IMG/VR virus record: IMGVR_UViG_3300042469_000137
Location: 1 to 50,229 of that record
DNA length: 50,229 nt
Strand: one strand, 5' to 3'
Origin: a virus
Below the pieces are notes generated by a model, which saw only the letters and a program-made list of their open reading frames with translations, was not told the DNA's origin and ran no database searches. The position numbers and the translations under genes are program-made. Numbering within the stretch: the stretch's first letter is position 1; each line of letters begins with the position of its first letter. Shown in pieces: positions 1 to 50,229 of this stretch.

Positions 1-74
1 CCATAGTATCCCTTAATCTTGTAATAAATAAAGTAAAGTAGTAATATTTATTACAAGATTAAGGGATACTATGG
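1..74. repeat. Perfect 30-bp inverted repeat at window edge
   Basis: Bases 1-30 are the exact reverse complement of bases 45-74, separated by a 14-base AT-rich spacer. The right arm contains the ribosome binding site (AAGGGA, 61-66) and the start codon of the first gene at 71. As RNA it would be a very stable hairpin hiding that start. Because it lies exactly at the sequence end, a fold-back assembly or amplification artefact is the simplest explanation, so bases 1 to about 30 should not be trusted as genuine upstream sequence. Confidence 0.9.
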
Positions 75-832
75 CTCTAACACAGAACTTTCCGCAGCCG
101 CCCGGAAGATTTAACAGACAATCAAGAACATTTCCTGAAGACTTAATTCAGTCTAATAGAGGATTTTACACGAATATCAGTCTTGTTAATTATGAATACA
201 GTCTAGTATCAAACGGTTTAGGAGCTATCTCTTATGGTGGCGGATTCAAACTACCAATCCCTAGAAGATTAAATGATAATGAAGTTATTTTATGGGAAGA
301 ATGGAGCGGCATTAATGCAATTCAACAAGGATTAACTACACTTGGTTCTTATCTACCTGGAGCTAATCAATTAAATACTCTTGCTAATGCTGGTCTTGCT
401 GGCATAGAAATAGGTGGAATGTTTGGCACCGGCGTGCCAGGTATTTCTCAAGGAGGAGAAACTGTTAGTCCATTTATGTATATGATGTATAAAAGGCCCG
501 GATTCAAAGAATTCACGTTAAGCTGGACTTTGGCGCCAAATACCGAAAGCGAATCTGATACATTATTGAGTATAATAAAAGAATGTAAAAAGGCTGCATT
601 ACCTAGTATTGGTAGTGCTTGGGGGTTACAAAAGTATCCTAAAATCGCTCTGGTCTCATTTAAGCCAGAAAAGTATCTGTTTAAACTGAAGCCATGTGCG
701 ATCATTTCAGTGCAAGTAGATTATAATGGTTCTGGTACTCCATCTTTCTTTAAAAGCGGCGCACCAACAATAATAAATCTAACATTACAATTGAAAGAAA
801 TCCAACTTTGGACTTCTGAAGAAATTACATAA
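71..832 (+). CDS. Baseplate tail-tube cap/initiator protein (gp48/gp54-like)
   Basis: A 253-residue protein, probably of the tail-tube-like fold that joins the baseplate hub to the tail tube, the position of T4 gp48 and gp54. Supporting features are the first position in a gp53-hub-spike operon and a central stretch (about residues 135-175) containing PFMYMMYKRPGFKEF and FTLSWTLAPNTESESD. That pattern is typical of these proteins in T4-like marine phages. The C-terminal part is beta-rich, ending in alternating hydrophobic residues. It is slightly shorter than T4 gp54 (320 residues). The sequence does not let me choose between gp48 and gp54. The ATG at 71 follows AAGGGA, but both lie inside the edge inverted repeat. 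The next gene starts 11 bases downstream. Confidence 0.6.
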   Translation: MALTQNFPQPPGRFNRQSRTFPEDLIQSNRGFYTNISLVNYEYSLVSNGLGAISYGGGFKLPIPRRLNDNEVILWEEWSGINAIQQGLTTLGSYLPGANQLNTLANAGLAGIEIGGMFGTGVPGISQGGETVSPFMYMMYKRPGFKEFTLSWTLAPNTESESDTLLSIIKECKKAALPSIGSAWGLQKYPKIALVSFKPEKYLFKLKPCAIISVQVDYNGSGTPSFFKSGAPTIINLTLQLKEIQLWTSEEIT

Positions 833-843
833 AAGAGCAAGAA

Positions 844-1719
844 ATGCCACAAAGATATTTCGACAAATTTCCTGTAATCACCTATGCCAATAATCAGGCT
901 ATAGATATTACTAGACGTGTCACAGTTTTAGATAAAATTGAAAACATACCATTTGTGTATTATCCTTATGAGATTACTGATAACGAGAGACCAGATCAAC
1001 TAAGTGCTAGATATTACGAAGATCAGTATAAAAGCTGGATCATTTACATTGTTAATAAAATAGTAGATCCATATTATGAGTGGTATTTACACGAAAGAGA
1101 AATGGTTGATTTTCTAGATAAGAAATATGGTTCGTATTATAACGCTCAAACTAAAGTCAAACATTATATGAACAATTGGGCGGACAGCGATCAAATAACA
1201 ATTGGTGGATACAATGCGTTGACCGTTGGACAACAAAGGTATTGGGAGCCTGTAATCGGTACCAATGGCAAAACTATGTCATATAAAAGAAAACAAATAG
1301 ACTGGAAAACTAATACAAATAAAATTGTACAATATAATGTTAGTAATACCTCATTTATCAAAGACGAAATTTGTTATATCAATTTTGATACTGAAAACTA
1401 TGGTAGAGGTCAGGTATTATCAGTATCTAATAATTTAGTTTCTATATGTCATGTCAGTGGAGTCTATAAAAATAGCGCAGAAGTTTCTATAACTTCAAAC
1501 AGCTATATCTATGGTTCTGAAAGTTCAGTGAATACAGTCTTTACTACTTCAACTGTAGTTTCTTCAAATATACCTGTGGATGAAGAAATATATTGGAAGC
1601 CAATTACTTATTTGCAATATGAAGAGGATAAAAATGAATTTAATAAAACTATCAGAATTTTGGATAGTAGATTGAAACAAGTAGCAGTTGACAACTTAAC
1701 AGATTTATTGAGCGAATAA
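844..1719 (+). CDS. gp53: Baseplate wedge protein gp53-like
   Basis: A 291-residue protein resembling T4 gp53, a wedge subunit that helps tie wedges around the hub. The N-terminal half carries the family pattern: an aromatic-rich start (QRYFDKFP), then YYPYEITDNERPDQLSARYY and a segment equivalent to the T4 'pxxLYWVLLMCNDNYDPYYGW' region, here WIIYIVNKIVDPYYEWYL (about residues 66-83). It is longer than T4 gp53 (196 residues). The extra C-terminal part (about 150-240) is Ser/Asn-rich and beta-predicted by eye. The ATG at 844 is preceded by AAAAGAGCAAG. It sits between the tube cap gene and the hub gene, one base from the latter, as expected for a baseplate operon. Confidence 0.75.
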   Translation: MPQRYFDKFPVITYANNQAIDITRRVTVLDKIENIPFVYYPYEITDNERPDQLSARYYEDQYKSWIIYIVNKIVDPYYEWYLHEREMVDFLDKKYGSYYNAQTKVKHYMNNWADSDQITIGGYNALTVGQQRYWEPVIGTNGKTMSYKRKQIDWKTNTNKIVQYNVSNTSFIKDEICYINFDTENYGRGQVLSVSNNLVSICHVSGVYKNSAEVSITSNSYIYGSESSVNTVFTTSTVVSSNIPVDEEIYWKPITYLQYEEDKNEFNKTIRILDSRLKQVAVDNLTDLLSE

Positions 1720-1720
1720 C

Positions 1721-2977
1721 ATGGCTGCTGGCGATATTAAGATATCCAATGTTAAAATAGGAAATATGGAACTAACCAAGGACAAAAAGGTCTCATTGGT
1801 TGGATTCAACGTATATGAAGATATATTGAACCCATATGGTCCTGTTGGAGAGGTCAGAGTTATGGACCCATCCGATTCATTGGGCCAAAACAGAATCAAC
1901 GGTTCTTATGATCAGGACGTTGAAATAAGATTTTCAGGAGATGATAGTATTTTTAGTGCCGGTGGCGGTGGCAATTTCAAATTCAAAATGTTCCAAAATA
2001 AAAATCTTAACGACCAATCACAAAACAATTTCGGTTCAGGTCACCACAAACAATATGATATTAGGTGTGTTTCTCCAGAATTTTTAAATGCTCAGGGTAA
2101 TCATATTGAAAAAAGTTTCAAAGGCAAAACAAGCGAAGTTGTTGAACATATCCTTAAAGAAGGATTTAAGACCAAAAGAAAAATAGAAAAAGCTGACACT
2201 AAAGGAAATCGTAGAATTGTTATTCCTAAAATGCATCCTTTAGATGCATTGAAAAAAATGAACACGGAACATGTTTCAGAGAAATATGAATCTTCTACAT
2301 TTGCTCTTTTTCAACAGGGAGACAGTAATGGTGAACACAAATATGTATTCAAAACATTTGAAGAATTATTCGAGAAGTCTCCAGTAGTCAAATTAAGACA
2401 AACTACAAATCTAAATTTTTCTAAGGCAAATCAACAAGACAGACAAAATTCTATAATGTGGTTTAAACCATCAAAGAACTTTGATGCTGGCCCAAGAGCA
2501 TTGGATAAAACCGAAGAGTATGCTGTAGATTTAACAACTCATAAGGTTGTTGCAACAAACACACAAAAACGAAATAAATTTAAGTTTGCTGACAATCAAG
2601 GAGTTTATGACAGTTCTCCTTCTTATGCTAAATCTGCTCCTGTAAGATATATACATGATAAAGCGAATAACAAAGATAAACATACAACTTCTGAGGCCAA
2701 AACAAAAAGAGCAGCATTTTTGGCTCATTTAGCGCAGAACTCAGCAGAATTAGAAGTTTACTATAACCCTAAAATTACTTTAGGATCTATGGTTGAACTG
2801 GACATACCTAAGAAATCTAATAGCAATTGGGAAGAAGGTGAATCTCAGTTTAATGGAAAATGTCTAGTGGTTGCTATAAGAACAAAGTATAGGGTTGCGG
2901 CAGAACCACCAAACTGCACAATGATATTAAGAGTTGTTAAGGCGTCGTTCAAACGTGGCGGTGGAGGTCAGGGATAA
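1721..2977 (+). CDS. Baseplate hub protein, gp27/gpD-like
   Basis: A 418-residue protein (T4 gp27 has 391) lying directly before the OB-fold spike gene, the place where gp27- or gpD-type hub proteins occur. The N-terminus is a beta-sandwich-like stretch (VKIGNMELTKDKKVSLVGFN, then YEDILNPYGPVGEVRVMD). The middle has the helical joining segment common in these hubs (GKTSEVVEHILKEGF, about 135-149, and HPLDALKKMNTEHVSEKYES). The C-terminus returns to beta strands (ITLGSMVELDIPKKSN, then CLVVAIRTKYRV), typical of late-control-D/gp27 folds, and ends in a short Gly tail. A trimer of this protein would form the torus through which tube and spike connect. The stop overlaps the next start by one base, implying translational coupling. 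Confidence 0.65.
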   Translation: MAAGDIKISNVKIGNMELTKDKKVSLVGFNVYEDILNPYGPVGEVRVMDPSDSLGQNRINGSYDQDVEIRFSGDDSIFSAGGGGNFKFKMFQNKNLNDQSQNNFGSGHHKQYDIRCVSPEFLNAQGNHIEKSFKGKTSEVVEHILKEGFKTKRKIEKADTKGNRRIVIPKMHPLDALKKMNTEHVSEKYESSTFALFQQGDSNGEHKYVFKTFEELFEKSPVVKLRQTTNLNFSKANQQDRQNSIMWFKPSKNFDAGPRALDKTEEYAVDLTTHKVVATNTQKRNKFKFADNQGVYDSSPSYAKSAPVRYIHDKANNKDKHTTSEAKTKRAAFLAHLAQNSAELEVYYNPKITLGSMVELDIPKKSNSNWEEGESQFNGKCLVVAIRTKYRVAAEPPNCTMILRVVKASFKRGGGGQG

Positions 2978-3384
2978 TGTTTTATATTGCAGAAGTTAGA
3001 AATTTTGAAGATGATCCTACTAAATCAGGTCGTGTTAAAGTCAGAATTTATAACGAACATAATGATGAACAAGCAATCAAAGACGAAGAACTTCCATGGG
3101 CTATGGTAGTACAACCTATAACATCAGCTGCAACGTCAAGAATTGGAGTTTCGCCTTCAGGATTAAAAGTGGGCTCTAGAGTATTAGTTACATATTTACC
3201 TCATGATACTGCTATGCAATATCCTATTGTTCTTGGTTCTTTGGCTCGTGGTGATATGCCAGAGGGTCACGAAGATAGTAATGGCGGCGTAGGTCAACAA
3301 TCACAAGAAGCTCAAAGAAATTCTGGAGGTAAAATTAAGAAACCTGGTATTGATAATCCTGCTTGGACAAGGAAAAGTAATTAA
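2977..3384 (+). CDS. Spike OB-fold domain protein (gp5 N-terminal part only)
   Basis: A 135-residue protein matching the N-terminal OB-fold of T4 gp5 and VgrG spikes. Visible are FEDDPTKSGRVKVRIYNEHN (residues 10-29), then ELPWAMVVQPI and LKVGSRVLVTYL, followed by YPIVLGSL. This order (release from the N-terminus, an 'LPWA.VV.P' strand, a 'G..V.V.Y' strand, then a P-I-V-L-G strand) is diagnostic. It stops after a Gly/Gln-rich tail, whereas T4 gp5 continues into lysozyme and beta-helix domains. Neither is fused here. The needle part is encoded separately at 4859. The start overlaps the preceding stop (TAATG) and the stop overlaps the next start, so the three genes are tightly coupled. Confidence 0.8.
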   Translation: MFYIAEVRNFEDDPTKSGRVKVRIYNEHNDEQAIKDEELPWAMVVQPITSAATSRIGVSPSGLKVGSRVLVTYLPHDTAMQYPIVLGSLARGDMPEGHEDSNGGVGQQSQEAQRNSGGKIKKPGIDNPAWTRKSN

Positions 3385-4859
3385 TGGCAGAAAAGGCTTT
3401 TGAGAACAATAACAAAACAGTTAGTCCGAATCATCAGACATTAGGTGGTAAAAAACCTAAGATTAATGCTGAAGTAAAATATGCTGACGCTCCTGCAGTA
3501 AAGCCAGATGATTCTAAAACATTATCTGACGCTCGAGATAAATTTGCTCCAAATGCGGATAAGCCAACTTCTGCTTCGGCTGATAAAGGTCAAACTGATC
3601 TACCTCAATTGATGAAAAAGGTTGATCCGCAAGGAAAAGCGCAAGTTTTGCCTCAAATGTATCAGCAATTAATGCAGATGTCAAATATTTTAGGCATGGG
3701 CAGCGGCATGATGGGCGGCATGGGCGCTGGTGGTTCAGGACAAAATACACCACAAGGTATTCTACAAAATAGTGACCCAATACCTGCAGGTATAGTTACT
3801 GTAATTAACGATTCGTTTACTGGCGCTCTTGCAATTTTGTCTCTCAGATATGGGTTTGAGAGAGTCATTTTGGTATTTACTACTTTATTAGATAAAGGCG
3901 GTATAGATAGAATTGATGATAGGTTTCAGGATATCGTTAAGAATGGTATAGCAAATTTAATTAAAGTTGCTTTGTATTATGGGCCATTGAATATTCCTGT
4001 TTCAGTTTATGATGAAACAATTTATGGCGACATTGTACCAGAACCTTTAGTTTCTTTAAGTAATGTGCCAGATGGATACAATAAACAATATTATGAAATT
4101 GCTGACGATCCATATCCCGGATACATAGAATGGTTATCACCAGACAAAACTGAAAAAGTTTATACCAGGAGACCGCCTGGTTCGTTTGTTTACACAACGC
4201 CAAATGAAGAGACATATTCAGTTTCTGAATTAGAAATCGCTGCCGATCTTAAGCCATACATTCAGATACAAATACCACAGCCATTATTGACGACTGATAT
4301 ATTAAATGAGATATTGGCCAAACAAGTTGTCAATGTAGAGGAAAATATTACCAACAATAATATTGGTAACAACTCAAGTCAAAATAATAATAGCAGTGGT
4401 GGTGGGAATATGGGAGGTCAATTGCAATCTCTTATGCAAATGTTGCTCTCACAACAGCTACCAAAATCTGTATTGAATCAAGGCGATGTACAAAAAACAA
4501 TGAATCAATTTACTAAAGATATGTCATTCAATAATCAGTTGTTTGAATTAGGTAACCAAGCTATGGGCGGAGGAATGGGCGGCGGTCTCGGTTCTCTAGG
4601 TAACATGGGTGGTATTTCAAATATCATGAGCGGTTTCAATTCCGGTGGCGGTGGTATTTCAGGAGTGCTCGGTAATCTTGGTGGTGGTAATTTATTAGGA
4701 AGTTTTGGTGGTTTTGGTGGTGGATCAGGCGGAGGTGGCGGAGGTGCTGGTAGTGGATTCCCTGGCGCTTCTGGTGGCGGATTTTATACTGGTGGAGATG
4801 TTACTGATACTGGTAAGAAAAATATTGCTCAGATGTTAACATTATTAGGTATAAGTTAA
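3384..4859 (+). CDS. Unrecognised Gly/Met/Asn-rich hub-operon protein
   Basis: A 491-residue protein I do not recognise. Residues 1-75 are charged and disordered-looking. Residues 95-120 are a Gly/Met run (GMGSGMMGGMGAGGSGQ). Residues about 130-310 look folded, with alternating hydrophobics (ITALILSLRYGF-like pattern, IANLIKVALYYGPLNIPVSV, then WLSPDKTEKVYTRRPPG). Residues 325-345 are Asn/Ser-rich, and 385-475 are again Gly-rich, with a short non-Gly C-terminus (KKNIAQMLTLLGIS). It lies between the OB-fold and needle parts of a split spike. It could be an assembly scaffold, a hub plug or a tape-like factor. No lysozyme motif was found in it. The flanking stop/start overlaps show co-translation with both spike genes. 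Confidence 0.6.
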   Translation: MAEKAFENNNKTVSPNHQTLGGKKPKINAEVKYADAPAVKPDDSKTLSDARDKFAPNADKPTSASADKGQTDLPQLMKKVDPQGKAQVLPQMYQQLMQMSNILGMGSGMMGGMGAGGSGQNTPQGILQNSDPIPAGIVTVINDSFTGALAILSLRYGFERVILVFTTLLDKGGIDRIDDRFQDIVKNGIANLIKVALYYGPLNIPVSVYDETIYGDIVPEPLVSLSNVPDGYNKQYYEIADDPYPGYIEWLSPDKTEKVYTRRPPGSFVYTTPNEETYSVSELEIAADLKPYIQIQIPQPLLTTDILNEILAKQVVNVEENITNNNIGNNSSQNNNSSGGGNMGGQLQSLMQMLLSQQLPKSVLNQGDVQKTMNQFTKDMSFNNQLFELGNQAMGGGMGGGLGSLGNMGGISNIMSGFNSGGGGISGVLGNLGGGNLLGSFGGFGGGSGGGGGGAGSGFPGASGGGFYTGGDVTDTGKKNIAQMLTLLGIS

Positions 4860-5677
4860 TGGTAGATCATAATAAAAAAGTTCCAAAATCAGCACTAGAC
4901 GAAAACGAGATTGAACCAAAATATGGTTATGTTCATGGAGAATGGGACGCACTTGGCGGACACCATTTAGTATATCGTAATCCAGAAGAACACGAAAAAT
5001 CATATTCAGAGTCATTAACTCCCAGTGGAAGTTACCAGATAACTCATCATGATCAAAAGAAAAAAGAGATACACACAGCAGTAAATCCTGGAGAACATAG
5101 AGCTTATGTTGGTGGTGGTAAATCAATTCAAGTAGACGGTCATTTCGATCACAATGGTGAAAAAACTGGTAGAATGGAACACGGTGATGATTTTGGTCAA
5201 ACTACTGGTAAAAATTACTATAGAGGAACTGGCAAAAAAGAATTCAAAATGTCTGGAGATTCCAGATATAATGGTGTTCAAAAAGGTTCGGCTCCTGTTC
5301 ATTGTAATGTTGATGCAGGAACAAATAGAAATAGAGTGAAAGGCGATAGGTTTCACGCCACAGAAGGCGATTATGTTTCTATGGGCGAGAAGAAAAAAAT
5401 TGAAGTCTTTCAAAAAGACGTTTCAATGTATGCAGGTGCCAATCATGATGTATTCGTTAAAGAAAAAGGTAAAATAGAAACAGGTAGCACGATGTTAGTG
5501 CAGACCGGATCTACAGCTACTGTAAATTCTGCCTCTGACGCTCTTGTTAAAGCAGCAACAGAAATTACAGTGGATGCTGGTTCTAAGATAACTTTAAAAG
5601 TCGGTGGTTCTAGTATTGTCATTGAAAGCGGTTCTATTACTATCAAGTCCGCAAGTATTAAGTTTGAACAAGGTTAA
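4859..5677 (+). CDS. Cell-puncturing needle, beta-helix protein (gp5 C-terminal/VgrG-like)
   Basis: A 272-residue protein with the short alternating beta repeats of triple-stranded beta-helix needles. From about residue 60 the sequence is a series of 5-8 residue strands separated by Gly, Asp or Asn. The last 65 residues are a regular ladder (ATEITVDAGSKITLKVGG, then SSIVIESGSITIKSASIKF), very like the C-terminal beta-helix of T4 gp5 and VgrG. The N-terminal 60 residues are charged and may dock to the OB-fold protein. There is no lysozyme domain. A PAAR protein follows 8 bases downstream, fitting a needle capped by a metal-bound tip. Confidence 0.75.
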   Translation: MVDHNKKVPKSALDENEIEPKYGYVHGEWDALGGHHLVYRNPEEHEKSYSESLTPSGSYQITHHDQKKKEIHTAVNPGEHRAYVGGGKSIQVDGHFDHNGEKTGRMEHGDDFGQTTGKNYYRGTGKKEFKMSGDSRYNGVQKGSAPVHCNVDAGTNRNRVKGDRFHATEGDYVSMGEKKKIEVFQKDVSMYAGANHDVFVKEKGKIETGSTMLVQTGSTATVNSASDALVKAATEITVDAGSKITLKVGGSSIVIESGSITIKSASIKFEQG

Positions 5678-5685
5678 ATAGTTAG

Positions 5686-5973
5686 ATGGCTCAAGCACAT
5701 AGACAAGACGATCAGAGATCTTGTGGGGCTACTACAATAGTTAGTGGTCAAAGTTTTGTTACTATTGACGGTAAATTATGGGCTGTAGAGAATGATCAAA
5801 ATACTCATGGCGCTGGCGGTTTGATTGCTAGTAAATCGTATATTACGATTGGTGGTAAAAAGATTATAGTTGTGAATGATAGTGCTAATCAAGATAATTT
5901 ATGTCCAACGGCTGGAGGAGAACATTGTAATCCAAAGGCTTCATCCGGAAGTAGCTTAGTAGACGTAGGATAA
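5686..5973 (+). CDS. PAAR-like spike tip protein
   Basis: A 95-residue PAAR-repeat-like protein that would form the sharp tip of the membrane-piercing needle (T4 gp5.4 role). It shows the expected succession of short strands and loops: RQDDQRSCGATTIVSGQSF, VTIDGKLWAVENDQNTHGAG, YITIGGKKIIVVND, then NLCPTAGGEHC. 'TIDGK.WAVEND' and 'TIGGKKIIVVND' correspond to the 'INGKPAAR.GD' strands. Candidate metal ligands are Cys13, His41, Cys73 and His80/Cys81. The length matches single-domain PAAR proteins (about 95 residues). It sits between the needle gene and gp25, as in many contractile injection systems. Confidence 0.8.
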   Translation: MAQAHRQDDQRSCGATTIVSGQSFVTIDGKLWAVENDQNTHGAGGLIASKSYITIGGKKIIVVNDSANQDNLCPTAGGEHCNPKASSGSSLVDVG

Positions 5974-5975
5974 AA

Positions 5976-6404
5976 ATGGCATTAACAAGAGCAGATACCT
6001 TCACAGGTTCTAAAAAACAAATTGAATATTTTTCAGACTTTTTGACTAGTTTTGCAAAAACACCAATTGGAAATCAATTGGCTAGAGTAACAAACGAACA
6101 AGCTGTCGTGCAGTCTTTGAAAAATCTTATAAGAACAAATTTGGGCGAAAGATTGTTTCAGCCTACAGTTGGTTCTGACGTTATGGCAACTTTATTTGAG
6201 TTGAACACAGACGAGGCTAGGGATTCATTAGAATTATTCATCAATAACACTGTTGAGAACAATGAACCTAGAGTCAATCTAGTACAAACCATAGTGAATA
6301 CCGATAATATTAATGAAAATCAAATTGAGATAACTTTGATTTATAACTTAATAAATAATCCAACAGAGTTAACTCTTAATTTAGTACTAAAAAGAGTCCG
6401 ATAA
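5976..6404 (+). CDS. gp25: Baseplate wedge protein gp25
   Basis: A 142-residue homologue of T4 gp25 (132 residues), the most conserved wedge protein, which with gp6 and gp53 forms the wedge core and seeds sheath assembly. The family signature is clear: SLKNLIRTNLGERLFQPTVG followed by SDVMATLFEL (about residues 48-77), matching the 'GERLF.P..GS.....LFE' pattern. The C-terminal strands (IEITLIYNLINNPTELTLN) match the gp25/GPW fold. It begins two bases after the PAAR stop and ends immediately before gp6, the usual gp25-gp6 pairing. Confidence 0.93.
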   Translation: MALTRADTFTGSKKQIEYFSDFLTSFAKTPIGNQLARVTNEQAVVQSLKNLIRTNLGERLFQPTVGSDVMATLFELNTDEARDSLELFINNTVENNEPRVNLVQTIVNTDNINENQIEITLIYNLINNPTELTLNLVLKRVR

Positions 6405-8219
6405 ATGGCAAATAGTTCACTCAATCTTTCGTCTCTAGATTTTGACACCCTTAAAGATAATTTTAAGGAATTTCTAAAAACACAATCAGCATTCAAAGAT
6501 TATAATTTTGATGGTTCGAATATTAACGTTCTCCTAGACGTTATGTCTTATAATTCATATTTAAATTCGTTTTATTTAAATATGATTGCATCAGAGATGT
6601 TCTTAGATTCAGCTCAAAAAATAGACTCTGTTATTTCTCATGCAAAAGAATTAAATTACACGCCCAGAAGTTCTCATTCTGCTGTTGCTAATATCACTTT
6701 TACTGTGGAAACTAGCGGATTTACATCAAATAAATTAACGATTCCCAAAGGGACCAGATTCACTGGTTTTAATTCTAACGGAACATATACCTTCGTTACA
6801 GATCTTTCACAGACTTTTGTTTCTTCTAATAATACTTATTTGGTAGAAAACATCCAAATAAATGAAGGCACATATTTTACTGATTCTTTTGTTTTAGATT
6901 ACGAAATTGAAAATCAAAGATTTATACTTTCTAACGAAAACATTGATATTGAAAGTATTACAGTAAATGTCTCGGAAAATGGAGTTAATACTGATTACAC
7001 TTTTGCAACCACTTTGTTTGGTTTAAGTGACGCCTCTACCGTTTATTTTATTCAGGCAGTCGAAGGCGGTAGATATGAAATTAGATTTGGTGATGGATTA
7101 TTTGGAAAAAAACCAATAAACGGAGCTACGGTTGTTGTTGAATATATTGTAACAAATGGTTCAGATGGTAATGGTGTTGAAAATTTTGCATTAACAGATA
7201 ATCTTGGTCCTGGTAATGGCGGCGAAGCTACTGCTTCGGAAATCACAGTTATTACTAGTTCTATACAAGGCGCAAATCAAGAAACTATAGAAGACATAAA
7301 ATTTAATGCTCCTAGATATTTTGCCGCTCAACAAAGAGCAGTTTCTATAGATGATTATTACTCACTAGTGCGTGCCAAATTTGGTGGAGCTGTTGACGAT
7401 GTTATTATCTATGGTGGGCAAGATTTAGAACCAAAACTATACGGAAGAGTTATTGTTTCAGTAAAACCAACCGCATCTGTTACTGCATCTTCATTATTAA
7501 AAAATGATATCGTAAATTATTTACAAGATTTTATCGCTCTACCAAATAGAGTCATAGTAACTGATCCTGATTATTTTTATATTGATGTATCTTCTACAGT
7601 TCAATTTAATTCTAAACTGACAACAAAATATTCTACTGAAATTAAAAGTATGATATTGGATGGTATTATTAATTTTAGTAGAGATCATTTAGAAAAATTT
7701 GGCAACGATTTTAGATATAGCAGATTCGTTACTCGTATCGATTCATTAGATCAGAGTATAACAAGTAATGATACACGAGTAAAAATAATCAAAAGATTGA
7801 CCCCTAAATTATTATTTGCTACTTCTTTTGATGTCCGTTTCAATAATGGAGCTGAACAAGAAGGTTTATATGATGGTGTAGCATATCCAGATCAAAGAGT
7901 TTTAACTAGCACAGGATTTTCATACGTTGACGAAGAAGATAATATCTATCCTAACTGTTATTTAGAAGACGACGCTCTTGGTAATGTATTAGTATATACG
8001 TTTTTGAAAGGTATCAAAACTATCTTAAAAACAAATATTGGAATCATAAATTATGAAACTGGTGCAGTATCGATAACCAATCTTAAAACTTCTTATTATA
8101 ATAGTTACATAGAGTTATCTTTAACTACTAAAAATAAAGATATCATTGCATCTAAAAACATGGTTCTTTTAATTGACCCTGTTGACGTTAACATAGACAT
8201 CATAGAAACAATAAGATAA
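6405..8219 (+). CDS. gp6: Baseplate wedge protein gp6
   Basis: A 604-residue protein (T4 gp6 has 660) of the gp6/baseplate J family, whose dimers form the inner ring of the baseplate. The N-terminus has FDTLKDNFKEFLKTQSAFKD and NVLLDVMSYNSYLNSFYLNM (about residues 13-65), the typical helical opening in which the particle folds around 'LLD.L.Y....Y'. Around residues 300-355, RYFAAQQRAVSIDDYYSLVR and KLYGRVIVSVKP give the conserved 'A.T..DY..L....' and 'G.V.V.I.P' elements of this family. The gene abuts gp25 without a gap and is followed one base later by the large gp7-like gene. Confidence 0.9.
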   Translation: MANSSLNLSSLDFDTLKDNFKEFLKTQSAFKDYNFDGSNINVLLDVMSYNSYLNSFYLNMIASEMFLDSAQKIDSVISHAKELNYTPRSSHSAVANITFTVETSGFTSNKLTIPKGTRFTGFNSNGTYTFVTDLSQTFVSSNNTYLVENIQINEGTYFTDSFVLDYEIENQRFILSNENIDIESITVNVSENGVNTDYTFATTLFGLSDASTVYFIQAVEGGRYEIRFGDGLFGKKPINGATVVVEYIVTNGSDGNGVENFALTDNLGPGNGGEATASEITVITSSIQGANQETIEDIKFNAPRYFAAQQRAVSIDDYYSLVRAKFGGAVDDVIIYGGQDLEPKLYGRVIVSVKPTASVTASSLLKNDIVNYLQDFIALPNRVIVTDPDYFYIDVSSTVQFNSKLTTKYSTEIKSMILDGIINFSRDHLEKFGNDFRYSRFVTRIDSLDQSITSNDTRVKIIKRLTPKLLFATSFDVRFNNGAEQEGLYDGVAYPDQRVLTSTGFSYVDEEDNIYPNCYLEDDALGNVLVYTFLKGIKTILKTNIGIINYETGAVSITNLKTSYYNSYIELSLTTKNKDIIASKNMVLLIDPVDVNIDIIETIR

Positions 8220-8220
8220 A

Positions 8221-11200
8221 ATGGATCCAAAAATAGAAAAAACGATATCTAATTTCGTTCAGAATCAGTTTCCGCAATTCTATCAAGAGGAAGGCGAAAA
8301 TTTTATTCTGTTTGTCAAAACATATTTTGAATGGATGGAAACTGAAGGTCAGCCTATCAGAGAGGCTAGACAATTATTTGAATATAGAGATATTGATACA
8401 ACTATTGAAAGATTTTTAGAATATTTTCAGAAAAAATATTTATACGGAATACCATTCAACATTATTGCCAATAAAAGATTTTTGTTAAAACATATACTTA
8501 ATGTATATCGTTCTAAAGGTACAATACAAGGTTATAAACTATTATTCAGATTGATATATAATGAAGACGTAGACGTTTATCTGCCCGGTAAAGATGTTCT
8601 TAGGGTATCTGATGGTAAATGGGTGGAACCAAAATATTTGGAATTATCTTGGAGTCCAATTTTAGATTCGTTAATTGGTAAAACAATATATGGAGTATCT
8701 TCTGGAACTTCGGCTGTAGTTGAACGAATTGTAAAAGAACGTTTTAACAAAGACGAAATATATGTAATGTATATTAATGATGTTGGTCCCAAAGGCGGAG
8801 ATTTCATCGTTTCTGAAAAAATTGTTGATAACCAATTCAAATCTAATTCTGAATTGGTTAGTTTATCGCCTACAGTTTTGGGTTCTTTGGACAGACTTGA
8901 TGTTTTCAATAGTGGTAACTCGTTTAATGTTGGCGACGTTCTTAAAATTGCATACAAAGATTTAGATACAAATGAAATAGATTCATTTGGCGATCAAGGT
9001 TTGATTGTAGTTACTTCACTATTTCGTGGATTCGGATCGCTCAACTTTAACATCAGAAATGGTGGTTTCGGGTTTACTGCTAATGCTGCTATTTTCTTAT
9101 ATAAAAACATACTAGATCAAACTGGTCAGGGCGCAAGTTTTAATATTAAAATAGCCGACGTTAGAAGATTAACATATAATACAGATCTATTTTTAGATTT
9201 TATGGATCTTCAATTAGACGAAATATACGGTTTCAGTAAATATCAAAACGCAAATTCGGCTTCTACACTGGACGAATGTTTTTCCTACGATACAAATGAT
9301 TTTGGTAGAATAGCGGCGCTAACAAACGTTTTAACTGGTAATGGTTATATTGCTCCTGCTAATGTTTTTATTCGTTCTACTTATAGATCTAAAAATATTC
9401 CGGGAAGATTGACTTGGTACAACAGTAACGATTTTATTAACGCTTACTCCACGGACGTCTATGTTAATACCTCATTTATCAGTAATAACGTTATTCTTAT
9501 AGCAAACGCTGTTAAACATTATGATACAAACGCATACGTAGATTATATTGTACCAGCAGGAAATACTGCTATTAATGGTTTGACTGCTAATACAAGATAT
9601 TATGTGAAAACTACTAATACGTTAGGTATTACATTAAGCGCCACTCAAGGCGGAACGACTTTAAATATTAATACAGCTGTCACTAGTAATACCACTGAAA
9701 GACATTCTTTCATAACAAAGGCTCTTACAAAAAGTTTTTTTGCTAACACTACCTCTGTAAATAATGCAAGCTATTCTATCCTAGTAACAGATGCTAATAC
9801 TTATTTTTACCCAGACGATTATGTATATTATCTTGTCCCTGCAGGCAATACTGGGTTACTTGGTATTACACCAAATAGTTTTTATTATGTAGAAAGCTCG
9901 AACTCTACAGCTATAACATTGAGCGATACATTCACAGGCAATTCAGATCCAATTGAAATTGCAACAGATGTTATATTGGCTGGAGAAACGCATTATCTAT
10001 TAAATGACACTACTAGAAATATTTACCCATACGTAAACGGTTATTCTACACAAGTTTATGCTAATACATTTTCAATTAATAATACTAGTTATGCAATCAA
10101 AATAGCAAACGCTGATATATATTTTTCTGTTAATGATAGAGTTTATTATGACGTTCCTGTTGGTAATACCGCCATAGCTAATTTAAGAGCAAATTCTGTT
10201 GTTTACATCAAAACTTCTAATTCGTCAGCAATTACTCTGAGTAACACTGCTGGCGGTCCAGTAATGCAAATTTACACCAGTTCTTCTGGAGCAGCAGAAA
10301 CACATACTATTAAAACTGCTAAATTTAGTAAATATTTCGCAAATGATGACGTTATATATCTACAATCAGACAGCACAAATGCTAATACTTTGGAATTGGC
10401 AGTTATTAGAAATATAATAAGCGATGTATCGATACAGCTGTACGGGTTCACTAACAGCAGCTCTACGAGTAATTCTCTTTATGGAAGAGCTGTTGTTATT
10501 ATGCCTTCTCAGTTTGATGTTTCAGAGTTTACAGGCAGAAATAAAATTACAGGTAATTCTGATATTTTCAGTATTCTTTCTTATACATATAGTACCTTAG
10601 ATTATACCAATTTAGCTAATATTATGAAAAGGCTAGATGGTACCATAAATGGTATAAATGATAATATCGAAGCTCTAAATTCTAGTGGTAATAATATTGT
10701 AGAAAATGTTTCAGCGATCAATTCTGGTAAGGCTTATGTTGAAGGCGAATCAGTACGAGCTTATCGTTATGGTATTTTGCAAGTACCCACTGTTGCAAAA
10801 GGTGGAACAGGTTATGTCAATGGTGACACAATCATATTCAGCGGCGGTGTTACTGAAACACCTGCCAGAGGCTCAATTCTGACAAATTCTCAAGGCAATG
10901 TAGTTTCTGTTAATACAGCAGAAGGAGCTTGGTATGGCGGTGTAGGTTATAATTCACTACCAGAAATAAGTATTAGATCAGCGAATAATTTAGCAAATGG
11001 CGCCGTTTTAACCACAAATTATATCCCATTTGATACAGCCAATGAAATCAGAGGATTAGTGAGAAAAAGCGGAATAGGTAGAGGATTGGGTTATTGGGCG
11101 ACTACTGATGGACTTTTGAATTCGGATAAGGTCATTCAAGATAGTTATTATTATCAGGATTATTCTTATGAATTGAGAACTGCACTTAGTCTAGAAACAT

Positions 11201-11541
11201 ACAAAGACGTATTTTACTCTACTTTTCACACAGCAGGTTCGGCTCTGTTTGGTAAATATGAATTACAACCTTTTGTGATGGCAAGTAACATAGAGTTAAA
11301 TATCGATACTCTCGCTAATACGGCTTGGCCGCTTTGGCTAACTTGTGATATCGCAGACCCAAGAATTAGAGCGGACGTGTATCTTGAAGAACTCGCCAAC
11401 GGGTATCCGCTCCCTGGCGTTATACTTACTGTAGACCAATTCACATTTTCTAATAATTATTTTGGATGTGATATAAATACAGTATACGCTGACAGCACAG
11501 AAATAACTTCTGACAGATTCTCAGAAGATTTACCAACATAA
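8221..11541 (+). CDS. Giant baseplate wedge/structural protein (gp7 position)
   Basis: A 1106-residue protein occupying the gp7 place after gp6 (T4 gp7 has 1032). The first 140 residues carry a pattern common to large structural proteins of T4-like marine phages: FVQNQFPQFYQEEGENFILF, VKTYFEWMETEGQPI, then FLLKHILNVYRSKGTIQGYK. Residues about 403-700 hold three tandem copies of a roughly 100-residue domain with the core 'V.Y.VPAGNTAI.GL.AN..YYVKT.N...ITLS'. The C-terminal 300 residues contain Gly-rich beta elements (VAKGGTGYVNGDTIIFSGG) and a compact end domain with SYYYQDYSYELRT. Assignment to gp7 is by position and size; sequence identity to T4 gp7 is not obvious. Confidence 0.65.
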   Translation: MDPKIEKTISNFVQNQFPQFYQEEGENFILFVKTYFEWMETEGQPIREARQLFEYRDIDTTIERFLEYFQKKYLYGIPFNIIANKRFLLKHILNVYRSKGTIQGYKLLFRLIYNEDVDVYLPGKDVLRVSDGKWVEPKYLELSWSPILDSLIGKTIYGVSSGTSAVVERIVKERFNKDEIYVMYINDVGPKGGDFIVSEKIVDNQFKSNSELVSLSPTVLGSLDRLDVFNSGNSFNVGDVLKIAYKDLDTNEIDSFGDQGLIVVTSLFRGFGSLNFNIRNGGFGFTANAAIFLYKNILDQTGQGASFNIKIADVRRLTYNTDLFLDFMDLQLDEIYGFSKYQNANSASTLDECFSYDTNDFGRIAALTNVLTGNGYIAPANVFIRSTYRSKNIPGRLTWYNSNDFINAYSTDVYVNTSFISNNVILIANAVKHYDTNAYVDYIVPAGNTAINGLTANTRYYVKTTNTLGITLSATQGGTTLNINTAVTSNTTERHSFITKALTKSFFANTTSVNNASYSILVTDANTYFYPDDYVYYLVPAGNTGLLGITPNSFYYVESSNSTAITLSDTFTGNSDPIEIATDVILAGETHYLLNDTTRNIYPYVNGYSTQVYANTFSINNTSYAIKIANADIYFSVNDRVYYDVPVGNTAIANLRANSVVYIKTSNSSAITLSNTAGGPVMQIYTSSSGAAETHTIKTAKFSKYFANDDVIYLQSDSTNANTLELAVIRNIISDVSIQLYGFTNSSSTSNSLYGRAVVIMPSQFDVSEFTGRNKITGNSDIFSILSYTYSTLDYTNLANIMKRLDGTINGINDNIEALNSSGNNIVENVSAINSGKAYVEGESVRAYRYGILQVPTVAKGGTGYVNGDTIIFSGGVTETPARGSILTNSQGNVVSVNTAEGAWYGGVGYNSLPEISIRSANNLANGAVLTTNYIPFDTANEIRGLVRKSGIGRGLGYWATTDGLLNSDKVIQDSYYYQDYSYELRTALSLETYKDVFYSTFHTAGSALFGKYELQPFVMASNIELNIDTLANTAWPLWLTCDIADPRIRADVYLEELANGYPLPGVILTVDQFTFSNNYFGCDINTVYADSTEITSDRFSEDLPT
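9427..10320 (+). repeat. Three tandem ~100-residue domain copies inside the gp7-like gene
   Basis: Translated copies begin near 9427, 9718 and 10033. Each starts with an 'S..VYANT..INN.SY.I.I..A' segment and continues with a strand-turn-strand core. The three cores read VDYIVPAGNTAINGLTANTR, VYYLVPAGNTGLLGITPNSF and VYYDVPVGNTAIANLRANSV, each followed by YYV/VYI and 'AITLS.T.GG'. The copies have diverged at DNA level, so the triplication is not recent. Similar 'GGTAIGGL..GT.YYV' repeats occur in bacterial and phage adhesion-type proteins. Confidence 0.75.
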
Positions 11542-11562
11542 TTTAGTCATAGGGGATTTAAA

Positions 11563-12147
11563 TTGGCAAGACAAGTAGTAAACGTCGGAAACGACCCAAA
11601 TGATGGAACTGGAACTCCTCTTAGAGATGCCATGGTTATCATTAATGATAATTTTTTGGAGCTTTATACTAATCCGGTTGTGAATACTTCAATAACAGTC
11701 GGCAATTCTTCAGTAAACACTGTTGTGAACTCTACATCTATAGTTTTCGGTAATAACTCTTCTGTCATTAGGATTGGAAACACTTCAATCAATGCTATCG
11801 CCAACAGTTCAGGATTCTTTACAGGGAATGGAACTGTCACAGCAAATTCTATCAGTGTTTCCTCTAATACTATAAATGTTGGATCGTTCACAGCTGCAGC
11901 TAATGGGTACACATTTTTACCAAACGGTTTCAAATTAAATTATGGTTATGTATTTTGTAATTCTAGCGTAGGCAATGCTACTTTTTCGTCAGCGTTTGCG
12001 ACAGCGTGTTATGTAGTTACGGCCACTTCTAATACAGCAGCAGTTACATATGAACCTGCTGTAGTCGGAACTAATACTACCGTGGCTATTATCAGAACAT
12101 CAAATACAACAGCCGTAAACGTTTATTATATGGCTATAGGAAGATAA
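11563..12147 (+). CDS. Short fibre/baseplate protein with gp10-type N-terminal module
   Basis: A 194-residue protein. Its N-terminus (VNVGNDPNDGTGTPLRDAM, then VIINDNFLELY) matches the opening of T4 gp10 (INIGNVVDDGTGDYLRKGG, then KINENFDELY). That module anchors fibre-like proteins to the baseplate. The rest is Asn/Ser/Thr-rich beta repeat (VGNSSVNTVVNSTSIVFGNN) with a small C-terminal domain about residues 120-194. The start is TTG at 11563, supported by the strong AGGGGA at 11551-11556 and by the gp10 match beginning immediately after it. It lies between the gp7-like gene and gp8, agreeing with a wedge-periphery role. It is much shorter than T4 gp10 (602 residues). Confidence 0.7.
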   Translation: MARQVVNVGNDPNDGTGTPLRDAMVIINDNFLELYTNPVVNTSITVGNSSVNTVVNSTSIVFGNNSSVIRIGNTSINAIANSSGFFTGNGTVTANSISVSSNTINVGSFTAAANGYTFLPNGFKLNYGYVFCNSSVGNATFSSAFATACYVVTATSNTAAVTYEPAVVGTNTTVAIIRTSNTTAVNVYYMAIGR

Positions 12148-12156
12148 GGCGAATAA

Positions 12157-13692
12157 ATGACAGGAGTATTACAACCTTCTTATAGAAAGGCTCTAATTGA
12201 TGAAATGTTTGATAACATAAGATCAAACACTTCATATTATTATGCAGTCGCCTCTAATCCTATATTAAGAGTTGGGCCCCTTCCTAATACTACCCCAGAC
12301 GACTATAATACTAAATTTGAAACTGATTGGTTAATGTTATTTGGTAAAAAATTATCAATAACCAATTTTGCTCCATTAGTTGATAATAATCTATGGGCGA
12401 ATGGTTTTGTCTACAAAATGTATGATAATAACGATGTAGATTTATATTCAAACAATAAATTTTATGTTATAAGTCCTCCAGAATTTGATGGTGGAACTTA
12501 TAACATCTTTAAATGTATGGACAATGCCAATAATTCTCCTTCTACAGTAAAACCAGCAATAGTACAAGTAACTTCTTTTCAAACTGATGATGGTTATGTT
12601 TGGAGATATGTAACTTCTATTCCATATAGACTTTATAAAATGTTTGCTACAGACACATATGCACCAGTTTATGCAAACAGTGTTACTACTTTATATGCTA
12701 ATCAATACTGCGGCGTCGAAAAGGTAGTCATTACTAATACTGGCTCTGGATACGTAGGATACCATGATGGAACTATCTTATCAGCTAACAGCACAGTTAT
12801 TCAGGTAGGCAATACAGCAAGTAATGCTTCGGGTATCTATAACAACAGCGCAATTTATATCTATAATGTCACTTTAACAACTTCTCAAATATTTCAAATA
12901 TCAGATTATGTATCTAACAGCGTTGGAAAGTGGGTGCTTTTGAATGGAGAGGCTAATACTACAAATATTATCCCAGAAGCTACTCAATATAAAATTTCAC
13001 CAAGAGTTGTTTTTACTACAGATGGCGGTACACAGCCAGTAGCATATAGCGTTGTTAATACTACTACTAATTCTATTAGTAATATAGTTATGCTTGATAT
13101 CGGCGCTGATATATCATGGGCAAACGTTTCTATAGTATCCGCTGTTGGTTCTGGTGCGAATGTATATGCTATAGTTCCGCCACCAGGCGGTCACGGTTCT
13201 GACCCAGTCTCAGAATTGAATGTAAAGGCATTGGGCGTTAATTTTCATTTTGCCAACAGCGAAGGTAATACAGTATCTGACGATTTATTATATAACAAAA
13301 TTGGTATAATTAAAAACCCTTACGGTCTACATGCTAATGGCGCTAAAAGTAATACCGCTTACATATCTACAACGTTTAGTCAAACATTAGACGCTAATTT
13401 ATTGAATCCAGTATTATTTACTGTTGGTGATAGAATCTATGGAAATACTAGCAATGCTTATGGTATAGTGGCCTTTGCTAATACATCTAGGATAAAAGTA
13501 GTAGGCGATAAAACTTTTGTTAATGGAGAATTTGTATTTTCTAGCGATTCAGTTTTGAGTTCAGAAATTGATATTATTGATAACGGTAGTATTTACGTTA
13601 AAGACGTAAAACCATTATATGTCCAAGATATAAATAACGTAAATAGGTCTAATTCTCAAACAGAATCTTTTAAGCTGATCATTGAGATTTAA
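12157..13692 (+). CDS. gp8: Baseplate wedge protein gp8
   Basis: A 511-residue homologue of T4 gp8 (334 residues), the dimeric wedge protein next to gp7 and gp10. Matching features are an N-terminal helix with SYRKALIDEMFDNIRSNTSYYY, here followed by YYAVASNPI; 'NNKFYVISPPEF..GTYNIFKCMDN', equivalent to T4 'INDIVVCNSAPY...WLVYRCLD'; and the diagnostic TDDGYVWRYVTSIPYRLYKM (T4 GDGYVWEYLYEIPP). The C-terminal half (residues 300-511) adds beta-rich material, including AYGIVAFANTSRIKVVGDKTF, that T4 gp8 lacks. It starts 9 bases after the short fibre gene. Confidence 0.85.
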   Translation: MTGVLQPSYRKALIDEMFDNIRSNTSYYYAVASNPILRVGPLPNTTPDDYNTKFETDWLMLFGKKLSITNFAPLVDNNLWANGFVYKMYDNNDVDLYSNNKFYVISPPEFDGGTYNIFKCMDNANNSPSTVKPAIVQVTSFQTDDGYVWRYVTSIPYRLYKMFATDTYAPVYANSVTTLYANQYCGVEKVVITNTGSGYVGYHDGTILSANSTVIQVGNTASNASGIYNNSAIYIYNVTLTTSQIFQISDYVSNSVGKWVLLNGEANTTNIIPEATQYKISPRVVFTTDGGTQPVAYSVVNTTTNSISNIVMLDIGADISWANVSIVSAVGSGANVYAIVPPPGGHGSDPVSELNVKALGVNFHFANSEGNTVSDDLLYNKIGIIKNPYGLHANGAKSNTAYISTTFSQTLDANLLNPVLFTVGDRIYGNTSNAYGIVAFANTSRIKVVGDKTFVNGEFVFSSDSVLSSEIDIIDNGSIYVKDVKPLYVQDINNVNRSNSQTESFKLIIEI

Positions 13693-13707
13693 TAACGGGA
13701 ACTCATA

Positions 13708-16700
13708 ATGTCATTAGATATAGATTTAAACGTTGCTCCTTACTACGATGACTATAACGAAAATAAAAATTATCATAGAATTCTTTTTAGACCATCAGTA
13801 GCGGTGCAAGCAAGAGAATTAACTCAGCTTCAAACAATTCTTCAAAAACAGATAGAGCGTTTTGGAAATTGGGCATTTAGGAGCGGAGATATAGTATCTG
13901 GTTGTAATATCTCTGATATTCCATCTCTTTCATATGTAAGACTTATGGATTTCGCTTCTAATGGATCAGCTAATACTGCAACATTAGATGTCACAGAATA
14001 TATTAATGCAGTCGCTACTAGCGTAACTAGTAATCTAAGAGCAAAAGTTTTATATGCTAATGCAGGTTTTAGTACCAATTATCCTGATACAAATATTTTA
14101 TATTTAAGATATCTTAATACTGGAACTGGAGGGGAAAAAGTATTCTCTAATGGTGAACTCCTTACCTTTGTTCAAGTTTCAGAAGCAGGAAATACAGATT
14201 TAGCTAATGTATATTCTTGGGCTAATACTCTAGCTAATACTGTAACAACTGGAAATGCTCATGGTGTTACTGTTTCTGAAGGTATCATTTTTATCAATGG
14301 CAATTTCGTAAGAGTAGAGAACGAAACTTTCGGATTAGTTAATAATTTTGGAACTTATGCCGGCAATAACGTCATAGGGTTCGAATTAGTTGAACAAATT
14401 ATTACTGAAACACAAGACAACACTTTGTTGGATAATGCTCTAGGTTATTCTAACGAAAATGCGCCAGGAGCTCATCGTCTAAAAGTTTCGCCAATCATAC
14501 TTTCTTTGACCGAAGAACAAGCGGCGCTAACCGAGAAATTCAATCCGATTGCTTCATACAATTATGGCACTCTGGTAATCAAATACTCAGAATCTTCTAA
14601 TTTGTATTCTATAGTAGGCGATGTTATTGCTAAAAGAACTTATGAAGAATCTGGGAATTATGTAGTAAATCCTTTTGCTGTTGATACAGTAACAAATGTT
14701 TTGGACAACAACGTTGATATAGCGCCTTCTTCTGCTAATAATGTTCTTGCTAGAGTAAGCGCAGGAATTGGTTATTCTCAGGGTAAAAGAGTTGAGCTTC
14801 TTAAAACAGCATATATCGATATGCGTCGTGGCGTAGATACACAGACATTAAGTTCTCAACAGATCAGTTTCAATTATGGCAGTTATTTTATTTTAAATGA
14901 AGTATCAGGAACTTTTGAATTTAATAAATCACAAACTGTTACTTTGTATGACAAACCACAACAGTCAGTAACTAATAGAACTTATGCTGGCACATCGCCT
15001 ACGGGTAATAATATCGGAACAGCAACAGTAAAATGTTATAGTTTTAATTCTGGTGTACCAGGAAGCGCATCTGCAACTTATTTGCTTCATATATTCAACA
15101 TATCTCTAAATGCAGGGTATAACAGTACTCAAATAAAATCTGTTTATTATAATGGTTCTAAAAAAGGAGTTGCTGATGTTTATTCTGTAGGATTGTTAGA
15201 AGATCAGTTCAAAAGACAACTTTATTCTTTTGGTTTTTCTGGAATAAAAAACATTAGAGATCAAAGTAATAACGTCCAGACTAATTATATTTACAGAAAT
15301 AAAGCCTCTGGAACTATGACTACCACAGGTAATGCGACTATAACATTAACTTATTCTGCGCCTGGAGGCACAGATATACTTCCTTATGGTATAGGTATAC
15401 TATCAGATGCTACTGCTTCTGAGTTTACTGTGGTTGCTACTGCTAATGTTGATTCTGCGGTATTAACAGGCACAGTCAGCGTAAATACAACATCAGTTAA
15501 CGTTGTAGGAACTTCAACAACGTTCACCAATAGATTTTATGTTGGAGACAACATAAAGGTAGGCACTGATATAAGAACAGTTATTTCAGTGTCAAATGCT
15601 ACGTTTTTGACTGTCGATGCTCCATTTGGTGCGACTAACGCTTCTGCGAATTATTACAAATCTTACATTAGTGGTAAAAACATTCCAATTTCTAGAACCT
15701 TCAGTTCTGGTCCTTCAAGTTTTATACAGGTAACAAACAGTACATCATTTACTATAAGTTCAGGTCAAATTCCTAGTTCATCTTTGAGTGTTGACATATT
15801 TTATAATACCCAAAGAAATGTTGCATTACCCGCTAAAAAGGTAATCAAGAGAGATGTGTTTGTTAAAATTAACACAGCTTCTAATCCAAAAGGACCATGG
15901 TGTTTAGGATTTAGCGATATTTTTAAAGTAAATAAAATTTACGGATCTTCAAATGGAACTTATACAACAAACGGTGTAGATTTAACTACTAGCTTTACTT
16001 ATGATACAGGTCAAAGAGACACTCATTACGATTTGGGTTATTTGTATTCTAAGGGCTCATATAGTTCATCATCCTTCCCTAATATTTTAGTTCAACTTGA
16101 CTATTTTGCTGTAAATACTGCACCAGGAGTAGGCTTCTTTTCAGTAGAATCTTATCCCGTCGATGATGCAAATACTGCAAACACTAATGCGATACAGACC
16201 AAAGATATTCCACTTTATGTTGACGAAAATGGCGCTAAGTTACCTCTTAGAGATTTCATAGATTTCAGAACTCCTTGTGCAATCACAGCTAACGACACAG
16301 GTACAGTTGATACATCTAATTCTACTCAAGTTACTACAGCTATAAGTTATGCATCAGTCAATCCTGCTTCGACTTTGACTTTAAGCACCGGCGATGCTAC
16401 ATCAGGTTTGAACGTCCCTGCTTATGGTAAAAATCTAGAAGCGGATTATACTAGATACCTACCTAGAAAAGATTTAATCCTAATAACTCCAGATAATGTT
16501 CTTAAAGTTAAAGAAGGCGTTTCTAGCCAGAGTCCACAAACTCCTCTATGGCCAGATAATGCTATGGTTCTTTCTGTATTGAATATACCACCATATCCTT
16601 CTCTTTCTTCAGATCAACTTGATTCGTTTTATCCTATAAATCAAAACTCTAAAAATTTGATTAGAGATACATCAACAGCAATATCTGGAAGTATAGTTAG

Positions 16701-17547
16701 TAACCGTAGATATACTATGAAAGATATTGGTACTCTAGACCAAAGAATTACTAATTTAGAATATTATACGCAATTAACTCTGTTAGAAAAAGCTGCTAAG
16801 GATTTGTCAGTAACAGACGCAAATGGTCTTGATAGATTCAAAAACGGAATTTTCGTAGATCCTTTTTCTGATTTTTCTCTTGGGGATGTTTCCAGCACAG
16901 AGTATTCTATAGCTATTGATTCAGCCAAAGGAGTGGCAAGGCCAAGAATCATAAGAGAAGTTTTTAATATTAATTTTAATAGTTCTAGTTCTATAAACAC
17001 AAGAAAAACAGGCAGATTAATTACCATCGATTATGTCGAAGTACCATTTATTCAACAATATTATGCTACTAAGTATCGTAGTTCTGCTCTTGTTGCATAC
17101 GCTTGGAATGGAACTCTATTATTAATTCCACCATTCGATAATAATAGCGATATTCATAATACTGGTTCTATAAATATTACTATAGATAACACCAAACCTT
17201 GGAAAGATTTCGCAGCTAGTCCTTTTGGCTCTTCTTATGGAGAATGGAGAACAACTACTACTACAACCTCTGATACAGTTATAACTGGAACGCAGAATAT
17301 AATTAATAGAGATATAGGATCATTGGGCGTTGCAGGAGCTGGTAGAGAAATTGCTGGCCCTAGAAGATTTAATGTCGGTTCAGGATCTTGGAATGGCACC
17401 GTTGATCTGTTGACAGAATCTGGTAGAGAATTAGCTTTGTCATTGGCGGCACAAGAATTGGGTGTTAACGTAGACGTCATCAGAGGTCATCTAACTGTGG
17501 TGTACGATGAGGGTATACCAGGCTATGAAAGAACATTCAATTTTTAA
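13708..17547 (+). CDS. Large DUF4815-type virion structural protein
   Basis: A 1279-residue protein. Its start (LDIDLNVAPYYDDYNENKNY, then HRILFRPSVAVQARELTQLQ and TILQKQIERFG) is the hallmark of a family (DUF4815) found in tails of T4-like cyanophages and related phages. Biochemical function is not established; the family is virion-associated. The middle contains one copy of a 'VVGTSTTFTNRFYVGDNIKV' beta domain (about residues 590-650) that also occurs in the following gene. Near residues 1000-1030, MKDIGTLDQRITNLEYYTQL suggests a short trimeric coiled coil. The C-terminus is compact and beta-rich. A peripheral baseplate or fibre-base role is likely from position. ATG at 13708 follows GGGAACTC. 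Confidence 0.75.
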   Translation: MSLDIDLNVAPYYDDYNENKNYHRILFRPSVAVQARELTQLQTILQKQIERFGNWAFRSGDIVSGCNISDIPSLSYVRLMDFASNGSANTATLDVTEYINAVATSVTSNLRAKVLYANAGFSTNYPDTNILYLRYLNTGTGGEKVFSNGELLTFVQVSEAGNTDLANVYSWANTLANTVTTGNAHGVTVSEGIIFINGNFVRVENETFGLVNNFGTYAGNNVIGFELVEQIITETQDNTLLDNALGYSNENAPGAHRLKVSPIILSLTEEQAALTEKFNPIASYNYGTLVIKYSESSNLYSIVGDVIAKRTYEESGNYVVNPFAVDTVTNVLDNNVDIAPSSANNVLARVSAGIGYSQGKRVELLKTAYIDMRRGVDTQTLSSQQISFNYGSYFILNEVSGTFEFNKSQTVTLYDKPQQSVTNRTYAGTSPTGNNIGTATVKCYSFNSGVPGSASATYLLHIFNISLNAGYNSTQIKSVYYNGSKKGVADVYSVGLLEDQFKRQLYSFGFSGIKNIRDQSNNVQTNYIYRNKASGTMTTTGNATITLTYSAPGGTDILPYGIGILSDATASEFTVVATANVDSAVLTGTVSVNTTSVNVVGTSTTFTNRFYVGDNIKVGTDIRTVISVSNATFLTVDAPFGATNASANYYKSYISGKNIPISRTFSSGPSSFIQVTNSTSFTISSGQIPSSSLSVDIFYNTQRNVALPAKKVIKRDVFVKINTASNPKGPWCLGFSDIFKVNKIYGSSNGTYTTNGVDLTTSFTYDTGQRDTHYDLGYLYSKGSYSSSSFPNILVQLDYFAVNTAPGVGFFSVESYPVDDANTANTNAIQTKDIPLYVDENGAKLPLRDFIDFRTPCAITANDTGTVDTSNSTQVTTAISYASVNPASTLTLSTGDATSGLNVPAYGKNLEADYTRYLPRKDLILITPDNVLKVKEGVSSQSPQTPLWPDNAMVLSVLNIPPYPSLSSDQLDSFYPINQNSKNLIRDTSTAISGSIVSNRRYTMKDIGTLDQRITNLEYYTQLTLLEKAAKDLSVTDANGLDRFKNGIFVDPFSDFSLGDVSSTEYSIAIDSAKGVARPRIIREVFNINFNSSSSINTRKTGRLITIDYVEVPFIQQYYATKYRSSALVAYAWNGTLLLIPPFDNNSDIHNTGSINITIDNTKPWKDFAASPFGSSYGEWRTTTTTTSDTVITGTQNIINRDIGSLGVAGAGREIAGPRRFNVGSGSWNGTVDLLTESGRELALSLAAQELGVNVDVIRGHLTVVYDEGIPGYERTFNF

Positions 17548-17569
17548 TGAATTGATCTAGGAGATAAAA

Positions 17570-20275
17570 TTGGCAGCAACTAGTACAACCACTACCACTT
17601 CAATAAATAATTCTGTAAGATCAGGCACGCAACTAGTAGTAGATTCTATTTCTAGTACTCAAACGGTTGGTTCTTTTGCCACTGATATTTCATTACAACC
17701 ATATATAAACAGCCGAATTATTTCTTTCTTAGCGTTTAATATGAGACCTAATGAAAGAATGCATATATTTTTCGATAGTATTAACGTTGATGAATATTGC
17801 GCTCCAGCAGTGATTGACGCCAATAACAAATACGTATTACCTGCATCACTAGATAGTTCAGATTCAACTCAAATTGCTAAAAATGGTGATTGGGGTACAC
17901 CAATATTTTCTGATTCTTTAGGTGTAGTAGCAGGGCAATTTTATATTCCTGCTGGTAAATTTAAAACTGGAGACAGGCTTGTTCAAATTACAGATGTAGA
18001 CAGTTTAGTACTAGGAGGCTCTGCCTTTACTACTATGTCTTCTGCATATTTTACAGCGTCAAATCTTAATGTTACTAAACAAGCAATAACTTTGACTACT
18101 GTAAACCCTGAATTGAGATCTATTCCTATTGAAGAATCAGTAGTAACCACGTCTACAAATGTTGTTATCAGAGAATTACCAGACATAATTAATGTAAGAG
18201 CTAATGCTTGGGAACCTATAGCACAAGCGTTGACCATAAACACACCTCAAAACGAATCTGGCATTTTTGCAACTTCTTTAGAACTTTATTTTAAACAGAA
18301 AGCGCAAACCTCTGAACACGGCGTGACAGTTTACCTGTGCGAGATAGATAACGGTTATCCTAATGGTAACGCTGTTCTTCCTTTTTCTAGAGTGCATTTA
18401 CCATATAGTAATATCAACATAAGCAACACTTCTACAGTTTCTACCAAGTTCACTTTTGAAGCTCCTGTGTTTTTGGCTAATAAAACAACTTATGCATTTG
18501 TTGTAAAGCCAGACGCAAATGATCCAGATTATTTTGTCTGGAGCGCAAATCTAGGCGACATCGACGTATCAACTGGATTTCAAGTTTCCAGCCAGCCAGC
18601 CATAGGAACAGCTTTTTATGGAGCTACTGAAACACAATGGACAGCTCTTCAGACAGAATATATTAAGTTCAAACTTAACAGAGCAAGTTTTCAGTATAAT
18701 TCTGCTAATGCGGTTTTTAATAATTCTAATACTGAATATTTGACTGTTTTCAATTTAGGTTATAGTAATACTTCTGTAGGTATAGTACCAGGAGATATAG
18801 TTTTTAACTCGACCAATTCTTTGTCTAACTCTTCTGGAGGAACAGTTAATACTTCCATTAGAGCAACAGTTAATTATTATGATAGCGTTAGAGGAATTTT
18901 GTATTGCGAATCATCTACTGGTAATTTCGTTTCCAACACTTTTGTGCAAGTTCACAGATTCGCTAACAATTCATTATCTTCTTCGCCGAACAATGTCACT
19001 TTAATAGCGTATGCTAATACTTCTTCTCTTTATAATCCTGGCGTTAATGCTCTTGTTCCTCAATTTGCTACTATTTCGCCTCCAGGAACAACTTTGAATT
19101 TCACATATACAGGAACTAATAACACATATTCTATAGATTCCGAAGAGTATAAAGTTAATCCTGGTTATGAAACTGAATTTTACGATTATGAAAGAATTGT
19201 TGTTTCTAAATCAAATGAAATGGCCTCTATGAGCGGTAACAAATCTGTTACCATAAAAGGGAATATGACTACAGATACTGAATATTTGTCTCCTGTGATC
19301 GATACGGCCAGGCAACAAGAACTAGTAATTAAAAATGATATTGATCCTGTAGAAATCAAATATAATGAATTTTTCAATTCAGGTAACACGAAGTCAAAAT
19401 ATGTATCTCAAATAGTCACATTGGCTGACGGTCAAGATGCAGAAGATTTACAAGTTCTATTAACTGCATTCAAGCCTGTGGGTTCATCTATTCAAGTATG
19501 GGCTAAATTTCTAAACAAAGAAGATCCTCGACCTATGAGTCAGCAAACATGGACTCCTTTGTTAAACGATTCAATTGATGTTTATTCTGACCCTAGTAAT
19601 CCAAACGATTTCAGAGAATTGAAGTATTCACTAGGAAGTTATTACAGTAAAATTATAAGAACAGGAACTATTACATGTTCTAATACTAGCAACACTATTG
19701 CCGGTAATGGTACTTTGTTTACAACAGAACTAGAACCTGGATGGTATATTAATACTAAAACTTCTAAGGATATTCTTTTACAAGAAAGAACTAGAAAAAT
19801 AGTATCTATTACTAATAGTACTAGTGTTGTATTAGATAGCCCATTTTTTGGTAATTATACCAATGAACCTTATTATCTAGTTGCGCCTCCAACTACTGCT
19901 TGGTTGTCTACAGAGGCCTCTGTTCAATTAACAGGAAACGTTAGCACATATACTACAAACAACAGCATAGTTGGTAACGGAACTTTGTTCGCAACTGAGT
20001 TACTGCCAGGTAATATAATTAATGTTGCTGGTGATTCTCAAACAATACTTTCTATCACTAATTCAACATTTTTGACAGTAGGCACGCCATGGTCGTCAAA
20101 CAATTCAGGAGCTAATGCTTATGTTATAAGTGCTCCAGGCGTAACTTATCTTAATGAAAATTTGAATCTATATTCTTCGTTCAATAGATTTCAATTAAAA
20201 ATTATACTTCAATCTAATGACACTTCTAAGGTTCCGATTATGGATGATCTTAGAGTTCTAGCTTTGCAGATGTGA
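17570..20275 (+). CDS. Large virion structural protein, partner of the DUF4815 gene
   Basis: A 901-residue protein of a family that follows DUF4815-type genes in T4-like marine phages. After a Thr/Ser-rich leader, residues about 35-75 carry PYINSRIISFLAFNMRPNER and MHIFFDSINVDEYC, a recurrent 'F.a.gmRPnt..yvFFDg.dV' pattern. A jelly-roll-like part (about 205-330) includes YLCEIDNGYPNGNAVLPFSR and TYAFVVKPDANDPDYFVWS. Residues about 695-860 contain two copies of the 'NTI.GNGTLF.TEL.PG..I' domain seen in the previous protein. The start is TTG at 17570, supported by TAGGAGA at 17558-17564. The next small gene starts 4 bases after its stop. Confidence 0.7.
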   Translation: MAATSTTTTTSINNSVRSGTQLVVDSISSTQTVGSFATDISLQPYINSRIISFLAFNMRPNERMHIFFDSINVDEYCAPAVIDANNKYVLPASLDSSDSTQIAKNGDWGTPIFSDSLGVVAGQFYIPAGKFKTGDRLVQITDVDSLVLGGSAFTTMSSAYFTASNLNVTKQAITLTTVNPELRSIPIEESVVTTSTNVVIRELPDIINVRANAWEPIAQALTINTPQNESGIFATSLELYFKQKAQTSEHGVTVYLCEIDNGYPNGNAVLPFSRVHLPYSNINISNTSTVSTKFTFEAPVFLANKTTYAFVVKPDANDPDYFVWSANLGDIDVSTGFQVSSQPAIGTAFYGATETQWTALQTEYIKFKLNRASFQYNSANAVFNNSNTEYLTVFNLGYSNTSVGIVPGDIVFNSTNSLSNSSGGTVNTSIRATVNYYDSVRGILYCESSTGNFVSNTFVQVHRFANNSLSSSPNNVTLIAYANTSSLYNPGVNALVPQFATISPPGTTLNFTYTGTNNTYSIDSEEYKVNPGYETEFYDYERIVVSKSNEMASMSGNKSVTIKGNMTTDTEYLSPVIDTARQQELVIKNDIDPVEIKYNEFFNSGNTKSKYVSQIVTLADGQDAEDLQVLLTAFKPVGSSIQVWAKFLNKEDPRPMSQQTWTPLLNDSIDVYSDPSNPNDFRELKYSLGSYYSKIIRTGTITCSNTSNTIAGNGTLFTTELEPGWYINTKTSKDILLQERTRKIVSITNSTSVVLDSPFFGNYTNEPYYLVAPPTTAWLSTEASVQLTGNVSTYTTNNSIVGNGTLFATELLPGNIINVAGDSQTILSITNSTFLTVGTPWSSNNSGANAYVISAPGVTYLNENLNLYSSFNRFQLKIILQSNDTSKVPIMDDLRVLALQM

Positions 20276-20279
20276 TAAA

Positions 20280-20495
20280 ATGAATAATAAATATTACAGA
20301 ACAGATTTTGAAGGTTTAGTAAAAGATCCGCATAGCGGAGCAGTTTTGAACGTGGATAATAATAAATTGGAAGCATATAAAAAACAGAAAGCTGCTTTCA
20401 TGTTAAATGTTGAAAATAATGAAAGAATCAATAAAGTCGAAAAAGATCTTAACGAAATTAAAGAAATGTTAAATCAACTCTTAAAAAGAAGTTAA
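20280..20495 (+). CDS. Small coiled-coil protein of the baseplate/fibre operon
   Basis: A 71-residue protein. The first half (YYRTDFEGLVKDPHSGAVLN, then NNKLEAYKKQKAAFML) resembles small conserved proteins of T4-like marine phages located after the large baseplate proteins. The second half (residues about 45-70) is a regular heptad coiled coil (ERINKVEKDLNEIKEMLNQL). It starts 4 bases after the preceding stop, and the next fibre gene starts 3 bases after its own. A trimeric adaptor or assembly role is plausible; function is unknown. Confidence 0.7.
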   Translation: MNNKYYRTDFEGLVKDPHSGAVLNVDNNKLEAYKKQKAAFMLNVENNERINKVEKDLNEIKEMLNQLLKRS

Positions 20496-20498
20496 TAA

Positions 20499-23400
20499 AT
20501 GACAGTAAATGTTTCCAACGTAGGCACAAATAATACTTTTGATTTTTGGCGCAATAGAACCAATGAAATGGCTTACACTTTTTCAGTGTTGGCTGTCACT
20601 GCCAATGGTTCTAATGCAGCTGTAGGTAATGCTGCGATTACTGGTAAATTTACTGCCGATTCTTTAGTTATTAATACAACTGCTCAAGTTAATAACGCTC
20701 TATTGGTTGGTAATAATACTGTAGATGCTTTTAATTTCACGTTAGTTAATACGTCAGCAATATCTGTAGGTAACTCTACAGTAAATTCTTTCTTGGATTT
20801 CAACTCTCTCAATACATATGCTGTTTATGTTGGTTCTAACGTTGTTGTTAATACCAATCAGTTGTTTATTACCAGTTCCACAGGTGGAAATACTACGAAC
20901 GTAATAGCCAACAGCTCAACTCTACTTTTCAGATCTAACACAACAGTAAATACAATAGCCAATTCTACATTAGTTCAGATTACTAATGGCGCTGCATTAG
21001 CTGTATTGAATTTCAATTCTTTATCTATTGGAAATTCTTTAGTAAATAGTACATCTATTTCTATGGTTGGTTCCAACAGCCTTTTTGCTAACACTGAAGC
21101 AGTGACTGTTGGATCTAATGTGTTCATGAACACATCAACAATTGTAATCGGTAATACTTTTACAAATGTATTATCTAACTCTAGTTCAATTCTTGTTGGT
21201 AACACAACAATAAACACTTTCGCTAATTCTTCATTAGTAAAAGTTGCTAACTCTACAATTTCGGCTAATATTGAACCGCATAGATTAATTGTAGGAACTT
21301 CAATAGTCAATAGCACAATTATTACAACTGGCGCTGGTGGTTTAGTTGCAAATACCACAGCCATTACAGTCGGTTCTAATGTTGTAGCTAACACCTCACA
21401 ATTTATTATTAGTGTATCTACTTCTAACGTTTTGGTCAATGCCATAGCTGTGGATATTGGTAATACTACTGTAAATTCTCTGGCTAATGCTACTTTAATT
21501 AGAATAGCTAATTCTACAGGTTCTGCTAATCTTAATCCTATAAGTCTAACTATTGGAACTTCGCTAGTTAATAGCACCATTATTACAACTGGATCCAACA
21601 GTCTTATAGCTAATACTAGTACTGTAAGAGTTGCTGCTAATATTCAGATTAATACTTCTTCTTATTTCGTAGGCAATAGCACTTTATATTCAGATCAAAG
21701 TATTAATAGATTCATTATTGCTAATAATTCAGGATCGGCAAATCTAGATCCAATAAGTCTGACCGTTGGAACTTCTTTAGTAAACAGCACAGTTATCACA
21801 ACTGGAGCTAGTGGGTTTACTGCCAATACTACTGCTATGCAGGTTACAACTGCAACAATTGGCAACTCTTCAGGTTTTTGGACAACGGGAACAGTTAATG
21901 CAGCGATTCATTCAGTAGGAACATCAACTATCGCTAATAGTTCTGGTGTTTATACTACAGTAGTTAATGCAGCGATTCATTCAGTTGGAACTTCTACGAT
22001 TGCTAATGCTACTGGTGTTTATACTGGTATTGTTAATGCGGCAGTTCATTCTGTTGGAACTTCCACAATCGCTAATGCTACTGGCGTTTACGCTACAATT
22101 GTAAACGCCGCAACATTAAGTGTTGGAACTTCTACGATTGCTAATGCTACTGGCGTATATACTGGCATTGTTAATGGTTCTAGTATTACAGTAGGAACAT
22201 CAACAATTGCTAATGCTACTGGTGTATATACTGGCATTGTTAATGGTTCTAGTATCACTGTTGGAACCTCTACAATTGCAAATTCTACTGGTGTTTATAC
22301 TCCTATCATTAACGCAGCAGTTCATTCTGTTGGAACTTCCACAATCGCCAATAGTTCTGGCGTTTACGCTCCTGTTGTTAACGCATCTACAATTAGCGTC
22401 GGAACTTCTTTTGTATCTAACTCTTCAGTGCTGAATCATACCGGAACGGCGAACATTTCAGGTAATGTTCAATTTAGTGGAACATATGCCAACGTGTCTG
22501 GTAATATGTTCGTCAGAGGCGATCTAGCAGTTTCTGGTAATATTAGTTATACTGGTATTTCTACAGCTGACCTTGTACCAGCAGTTGGTGACATTTATAG
22601 TCTAGGTAATACAACATTCAAATGGTCAACTCTTTGGTCTCAGTTTGCAAACGTAGCTCAAAGCATTACAGTAGGTAATACTTCTTTTATTAACGCTTCT
22701 GGCGCTTATGTTACTACAATTAATGCAGCAGTACATTCTGTAGGAACATCAACTATCGCTAATTCTACTGGCGTTTATACTCCTATTATTAATGCAGCCT
22801 CTCATACAGTTGGAACTTCTACTATAGCCAACTCCACTGGCGTTTACACTGGCGTTGTTAATGGTTCTAGTATTACTGTCGGAACATCAACTATAGCCAA
22901 CTCCACTGGTGTTTACACTGGCGTTGTCAATGGATCCAGCGTTACAGTTGGTACTTCTACAATCGCTAATTCTACTGGAGTTTACACTGGCGTTGTTAAT
23001 GCTTCTACTCTCAGCGTTGGATCTATTTTTACTGCAAATGCTCTTGGTATTAATACTACAGCAGTTGATGCTTCGGTTGAAGTTGTAGTTGGTAATTCAA
23101 CAGTTAATGTTATCGTAAGTAACACTTCTGTTAGAATATCGAATTCTACTACAAATGTTTCTATAACTAATCCTAATACTACTGCTATTTCATCAGGCCA
23201 ATATTTCTTGAATGCTAATGGACAATGGAGTCTAGTAGTTACTGGACCTGTAACCAATGGCACTATTATTACTACCGGAACAAGCGCTCAAGAAATTGAT
23301 GCCTATTCTATGGTTTCATTCCCAGCTGCTGAATATATAATCAGCGTTGTTGATAATGTAGCCAACAATCGTTATATGTCAAAAATATTAACAACCCACG

Positions 23401-23561
23401 ACAGAGCAACTGGATATATGACAGAATTTGCTACTATAACAACAAACACAAACGTAGGAACATTTAGTTTCATAGCACCAAATGTATCACACGTTTCACT
23501 AAGATTTACTCCAGTATCTACTAACACTACAGTCAAATATGTCAGGACAATAGTAACGTAA
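20499..23561 (+). CDS. Long Asn/Ser/Thr-rich tail fibre with 23-residue repeats
   Basis: A 1020-residue fibre-like protein. Residues 1-80 form a head that begins VNVSNVGTNNTFDFWRNRTN, an opening often seen in tail fibres of T4-like marine phages. Most of the rest is short beta repeats ending in 'VGNSTVNSF', 'NSTIITTG' and similar. Two blocks (about residues 468-628 and 743-834) contain exact-length 23-residue repeats of the type VGTSTIANATGVYTGIVN. Between them is a motif GNISYTGISTADLVPAVGD followed by IYSLGNTTFKWSTLW, a recurrent fibre element. The C-terminal 120 residues are non-repetitive, perhaps the tip (NRYMSKILTTHDRATGYM). Its stop overlaps the next ATG by one base. Confidence 0.8.
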   Translation: MTVNVSNVGTNNTFDFWRNRTNEMAYTFSVLAVTANGSNAAVGNAAITGKFTADSLVINTTAQVNNALLVGNNTVDAFNFTLVNTSAISVGNSTVNSFLDFNSLNTYAVYVGSNVVVNTNQLFITSSTGGNTTNVIANSSTLLFRSNTTVNTIANSTLVQITNGAALAVLNFNSLSIGNSLVNSTSISMVGSNSLFANTEAVTVGSNVFMNTSTIVIGNTFTNVLSNSSSILVGNTTINTFANSSLVKVANSTISANIEPHRLIVGTSIVNSTIITTGAGGLVANTTAITVGSNVVANTSQFIISVSTSNVLVNAIAVDIGNTTVNSLANATLIRIANSTGSANLNPISLTIGTSLVNSTIITTGSNSLIANTSTVRVAANIQINTSSYFVGNSTLYSDQSINRFIIANNSGSANLDPISLTVGTSLVNSTVITTGASGFTANTTAMQVTTATIGNSSGFWTTGTVNAAIHSVGTSTIANSSGVYTTVVNAAIHSVGTSTIANATGVYTGIVNAAVHSVGTSTIANATGVYATIVNAATLSVGTSTIANATGVYTGIVNGSSITVGTSTIANATGVYTGIVNGSSITVGTSTIANSTGVYTPIINAAVHSVGTSTIANSSGVYAPVVNASTISVGTSFVSNSSVLNHTGTANISGNVQFSGTYANVSGNMFVRGDLAVSGNISYTGISTADLVPAVGDIYSLGNTTFKWSTLWSQFANVAQSITVGNTSFINASGAYVTTINAAVHSVGTSTIANSTGVYTPIINAASHTVGTSTIANSTGVYTGVVNGSSITVGTSTIANSTGVYTGVVNGSSVTVGTSTIANSTGVYTGVVNASTLSVGSIFTANALGINTTAVDASVEVVVGNSTVNVIVSNTSVRISNSTTNVSITNPNTTAISSGQYFLNANGQWSLVVTGPVTNGTIITTGTSAQEIDAYSMVSFPAAEYIISVVDNVANNRYMSKILTTHDRATGYMTEFATITTNTNVGTFSFIAPNVSHVSLRFTPVSTNTTVKYVRTIVT
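21900..22382 (+). repeat. Seven tandem 69-bp coding repeats
   Basis: Starting at 21900, seven consecutive 69-base units each encode a 23-residue element of the form '(A/S)xxSVGTSTIAN(A/S)(T/S)GVY(T/A)xxVN(A/G)', with a degenerate eighth unit after 22382. Units differ mainly at third positions and in the four residues before VGTST, so they share ancestry but are not identical. They are in frame within a fibre gene and have no features of a CRISPR array. Confidence 0.9.
22725..23000 (+). repeat. Four further tandem 69-bp coding repeats
   Basis: From 22725, four more 69-base units encode the same 23-residue element (VGTSTIANSTGVYTGVVN type) after an intervening non-repeat segment in the same fibre gene. 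The second to fourth units are closer to each other than to the first block, suggesting later local duplication. Related units also occur at about 29600-29940 in another fibre gene. Confidence 0.9.
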
Positions 23562-23890
23562 TGGCCACTAAAGCTAACTTAGTAATAGATCAAGGAACAA
23601 CCTTTTCGACCGATTTAACATTGACGGACGAAAACGGAGACGCTTTGAATCTGAATGGCTATTCAGCAAACTCTCAAGTTAGAAAATGGTACTCATCTTC
23701 TAATGCTGCTGCAGTTTTCTCAACTTCTATAAATGTAGTTTCTAGCATTGTTACAATATCATTAACAGCCAACCAAACTAGTAATCTAGTTGCTGGTAGA
23801 TATGTCTACGATGTAGAACTTAATGATGGTTCTACAACTTCTAGAATTGTTGAGGGTATTATTACAGTCACACCTCAAGTCACGAGATAA
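23561..23890 (+). CDS. Small Ig-like/BppU-like structural protein
   Basis: A 109-residue all-beta protein. The start (ANLVIDQGTTFSTDLTLTDE), followed by LNLNGYSANSQVRKWYSSSN, matches small proteins that follow fibre genes in T4-like marine phages ('l.idQG.tf...l...d..g...dltg..a..qvR'). The end (AGRYVYDVELNDGSTTSRIV, then EGIITVTPQVT) is like the BppU/Ig-type domains of baseplate upper proteins. The start codon overlaps the stop of the long fibre gene (TAATG), so its amount is probably tied to the fibre. A fibre attachment or decoration role is inferred from this context. Confidence 0.7.
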   Translation: MATKANLVIDQGTTFSTDLTLTDENGDALNLNGYSANSQVRKWYSSSNAAAVFSTSINVVSSIVTISLTANQTSNLVAGRYVYDVELNDGSTTSRIVEGIITVTPQVTR

Positions 23891-23892
23891 AA

Positions 23893-24168
23893 ATGGTAAA
23901 CGTCGTAGTAGGTAGAAGAAGGGATATTCGCGTTTCCGCTAATGCAACAAGCGGAATCATAGACACAACAGTGCCTGTTACTATTAAAAATACGCCTACT
24001 TTATCAAGCATGGAATCTACACAAAGATTAGATAGTTTGCTGGATGTCATTTCTAGCGGAGAAACTAATGGGGCGGTTCCTGTTTATGATTCTTCTATTG
24101 ACAAATATGTAGTTCAAAAATTGAATTTAACTGATGTAGATGGCGGGTTAGATGGCGGGACGTTTTAA
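23893..24168 (+). CDS. Small structural protein with C-terminal DGGTF tail
   Basis: A 91-residue protein starting two bases after the previous gene. N-terminal residues (VNVVVGRRRDIRVSANATSG) are basic, the middle has SSMESTQRLDSLLDVISSGE, and residues 60-90 (PVYDSSIDKYVVQKLNLTDV, then DGGLDGGTF) end in the same DGG-aromatic tail that closes the next fibre gene product. The 'vpvYd.s.dkYvv..l' stretch is common near the C-terminus of phage fibre proteins. Function is unknown; co-location suggests a fibre-associated part. A late-promoter match lies just after its stop. Confidence 0.65.
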   Translation: MVNVVVGRRRDIRVSANATSGIIDTTVPVTIKNTPTLSSMESTQRLDSLLDVISSGETNGAVPVYDSSIDKYVVQKLNLTDVDGGLDGGTF

Positions 24169-24171
24169 AAA

Positions 24172-24179
24172 TATAAATA
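24172..24179 (+). promoter_or_regulatory. T4-type late promoter, exact TATAAATA
   Basis: This is an exact match to the T4 late promoter -10 element, located in the 35-base gap before the fibre gene at 24204. Transcription would begin near 24186, just before the CAGGAG ribosome binding site. The match and position are seen directly; activity requires a gp55/gp33-type late sigma system, which lies outside this window. Confidence 0.65.
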
Positions 24180-24203
24180 TATAAAACAGGAGCAGTATTT
24201 TAA

Positions 24204-26177
24204 ATGTCCAATAAGATCCAAATTAAGAGATCTGTTTCTAATTCTACCGTTACAGGGTTATCCAACGGCGAACTAGCCTTTACTCAGGCCTCTAATACAC
24301 TACACATAGGTCTTCCAGACGGTTCTGGCGTTCTTCGTATTGGGGGCGCTCAATATCCAGGAACTCTTACTAATAGTCATGCTCTAGTAGCAAATTCTAC
24401 TGGCGGTATTGATAAAGCAATAGTAGCAAATTTAGTCCCTACTGGCATTTGGGCTAATGGTGCGGCTGGTTCCGCAGGGGATGTTCTTACCTCCAATGGT
24501 AGCGTAGTTTATTGGAAAGCTCCTTCCGCTGGAGTTGCAGGTTCAGACACTCAAGTGCAATTCAACGACGGCGGAAATCTTGCTGGCGATTCAGGTCTTA
24601 CCTTTAATAAGACATCAGACACTTTAACAGTTTCAAATAATATTATTATTTCTGGCGTAACGGTAAGTTCTAATACTACTACAGGGGCTTTGACTGTTGC
24701 CGGAGGCCTTGGTGTTGCGGGAAGAATTAATACTGGCGATTTAGCAGCTGGTAATGATTCGGTTTATTCTTCTCTTACAGGAACAACATTAGCCACAATT
24801 AACGTTTTTGCAACTTCAACTGTTAACGCTGCAGTTCTCAGTGTTGGCGGTTGGGTTATTGCTAACAATGGCGGTGTTTATACTAGTGGTATAGTCAATG
24901 CTGATATTCTAGCTGTCGGAACTAATTTTAGAGCAAATACTACTCGTGTTACTGTTGGTTCTGGCGTAGGGTTTTCTGCTAACGGTTCTTTGGGTTCGGC
25001 AAATCAGGTTCTTCGATCAAACGGTACTAGCATTTATTGGGATGATGATGTTGGCGATATTTCGGCCATTACAGCTGGCAACGGTTTATCTGGCGGCGGA
25101 ACCACAGGTGATATTACTGTTAGTTTACTAGCTAACAATGGTCTGATAGCCAATTCTTCAGGTTCGTTCGTAGATCCAGCAAATGGTGTTTATGTAGACG
25201 CTTCTGGTGTTGGCGTTCTTGCTAATAATGGTATTGTTTCTAACTCCTCTGGAACATTTGCTAAATCTGCAAATGGTACTAATGTCGATTCAGCAGGCAT
25301 TAACGTTGTTGGTGGTACAGGCGTTACTGTTAACGCCAGTGGTGTGCATATCGGTCAGGCAGTAGGCACAACTTCTAGTGTAACATTTGCAAACGTAGTT
25401 ACAACAGATCTTACTACTAGTGGAAATACAGTTCTAGGCGATTCTACTGCTGATACTCTTACAGTCGCAGCGCAAGTCAGTAGTAACGTTACTCCTTCAA
25501 CTAATAACACATATCATTTAGGTAATAACACCCTTCGTTGGGCGCAAGTTCATGTCGCCAACGTTCATGGTGTTACTGGTACATTTGATGGCGACGTTCA
25601 AATTGCAGGCAGTCTCACCGTTTCAGGTAATGTTACCACCGTCAACGTAAGCTCTTTTGTTGTATCAGATCCTATGATCTATCTCGCTGGAAACAATTAT
25701 GCCAGTGACGTCTTAGATATTGGTTTTGCAGCCAATTATCATGATATTTCAACAAATACAAATCTACACACTGGTCTATTCCGTGATGCTTCTGATGGGG
25801 GCATCTATAAACTGTTTACCGGTTCTGAGCAAGAACTATCTGGAAACAATACTGTAAATACTGCAGCTAATGGGTTTACATTAGCAATTCTACAGACTTA
25901 TCTCCAATCTGGAGGATTGTATACCAATTCAACTTCAGCAAATTTAATTGCTAATTCATCATATACGGTTGGTATTGTTGCTAACACTCTGTCTCTATCT
26001 ACTGCACTAGCTGGCACATCAGGTGGTACAGGGTTGAATAACTATACAGCTGAAGATATCCTGGTTGCTAACTCGTCTAATGGATTCCGTAAACTAGCAT
26101 TAGGAACTAGTGGTTATGTTCTTCAGTCCAACGGTAGTGCTATCGTATACGACGTGTTAGACGGAGGCAGTTTTTAA
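24204..26177 (+). CDS. Tail fibre with N-terminal 'IQIKRS' module and DGGSF tail
   Basis: A 657-residue fibre. The N-terminus (SNKIQIKRSVSNSTVTGLSN, then GELAFTQASNTLHIGLPDGS) is the widespread attachment module of phage fibres ('i.ikRs...g.P..L..GElA.n...l.iG...g'). It continues with fibre repeats including SAGDVLTSNGSVVYWKAPSA and GSLGSANQVLRSNGTSIYW. Alternating beta/Gly segments (NGLSGGGTTGDITVSLLANN) are followed by a more complex C-terminal part (about residues 430-600; VTTVNVSSFVVSDPMIYLAG). It ends YDVLDGGSF. ATG at 24204 has CAGGAG upstream and a late-promoter match at 24172. It probably forms a receptor-contacting fibre or a fibre segment. Confidence 0.8.
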   Translation: MSNKIQIKRSVSNSTVTGLSNGELAFTQASNTLHIGLPDGSGVLRIGGAQYPGTLTNSHALVANSTGGIDKAIVANLVPTGIWANGAAGSAGDVLTSNGSVVYWKAPSAGVAGSDTQVQFNDGGNLAGDSGLTFNKTSDTLTVSNNIIISGVTVSSNTTTGALTVAGGLGVAGRINTGDLAAGNDSVYSSLTGTTLATINVFATSTVNAAVLSVGGWVIANNGGVYTSGIVNADILAVGTNFRANTTRVTVGSGVGFSANGSLGSANQVLRSNGTSIYWDDDVGDISAITAGNGLSGGGTTGDITVSLLANNGLIANSSGSFVDPANGVYVDASGVGVLANNGIVSNSSGTFAKSANGTNVDSAGINVVGGTGVTVNASGVHIGQAVGTTSSVTFANVVTTDLTTSGNTVLGDSTADTLTVAAQVSSNVTPSTNNTYHLGNNTLRWAQVHVANVHGVTGTFDGDVQIAGSLTVSGNVTTVNVSSFVVSDPMIYLAGNNYASDVLDIGFAANYHDISTNTNLHTGLFRDASDGGIYKLFTGSEQELSGNNTVNTAANGFTLAILQTYLQSGGLYTNSTSANLIANSSYTVGIVANTLSLSTALAGTSGGTGLNNYTAEDILVANSSNGFRKLALGTSGYVLQSNGSAIVYDVLDGGSF

Positions 26178-26202
26178 TTTTCTTTGACAAAGGAATTATA
26201 CT

Positions 26203-26703
26203 ATGGAAACTAATGAAGGTCAAGAAATTTATTTCAAACAATACATCCAGAGGCAGGAAAATCTGCTTCTGGATTTTATTCGTAAAAATACCGATTTAGA
26301 AATTAGAGTTTCTGCTCTATCTTTCTCGTTAAAAGATATAACTTCCAAATACGAAGAATCTCAAAAACAAGTTTCAATACAAAACGATTTGATGCAACAA
26401 GCAGCAAACAGTGTAGAAAAACTTACTATTGAGAAAATGAATCTAGAGAAAAAAGAAACAGATAATAATAAAATAATAGAAGATTTGAAAAAGAATCTTC
26501 ATGATTGTAAAGAAGAAAGAAAAAAGATTTTAAAAGATTTTGATGAATTTAAAAAATCTAATAAAAATTACGAAGATCTGAGTAAAGAATATGCTCGTCA
26601 AAACGAAGAAATGAATAAAGTATATTCTGAAAATAAACAATTAAAAGATAAAACTATAAATAAAACTAAACCTCAGGCAATATTGCCTCCGGATGAATTT
26701 TAA
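26203..26703 (+). CDS. Coiled-coil protein within the fibre cluster
   Basis: A 166-residue, highly charged protein predicted by eye to be almost entirely coiled coil from about residue 15 to 150: heptad-like spacing of L/I/V with Lys/Glu/Asn-rich faces, for example VEKLTIEKMNLEKKETDNNK and IIEDLKKNLHDCKEERKKIL. It ends in a short non-helical tail, QAILPPDEF. There is no membrane segment. ATG at 26203 follows AAGGA at 26190. Sitting between two fibre genes, it could be an assembly chaperone or a structural rod; no specific family is recognised. Confidence 0.65.
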   Translation: METNEGQEIYFKQYIQRQENLLLDFIRKNTDLEIRVSALSFSLKDITSKYEESQKQVSIQNDLMQQAANSVEKLTIEKMNLEKKETDNNKIIEDLKKNLHDCKEERKKILKDFDEFKKSNKNYEDLSKEYARQNEEMNKVYSENKQLKDKTINKTKPQAILPPDEF

Positions 26704-26707
26704 ATTT

Positions 26708-26723
26708 CTCAGTATATACTGAG
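26708..26723. repeat. 16-bp perfect palindrome between genes
   Basis: CTCAGTATATACTGAG reads identically on both strands and fills part of the 37-base gap between the coiled-coil gene and the next fibre gene. It has no loop and only TTT after it, so it is a poor intrinsic terminator. It could be a protein-binding site or an RNA-processing stem. Confidence 0.5.
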
Positions 26724-26740
26724 TTTCAGAGGAGCCTAGA

Positions 26741-27880
26741 ATGGCCAACACAGTTTTCAAACTGCGACGTTCATCAGTCGCAGGTAAAGTTCCTACCACA
26801 ACAGATATTGCTATTGGCGAATTGGCAATAAATCTTACTGATAGAAAACTGTATTCTTCTGATGGTTCTAATACTTGGGAAATTGGAGCTAATCTTACAT
26901 CTATAAGCGTTTCCGCTAATTCTACAGTAAACAATATTATCATTTCTGGTGGAATATTTGCCAATGGTGGATTTGGTAATTCTGGGCAAGTTTTAACTTC
27001 TAATGGTTCAGCAACTTATTGGACTAGTTCTAGCGGCGCAGGAACAGTAACACAAGTTAATACTGGAATTGGACTTACTGGAGGTCCAATCACATCTTCA
27101 GGAACTATAGAAGTTGTAGCCAATAGTGGCATAGTTGCTAACTCTTCAGGGGTGTTTGTTAAAGCTGGTAATAATGTTACTGTAAATTCAACTGGCGTTC
27201 ATGTTATTGGCTCTGGTTATGTCAGACAATCGTTTACCGGTAATGGTTCTAATACGATATTCACAATATCTGGAGGTTATACATCTAATAATCTTGATGT
27301 ATATGTTAATGGTATTAGATATAATAGTTCAGAAGTAGATGTGTCGTCGGGCACAACAATTACTTTTACAACAGCTCCTTTATCTGGCGCTTTGATTGAA
27401 GTTGTTGGTATAACTGCTGGCGTTCTGAATTATACAACCGTTAATACTGATTTAGCCTATACTTGGACAAATACGCACACTTTTAGTAATACAGTAACAT
27501 TAAACGCTGTTTCAGCAAACGGTTCTCTAGGCACCGCCAATCAGGTATTAACGACAAACGGTTCAGTTGTGTATTGGGCAAATGCTTCTGGTGGTAGCGG
27601 TGGCGGTTCTTGGATTCAAAAAACTTCTGGGTATACCGCCGTCAAAGGCGAATGGATCATGTGTGATACGAGCTCCGGAGCATTTACAGTTACATTACCA
27701 GCCTCTCCTAATACTAATGATTATGTAAAAATAAACGTTGGGCCAGTGGCTTCAACAAATAATATAACAATTGGAAGAAATGGCTCTACAATTATGTCAT
27801 TGAGCGAAAATATGACTATAAATGACAATAATATTACAGTAGAGTTTGTTTATAATGGTTCAACTTGGAGAATAGCATAA
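26741..27880 (+). CDS. Tail fibre with 'KLRRS...IGELAIN' module
   Basis: A 379-residue fibre. The N-terminal NTVFKLRRSSVAGKVPTTTD, followed by IAIGELAINLTDRKLYSSDG, is the common fibre attachment module. Repeats follow (GGFGNSGQVLTSNGSATYW, GSLGTANQVLTTNGSVVYW). A domain at about residues 160-235 (VRQSFTGNGSNTIFTISGGY, NLDVYVNGIRYNSSEVDVSS) matches the beta domain seen at T4-type fibre tips ('q.ftatagqt.F.v..gy...ldVyvNG..l'). The C-terminal 80 residues (IQKTSGYTAVKGEWIMCDTS, SGAFTVTLPASPNTNDYVKI) resemble the terminal knob of many phage fibres. The next gene follows immediately, without a gap. Confidence 0.82.
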   Translation: MANTVFKLRRSSVAGKVPTTTDIAIGELAINLTDRKLYSSDGSNTWEIGANLTSISVSANSTVNNIIISGGIFANGGFGNSGQVLTSNGSATYWTSSSGAGTVTQVNTGIGLTGGPITSSGTIEVVANSGIVANSSGVFVKAGNNVTVNSTGVHVIGSGYVRQSFTGNGSNTIFTISGGYTSNNLDVYVNGIRYNSSEVDVSSGTTITFTTAPLSGALIEVVGITAGVLNYTTVNTDLAYTWTNTHTFSNTVTLNAVSANGSLGTANQVLTTNGSVVYWANASGGSGGGSWIQKTSGYTAVKGEWIMCDTSSGAFTVTLPASPNTNDYVKINVGPVASTNNITIGRNGSTIMSLSENMTINDNNITVEFVYNGSTWRIA

Positions 27881-29107
27881 ATGAGTAATTTTTCACAATT
27901 TATAGGTAAAGCATTCCCAATAGGCGGAATACTTAATATGCCATATAGTTCAGATTTATATACTGCTGCTGATGGTACCCAATGGTACGCTTTAGTATCT
28001 ACTGCTCCTTTTGATTATACTTCAGATTATTCTTATTTACCAGATCACTTGACTTCGCCGCATCCTATATTTTATGGCCCGGAAAGCGGAGGACTTTGGT
28101 ATGGACCTGTAGTTTCACAATCTATTTCTATAGCATATAATCCTTCCGGACCTCTTTATGTTACTGCAACTTTTAATGGTAATGCTACTAATGGATTCAA
28201 ATATTATACATCAACAAATGGTTCAACATGGACAGAAAGAACATTTCCTAATTCTAAAACGTATCCTATTATACAGTATACAGCAGGAAAATTTATAGCA
28301 GTTTCGCCAAGTTCAACAACAGATGGTATTATAACTTCTACTGATGGTATTAATTGGACTTCAGTTACAGGTGTGAGCATAGCAAATATCACAGATATTA
28401 TATCTGATGGTACAGATGTAATTGTATTTCCATATAATAGTACAACGGCAGCATATTCTTCAGACGGTGGTTCTACTTGGGCTTCATCGACAATGGCTGC
28501 TAGTTCTGGCACTAGTAATGCAATCAATACTAATGGTATAGGAAGTATTACATGGAACGCTGGCGCTGGATTATTTATAGCAATAACTTCTACAACAGGG
28601 CAATATCAAACATCAGCAACAGGGGCTAATGGATCATGGACAGCCAGAACGCCAGCAACCTATAATGGTTACGCACAATTTACAAATTCAACAAGGTTTG
28701 CTTCAAACTCAACAACAACAGTTGCAGTAGGTATAACTGGTTTTTTTGCAACTACAACTGATGGTTTAACTTGGAGTAATCATGGATTGATTTCGACCTC
28801 ATTGGCTACTACTTCCGCTCCTCTTGCAGTGTATCATGATGGAACTAGATTTGTTGTTAGATTTTCTCAAAGAGTTTTTTATTCGACAGATGGTGTAACA
28901 TGGACAGAAGGTAAACCAATTGGAGGAGTATCAATTAATAGCCCAGTTTCAAGCGGTGTGATGTTTAGCTTTCTTACAAACAATTTTACATTGATTAATA
29001 AAATGTTAAAAATATCCGATGTCACATTAACTACTCCACAAACAATTATTCCTGCTGCTGGACATTCTTTTTTTGCTGCCACCGTAAATTACGTAAGAAT
29101 CAGATAA
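27881..29107 (+). CDS. BNR/Asp-box-like propeller protein, putative adhesin
   Basis: A 408-residue protein. After an N-terminal stretch that may be a docking segment (FSQFIGKAFPIGGILNMPYS), it has repeated 'TxDGxxW' elements of the Asp-box/BNR type: TSTNGSTWTERTFPNSKTYP (about residues 108-127), TSTDGINWTSVTG (about 150), SSDGGSTWASS (about 195), TTDGLTWSNHG (about 290) and STDGVTWTEGKPIGG (about 332). Such repeats fold as beta-propeller blades of sialidase-like proteins, but I see no sialidase catalytic set (no FRIP). A carbohydrate-binding or structural fibre-tip role is therefore more likely than hydrolysis. It abuts the preceding fibre gene without a gap and may be its tip protein. Confidence 0.65.
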   Translation: MSNFSQFIGKAFPIGGILNMPYSSDLYTAADGTQWYALVSTAPFDYTSDYSYLPDHLTSPHPIFYGPESGGLWYGPVVSQSISIAYNPSGPLYVTATFNGNATNGFKYYTSTNGSTWTERTFPNSKTYPIIQYTAGKFIAVSPSSTTDGIITSTDGINWTSVTGVSIANITDIISDGTDVIVFPYNSTTAAYSSDGGSTWASSTMAASSGTSNAINTNGIGSITWNAGAGLFIAITSTTGQYQTSATGANGSWTARTPATYNGYAQFTNSTRFASNSTTTVAVGITGFFATTTDGLTWSNHGLISTSLATTSAPLAVYHDGTRFVVRFSQRVFYSTDGVTWTEGKPIGGVSINSPVSSGVMFSFLTNNFTLINKMLKISDVTLTTPQTIIPAAGHSFFAATVNYVRIR

Positions 29108-29110
29108 ATA
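29103..29110 (+). promoter_or_regulatory. Candidate T4-type late promoter (GATAAATA, one mismatch)
   Basis: This is a one-base variant of TATAAATA. It overlaps the stop codon of the preceding gene and lies 21 bases before the ATG at 29132, with GAGAGAG between as ribosome binding site. The position suits a late start of the following fibre gene. The mismatch lowers confidence. Confidence 0.4.
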
Positions 29111-29131
29111 TATAAAAAGAGAGAGATTTAA

Positions 29132-30559
29132 ATGGCTCAAAGTCAAGAATTAGCAGAATTAGGGCAATATTTATCTGTAAATAGTACTTCTAATACCATT
29201 ATTTTTAATGGTATTATTTCTGTTGCTAATGTATCTATGACTTCTGCCGGATTTACAGTTAATGGTTCAACAGTTGTTGTAAACTCTTCTGGTGTTACAA
29301 CAACAGGATTTGTTAATGCTACTTCAAGTGTTAACTCTGCTTCGTATACGACTGGCGGAACAGGAACGAGTACTGGCGGATTTGTTGCTAATACCACTCG
29401 AATTTTTATTGGCAATAATACTGTTAATGCAGCTGTTAATACTACTGTTTTATATATTAGTGGTAATGTTATTGCTAATTCTACTGGCGCTAACAATGCA
29501 TTCAATTTAGGCGGAACTGCTGCTTCTTCCTATCAGCTTAATTCTACTTTAAACGCTAATATTGCCAGTTACCTTCCAACATATACTGGTGTTGTTAATG
29601 GTTCTAGTCATACTGTAGGTTCTTCATTTATTGCTAATGCTACTGGTGTTTATCATACTGGCACAATGAACGCTGCCAGTCTTACAGTGGGAACTTCTAC
29701 AATCGCTAATTCCACTGGCGTTTACACTGGTATTGTTAATGGTTCTAGTATTACAGTTGGAACTTCTTTCACTGCTAACTCTACTGTGGTTAACGCTGTC
29801 AGTTTAAGAGTAGCTAGTAGTTTCTTAGCCAATACTACAGGCGCTTATCATACTGGAACTATGAACGCTGCTAGTTTTACAGTAGGCACCTCAACAATTG
29901 CTAATGCTACTGGTGTTTACACTGGAATAGTTAATGCTACAACGATCTCAACTGGTTCAGTAAACGTAATAAATGCTTCTGGTTTGACAACCTCGGCCAA
30001 CGTTAATATATCAGCAACAGGCGAACTTATTATCACTGCTGGCGCTGGTATATCTGCTAATGGCGGATTTGGTACCGCTGGTCAAGTTTTAACTTCTAAT
30101 GCATCTTCAATATATTGGTCAACAGTTGGCGGTGGTGCTACGCTAACTGCAAATAATACTGACACAGTTACATATTACTTACCTATGGCCAATACTACAT
30201 CAGGCACTTGGTCTAATGCTGTAGTTTCAACCACCAAACTATACTTTGTTCCTTCAACTGGAACTTTGTCCGCTACGATATTCAATTCACTATCAGACGC
30301 TAATCAAAAGACAAATGTTCAGATTATTACCAGTGCTGTTAATACAGTCAGTAAAATGGAAGGTGTTTCGTTCAACTGGAAAGATTCTGGAGCAAAATCA
30401 TATGGTGTTATTGCTCAAGAAATTGAAAAGATACTTCCGGATATTGTCAATGAAAACAATGGAACTAAGTCTGTCAATTATGATGCTATCATAGCGTTCC
30501 TTATTCAATCAGTCAAAGAACTTTCTGAAAGGGTTGAGAGATTAGAGAATGACAAGTAA
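29132..30559 (+). CDS. Tail fibre with C-terminal S74 intramolecular chaperone
   Basis: A 475-residue fibre rich in Asn/Ser/Thr. The body contains repeats of the same VGTSTIANSTGVYTGIVN type as the long fibre at 20499, plus GGFGTAGQVLTSNASSIYW. From about residue 385 it is a Peptidase_S74 intramolecular chaperone: LSDANQKTNVQII, then MEGVSFNWKDSGAKSYGVIA, QEIEKILPDIV and a C-terminal coiled coil (SVKELSERVERLEND). Ser388 and Lys393 have the spacing of the Ser-Lys self-cleavage dyad, although the usual R-L before Lys is N-Q. Such domains trimerise the fibre and are then released. It overlaps the next gene by 11 bases. Confidence 0.85.
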   Translation: MAQSQELAELGQYLSVNSTSNTIIFNGIISVANVSMTSAGFTVNGSTVVVNSSGVTTTGFVNATSSVNSASYTTGGTGTSTGGFVANTTRIFIGNNTVNAAVNTTVLYISGNVIANSTGANNAFNLGGTAASSYQLNSTLNANIASYLPTYTGVVNGSSHTVGSSFIANATGVYHTGTMNAASLTVGTSTIANSTGVYTGIVNGSSITVGTSFTANSTVVNAVSLRVASSFLANTTGAYHTGTMNAASFTVGTSTIANATGVYTGIVNATTISTGSVNVINASGLTTSANVNISATGELIITAGAGISANGGFGTAGQVLTSNASSIYWSTVGGGATLTANNTDTVTYYLPMANTTSGTWSNAVVSTTKLYFVPSTGTLSATIFNSLSDANQKTNVQIITSAVNTVSKMEGVSFNWKDSGAKSYGVIAQEIEKILPDIVNENNGTKSVNYDAIIAFLIQSVKELSERVERLENDK

Positions 30560-31712
30560 TTATCTTGCCGATGATCCAATTTTAGGTAGCGTAGATTTAG
30601 ACGATCTATTTGTCACTGACGCTTGGTTAGTTGATCAGTTTGTTGGTAATCAGATGTGGGCGTTTGGGCAAAACAATTTTGGTCAATTAGGAGACAGAAC
30701 AATAGTTCATCGTTCTTCACCAGTTCAAGTAGGATCGCTAGTAAATTGGAGTCGTGTTGCTGCTGGTAGTGATCATATAGTATCAATAAAAACAGATGGC
30801 ACTTTATGGGCATGGGGTTACGGCGCTCAAGGTCAATTGGGTCTTGGTAATACTACTAGTCGTTCATCTCCAGTTCAAGTAGGTTCATTAACTAATTGGA
30901 AACAAGTGTCAGGCGGTTATTATGAAACATTAGCAATTAAAACAGACGGCACTTTATGGGGATGGGGTTATAATTTTTATGGTCAATTAGGAGATGGAAC
31001 GAGAGTTGATAAGTCTTCGCCTATTCAAGTTGGAACTTTGACTAATTGGAAACAAGTTGAAACCTCATTTGGATTTACAATAGCAATTAAAACAGATGGT
31101 ACGTTATGGGCATGGGGATTAAACGATTATGGTCAATTAGGTTTAGGAGATATAGTTCATCGATCATCGCCTATTCAAGTTGGATCATTAACCAACTGGA
31201 AACAAGTTTCAGTGGGTTATTATAGCACATTTGCGATTAAGACTGACGGAACATTATGGGCATGGGGCAGAAATAATTTTGGGTTTCTAGGAATAGGTAA
31301 TACCGCCCATCGTTCTTCTCCTACTCAAGTTGGATCATTGACTAATTGGAAACAGGTTTCTTCTGGACAATTTCATGTAGCAGCTATTAAAACTGATGGA
31401 ACTTTGTGGAGTTGGGGAAATAATGATTATGGTCAATTAGGCTCAGGGAATTCTACTGGTCGTTCTTCTCCTATACAAATAGGAACATTGACTAATTGGA
31501 AACAAGTTTCCTTAGCTAAATTCAATTATCACACAACAGCAATCAAAACTGATGGTACATTATGGTCTTGGGGGCTTAATATTGAGGGTTACTTGGGTCA
31601 TAATGATCTAGTTTGGAAGTCTTCTCCTGTGCAACTTGGTTCATTAACTAATTGGAAGGAAGTTGCTACTGCATTTAGATCAACTGTAGCAATAACTTAC
31701 ACTGAAATATAA
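30549..31712 (+). CDS. RCC1-repeat seven-bladed propeller, tail protein (copy 1)
   Basis: A 387-residue protein of seven RCC1-type repeats of about 48-51 residues, with consensus 'HRSSPVQVGSLTNWKQVS.G...T.AIKTDGTLWAWG.N..GQLGLG'. The seven 'W.WG' cores are WAFGQNN, WAWGYGA, WGWGYNF, WAWGLND, WAWGRNN, WSWGNND and WSWGLNI. A final half repeat (NWKEVATAFRSTVAI) could close the ring. The N-terminal 35 residues (SVDLDDLFVTDAWLVDQFVG) resemble the docking stretch in the third copy. There is no signal peptide. It starts inside the end of the S74 fibre gene, so it may be its co-assembled tip. Ligand binding by the propeller is inferred. Confidence 0.85.
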   Translation: MTSNYLADDPILGSVDLDDLFVTDAWLVDQFVGNQMWAFGQNNFGQLGDRTIVHRSSPVQVGSLVNWSRVAAGSDHIVSIKTDGTLWAWGYGAQGQLGLGNTTSRSSPVQVGSLTNWKQVSGGYYETLAIKTDGTLWGWGYNFYGQLGDGTRVDKSSPIQVGTLTNWKQVETSFGFTIAIKTDGTLWAWGLNDYGQLGLGDIVHRSSPIQVGSLTNWKQVSVGYYSTFAIKTDGTLWAWGRNNFGFLGIGNTAHRSSPTQVGSLTNWKQVSSGQFHVAAIKTDGTLWSWGNNDYGQLGSGNSTGRSSPIQIGTLTNWKQVSLAKFNYHTTAIKTDGTLWSWGLNIEGYLGHNDLVWKSSPVQLGSLTNWKEVATAFRSTVAITYTEI

Positions 31713-31724
31713 TAGAGGAATAAA

Positions 31725-32378
31725 ATGACTGATTACGTTCTTGTAGAAAACAAACAAATAATTCATCTTGGTCCTATGGGTTGGAAGCCAAGAATGTTTC
31801 AATCTGAATTGAACGATCTTGAAGTAGATTTTACTGTTCCTACAGCAGAACCCGGATACATTCAGATCAATGAAAACTTTGAGATTATGCCTGTGAGTTT
31901 AGATACTCCAACGCATAATCCATTGTTTGAAGAACTGGCAGGTCCATTTTGGACGTATGAAAATAATACTGCTATTGGTCATTACACTGTGCATGACGGT
32001 AATATAGATTCTATCAAAGGCAATTTAAAAAACATCGTCGCTGCTCTAAGATATAATAAAGAACAAACTCCGTTCAAATACACCATTCAAGGAACAGAAA
32101 TTACTGTTGATGCGTCAAGAGAAAACAGAAATATCTTTGTTCAGAAATATCAATTTATGACTGACGCTGAAACTGTTGATTGGAAGTTTCCAGAAACATG
32201 GCTCACACTAACTAAGGCAGAACTCGGCGAATTAGTTGTGGCTGGTGCTACTCACATTCAGACACAATTTGATTGGGAAAAAGGATATGTTGATAGTATT
32301 GAAAGTTCTACAACTATTGACAATCTAAGAAACATTTATAATGAATTGATACCTCCGCCTAATTACTCAGGGGTGTAG
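31725..32378 (+). CDS. Fibre-cluster accessory protein (DUF4376/tail-fibre-assembly-like)
   Basis: A 217-residue protein between the first and second RCC1 genes. The N-terminal 60 residues (DYVLVENKQIIHLGPMGWKP, then FTVPTAEPGYIQINENFEIM) look like the opening of proteins encoded after phage fibre genes. The 120-200 region (NNTAIGHYTVHDGNIDSIKG, NLKNIVAALRYNKEQTPFKY, DASRENRNIFVQKY) resembles the DUF4376 pattern of fibre-associated proteins, which includes a helix pair and an 'R..i......' motif. An assembly or attachment role is inferred from location only. ATG at 31725 follows AGAGGAA. Confidence 0.6.
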   Translation: MTDYVLVENKQIIHLGPMGWKPRMFQSELNDLEVDFTVPTAEPGYIQINENFEIMPVSLDTPTHNPLFEELAGPFWTYENNTAIGHYTVHDGNIDSIKGNLKNIVAALRYNKEQTPFKYTIQGTEITVDASRENRNIFVQKYQFMTDAETVDWKFPETWLTLTKAELGELVVAGATHIQTQFDWEKGYVDSIESSTTIDNLRNIYNELIPPPNYSGV

Positions 32379-32380
32379 TA

Positions 32381-33616
32381 ATGGCTGTTACTGGTCCTAA
32401 CACAGGATTTACACTCACTGAATCAGGAGTAACGAGTGATCTTGGTAATAGGTATGTTTCTAAAGACTATCTACTTGATGTTTATCCCAATTTAGTTTCT
32501 CCAACAGGAAACAGAACTTCTCCTGGATTGTATGTTTGGGGATTTCAAACCAGTCCTAGTGGCGAGTATTTTTTGGGTCTAGGAGACAGTAATCATCGTT
32601 CTTCGCCAGTTCAACTTGGATCGTTGAGTAATTGGAACATGGCTAGTTATGGCGATACTCATGTCATAGCTTTAAAAACAGATGGCACTTTATGGGGGTG
32701 GGGCGGTGATAGTGGATCAAGAGGAGCATTTGGTGTAGTTACTAATTTAGGTGGTACTTATTCAACGCCAATACAGTTAGGCGCTGATACAAACTGGAAA
32801 TTTGTAAAAGCAGGAAGATTATTGTCAGTAGGATTGAAAAATGATGGATCGATGTGGGCGACAGGTTATAACTTAGATGGTCAGTTAGGTTTCGGAACAG
32901 GAGGTGTAAATGTTTCTAGTTGGACTCAAATAGGCTCTGATACTAACTGGAAACAATTAGTGTATGGCGAGTATAGTGGTTACGCTTTAAAAAATAATGG
33001 TACATTATGGAGTTGGGGATTTAATGGTAGTGGTCAATTAGGCCATGGTAATATAGTCCATCGTTCTTCTCCTACTCAAGTTGGTTCATTAACTAACTGG
33101 AAACAAGTTTCTGCTGGTCTTAGATATGGAATGGCAGTCAAAACAGATGGCACATTATGGGCATGGGGTCACAATAATGTAGGCCAATTAGGTTTAGGTG
33201 ATCTTGTTCATCGTTCGTCTCCTGTTCAGGTTGGTTCATTGACCAATTGGAAAGAAGTTTCTTGCGGAGGATGGGCATGTTTTGCGATTAAAACAGATGG
33301 AACATTATGGGCTTGGGGTCATAATCCAGCGGGCGACTTAGGTTTAAACGATACTAATAGTCGTTCTTCCCCTGTTCAGGTTGGTTCATTGACCAATTGG
33401 AAACGTGTTTTTGGTGCCTGTGGTAAAGCAATTAAGACTGACGGAACATTGTGGGGATGGGGACGAAATTCCGAAGGAAATGTAGGAGTTGGTACTGCAA
33501 CAGATAGATCATCACCTATTCAAATAGGCACAGAAACAACTTGGAAATCTTGTAATTACGATGGTTATAACACTACTAGAATGACAACATTCGCAATCAA
33601 AGACGGATATTTTTAA
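32381..33616 (+). CDS. RCC1-repeat seven-bladed propeller, tail protein (copy 2)
   Basis: A 411-residue paralogue of the protein at 30549 with seven 'W.(W/T)G' blade cores (YVWGFQT, WGWGGDS, WATGYNL, WSWGFNG, WAWGHNN, WAWGHNP, WGWGRNS). The first three blades have diverged and carry insertions (for example SGSRGAFGVVTNLGGTYSTP), while blades 4-6 keep the HRSSPVQVGSLTNWK consensus. The N-terminal ~45 residues (SGVTSDLGNRYVSKDYLLDV, then YPNLVSPTGN) match a docking motif found at the start of many large-phage fibre proteins. It starts 2 bases after the accessory protein and ends directly at the third copy. Confidence 0.85.
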   Translation: MAVTGPNTGFTLTESGVTSDLGNRYVSKDYLLDVYPNLVSPTGNRTSPGLYVWGFQTSPSGEYFLGLGDSNHRSSPVQLGSLSNWNMASYGDTHVIALKTDGTLWGWGGDSGSRGAFGVVTNLGGTYSTPIQLGADTNWKFVKAGRLLSVGLKNDGSMWATGYNLDGQLGFGTGGVNVSSWTQIGSDTNWKQLVYGEYSGYALKNNGTLWSWGFNGSGQLGHGNIVHRSSPTQVGSLTNWKQVSAGLRYGMAVKTDGTLWAWGHNNVGQLGLGDLVHRSSPVQVGSLTNWKEVSCGGWACFAIKTDGTLWAWGHNPAGDLGLNDTNSRSSPVQVGSLTNWKRVFGACGKAIKTDGTLWGWGRNSEGNVGVGTATDRSSPIQIGTETTWKSCNYDGYNTTRMTTFAIKDGYF

Positions 33617-34807
33617 ATGCCAGCAATAGGATATAAATTTCCAATCTATAATTCTGATGGTAATGTATCAACTACAAGCGTTGATATGGGCGATATGTTT
33701 GTTTTTAAAGATCAGTTTTTGAATGCCGGATTATATGGGTGGGGAGACGATACTTATGGTCAAATAGGTGCAAATGTGGCAAATGATAGGCGTTCTTCGC
33801 CCGTTCAAATAGGCTCATTGACCAATTGGAAAGATATTACCAATGGGATTCAACATAATCATGCTATTAAAACTGATGGAACTTTGTGGAGTTGGGGTGC
33901 AAACTTTGCAGCACAATTAGGCGACGGAACAACTACTGATCGTTCATCTCCTGTTCAAATAGGAACAGGTACAAATTGGAAACAAATTTCTGCCGGTGGA
34001 AATTTTGTATTAGTTATCAAAACCGATGGCACTTTATGGGGATGGGGGGCCGCATCTTTTGGAAGATTAGGAGACGGAACAACCGTTACTAAGTCTTCGC
34101 CCGTTCAGATAGGAACAGACACAAATTGGAAACAAGTTTCTGCTGGTTTTTTACATGGCGGAGCAATTAAAACCGACGGTACATTATGGACGTGGGGTTA
34201 TAATGTTTTTGGCGCAGTAGGCGACGGAACAACTACTGATCGTTCATCTCCTGTTCAAATAGGAACAGGTACAAATTGGAAACAAGTTTCTGCCGGTTAC
34301 ACACACACTGGCGCTATTAAAACTGATGGTACTTTATGGGTGTGGGGAAACGGAGTTAATGGTAGATTAGGCAACGGAACAACTACTGATCGTTCATCTC
34401 CTGTTCAAGTAGGAACATTATCAAATTGGAAACAAATTTCTAGTGGAGCAGCTCATACTGGCGCTATAAAAACTGATGGTACTTTATGGATGTGGGGTCT
34501 GAATAATGATGGACAATTAGGTGATGGCACTGTTGTTTCAAAATCCTCGCCAATACAAATAGGAACAGGCACAAATTGGAAACAAATTTGCTTATCTAAA
34601 ACTGGATATTATACATTAGCAATCAAAACAGATGGCACATTGTGGGCGTGGGGAATAAACGCCAATATTTCTCCACATGGTAATCTAGGTTTAGGAGATA
34701 TAGTTCATCGATCATCGCCTGTTCAGATAGGATCACTAACTAACTGGAAACAAGTTTCAGCAGGAGAAGTTAGCGCACACGCTATATCTGCACCAGAACT
34801 ACCCTAA
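33617..34807 (+). CDS. RCC1-repeat seven-bladed propeller, tail protein (copy 3)
   Basis: A 396-residue paralogue with seven blades (YGWGDDT, WSWGANF, WGWGAAS, WTWGYNV, WVWGNGV, WMWGLNN, WAWGINA). Blade linkers are more uniform than in copies 1 and 2 (LGDGTTTDRSSPVQIGTGTN, then WKQVSAG), and several DNA stretches are near-identical between blades (around 33940-33980, 34225-34280 and 34375-34410), suggesting recent blade duplication or conversion. The N-terminal 40 residues (TTSVDMGDMFVFKDQFLNAG) differ from copy 2 but resemble copy 1. It is the last fibre-type gene before the glycan island, and its start codon follows the previous stop directly. Confidence 0.85.
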   Translation: MPAIGYKFPIYNSDGNVSTTSVDMGDMFVFKDQFLNAGLYGWGDDTYGQIGANVANDRRSSPVQIGSLTNWKDITNGIQHNHAIKTDGTLWSWGANFAAQLGDGTTTDRSSPVQIGTGTNWKQISAGGNFVLVIKTDGTLWGWGAASFGRLGDGTTVTKSSPVQIGTDTNWKQVSAGFLHGGAIKTDGTLWTWGYNVFGAVGDGTTTDRSSPVQIGTGTNWKQVSAGYTHTGAIKTDGTLWVWGNGVNGRLGNGTTTDRSSPVQVGTLSNWKQISSGAAHTGAIKTDGTLWMWGLNNDGQLGDGTVVSKSSPIQIGTGTNWKQICLSKTGYYTLAIKTDGTLWAWGINANISPHGNLGLGDIVHRSSPVQIGSLTNWKQVSAGEVSAHAISAPELP

Positions 34808-34835
34808 ATAGTCTATATTAGATTATGAGGTCGTT

Positions 34836-36263
34836 ATGAAATCAGATGAAATTTGGCAGTCAATCACTGCTGGTCTTCCAAAAACACCATCACCATCAGA
34901 AACTATTCCGTTACCTGAAATTTTAAGGGTTATGGAATATTGCTTAGACAATCGTGTAGAAAAATTTAACGCTGCTATTGACCTATTAGATTGTATTGCA
35001 CCGCTAAGAAATGATATTGAGTTTCTTAACTTTAAAGCAATGGTCGAGTTCGTTGCAAAAAAGTATAATCGTTGCTTACAAACTTCTGAACAAATTTTAA
35101 ATCACTATAAAGACACCAACACATACTTTAACGCCGGGCGTGCAGCGTATAAAGCCAATCAACTAGAGAAATCATTAGAATATCTCACCAAATCATTAGA
35201 ACTTGATCCAGAAAATGTTTCTGTTCTTCTTGATTACGCTGTCACCATTTGTACCATGGGAGACTTTGATGGTTCATTGGATATTATCAACAACATAGAT
35301 AAATCAAAATATTCCGAAAGAGACCAGAAAGTAACTGACTTCAATAAAGGTTGGCATACTATTCGGAAAGGCGACTTCAAGAAAGGTATGGCTCTACTTA
35401 ATATTGGTCGTGATCTTAAACTATTAGGAACACATTCTGATAAGTATGATCAACCAGAATGGGATGGCACTACATATGAAGGTAAAACTATTCTTATTGT
35501 CGGCGAAGGTGGTATTGGTGACGAAGTAATCAATGCTCGTTTCTCTAAGATCATCAAAGAACGTGGTATGAAATGTATCATGTCTACGGTACATAACAAT
35601 CAGTCTATGTTATCTTCCGTTAGAATGATTGACAAGGTGATTGACAATAAAGACATTCGTAAAGAAAAGTGGGACTACTGGGTTCCTTGTATGTCTCTGC
35701 CATATAAGTTAGGCATAGACTCTAACGAAATACCAAATGAACCATATCTATTTGCTAAACCAGGATATGTTGTTAAGTGGAAGAACAGAATCAAATCTGA
35801 TAAGAAACTTAACATTGGTATTCGTTGGATGGGTAATCCATTATACGAACTAGAATTAGCCAGAACAATTCCTGTAGAATACTTTGACGAACTATCTAAG
35901 TATGACGTTCAACTTTGGTCGTTACAAAAAGATGACGGTGTTCCGTTTAGATTGCCAACTAATACTATAGACTTGGCATCAGGTTTTGAGAATTGGGATG
36001 ATACGATGGGAGCCATTATGAATATGGATCTTGTCATTACATCCTGCACCTCTGTTGCTCATGTTGCCGCTGCTCTTGGAAAACCTACATGGGTTGTAAT
36101 GCCCTTACTTCCATATTATACTTGGGCAGACATGAAAAAAGAATCCTACTGGTATAAGAATGTATCTTGTTACCGTCAAAGAGTATGGCAAGATTGGTCT
36201 GCTCCATTTGATGAATTGAAGAAAGATTTAGAACATGAAATTAAACTTAGCAATTCCAATTAG
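34836..36263 (+). CDS. TPR-containing GT9-like glycosyltransferase
   Basis: A 475-residue protein. Residues about 50-205 are TPR-like helical pairs (FNAGRAAYKANQLEKSLEYL followed by TKSLELDPENVSVLLDYAVT). Residues about 213-475 are a GT-B glycosyltransferase domain of the GT9/heptosyltransferase-like type: ILIVGEGGIGDEVINARF (the 'GEqGiGDe' loop), NIGIRWMGNP, then NMDLVITSCTSVAHVAAALG followed by KPTWVVMPLLPYYTW, which is the usual 'D..is.dTs.aHlagAlG.P.w' nucleotide-sugar site. GT9 includes ADP-heptose transferases, and an ADP-heptose operon lies 2 kb away on the other strand. Acceptor and donor are not shown by sequence. ATG at 34836 follows GAGG; the next gene overlaps by 29 bases. Confidence 0.8.
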   Translation: MKSDEIWQSITAGLPKTPSPSETIPLPEILRVMEYCLDNRVEKFNAAIDLLDCIAPLRNDIEFLNFKAMVEFVAKKYNRCLQTSEQILNHYKDTNTYFNAGRAAYKANQLEKSLEYLTKSLELDPENVSVLLDYAVTICTMGDFDGSLDIINNIDKSKYSERDQKVTDFNKGWHTIRKGDFKKGMALLNIGRDLKLLGTHSDKYDQPEWDGTTYEGKTILIVGEGGIGDEVINARFSKIIKERGMKCIMSTVHNNQSMLSSVRMIDKVIDNKDIRKEKWDYWVPCMSLPYKLGIDSNEIPNEPYLFAKPGYVVKWKNRIKSDKKLNIGIRWMGNPLYELELARTIPVEYFDELSKYDVQLWSLQKDDGVPFRLPTNTIDLASGFENWDDTMGAIMNMDLVITSCTSVAHVAAALGKPTWVVMPLLPYYTWADMKKESYWYKNVSCYRQRVWQDWSAPFDELKKDLEHEIKLSNSN

Positions 36264-36993
36264 AACTTCTGGTGTATATAACTTTTGGAACTCTGAAAGA
36301 TATATCAGTAAAGATAAGGGTCTAATCACTAGAACCTGTATTAAAAGTCTTGCCGCTTCTATCGCTGCATCTCAAGTAAGGCCAATCATATCCATTCACG
36401 ATGATAACTCTGACGATTATACTCTTAACTCTATACACGAATCATTTCATGAATATGGATTAAAGTATGAGTTATATCACACAGAACCACAACAGAACTT
36501 TATATCGCAGTATGAATGGACTATAGAACAAGATTTTGATTTTGTTTATAACATAGAAGATGATTACCTACATTATCCTGCTGCCATACATGATATGGTT
36601 GATATGATTGATTGTATGAATCGGCTAAAACCTTATGACTATGCCATGTATCCATTCAACAATCCACACAGATACCAAAGTTTCGCTGCTTTGTATCCCT
36701 CATATATTGTAAAAGGAACCTACCAGTATTGGCGTTCGCTATTGCATTCAACTCATACCTTTATGTGTTCTAAGAAGTGTTTTGTGGATAATATAGATAT
36801 AATGAAAGACCAAGCATACACTTGGCATGTTGATGCTGCCGTTGAGGATGAAAGCATCAATAAAGTTTGGAGAAACCAGGAAACAATATTATTCTGTCCA
36901 ATGAACTCTCTGGCGTTTCATATGACAGACGTTACACAAAAGCCTGACTTTGATGATTGGCAGACATTATGGAGTTACTATGAAACACGGTAA
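36235..36993 (+). CDS. GT-A-type glycosyltransferase-like protein
   Basis: A 252-residue protein, probably a GT-A fold glycosyltransferase. An N-terminal strand (LNLAIPIRTSG), then RPIISIHDDNSDDYTLNSIH, resembles the GT2 nucleotide-binding start ('i.i.DdnS.D.t'). The acidic motif VYNIEDDYLHYPAAI at about residue 108 corresponds to the metal-binding D-x-D region. The later part has CSKKCFVDNIDIM and HVDAAVEDESINKVWRN, compatible with the acceptor side and a catalytic acidic residue. The gene begins inside the end of the TPR-GT gene and its end overlaps the next GT by 14 bases, so the three are co-translated. Family number is uncertain and the donor is unknown. Confidence 0.65.
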   Translation: MKLNLAIPIRTSGVYNFWNSERYISKDKGLITRTCIKSLAASIAASQVRPIISIHDDNSDDYTLNSIHESFHEYGLKYELYHTEPQQNFISQYEWTIEQDFDFVYNIEDDYLHYPAAIHDMVDMIDCMNRLKPYDYAMYPFNNPHRYQSFAALYPSYIVKGTYQYWRSLLHSTHTFMCSKKCFVDNIDIMKDQAYTWHVDAAVEDESINKVWRNQETILFCPMNSLAFHMTDVTQKPDFDDWQTLWSYYETR

Positions 36994-37819
36994 GACAGCG
37001 GTATATACTATTCTCAAGAATGAAAAGCAGTATATCGAAAAGTGGTTATATTACGCCGATCCTTTTGATTACAAGGTTTTACTTGACACCGGATCAGCTG
37101 ATGGTTCATGGGAAATGTTGCAAGAGGCAGCAACAAAAGATCCAAAACTAATCATTGAACAAAAAACATTTACGCCTTGGCATTTCTCTAATGCTCGCAA
37201 TCATAACATGACAATGATTCCGAATGATGTTATTTGGTGTCTTTCGCCAGACTTAGACGAATACTATTCTATCAATACACATGATCAAATCGAAAAGGTT
37301 ATTGATCAGAATCCTAATGCGACTTCTATTACTTCTGATAGGTTGGATATCTACTCACATCATGTAAAGGTCGGACCACCATTTCTACTACCTACTAACA
37401 AAATTCATCTCAAGGATTATTACAACTGGAAACAGCCGGTGTATGAATACATCAACTATATTGGGCCAGAAGGTTATGATGTTGAAGTTTATGATCCCTT
37501 GATTTGCCTTATTCACGATCAGGATTTTCGTAAGAAAGAACGATCAGAATTATACATCAAACTTATGGAAGACGAATACGCTGTCAATCCCACAAACACT
37601 TGGGTTCTATGGTTTCTAACATATCACTACTATAAGTCAAGGCAAATAGACAAATACATTCCCGCTGCTTGCGATTATATTACTTATCATGACAACATGT
37701 ATGATAATAACTATAAGGGACTTTTGAAGGATCTAACCAACTTATATTTCTTTGATAAAGATGTTACACCAGAGCAGAAAGAACAGATCAAATCAGTAAT
37801 CAAGGGCAAGTCAATATGA
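36980..37819 (+). CDS. Family 2-type glycosyltransferase
   Basis: The preferred start is ATG at 36980 (279 residues). It has GGAG at 36971-36974 and begins the typical GT2 strand (KTAVYTILKNEKQYIEKWLY). An earlier in-frame ATG at 36950 would add ten residues with no family resemblance. Motifs are KVLLDTGSADGSWEMLQEA (about residues 32-50, the 'vvDsgStDgT' loop), WHFSNARNHNMTMIP and VIWCLSPDLDEYY, which holds the metal-binding acidic cluster. The C-terminal 90 residues are helical, with aromatic 'WVLWFLTYHYYKSRQIDKYI', resembling a TPR-like tail common in such phage and bacterial enzymes. It overlaps the following methyltransferase by 4 bases. Donor and acceptor are unknown. Confidence 0.82.
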   Translation: MKHGKTAVYTILKNEKQYIEKWLYYADPFDYKVLLDTGSADGSWEMLQEAATKDPKLIIEQKTFTPWHFSNARNHNMTMIPNDVIWCLSPDLDEYYSINTHDQIEKVIDQNPNATSITSDRLDIYSHHVKVGPPFLLPTNKIHLKDYYNWKQPVYEYINYIGPEGYDVEVYDPLICLIHDQDFRKKERSELYIKLMEDEYAVNPTNTWVLWFLTYHYYKSRQIDKYIPAACDYITYHDNMYDNNYKGLLKDLTNLYFFDKDVTPEQKEQIKSVIKGKSI

Positions 37820-38484
37820 ATAATTTTAGATGGATAATTGAAAACCCTAACGATACTATTCAAAGTTCTTTAAAAGCAGGTCATTTTCACGAACAACGTG
37901 AAATGGAGATTATGAAAGAGTATTGTCCAAAGGGAGCGCATATACTGGACATTGGCGCTAATGTTGGTAATCATTCAGTGTATTTTAGTAAGTTCTTTGA
38001 TGCTGAAATAATCTATGCTATCGAACCATTGCCAGTGGCATACAAGATGTTGTTAGCCAATCTGTGTTTAAACTACTGTCATAATGTTAATGTTGATTAT
38101 GTCGGCGTAGCATTAGGTCATATGGAAACTCAAGGATTTCCGATGGAGATTTATCCTGACAATCTAGGATCAACCAGATTGTTTCATGAAGATAAAACCG
38201 ATTTACCATTTCAGAAGTTTGATCCAGTCAATATCATTCCAGGTGATGTTCTATTTGCTGATAAAAGAGTTGATTTTATCAAGATGGATATTGAAGGAAT
38301 GGAGATGGTTGCTCTTATGGGATTAAAAGAAACCATCGCCAGAAATAGACCTAATATGTTTGTTGAAGTCAGTATTGAAAACGTAGAAGATTTTCACCAG
38401 TGGATGGACGAAAATAACTATAAAGTTGTTTGGAATGAGATAGAACCTAGAATTTTTGCTTCATATATTATCATTCCTCAGTAA
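37816..38484 (+). CDS. FkbM-family SAM-dependent methyltransferase
   Basis: A 222-residue protein. It shows the SAM-binding motif HILDIGANVGNHSVYFSKFF (residues 43-61), an acidic ribose-binding position in YAIEPLPVAYKML (Glu70) and the FkbM hallmark DFIKMDIEGMEMVALMG (residues 153-169), followed by RPNMFVEVS. FkbM enzymes generally O-methylate sugars or related hydroxyls. Here the gene is fourth in a strand-coupled set of glycosyltransferases (4-base ATGA overlap with the GT2 gene), which suggests methyl capping of the glycan being built. Its last 24 bases overlap the 3' end of the convergent hldD gene. Confidence 0.88.
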   Translation: MNNFRWIIENPNDTIQSSLKAGHFHEQREMEIMKEYCPKGAHILDIGANVGNHSVYFSKFFDAEIIYAIEPLPVAYKMLLANLCLNYCHNVNVDYVGVALGHMETQGFPMEIYPDNLGSTRLFHEDKTDLPFQKFDPVNIIPGDVLFADKRVDFIKMDIEGMEMVALMGLKETIARNRPNMFVEVSIENVEDFHQWMDENNYKVVWNEIEPRIFASYIIIPQ

Positions 38485-39261
38485 ATATTCTTCTATGGAA
38501 AGAAACTTATGATCTATAAAATGATTCAATGAGCATGTGAAGTATTGATACTTATTCTCCAGATGTTTTGGAAAGGGAATGCACTCAATTGTAGCGCATT
38601 CTTTTTCAGCAACTAATTGAGCCACCCTTTCAAACGACCTAGCAACTCCTGTGCCGAGATCGTAAATACCAGAAGGTTTATCATAAAACATACAATCAAT
38701 AACATCTTCTACCCAAATAAAGTCTCGCATACATGCGTTAGATTTTTCGAATAGTTTAATTGTTCCTGTTTCTCTTGCTTGTTTGGTGAATTTATAAACT
38801 GGACTTGCTTGGTCGCCTTTGTGGCTTTCGTGTTTGCCAAAAACATTAAAGAATCTATAACCTTGAATTTTAGAAAACTTATCTATATTATCTTCTACAA
38901 ACCTATCAATAGTTGCTTTTGATAGAGCGTAATAATTCAAAGGGTTTATTTCTCTTCTATAATTTGTATTACCATACACTGCAGCAGACGAAGCGTATTT
39001 TACAGGAATTTGATAGTCTATTGCATTATTAAGTAGTTTGATAGTATAGTCTATGTTATACTTGTGTATTTTATTAATATCAGTTTCAGTAGTGTCTGTA
39101 ATAGCTCCAAGATGCCAAATTTGCTTTATTTCTTCCCAATTTATACCCTCGTATAAATCGTCAAAACAATATTGTTTTTCTGAATAATAGATTCCTCCTT
39201 GTGGAAATCTTTGAAGTAAATGTTGACCAATAAATCCGTCAGTCCCTGTTATTAAGATCAT
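38461..39261 (-). CDS. hldD: ADP-glyceromanno-heptose 6-epimerase (HldD-like)
   Basis: A 266-residue short-chain epimerase converting ADP-D-glycero- to ADP-L-glycero-D-manno-heptose. The Rossmann start is ILITGTDGFIGQHLLQRFP (Gly6, Gly9, Gly12). The catalytic Y-x-x-x-K is Tyr111/Lys115, preceded by KYASSAAVYGN. HldD-specific stretches are RFFNVFGKHESHKGDQASPV (Lys148 matches the second catalytic Lys), CMRDFIWVEDVIDCM, GIYDLGTGVARSFERVA, then IECIPFPKHLENKYQYFT. These follow the E. coli HldD C-terminal half closely. It is about 45 residues shorter than E. coli HldD (310). It is the last gene of the minus-strand operon, overlapping the HAD gene by 23 bases and the convergent FkbM gene by 24. 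Confidence 0.9.
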   Translation of the reverse strand: MILITGTDGFIGQHLLQRFPQGGIYYSEKQYCFDDLYEGINWEEIKQIWHLGAITDTTETDINKIHKYNIDYTIKLLNNAIDYQIPVKYASSAAVYGNTNYRREINPLNYYALSKATIDRFVEDNIDKFSKIQGYRFFNVFGKHESHKGDQASPVYKFTKQARETGTIKLFEKSNACMRDFIWVEDVIDCMFYDKPSGIYDLGTGVARSFERVAQLVAEKECATIECIPFPKHLENKYQYFTCSLNHFIDHKFLSIEEYLLRNDNI

Positions 39262-39550
39262 TGAAAAAATCCTCTGAATTTATCGCCTTGTCGTCAATCC
39301 AAACATCATATGATGGTTTATTGAAATTAAGGGAAGTATATTTAACGCCCCATTTTTTAAACTGTTCAATAGTCAAATCGCGCCAATCTTTGCCCGAACT
39401 CATTCCTCTTGCAGTCCAGTAATGTATTTCATAACCAACATCATACAAACTGTTAAGAGTCTCAATTCTTTTTTTGATAGGCAATGAATTAGCGTAATCG
39501 CTATTTTTTGAAATACAAATAGTATTATCAATATCTACCAAATATTTCAT
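39239..39550 (-). CDS. Compact HAD-superfamily phosphatase
   Basis: A 103-residue HAD protein. Motif I is DIDNTIC (Asp6 nucleophile, Asp8 acid/base, Thr10), motif II is YWTARG (Thr46), a candidate motif III Lys is Lys78 (NKPSYD), and motif IV is VWIDDKA (Asp86/Asp87). There is essentially no cap domain. Close relatives by pattern occur in polysaccharide clusters as unspecified phosphatases. In this operon it lies between hldD and a cupin, one gene away from hldE, so a role as the heptose-1,7-bisphosphate phosphatase normally supplied by GmhB is plausible. GmhB itself is about 190 residues and has a zinc loop absent here, so this is not GmhB by descent that I can see. Confidence 0.85.
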   Translation of the reverse strand: MKYLVDIDNTICISKNSDYANSLPIKKRIETLNSLYDVGYEIHYWTARGMSSGKDWRDLTIEQFKKWGVKYTSLNFNKPSYDVWIDDKAINSEDFFNDLNNRD

Positions 39551-39900
39551 TTTTGACTGTCTCCTGGCATTATTCTGAAATCATCGTTATCATAATGTGT
39601 AGTTGAGATTTCGAATACAACAGAATCATCTTCAAGAGCTTCTAATTGATGTGGTTCTCCAGGTTCGTTTGTCCAAGTATCGCCTTCTTTTAAAATATTG
39701 TGTTGAATCGAAGCATCTTTAGTTTCTATCCAATGTATTTTAAATTTTCCTTTTTGAACATAAAACGTTTCATGTTTTTTTAAATGAAAATGCATAGATC
39801 CTTTAGAGCCAGCTTTATCATATACTAATAACTTACCACAATATTTGTCGTTGTTTTCAATTATGAGTTCTCTACCCCATCCTTTATTGACAATCTGCAT
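39547..39900 (-). CDS. Single-domain cupin, sugar-isomerase-like
   Basis: A 117-residue cupin. Cupin motif 1 is GSMHFHLKKHETFYVQKG (metal ligands His37, His39, Glu44, closing Gly51). Cupin motif 2 is GDTWTNEPGEPHQLEA (Pro80, Gly81, His84 ligand). The start (NKGWGRELIIENNDKYCGKL) resembles mannose-6-phosphate-isomerase-type small cupins ('kpWG.e....n..Y..K.l'). It sits between hldE and the HAD gene, overlapping each (17 and 4 bases). Metal-dependent sugar-phosphate isomerisation or a sugar-binding regulatory role are both possible; sequence alone does not settle it. Confidence 0.85.
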   Translation of the reverse strand: MQIVNKGWGRELIIENNDKYCGKLLVYDKAGSKGSMHFHLKKHETFYVQKGKFKIHWIETKDASIQHNILKEGDTWTNEPGEPHQLEALEDDSVVFEISTTHYDNDDFRIMPGDSQK

Positions 39901-41038
39901 TTAAATGCTCCAAAGTTTTTGTAGTAGAGTAGCCCTTAACAAATGGTATTATTACGACCTTTGTTAAATCGTTACCTACAACTTCTTCAGGTTTATAGTC
40001 TCCGCCCTTTGTAATTATATCTGGCTTCAATTTTTTTATTAATTCATAAGGAGTATCTTCGTTAAAAATAATAACTTCATCGACACAATCTAGAGCTTCT
40101 AGAACTGCTTTTCTGTCTTTCTGATTGTTTATAGGTCGTTGTTCGCCTTTTAATCTTTTGATTGATTCGTCTGAATTCAAACCCACTATCAATTTATATC
40201 CAAGTTTTCTAGACTCTTTTAGATATTCTATGTGGCCTCTATGTAGAATATCAAAACAACCATTAGTGAATACTACAGAGTTTTTAGCAATATTTTCTTT
40301 TGATAAAACATATGTTCCGAATTTAGTAACTGAAATACTGGCCAATCTCACAGCCTTTGAACAAGCATCATAAAGGTTGTTTCCGATACTAAGATAGTGA
40401 GTCATAGCTGCGATGAATACATCTCCTGCGCCAGTAACATCAGAAACTGGATGTTTGTCTGTTGATATTTCTCCTTCGAAATCGTCAGAGGAAATATATA
40501 CTCCATTCTCTCCCTTTGTGACTACAATAGATCCTATGTTGAATAATTTTCGAAGCTGAAAAGGCGTATTACCGAATCCATATTCTTCAAGTTCTTTTTG
40601 GTTCAATTTTATTATACTTGAATTTTTATAATTGTCAATAGGTTTTTTGGGATCTACTATAACTTTAGAACCTTTTTTAATAAAATTATCAACTATCAAT
40701 TGGCTGTGATGTAAGAATCCTTTGTTATAATCAGAAAGAATCACATAATCCGGATTAACTGGAAAATCTATATCTTGATTTGGGATATATTCTTCTTCGT
40801 CAGAACGAAACATTATATGATTATCGCATACGAATCTGGTCTTTTTGGAATTAAAAGAAGCAAAAATCTCAGTATCCGAACCAAGAGCTTGGAGATTCTC
40901 GTAGACATTTCCTGCACCGCCTGAACGAAATTCAGTAGTTTTAGATTTGAAAACAGGTATGGGAGACTCAGGCGATATACGGTCTACGGTGCCATATATA
41001 TAAATATCTTCTATGTAATCACCAATCACTGCGATCAT
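39884..41038 (-). CDS. hldE: Bifunctional heptose-7-P kinase / heptose-1-P adenylyltransferase (HldE-like)
   Basis: A 384-residue two-domain enzyme of ADP-heptose synthesis. Residues 1-245 are a PfkB-type kinase: DRISPESPIPVFK (the HldE substrate signature, E. coli ...RISPEAPVPV), FRSGGAGNVYENLQALG, VILSDYNKGFLHHSQ, VDPKKP and DVTGAGDVFIA with catalytic Asp206. Residues 254-384 are the nucleotidyltransferase: VFTNGCFDILHRGHIEYL (HxGH at 266-269), RPINNQKDR and GYSTTKT. E. coli HldE has 477 residues; the kinase half here is shortened. The chosen ATG at 41038 begins a standard kinase strand (MIAVIGDYIEDIY) after AGAGAG. An upstream ATG at 41086 adds 16 hydrophobic residues without homology. It is first in a four-gene overlapping operon. 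Confidence 0.93.
   Translation of the reverse strand: MIAVIGDYIEDIYIYGTVDRISPESPIPVFKSKTTEFRSGGAGNVYENLQALGSDTEIFASFNSKKTRFVCDNHIMFRSDEEEYIPNQDIDFPVNPDYVILSDYNKGFLHHSQLIVDNFIKKGSKVIVDPKKPIDNYKNSSIIKLNQKELEEYGFGNTPFQLRKLFNIGSIVVTKGENGVYISSDDFEGEISTDKHPVSDVTGAGDVFIAAMTHYLSIGNNLYDACSKAVRLASISVTKFGTYVLSKENIAKNSVVFTNGCFDILHRGHIEYLKESRKLGYKLIVGLNSDESIKRLKGEQRPINNQKDRKAVLEALDCVDEVIIFNEDTPYELIKKLKPDIITKGGDYKPEEVVGNDLTKVVIIPFVKGYSTTKTLEHLNADCQ
40999..41006 (+). promoter_or_regulatory. T4-type late promoter (exact TATAAATA) inside the 5' end of hldE, antisense
   Basis: This is an exact late-promoter match on the + strand, about 95 bases upstream of the S74 fibre gene at 41101 and within the first codons of the minus-strand hldE. 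Late transcripts from it would start near 41013 and be complementary to the hldE start and ribosome binding site. The match is direct; activity and any antisense effect are inferred. A second, weaker AT-rich element (CTAAATAT, about 41060) lies closer to the gene. Confidence 0.55.
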
Positions 41039-41100
41039 ATTAACTCTCTTTGTTATGCCTAAATATATTAAAAACAAAGCCAACAAGGGGATAGGGAACC

Positions 41101-44100
41101 ATGGCAGATAAAGATTTCGTCGTAAAAAATGGTCTAGTTACCGGAACTAATAACGTCACAATAGGTAACTCAGTATATATAGTTGCCAATGGCAACGTCG
41201 GCGTTGGCACTGATACCCCTAATGCTCTGGTGACTATTGTAGGTCCAACCACTAACGCAACTAATTTAAATATTAATGGTTTGACAGTAACTTATAATAG
41301 TAACACGTTTAATAATTCTTCCAATGTAGGCGGAGCTGCTATTGGTGGATATAATGCTAACGGTTTTGGCGTTTTAGGTAGATCTGGTCCTGGTATAGGC
41401 GTTATTGGTGTTGCTAATGTTGGTGGTGGATATGGCGTTGGAGGTTACGCCCATTCAACGGCAGATTCTTTTTCGGTCGCAGGCTATTTTCTCAACCAAA
41501 GTAATGGTATTGGCGTTAGAGCAGCATCAGTTTCTGGTAGACCGTTCGTTGTTGCTAATGCCACAGTAGATATTATGACTGTGATTTCTAATGGTAATAT
41601 TGGTATAGGAGATTCTTCTCCTGCAGTTAGATTAGTTGTTAATGGATCAATCAATGCTACTAGTATAAACGCTGCTTCTTATACAGTTGGAACATCATTC
41701 ACTGCTAATTCTACTCTAGTAAACGTTGTTTCTTTATCAGTTTCTACTAACACATCTACCTTCGGTACAGCAGCCCGAATAGTTGCTAACGGCAACATCG
41801 GTATAGGAACTGCTACCCCTAATTCTCTAGTAACTATTGTAGGTCCGGCTGCTAATGCAACCAATTTAGATATTAATGGTTTGACAGTAACTTATAATAG
41901 TAACACATTCACTAATTCGGTAAATACTGGTGCTGCAGCTATTGGTGGATATAATGCTAACGGTTTTGGTGTTCTTGGTAAATCAGGGGCTGGTATAGGC
42001 GTTATTGGTGTTGCTAATGTTGGTGGCGGTCAAGGAGTTGCAGGTTACGCCCATTCAACGGCAGATTCTTCTTCAATTGCAGGATATTTCTTTAATCAAA
42101 GTAATGGTACTGGAGTCTATGCTAGATCTTTTGGCGGTAGACCATTCGTTGCTGCTAGTAATACTGCAGAATATATGAGCATTTCAGCTAACGGTAATAT
42201 TGGTATAGGAGATTCAACCCCTGCAGTTAGATTAGTTGTTAATGGATCAATCAATGCTACTAGTATAAACGCAGTTTCTCATACAGTTGGAACATCATTC
42301 ACTGCCAATTCTACTCTAGTAAACGCTGTTTCGCTAGTAGTGTCAACTAACACTTCTACTTTTGGCACAGCAGCCCGAATAGTTGCCAATGGTAACATTG
42401 GCGTTGGTACTGCTACTCCTGGTGAAAAAATTACTGTCATTAGTACCGATAGTACAGGGGCTGCGGGATTTCAAACTTTATCTGGAACTGCGACAGCTCT
42501 GGGAGCTGCAGCTAATGCTGGCGTTGGAGCTTATATCCAATCTAGAACTGGTAGGCCATTAGTTGTTGCTAATAATACTACAGAATTTTTCCAAGTTGTT
42601 GCTAATGGCAACGTCGGCGTTGGCACTGCTACCCCTAATTCTCTAGTAACTATTGTAGGCCCAACCGCTAATGCTACTAACCTAGATATTAATGGTCTAA
42701 CAGTTACCTATAATAGTAACACATTCACCAGTTCTTCTAATGTAGGCGGAGCTGCTATTGGTGGGTATAACGCCAATGGTTTTGCTGTTCTTGGTAGATC
42801 TAGCGCTGGTATAGGTATTGTTGGAGTTGCTAACTCTGGTAGCGGTATTGCTATTGCAGGTTATGCTCATGCAACAACTAATTCTTCTGCGCATGCAGGT
42901 TTTTTCTTGAATTCAAGTAATGGAATTGGCGTTAGAGCGGCGGTCTCAACAGGTGGTAGACCTTTCGTTGCTTCTAATGCTACTGTAGAATTTATGTCTG
43001 TTGAAGCTAATGGCAACATTGGTTTCGGCAATTCATCGCCTAGATCTAAATTACATATAACCAGAAGTTCGGGCGCCAGCGCCGCTGGCGAAATATATTT
43101 GGATGAAGGTTTATATTGGTCCATGTTGAACAGTCGGTCGACCGTTGGCGCTTGGAATCCATTAGTACAAACTAATGATCATACTTTAATATATTCTGAT
43201 GGTTCGGCTGATACTGGCGCTTTGGTCATTGGACCATGGTCTTCTGATAACAAAGGTATGCGTATCGCTAGTAATGGTAGCATTGGTATTGGTACTGCTA
43301 CTCCTGGCGAAAGAATTACTGTAATTAGCGCCGATGGTAGAGGAGCTGGATTTTTTCTATCCAATACAGGTAATGGTTTGAGTAGCAAAACTGAAAATGG
43401 TTTTGCTGGAATTATTGGTGTATCTAACTCTAGTTCATCATCTGTCGCTATTGCTGGTTACGCTAATACTGGATATGGTGGTTATTTTCAAACTTTCTTT
43501 GGGACGCAGACAGCTCTAGCAGCTGTAGCTAATGCTGGAGTTGCAGTTTACGCTCAATCCGGAACTGGTAGACCATTAGTTGTTGCTAATAATACTGTAG
43601 AATTTATGTCTGTTCAAGCTAATGGCGCTGTTTTATTTGCTGGCACTCATCATAATATATCCAGTCTCGGTGGAGTTTTTAGGACTGGCGCTGGCGATTA
43701 TGGTGTTAGAATTTATCCAGGTGGCGGTAGTGATTCGAATACTGCTATATTACAATTCACAAACGCTGCTCAAAATACACAAACAGCCCAAATCGCAGTA
43801 AATTCTGCAGGTCTTTTTGTGGGTACTTCTGTTAGCACCTCTGTTTATTTTGTAGCCGGTGGTTCAGTAAAGGCCACATTAGATCCAAGTGGTAATTTCG
43901 TCGCCAATGGTAATATTACTGCATTTGGCGCGACTTCCGACGAAAGATTGAAAGAAAATATTACACCATTTTCAAACACACTAGATAAAGTAAAAAGACT
44001 TCAAGGCGTTACTTATAATTGGAAAAAAGGAACCGCTGAACGTGATTTTGCTGGTATCAATAATGATATTGGTTTGATTGCACAGAACGTCCAAGAAGTA

Positions 44101-44238
44101 TTTCCAGATCTAGTTCGTGAAAGCGAAGACGGTTATCTTTCTTTGCGCGATAGAGGTTTGTTTGCAATTCTAATCGAAGCAATCAAAGAACAACAAAATC
44201 AAATTGATGAACTTAAAAAAATGTTGGAGAATAAATAA
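41101..44238 (+). CDS. Long tail fibre with 600-bp repeats and C-terminal S74 chaperone
   Basis: A 1045-residue fibre. It begins DKDFVVKNGLVTGTNNVTIG, a common fibre head ('dfivknGl.v...'). The body is built of modules NGNVGVGTDTPNALVTIVG, GLTVTYNSNTFNNSSNVGG, AAIGGYNANGFGVLGRSGPG and GRPFVVANATVDIMTV, repeated two full times and partly a third. Residues 938-1045 are a Peptidase_S74 chaperone: GATSDERLKENITPFSNTLD (Ser946, Lys951 dyad), LQGVTYNWKKGTAERDFAGI, then IGLIAQNVQEVFPDLV and a final coiled coil (EAIKEQQNQIDELKKMLE). It would trimerise and self-cleave at Ser946. The stop overlaps the ATG of the Gly-rich adhesin gene. Confidence 0.9.
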   Translation: MADKDFVVKNGLVTGTNNVTIGNSVYIVANGNVGVGTDTPNALVTIVGPTTNATNLNINGLTVTYNSNTFNNSSNVGGAAIGGYNANGFGVLGRSGPGIGVIGVANVGGGYGVGGYAHSTADSFSVAGYFLNQSNGIGVRAASVSGRPFVVANATVDIMTVISNGNIGIGDSSPAVRLVVNGSINATSINAASYTVGTSFTANSTLVNVVSLSVSTNTSTFGTAARIVANGNIGIGTATPNSLVTIVGPAANATNLDINGLTVTYNSNTFTNSVNTGAAAIGGYNANGFGVLGKSGAGIGVIGVANVGGGQGVAGYAHSTADSSSIAGYFFNQSNGTGVYARSFGGRPFVAASNTAEYMSISANGNIGIGDSTPAVRLVVNGSINATSINAVSHTVGTSFTANSTLVNAVSLVVSTNTSTFGTAARIVANGNIGVGTATPGEKITVISTDSTGAAGFQTLSGTATALGAAANAGVGAYIQSRTGRPLVVANNTTEFFQVVANGNVGVGTATPNSLVTIVGPTANATNLDINGLTVTYNSNTFTSSSNVGGAAIGGYNANGFAVLGRSSAGIGIVGVANSGSGIAIAGYAHATTNSSAHAGFFLNSSNGIGVRAAVSTGGRPFVASNATVEFMSVEANGNIGFGNSSPRSKLHITRSSGASAAGEIYLDEGLYWSMLNSRSTVGAWNPLVQTNDHTLIYSDGSADTGALVIGPWSSDNKGMRIASNGSIGIGTATPGERITVISADGRGAGFFLSNTGNGLSSKTENGFAGIIGVSNSSSSSVAIAGYANTGYGGYFQTFFGTQTALAAVANAGVAVYAQSGTGRPLVVANNTVEFMSVQANGAVLFAGTHHNISSLGGVFRTGAGDYGVRIYPGGGSDSNTAILQFTNAAQNTQTAQIAVNSAGLFVGTSVSTSVYFVAGGSVKATLDPSGNFVANGNITAFGATSDERLKENITPFSNTLDKVKRLQGVTYNWKKGTAERDFAGINNDIGLIAQNVQEVFPDLVRESEDGYLSLRDRGLFAILIEAIKEQQNQIDELKKMLENK
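41191..42390 (+). repeat. Two tandem 600-bp coding repeats (plus a partial third)
   Basis: The unit starting at 41191 recurs at 41791 with an exact 600-base period, and the boundary sequence recurs again at 42391. Long stretches are identical between copies, for example around 41640-41700 and 42240-42300. After 42391 the third copy switches to another module for 216 bases, then the same 'GNVGVGTATPNSLVTIVG' module resumes at 42607 and runs to about 42990. All are in frame. This is a site prone to recombination, or to assembly collapse. Confidence 0.9.
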
Positions 44239-44954
44239 TGCCAACACCGAGTACTGGCGCTATATCATTTTCTGACATTGCAAGTATTGTTTATAACAAT
44301 GCAACAGCTCAAATAAGTTTAAATGATACTAATGTTAGAATTTTATTAGATGTTCCTACTAGTGCAGCGCAGATAAGTATGACAAATGCACGAGGCAAAC
44401 CTGTAGCAGGAAGTAATAGTTACAGCACTCCTGGAACGTATACATTTCTAACTCTTCCATATCAAACATTAAATGTTGATGTCAGAGGTGCTGGTGGCGG
44501 CGGTGGAGGTGGCGGAACATTTTTTTACCCATGCGGGTTTTTAGGCGATTGCCCTGGTTTGCCTGGCACAAATGGCGGAGAATCAAGATTTGTTTCTTCA
44601 ACTCCAGTAATTGGAGGAGGCGGGTTTGGTGGAAATAGTGCACCGGGGTGCGGCGGAAGTGGTCCTGGGGGAGGAAACGGAACTGGTTCTGGTGGCACTA
44701 ATCAAGGCGCAGGCGGCGGCGCTGGTGGCGCTGGAGGAGATCCAAATGGTGGATGCGGCGGCCTATCGGGTGGTACAGGAAATAGACAGACTAAATCTTG
44801 GACTTTCAATTCTACAGCGGGTCATCCTACTTGGTCAACAAGTTATCAGGTAGTAGTAGGTCAAGGCGGCGCTGGTGGTGGCGGAAATCCTACATGGGGC
44901 GGCGGCACCGGTGGAACAGGTGCCAATGGTTCTGTTTTGATATCTTGGAGTTAA
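44238..44954 (+). CDS. Gly-rich receptor-binding adhesin candidate
   Basis: A 238-residue protein. The N-terminus (PSTGAISFSDIASIVYNNAT, then ISLNDTNVRILLDVPTSAAQ and ISMTNARGK) is a widespread phage tail module ('g.IsfsdI...f.....islsd..vr.l.g..sg.IsmsdfrGk'). Residues about 60-85 form a beta strand block (YSTPGTYTFLTLPYQTLNVD). Residues 85-238 are Gly-rich with about seven Gly clusters and paired Cys (YPCGFLGDCPG, PGCGGSG, GGCGGLSG), ending VVVGQGGAGGGGN and GANGSVLISWS. Gly clusters like these form stacked polyglycine-II helices in gp38-type adhesins. Its start overlaps the stop of an S74 fibre, mirroring the gp37-gp38 arrangement. The adhesin function is an inference. Confidence 0.72.
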   Translation: MPTPSTGAISFSDIASIVYNNATAQISLNDTNVRILLDVPTSAAQISMTNARGKPVAGSNSYSTPGTYTFLTLPYQTLNVDVRGAGGGGGGGGTFFYPCGFLGDCPGLPGTNGGESRFVSSTPVIGGGGFGGNSAPGCGGSGPGGGNGTGSGGTNQGAGGGAGGAGGDPNGGCGGLSGGTGNRQTKSWTFNSTAGHPTWSTSYQVVVGQGGAGGGGNPTWGGGTGGTGANGSVLISWS

Positions 44955-44956
44955 AC

Positions 44957-45514
44957 ATGACAGAAAAATTTTTTATTCAAATTAAAAACAATAAACCATA
45001 TGAGCACCCGATTGCAGAATGGAACATGAGATTACTTTTTTCAGATTTTGATCCTGACAATCCACCAGAAGGTTATGCTAGATTTATAAGAAAGCCATTA
45101 CCAGACGTCGCAATTCATCAAAAACTTTCTTCTGTTCATTATATTAGTGACGAGGAGTTATCTAAAGAATACAATACTGAAATATGGACAGATCATTACG
45201 AAATAACATCGCTTTCTGAAGAAGAAATAATACAATTAGCTATTCAATCTGTAAAAGATTATAATGAGAACATGAGAAAAATTATGAATGCGCCGTATTC
45301 TGCGCCTGACGATGGCAATTATTATATTTGGTCTGTTTCTTCTAACAATTGGATTAAAAAACCTGAGAATTTTGATGAATTGTTATCAAAATATTATAAA
45401 AAAATAAAAGAATACGGATTATTAGAAACTAGACCCGAAGACTTAGATAAAATAGACAAAACACAATTATTAGAATTGCAGAATTTATTTAACGAACTTG
45501 TGATTGATAAATAG
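44957..45514 (+). CDS. Conserved fibre-associated protein, possible assembly factor
   Basis: A 185-residue protein. The chosen ATG at 44957 has TTGGAG just upstream and opens FFIQIKNNKPYEHPIAEWNM. A longer in-frame start at 44798 would add 53 residues that are only a frame-shifted reading of the Gly-rich gene. The pattern 'FDPDNPPEGYARFIRKPLPD' (about residues 28-47) is common in proteins next to fibre genes of T4-like marine phages. The middle has an acidic helix (SLSEEEIIQLAIQSVKDYNE) and the C-terminus is helical and charged. It starts 2 bases after the adhesin stop. Role unknown; a tail-fibre assembly helper is the favoured guess. Confidence 0.65.
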   Translation: MTEKFFIQIKNNKPYEHPIAEWNMRLLFSDFDPDNPPEGYARFIRKPLPDVAIHQKLSSVHYISDEELSKEYNTEIWTDHYEITSLSEEEIIQLAIQSVKDYNENMRKIMNAPYSAPDDGNYYIWSVSSNNWIKKPENFDELLSKYYKKIKEYGLLETRPEDLDKIDKTQLLELQNLFNELVIDK

Positions 45515-45516
45515 TC

Positions 45517-45720
45517 ATGAAAGACGTTAAAGAAGTTTGGAAAGAAAGAAGTAAAAAATCTAAAGAAAGATTAGAAGTTTGCAATCAATGCGAAAAATTC
45601 GATAAGACATTTTTTACATGTAAAGAATGTGGATGTTTTATGAAATTTAAAACTCTATTCCCCGAATCTAGATGTCCGCTCGCTAAGTGGAATAGTTACT
45701 CAGAAAATCAGGAACAATAA
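45517..45720 (+). CDS. Small Cys-rich zinc-ribbon-like protein
   Basis: A 67-residue protein with a basic helix (residues 1-20) followed by Cys22-x2-Cys25, Cys35-x2-Cys38-x-Cys40 and Cys53, a likely zinc ribbon (VCNQCEKF, FTCKECGCFM, SRCPLAKW). Proteins of the pattern 'R...C..C..........C..CGCfm..K.......CP..kW' recur in T4-like marine phages near structural genes; their function is not known to me. It begins 2 bases after the preceding stop and ends directly at the gp13 start. Nucleic-acid or protein binding is possible. Confidence 0.75.
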   Translation: MKDVKEVWKERSKKSKERLEVCNQCEKFDKTFFTCKECGCFMKFKTLFPESRCPLAKWNSYSENQEQ

Positions 45721-46461
45721 ATGGCAATCCCAACAACAAGAGCAGAATTTGTTGAAAATTGTTTACGAAGATTGGGTAAACCAGTCATCGAAATAAACGT
45801 TGACGATGACCAAGTTTCCGATCGTATTGACGAAGCTCTACGATATTTTTGGGATTATCACTTTGATGGTTCTGAAAAAACATATTACAAAAGACAAATT
45901 GATCAAACTGATATAGATAACAAGTATATTACGCTTCCAGAAAATATTATTGGCGCTGTAAACATTTTTCCTCTTGGTTCAGCTCTTGGTTTGAACAACT
46001 TATTCAATATTCGTTATCAAATTGCGCTTAATGATCTTTATACTCTAACATCTGTTTCAATGGTTCCATATTATATGGCCATGAATCATGTTCAGTTTCT
46101 TGAACAGATGCTAGTCGGTCAACAACCATTGAGATACAATCGTCATATTAATAAACTATATATTGATATGTCTTGGGATCAAATTGCTGTTGGTAATTAT
46201 TTAATCGTTGAAGCATATCAAGTCGTAGATCCTGATGTTTATACTGATGCATGGGCTGATAGATGGTTAGGTAGATATGCAGCTTGTTTAATCAAACAGC
46301 AATGGGGTCAAAACCTTAAGAAGTTTGAAGGTATGAAAATGCCAGGTGGACTGACTTTTAATGGTCAAAAAATATACGATGAAGCCACTCAGGAAAGAGC
46401 AGATCTAGAGCGTGAAATGATTTACAGCTATAGTTTACCAGCAACCGATATGATCGGATAA
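45721..46461 (+). CDS. gp13: Neck protein gp13
   Basis: A 246-residue protein (T4 gp13 has 309), one of the head-completion proteins that closes the portal after packaging. The family pattern is clear: TRAEFVENCLRRLGKPVIEI, then DDDQVSDRIDEALRYFWDYH (residues 6-46), followed by KYITLPENIIGAVNIFPLG. The conserved C-terminal segment is VDPDVYTDAWADRWLGRYAA, CLIKQQWGQNLKKFEGMKMP, GGLTFNG, which is typical of gp13 in marine T4-like phages. It is first in the gp13-gp14-gp15-gp16-gp17 run. Confidence 0.9.
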   Translation: MAIPTTRAEFVENCLRRLGKPVIEINVDDDQVSDRIDEALRYFWDYHFDGSEKTYYKRQIDQTDIDNKYITLPENIIGAVNIFPLGSALGLNNLFNIRYQIALNDLYTLTSVSMVPYYMAMNHVQFLEQMLVGQQPLRYNRHINKLYIDMSWDQIAVGNYLIVEAYQVVDPDVYTDAWADRWLGRYAACLIKQQWGQNLKKFEGMKMPGGLTFNGQKIYDEATQERADLEREMIYSYSLPATDMIG

Positions 46462-46463
46462 TC

Positions 46464-47192
46464 ATGGCCACCAATTTTTTCTTCAATAATTTTCAAGCAT
46501 CTCAGGAGCAGCTGCTTCTTGAGAATTTGATTGTTGAATCAATAAAAATATACGGCCACGATATATACTACGTTCCACGTAAATTAAATAATTACGATGA
46601 CGTTTATGGAGCAGACGATCAATCTTCATATGAAGTAGCATATCCAATAGAAATGTATATTAAATCTATTGATGGATTCAGCGGCGATCAAGAATTCCTT
46701 TCTAAGTTTGGCGTTGAAATCCGTAATCAAGTTGTGTTCTCGGTCGCTCGTAGAATTTTTAACGATGAAGTCGGAGAGTTTACTACTCAGGTAAGACCAA
46801 ACGAAGGAGACTTAATTTGGTTTCCATTAAATCAAAGAGCCTTTCAAATAAAATATGTAAACAAGTATGAAATGTTCTATCAGCTTGGAGCTTTGCAGAC
46901 ATGGGAAATGACCTGTGAAGTATTCGAGTATTCAGGCGAACTTATTAATACTGGTATTCCTGAAATAGATGCTATTCAGAAAAAGTATGATACTAATATT
47001 CTTGATTGGGTCATTAAACAAGAAAGTTCAATCAAAACTCCTATCTTAACTGAAGACGGAGATTACATAGTTCTGGAAAATTCTTCAATGAACGATCTTA
47101 TACCTGCTTCTGATAATGATGAAATACAACAAGAGTCAGATTTATTTGTAGACTTTAGTTCAATAGATCCATTTAGCGAAGGTAAAATTTAA
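46464..47192 (+). CDS. gp14: Neck protein gp14
   Basis: A 242-residue protein (T4 gp14 has 256) that with gp13 forms the neck. The signature is NNFQASQEQLLLENLIVESI, then KIYGHDIYYVPRKLNNYDDV (about residues 8-47) and YPIEMYIKSIDGFSGDQEFL, followed by FGVEIRNQVVFSVARRIF. WFPLNQRAFQIKYVNKYEMF and ALQTWEMTCEVFEYSGE complete the conserved core. The acidic C-terminus (residues 205-240) is less conserved. It starts 2 bases after gp13 and overlaps gp15 by one base. Confidence 0.92.
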   Translation: MATNFFFNNFQASQEQLLLENLIVESIKIYGHDIYYVPRKLNNYDDVYGADDQSSYEVAYPIEMYIKSIDGFSGDQEFLSKFGVEIRNQVVFSVARRIFNDEVGEFTTQVRPNEGDLIWFPLNQRAFQIKYVNKYEMFYQLGALQTWEMTCEVFEYSGELINTGIPEIDAIQKKYDTNILDWVIKQESSIKTPILTEDGDYIVLENSSMNDLIPASDNDEIQQESDLFVDFSSIDPFSEGKI

Positions 47193-48049
47193 TGTTTGGT
47201 TCACCGTTTTATTTTGGTCTTATAAGAAAATATGTAATTCTCATGGGAACTTTGCTAAATCAGATTCGTATTACTAGAACAAACACAGCCGGGGATGTTA
47301 CTGCTCTTTTAAGAGTGCCAATTACATATGCTCCTAAAGATAAAATGCTGGCTCGTATTACACAAGATCCAGGTTTAGACGCCCAAACAGCAGTAGCGCC
47401 ATTGCCTATGATCTCTTTCGAGATGGGCAAAATGGTTTACGATGGCTCTAGAAAATTAAACACTATTGGTAAGGTTTCTGTCAAAGACGCTACTGACGCT
47501 GATAAGTTCAAATATCAATATAATCCTGTTCCTTACAATATAGATTTTAAGGTTTTTATCTACGCTAAAAACGCTGAAGATGGAACTAAAATTATTGAAC
47601 AGATACTTCCATATTTTACTCCAGATTGGACTACCACTTGTAATTTAATTCCTGAAGTTAATGTTACAATGGACATACCAATCATTCTAAATAACATTAG
47701 TTATTCTGATAATTACGATGGAGCTTATACTGAAAGAAGAGCTATAATTTGGCAGTTGGACTTTGTTTTGAAGGGGTATCTTTACGGACCTGTTAAATCT
47801 TCTGGTATCATTAAGTTCGTCAGAACACAGTTTTATATACCCTCTACAAATACTGCCGCTCAGGGTAGAGGTATAACTCAAATGGCAGAGAAGGTAACAG
47901 TTCAGCCAGGTTTAGACGCTAATGGCAATCCTATAAATTACTATGGTGGCCCAAACGCCAACACAGGAACTGTGCCTTATATTGAAATAAATTCTGATGA
48001 TGATTATGGTTTCATAACTCAAATCTATAACACTGATGAGATTGAATGA
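47192..48049 (+). CDS. gp15: Tail terminator / sheath stabiliser gp15
   Basis: A 285-residue protein (T4 gp15 has 272) forming the hexameric ring that ends the tail and stabilises the sheath. The start at 47192 is supported by the match of MFGSPFYFGLIRKYVILMGT to T4 gp15 (MFG.F......RRYATLMG) and by its TAATG junction with gp14. Further matches are LLRVPITYAPKDKMLARI and RKLNTIGKVSVKDATD, then KFKYQYNPVPYNIDFKVFIY, GTKIIEQILPYFTPDWTTTC and RRAIIWQLDFVLKGYLYGPV. The gene overlaps gp16 by 4 bases. Confidence 0.93.
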   Translation: MFGSPFYFGLIRKYVILMGTLLNQIRITRTNTAGDVTALLRVPITYAPKDKMLARITQDPGLDAQTAVAPLPMISFEMGKMVYDGSRKLNTIGKVSVKDATDADKFKYQYNPVPYNIDFKVFIYAKNAEDGTKIIEQILPYFTPDWTTTCNLIPEVNVTMDIPIILNNISYSDNYDGAYTERRAIIWQLDFVLKGYLYGPVKSSGIIKFVRTQFYIPSTNTAAQGRGITQMAEKVTVQPGLDANGNPINYYGGPNANTGTVPYIEINSDDDYGFITQIYNTDEIE

Positions 48050-48453
48050 CAGAAAAAAATGATGAAACGGATAAGAATCTTACTCCGTTACAATATGAAA
48101 AACAAATTGACAATTTGATAGCAAAAGCTCATGATGATTCTGCTAGAAGTGATTTCGAAGCAGCTCGAGCTAATCTTTACGAAGTTATTCAAACAGGTCA
48201 AGAAGCAATTGATAAGCTATCTGAAATAGCTGGTCAATCGCAGCATCCACGTGCGTTCGAAGTTCTTGCTAAGTTGATGGATACAGTTGTCAACACCAAT
48301 AAAGAACTGTTAGAATTACAAACAAAAATAAGAGACATTGACGCTAAGGATTCTCCTATAAGCGAAAAAGCTCAGACTATCAATAACAATCTATTTGTAG
48401 GATCGACAGCAGAGTTACAAAAAGTTCTTAAGGATATGAAGAACAATGAATGA
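48046..48453 (+). CDS. gp16: Terminase small subunit gp16
   Basis: A 135-residue protein (T4 gp16 has 164), the ring-forming small terminase subunit that starts packaging and regulates gp17. The central region is helical with the family pattern DDSARSDFEAARANLYEVIQ, TGQEAIDKLSEIAGQSQHPR, then AFEVLAKLMDTVVNTNKELL and LQTKIRDID (about residues 30-105). The end has AQTINNNLFVGSTAELQKVL. The ATGA overlap with gp15 and the 8-base overlap with gp17 indicate coupled translation of the packaging genes. Confidence 0.9.
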   Translation: MTEKNDETDKNLTPLQYEKQIDNLIAKAHDDSARSDFEAARANLYEVIQTGQEAIDKLSEIAGQSQHPRAFEVLAKLMDTVVNTNKELLELQTKIRDIDAKDSPISEKAQTINNNLFVGSTAELQKVLKDMKNNE

Positions 48454-50086
48454 ATTGACTGGCGGTTATAAGGGTAATGTTCTATTAAAGAAAACTAATC
48501 AGAACATTGAATGGACTCCGGAATTAGTCCAGGAGTATGTTAAGTGTCAACAAGATCCTATCTATTTTACTGAAAATTATATGAAGATCATCTCAATTAA
48601 CGAGGGTCTTACAAGTTTTAAAATGTATGATTATCAGAAGGATATGGTTAGATCTTTCAAAGATAATCGTTATTCTATAGTCACAACTGCTCGTCAGGCT
48701 GGTAAATCAACAACAACTTGCGCATTCATCCTTTGGTATATCATTTTCCATCCTGATAAAACTGTCGCTCTTTTGGCGAATAAAGGCGATACGGCTCGAG
48801 AAATTCTAGGTCGAGTTCAGCTCGCCTATCAACATCTACCTAAATGGCTACAGCAGGGTGTGGTTGAATGGAACAAAGGTTCGTTTGTTCTAGAAAACAA
48901 TTCTCGTGTTTTGGCAGCGGCAACTTCAGCCAGCGCCATCCGTGGTTATACTATCAACCTTCTATTCATCGACGAAGCAGCGTTCATTGAAAATTGGGAC
49001 GAATTTTTCACATCGGTTTATCCTACTATCTCATCAGGTTCAGAATCAAAGATTATTCTAGTTTCTACCCCTAATGGTCTAAATCATTTCCACGCTACTT
49101 GGGCTAATGCTCAAAAAGGTCAAAATGGTTATCATCCTATTCTTGTTCACTGGACTAGTGTTCCAGGTAGAGATGAAAAATGGAAATCTGAAACCATAGC
49201 AGGTATGAACTTCGACCTAGAGAAGTTTGATCAGGAATACAATTGTGAGTTCTTGGGGTCATCAGGAACACTTATTGCTGGTTGGAAACTCAAAGAACTG
49301 GTTTCTAGTAACCCTATCTTACAAAAAGATGGTTTGACTCAATTCAAGCCAGTAGAACCGAATCATGTATATATGATGGTATGCGACGTTTCTAGAGGCA
49401 AAGGATTGGATTATTCTGCATTCCAGCTAGTAGATGTTACAACTATGCCTTACCAGCAAGTTGGCGTTTACAGAAACAATGCTATTACTCCTTTAGATTA
49501 TGCTGATATTATTCATAGAACTGCTAAGGCATATAATAACGCCTCTGTGTTGGTTGAAGTAAATGATATTGGCGAACAAGTTTCAACTTCATTAAACTAT
49601 GATTTTGGTTATGAGAATGTTCTTTTTACTGAGAATGCAGGAAGATCTGGTAAAAGGATCACAACTGGATTTGGTGGAGGGAGCGTTGATAAAGGTATCC
49701 GTACCACTAAAATCGTCAAATCTATAGGTTGTTCTATATTAAAGCTACTTATAGAACAGAATCAATTAATCGTTAACGATATAAACACGATTAGCGAGTT
49801 AGGAACCTTTTCTAAAAAAGGAACTTCGTATGAAGCCGAGCCAGGGAAACACGACGATTTGGTAATGTGTTTGGTTCTATTTGCTTGGCTTTCAGACCAA
49901 CAATATTTTAAAGATTATACTAATATTAATACTCTTATGTCACTGAGAGACAAAACTGAAGATGATATGGAGCAAGATTTGGCCCCATTCGGCTTTGTAG
50001 ATTCTGGGAGAGATGATTTCGTTGAGGAAGAATATGAAAGATTTGTAGGCGACTCTTGGATGTGGAATCATCCGCAAGACTTCTAA
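48446..50086 (+). CDS. gp17: Terminase large subunit gp17
   Basis: A 546-residue packaging ATPase-nuclease (T4 gp17 has 610). The ATPase domain shows TTARQAGKSTTTCAF (Walker A, Lys87), LLFIDEAAFI (Walker B, Asp176 and catalytic Glu177) and the coupling motif LVSTPNGLNHF (about 206-215). The RNase H-like nuclease domain has MMVCDVSRGKGLDYSAF (Asp314), VLVEVNDIG (Glu371) and GKHDDLVMCLVLFAW (Asp470/Asp471), the acidic triad. Packaging is presumably headful-type, as in T4. The ending IDs to the C-terminal helix (VEEEYERFVGDSWMWNHP). It is complete; a late promoter and the sheath gene follow. Confidence 0.97.
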   Translation: MNELTGGYKGNVLLKKTNQNIEWTPELVQEYVKCQQDPIYFTENYMKIISINEGLTSFKMYDYQKDMVRSFKDNRYSIVTTARQAGKSTTTCAFILWYIIFHPDKTVALLANKGDTAREILGRVQLAYQHLPKWLQQGVVEWNKGSFVLENNSRVLAAATSASAIRGYTINLLFIDEAAFIENWDEFFTSVYPTISSGSESKIILVSTPNGLNHFHATWANAQKGQNGYHPILVHWTSVPGRDEKWKSETIAGMNFDLEKFDQEYNCEFLGSSGTLIAGWKLKELVSSNPILQKDGLTQFKPVEPNHVYMMVCDVSRGKGLDYSAFQLVDVTTMPYQQVGVYRNNAITPLDYADIIHRTAKAYNNASVLVEVNDIGEQVSTSLNYDFGYENVLFTENAGRSGKRITTGFGGGSVDKGIRTTKIVKSIGCSILKLLIEQNQLIVNDINTISELGTFSKKGTSYEAEPGKHDDLVMCLVLFAWLSDQQYFKDYTNINTLMSLRDKTEDDMEQDLAPFGFVDSGRDDFVEEEYERFVGDSWMWNHPQDF

Positions 50087-50098
50087 AAAAGCCCTTTT

Positions 50099-50106
50099 TA
50101 TAAATA
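50099..50106 (+). promoter_or_regulatory. T4-type late promoter, exact TATAAATA
   Basis: This is an exact match to the T4 late promoter element in the 66-base gap between gp17 and the tail sheath gene at 50153. Transcription would start near 50113, giving a short leader with an AGGGAGAA ribosome binding site at about 50138. High demand for sheath protein fits a dedicated promoter here. Confidence 0.7.
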
Positions 50107-50152
50107 CAAAAAACAAATATACGAATGTTCTCGTAATAGGGAGAAAATAAAA

Positions 50153-50229
50153 ATGGCTTTTCAACTATCACCTGGTGTTAATGTATCTGAGATCGACCTT
50201 ACAACAGTGGTTCCTTCAGTTGCCACAAC
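50153..50229 (+). CDS. gp18: Tail sheath protein gp18 (5' end only)
   Basis: Only the first 25 complete codons are in the window. The product starts AFQLSPGVNVSEIDLTTVVP, the opening of T4-type sheath proteins in marine phages ('f.lSPGVnv.EiDltt.vp..'). The order gp17-gp18 is that of T4. ATG at 50153 is preceded by AGGGAGAA. The gene is cut by the window end. Confidence 0.88.
   Translation, partial: MAFQLSPGVNVSEIDLTTVVPSVAT

Follow-up and report, generated by a model that had tools for sequence, protein, structure and literature searches.

The window analysed here is a stretch of 50,229 nucleotides of viral DNA (IMG/VR record IMGVR_UViG_3300042469_000137). Positions 38461–41038 hold four overlapping open reading frames in the order hldE-cupin-HAD-hldD, all on the minus strand, the end of each overlapping the start of the next, as the original prediction had stated; the opposite orientation of this cassette is also confirmed, since the remaining genes listed in the window lie on the plus strand. 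The hldD frame (38461–39261) overlaps by 24 bases a convergent plus-strand gene (37816–38484), which codes for a methyltransferase of the FkbM family (PF05050, 1e-15; TIGR01444, 1.6e-25). To judge from sequence, the four frames are genuine genes and not chance ORFs, because HldE and HldD score 295.6 bits (NCBIfam HldE model) and 207.6 bits (TIGR02197), and because their relatives are clustered in other phages. Promoter and terminator counts are close to the shuffled mean, and a Hydrolase_3 search of the window gave no match.

HldE (39884–41038, minus strand) is a fused protein of 384 residues, with a heptose-7-phosphate kinase domain (residues 1–248 approximately) and a heptose-1-phosphate adenylyltransferase domain (approximately 249–384). 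In this enzyme family, catalytic roles are assigned to GAGD in the kinase, to HxGH in the transferase, and to KGGDY and STT. Both domains are present in the window protein (TIGR02198 and TIGR02199, NF008454) with all four of these motifs. The alignment with E. coli HldE shows that the kinase keeps GD..D.Y.YG..DRISPESP, GG..NV and DVTGAGD, and that the transferase keeps NGCFDILHRGH, NSD, KGGDY and F-V-K-G-Y-S-T-T; the regions absent are the kinase lid and the inter-domain linker. The scores are below the curated cut-offs for the whole protein (295.6 vs 521 bits), the kinase (167.1 vs 345) and, by a small difference, the transferase (179.5 with TIGR02199, vs 181.5), and HldE therefore counts as a divergent homologue rather than a certified equivalog.

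TGxxGFIG, YxxxK and the conserved lysine of HKG are functional residues of HldD. The window's HldD, a homologue of ADP-heptose 6-epimerase of 266 residues (TIGR02197, 2.4e-61), keeps TGxxGFIG, SSA, YxxxK and HKG in the alignment, and its best PDB match is E. coli HldD (1eq2, 1.6e-37). A segment of about 24 residues is missing behind the first helix, close to where the cofactor is expected to bind. Such shortening is common to the phage HldE and HldD proteins of the alignment, though not to every phage HldD: that of the loci L006/L008 (291 residues) retains the segment. The signatures on which the original prediction was based (DRISPESPIPV, HRGH and ESHKGDQAS) are all found, and both proteins are indeed shorter than in E. 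coli (384 vs 477 residues for HldE, 266 vs 310 for HldD). Loss of catalytic residues, which would have spoken against the assignment, was looked for by alignment, and the catalytic motifs of HldE and HldD are retained. The HMM models of both enzymes match as expected, but the scores do not reach the NCBIfam curated cut-offs (274.6 bits for TIGR02197). The reading as an ADP-heptose cassette is thus well supported by sequence; what had been missed is the absence of GmhA and GmhB, and no roles had been given to the cupin and the HAD protein.

The cupin (39547–39900, minus strand; 117 residues), a predicted sedoheptulose-7-phosphate isomerase, matches Cupin_2 (1.1e-7) and Lyx_isomer (2.2e-4), the latter with 21.0 bits for a cut-off of 20.8; the relative in phage locus L005 reaches only 17.3. 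Its structure model (pLDDT 97.3) has a fold different from the SIS fold of GmhA, and the top Foldseek matches are D-lyxose isomerase (7nzp and 7nzo). The VIA-align Z score ranks CapF first (16.2, vs 14.3 for D-lyxose isomerase). The name of phrog_7851, cysteine dioxygenase, does not hold for this protein: D-lyxose isomerases come first in Foldseek, where no putative cysteine dioxygenase turns up before row 45.

Alignment with 2y0o, together with residue spacing, was used to match the cupin to the D-lyxose/D-mannose isomerases of Thermofilum (7nzo–7nzq) and B. subtilis (2y0o), with which it has metal and sugar-contact residues in common. H37, H39, E44 and H84 correspond to the manganese ligands H, H, E and H of these enzymes, and K23, K42 and E97 to the sugar contacts K, K and E. 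These seven residues are invariant in 55 cupin relatives and represent seven of the eight sugar contacts of the Thermofilum enzyme; the eighth is D104 in the window cupin, is D in just 36 of the 55, and adjoins an invariant D106. The cupin differs from these isomerases by its size (117 vs 175–204 residues, at 22–30% identity) and by its predicted substrate, a phosphorylated seven-carbon sugar.

The HAD protein (39239–39550, minus strand; 103 residues; phrog_1238, 1.1e-27) is a predicted heptose-1,7-bisphosphate phosphatase. It carries D6xD8xT10, T46, K78 and D86-D87, which we take to be the motifs of a HAD phosphohydrolase. It matches TIGR01689 (EcbF/BcbF) at 4.5e-10, with 39.6 bits for a cut-off of 162, and no GmhB model is among its matches; a phmmer search with E. 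coli GmhB matched five other phage loci, and not L001, a 105-kb record that bears the window's cassette. Among 37 phage HldE loci, 25 have the HAD gene, 5 a GmhB homologue and none has both (one-sided Fisher 0.002, relatedness ignored), so that a candidate phosphatase is present in 30; three of the seven loci with neither are cut by contig ends. The name of phrog_1238, phosphoheptose isomerase, was rejected, given the phosphohydrolase motifs and the alternation with GmhB.

The cupin is found at 95 bits or more in 33 of the 37 phage HldE loci, which are not independent (the cupins are identical in L006/L008, L010/L016 and L025/L026). Four rows had been dropped before counting: L018 is the same contig as L001, and L041, L036 and L037 have distant epimerases only. 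The GmhA model TIGR00441 matches none of 15 phage records, including the complete P-SSM2, S-SSM7 and P-TIM68, and SIS_2, the fold of GmhA, is above its cut-off in none of 38; L001 matches neither.

In DPANN archaea, where loci were sampled through HldE alone, the 49 loci with both kinase and transferase comprise 30 with GmhA, 9 with the cupin, none with both and 10 with neither. These come from 66 regions fetched around HldE places at 103.6 bits or more, places below this value being left out, as were G248 and the loci G051, G046 and G053 (the cupin-found loci L124, L116 and L127, all of the cupin type). Seventeen of the 66 regions were dropped with a kinase or transferase under threshold; they include L178 (GmhA, no kinase) and L206 (a GmhA-kinase fusion whose transferase scores 78 bits for a threshold of 80). 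On the kinase tree of 39 DPANN loci, the isomerase type switches seven times, at least two of these switches being forced by starred branches, and fusions to the HldE kinase exist for GmhA and for the cupin. Genome-wide, a GmhA-sized SIS_2 match is found in none of the 9 cupin-type archaeal genomes, compared to all 8 GmhA-type genomes examined (out of 30).

Bacteria were sampled by the cupin alone: all 29 genomes have the HldE transferase, and GmhA reaches 100 bits in 7 of them. It is present at this level in 3 of the 22 cupin-bearing genomes from the clade to which the Binataceae belong, compared to 123 of 148 genomes across the phylum. The Fisher value, 2e-10, is overstated: the 22 genomes form a single clade, and the absence of GmhA may therefore be one event. 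A single origin of the heptose-linked cupins is not retained, the cupin tree requiring 11 label changes, although with only 116 columns it is poorly resolved.

Because of this co-occurrence, the exchanges with GmhA and GmhB, the kinase fusions and the conserved sugar contacts, the cupin probably stands in for GmhA and the HAD protein for GmhB. From the genes, motifs, co-occurrence and exchanges observed here, we infer the activities, the sequence of reactions and what the product is used for. ADP-heptose is a sugar nucleotide that serves in the decoration of bacterial surfaces; its pathway proceeds from sedoheptulose-7-phosphate, a common metabolite, by isomerisation, phosphorylation, dephosphorylation, nucleotidyl transfer and epimerisation. 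The cupin, as a metal-dependent ketol-isomerase of the D-lyxose/D-mannose isomerase type, would first give D-glycero-D-manno-heptose-7-phosphate, which is the reaction of GmhA carried out by an unrelated fold. The HldE kinase domain would then form the 1,7-bisphosphate, the small HAD protein would remove the 7-phosphate (the reaction of GmhB), the HldE transferase domain would add AMP, and HldD would epimerise C6. It is likely that the four genes form such a self-contained route to ADP-L-glycero-beta-D-manno-heptose. The sugar nucleotide would then serve as substrate for glycosyltransferases, most probably ones encoded by the phage itself.

Alternatively, the host GmhA could perform the first step, the cupin acting later, for example as a sugar-nucleotide epimerase or isomerase, and the HAD protein being a generic sugar phosphatase. 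Cupins are functionally diverse, and fold searches with the model also return CapF, KdgF and oxalate decarboxylase. No hldE is present in many of the loci that hold cellular relatives of the cupin, and bacterial cupins are often distant from hldE. Cupin and GmhA also coexist: in L108, some 0.9 kb separates the cupin from a GmhA homologue (138 bits), and in phage L013 the cupin and a GmhA-like ORF (80 bits) have 7 kb between them. GmhA lies elsewhere in 4 of the 13 cupin-found DPANN/CPR genomes whose cupin adjoins the HldE kinase and is present, at 80 bits or more, in 5 of the 9 other cupin genomes examined with them, hence in 9 of 22; for weaker cupins (85–105 bits), it is also present in 5 of 6 genomes. 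However, in archaea whose genomes encode no GmhA-sized SIS_2 protein, the cupin occupies the operon slot of GmhA and shares its fusion partner; 19 of the 22 Binataceae-type genomes with the cupin have no GmhA at 100 bits; and the residues that never vary in the cupin correspond to those of a ketol-isomerase, all of which makes this explanation unlikely.

It is less probable still that the specificity of HldE and HldD has drifted, and that the cassette makes another activated heptose or hexose, of a different configuration or with a different nucleotide. The scores under the equivalog cut-offs, the residues missing near the HldD cofactor site and the lost kinase lid would fit such a drift, but the catalytic motifs are intact and the same enzymes occur together with GmhB and GmhA in archaeal operons. 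Moreover, the F-V-K-G-Y-S-T-T of the window transferase does not have the arginine of the STTR5 motif, which has been linked to the use of CTP/UTP (PMC11461863, available text). The shortened proteins might suggest a passenger that has lost its function or is decaying, but this is very improbable, since each of the four frames is open and overlaps its neighbour, the active-site residues are conserved and the gene set recurs in phages with fused as well as split HldE.

If the four genes do supply ADP-heptose, glycosyltransferases including the product of 34836–36263 (plus strand) could use it to alter a surface glycan or a virion protein. This protein of 475 residues has TPRs (Pfam, 1.5e-6) and a GT9-like glycosyltransferase domain at its C-terminus, and is a possible ADP-heptose user. 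Pfam GT9 gives an E value of only 0.027. With a low-confidence AlphaFold model (mean pLDDT 69), the top VIA-align rows are GT9 3tov (Z 16.9), WaaF (15.7), TibC (15.4) and WaaC (15.3); the GT9 matches range from 14.7 to 16.9 and the first non-GT9 row is at 13.5, while in Foldseek other TPR-transferases rank first and WaaF tenth. As in OGT and SPINDLY, a TPR part is joined to a GT-B domain. This domain comes closest, by VIA-align, to GT9, the family of the heptosyltransferases WaaC, WaaF and TibC, and it keeps their first-half G-D motif. The D-T/S-G motif of the second half defines GT9. It is absent from the window protein and from five aligned phage homologues, which read S-C-T-S at the position of V-D-T-G in E. 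coli WaaC and of N-D-S-G in WaaF.

Also on the plus strand are a homologue of family 2 type glycosyltransferases (36950–37819; phrog_13126, 2.5e-27; Glyco_tranf_2_4, 4.8e-6, 27.4 bits for a cut-off of 27.5) and, divergent from hldE, a long tail fibre-like protein (41101–44238; tail-fibre PHROGs) with a C-terminal S74 endosialidase-chaperone domain (PF13884, 1.8e-18), which one may speculate to be a glycan acceptor. The terminase is nearest to those of Sinorhizobium phages (56% identity). The phage does not appear to be a cyanophage: the 105-kb record with the same cassette, possibly a fragment, has no psbA, whereas three cyanophages have it.

A wider proposal would make the cupin a second, independently evolved sedoheptulose-7-phosphate isomerase for ADP-heptose in tailed phages, DPANN and Binataceae-type bacteria, and the phage fully self-sufficient in this synthesis, with its TPR-GT9-like transferase heptosylating its own tail fibre or a different virion protein; taken as a whole, this is tentative and rather unlikely to hold. 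Should the cupin prove to be a second family of isomerases, genomes with HldE and no GmhA, now scored as incapable of making heptose, would be re-scored, including archaea and the 19 Binataceae-type genomes, and the two misleading database names (phrog_7851 and phrog_1238) would be corrected. ADP-heptose feeds LPS synthesis and the glycosylation of proteins, and in mammals the kinase ALPK1 senses it (PMC11461863, PMC11573728, available text).

Functional viral NDP-heptose enzymes have been reported by Tang et al. (Science 2024, according to the portions available of PMC11461863 and PMC11573728). The commentary on this work describes the phosphatase as absent in viruses, whereas a HAD or GmhB candidate is present in most of the phage loci here; the HAD protein, if its role is confirmed, would be a candidate answer to that absence. 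The available portions name no cupin among the isomerases of NDP-heptose synthesis across kingdoms, and open-licence PMC papers yielded no report of a cupin in the heptose pathway, beyond isolated single-word mentions. In the available text of PMC9238414, gmhA is counted among the auxiliary genes of phages, and other phages may therefore carry a true GmhA.

Compared to the GmhA-HldE-GmhB-HldD pathway of E. coli, the window has homologues of HldE and HldD with intact catalytic motifs, and the cupin and the HAD protein in place of GmhA and GmhB. The gene set itself is already known from cyanophages, and what is new is the probable role of the cupin and that of the HAD protein, which are named there "cysteine dioxygenase" and "phosphoheptose isomerase". 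In search rows, S-CAM1 and S-CAM3 show a kinase, a transferase and HldD, with an adjoining "cysteine dioxygenase". The cluster T4-GC 304–308 (P-SSM2, also S-SSM7 and P-TIM68) brings together transferase, kinase, HAD, cupin and HldD, as in the window. In these three phages, however, HldE is split into two proteins and HldD lies on the opposite strand or elsewhere in the order, whereas the window has a fused HldE and the gene order hldE-cupin-HAD-hldD.

The window, a virus record of 50,229 bases, comes from a T4-like phage, whose plus strand carries, among others, genes for a baseplate tube cap, tail fibres, head–tail proteins and the large terminase. A single block runs in the opposite orientation, from 41038 to 38461. 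As the original prediction stated and the ORF positions bear out, it is composed of four genes, the end of each overlapping the start of the next: HldE (384 aa, 39884–41038), a cupin (117 aa, 39547–39900), a HAD protein (103 aa, 39239–39550) and HldD (266 aa, 38461–39261). The G+C content of the block is 32–33%, versus 36% for the whole window. Elsewhere on the phage, PHROGs bearing the name regulator of chromosome condensation are matched by three proteins (at 30549, 32381 and 33617); genes of this type (30549–34807), near the tail-fibre genes, are odd as presumed virion or adhesin genes.

The NCBIfam scores of HldE (295.6 bits) and HldD (TIGR02197, 207.6 bits) are both below the curated cut-offs. 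In an alignment with the E. coli K-12 proteins, the kinase domain of HldE retains the substrate motif, GG..NV and GAGD, its transferase domain retains HRGH, NSD, KGGDY and STT, and HldD retains TGTDGFIG, SSA, YxxxK and HKG. The same alignment agrees with the earlier claim that both proteins are shortened: HldE is devoid of the lid region and of much of the inter-domain linker, and the first helix of HldD is followed by a gap of about 24 residues. These losses recur in the other phage proteins of the alignment, three HldE and four HldD; the 291 aa HldD of phage locus L008, by contrast, does not have the loss seen in the window HldD. The transferase has a tyrosine at the place of the arginine in the STTR5 motif, which marks promiscuous enzymes according to PMC11461863. 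ATP is thus the expected nucleotide, judging from this residue. The retention of the catalytic motifs supports, at the sequence level, the reading of the block as an accessory cassette that would make ADP-heptose.

The synthesis of ADP-heptose normally starts with the isomerase GmhA and also requires the phosphatase GmhB. None of 15 phage records, including the complete P-SSM2, S-SSM7 and P-TIM68, matched the GmhA model TIGR00441, and none of 38 had an SIS_2 match (the fold of GmhA) above the cut-off, one sub-threshold match scoring 14.2 bits; fragments make up most of these records. A GmhA-like SIS-domain ORF (80 bits) does occur in phage locus L013 (16569–17108), 7 kb from the cupin of the same phage. 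A set of 37 phage loci with HldE was collected by searching for HldE or HldD, the cupin not serving as a query; 33 of them have a cupin at 95 bits or more. Of the remaining four, two stop at the end of a contig, one carries a cupin of 74 bits and the last lacks it. The HAD protein is present in 25 of the 37 and a GmhB homologue in five (L002, L007, L010, L016 and L020), but the two never occur together. Seven loci have neither, three of which are cut by contig ends. The cupin and the HAD protein, to which the original prediction gave no role, likely fill the two missing steps of the pathway, those of GmhA and GmhB respectively.

D-lyxose-type isomerases interconvert a ketose and an aldose of manno configuration, and GmhA performs the same ketose/aldose reaction on sedoheptulose-7-phosphate. 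The AlphaFold model of the window cupin (mean pLDDT 97.3) gives as top Foldseek match the D-lyxose isomerase of Thermofilum with D-fructose. VIA-align ranks CapF first (Z 16.2, 19% identity), above the D-lyxose isomerases (Z 13.9–14.3), whose identities of 26–30% are the highest in the table. The fold alone is thus indecisive, and the active-site residues are more telling. According to PMC8378251, the sugar contacts of the Thermofilum enzyme are K62, H75, H77, K86, E88, H143, E156 and D163; mutating the residues that match K86, E156 and D163 abolishes the activity, which is strongly reduced by mutating the one that matches E88. The first seven counterparts in the window cupin (K23, H37, H39, K42, E44, H84 and E97) are invariant in 55 relatives. 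The eighth, D104, is an aspartate in 36 of the 55, beside an invariant D106. The K, HxH, K-x-E, H and E also line up with the D-lyxose isomerase of B. subtilis in a profile alignment, while both lysines are absent from the second domain of the bicupin 2vqa in the same alignment.

Scanning genome contigs with the cupin alignment yielded 80 loci from cells (the best 80 of 85), and several of those in DPANN and CPR genomes read cupin–HldD–HldE kinase–GmhB–HldE transferase. To avoid the bias of loci found through the cupin, 279 genomes from the phylum of one such archaeon were searched with the HldE transferase model only. Of 66 regions fetched around the best-scoring places, 49 have both kinase and transferase: GmhA lies within 3 kb in 30, the cupin in nine, both in none and neither in 10 (one-sided Fisher test, 4.5e-5, uncorrected for relatedness). 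The two occupy the same operon slot, and either can be encoded in a single frame with the kinase, as is GmhA in L176, L200, L206, L232 and L234 and the cupin in L172 (7285–8400), L173 (5710–7053) and L182 (5058–6425). Single open frames were also observed for cupin and HldD (L126, 7980–9236) and for cupin, GmhB and transferase (L235, 6908–8419). A tree of 39 kinases, in which 14 of the 36 inner branches are unresolved, has seven changes of isomerase type, at least two of them forced by starred branches.

At the genome level, a GmhA-sized SIS_2 protein was found in none of the nine cupin-type genomes (five without a match, four with only partial matches in proteins of 352–622 aa), in all eight of the 30 GmhA-type genomes that were searched, where the match is clear, and elsewhere in the genome in four of the 10 with neither gene. 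The cupin search had led to 13 DPANN/CPR genomes, of which four have GmhA elsewhere and nine lack it; many of the genomes considered here are MAGs and possibly incomplete. Nine other cupin genomes of the same search include five with GmhA at 80 bits or more.

For bacteria, the search covered 29 genomes, the source of 30 of the 80 cupin loci (best 80 of 85). All 29 have the HldE transferase (at least 163 bits in 28), though few have it close enough to the cupin to fall inside the flank that was fetched, and seven have GmhA at 100 bits or more. In the clade which holds Binataceae, this is the case for three of 22 genomes, and three more have SIS matches of 44–49 bits. In comparison, GmhA is present in 123 of 148 genomes from the phylum of one of the members of this clade; two of the 148 have a close cupin (at least 140 bits), and neither has GmhA at 100 bits or more. 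Since the 22 Binataceae-type genomes group together as one clade in the tree of cupins, their lack of GmhA may be a single loss. The same phylum has six weaker cupins (85–105 bits), which occur together with GmhA in five genomes, and an Acidimicrobiaceae MAG (L108, 7854–9769) is an exception to the swap, having the cupin and a GmhA homologue about 0.9 kb apart, with HldE parts. The mutual exclusion is thus best in the close subfamily, and not absolute. Overall, the cupin is likely a second isomerase family, common to phages, archaea and bacteria.

On the plus strand, three genes with glycan-type matches lie just upstream; they encode a TPR protein (34836–36263), a family 2 type glycosyltransferase (36950–37819) and an FkbM methyltransferase (37816–38484). 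A 252 aa ORF between the first two (36235–36993) has no match in PHROG, Pfam or NCBIfam. The C-terminal half of the TPR protein, whose model is only fair (pLDDT 69), gives GT9 enzymes as best VIA-align matches (3tov, Z 16.9; WaaF, 15.7; TibC with ADP-heptose, 15.4; WaaC, 15.3), the non-GT9 structures starting at Z 13.5. For the whole chain, the top Foldseek ranks go to a capsule multienzyme, SPINDLY and OGT, with WaaF in tenth place. Pfam GT9 matches with an E of 0.027 and does not match the six close relatives, and the position of the D-T/S-G motif reads S-C-T-S. Homologues occur in the HldE phage loci L005, L011, L017, L019 and, weakly, L004, and also in seven contigs (L043–L049) where no cassette was seen. 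The TPR protein, with its predicted GT9-like domain, is a possible user of ADP-heptose; the addition of heptose to a tail fibre or a host glycan is speculative.

Named phages with a match to most of the length of HldE, and with 44–54% identity to HldD, are mainly cyanophages. The PHROG names of the cupin ("cysteine dioxygenase", phrog_7851) and of the HAD protein ("phosphoheptose isomerase", phrog_1238) are misleading. Three short contigs (L091, L093 and L110), classified under Planctomycetaceae TMED10 and Euryarchaeota TMED129, have cyanophage-like cassettes and cupins that branch with those of phages; they may be of phage origin and have been binned with cells. The cluster of S-SSM7 adjoins gp13–gp17, and hldE adjoins a gp13-like gene in phage locus L019, while between the window cassette and gp13–gp17 lie the gene for the tail fibre and one or two small ORFs. 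In P-SSM2, S-SSM7 and P-TIM68, separate transferase and kinase genes cluster with the HAD, cupin and HldD genes, whereas HldE is fused in the window. The gene set was thus already present in these three phages, and what is new is the likely assignment of the cupin and the HAD protein to steps of the pathway.
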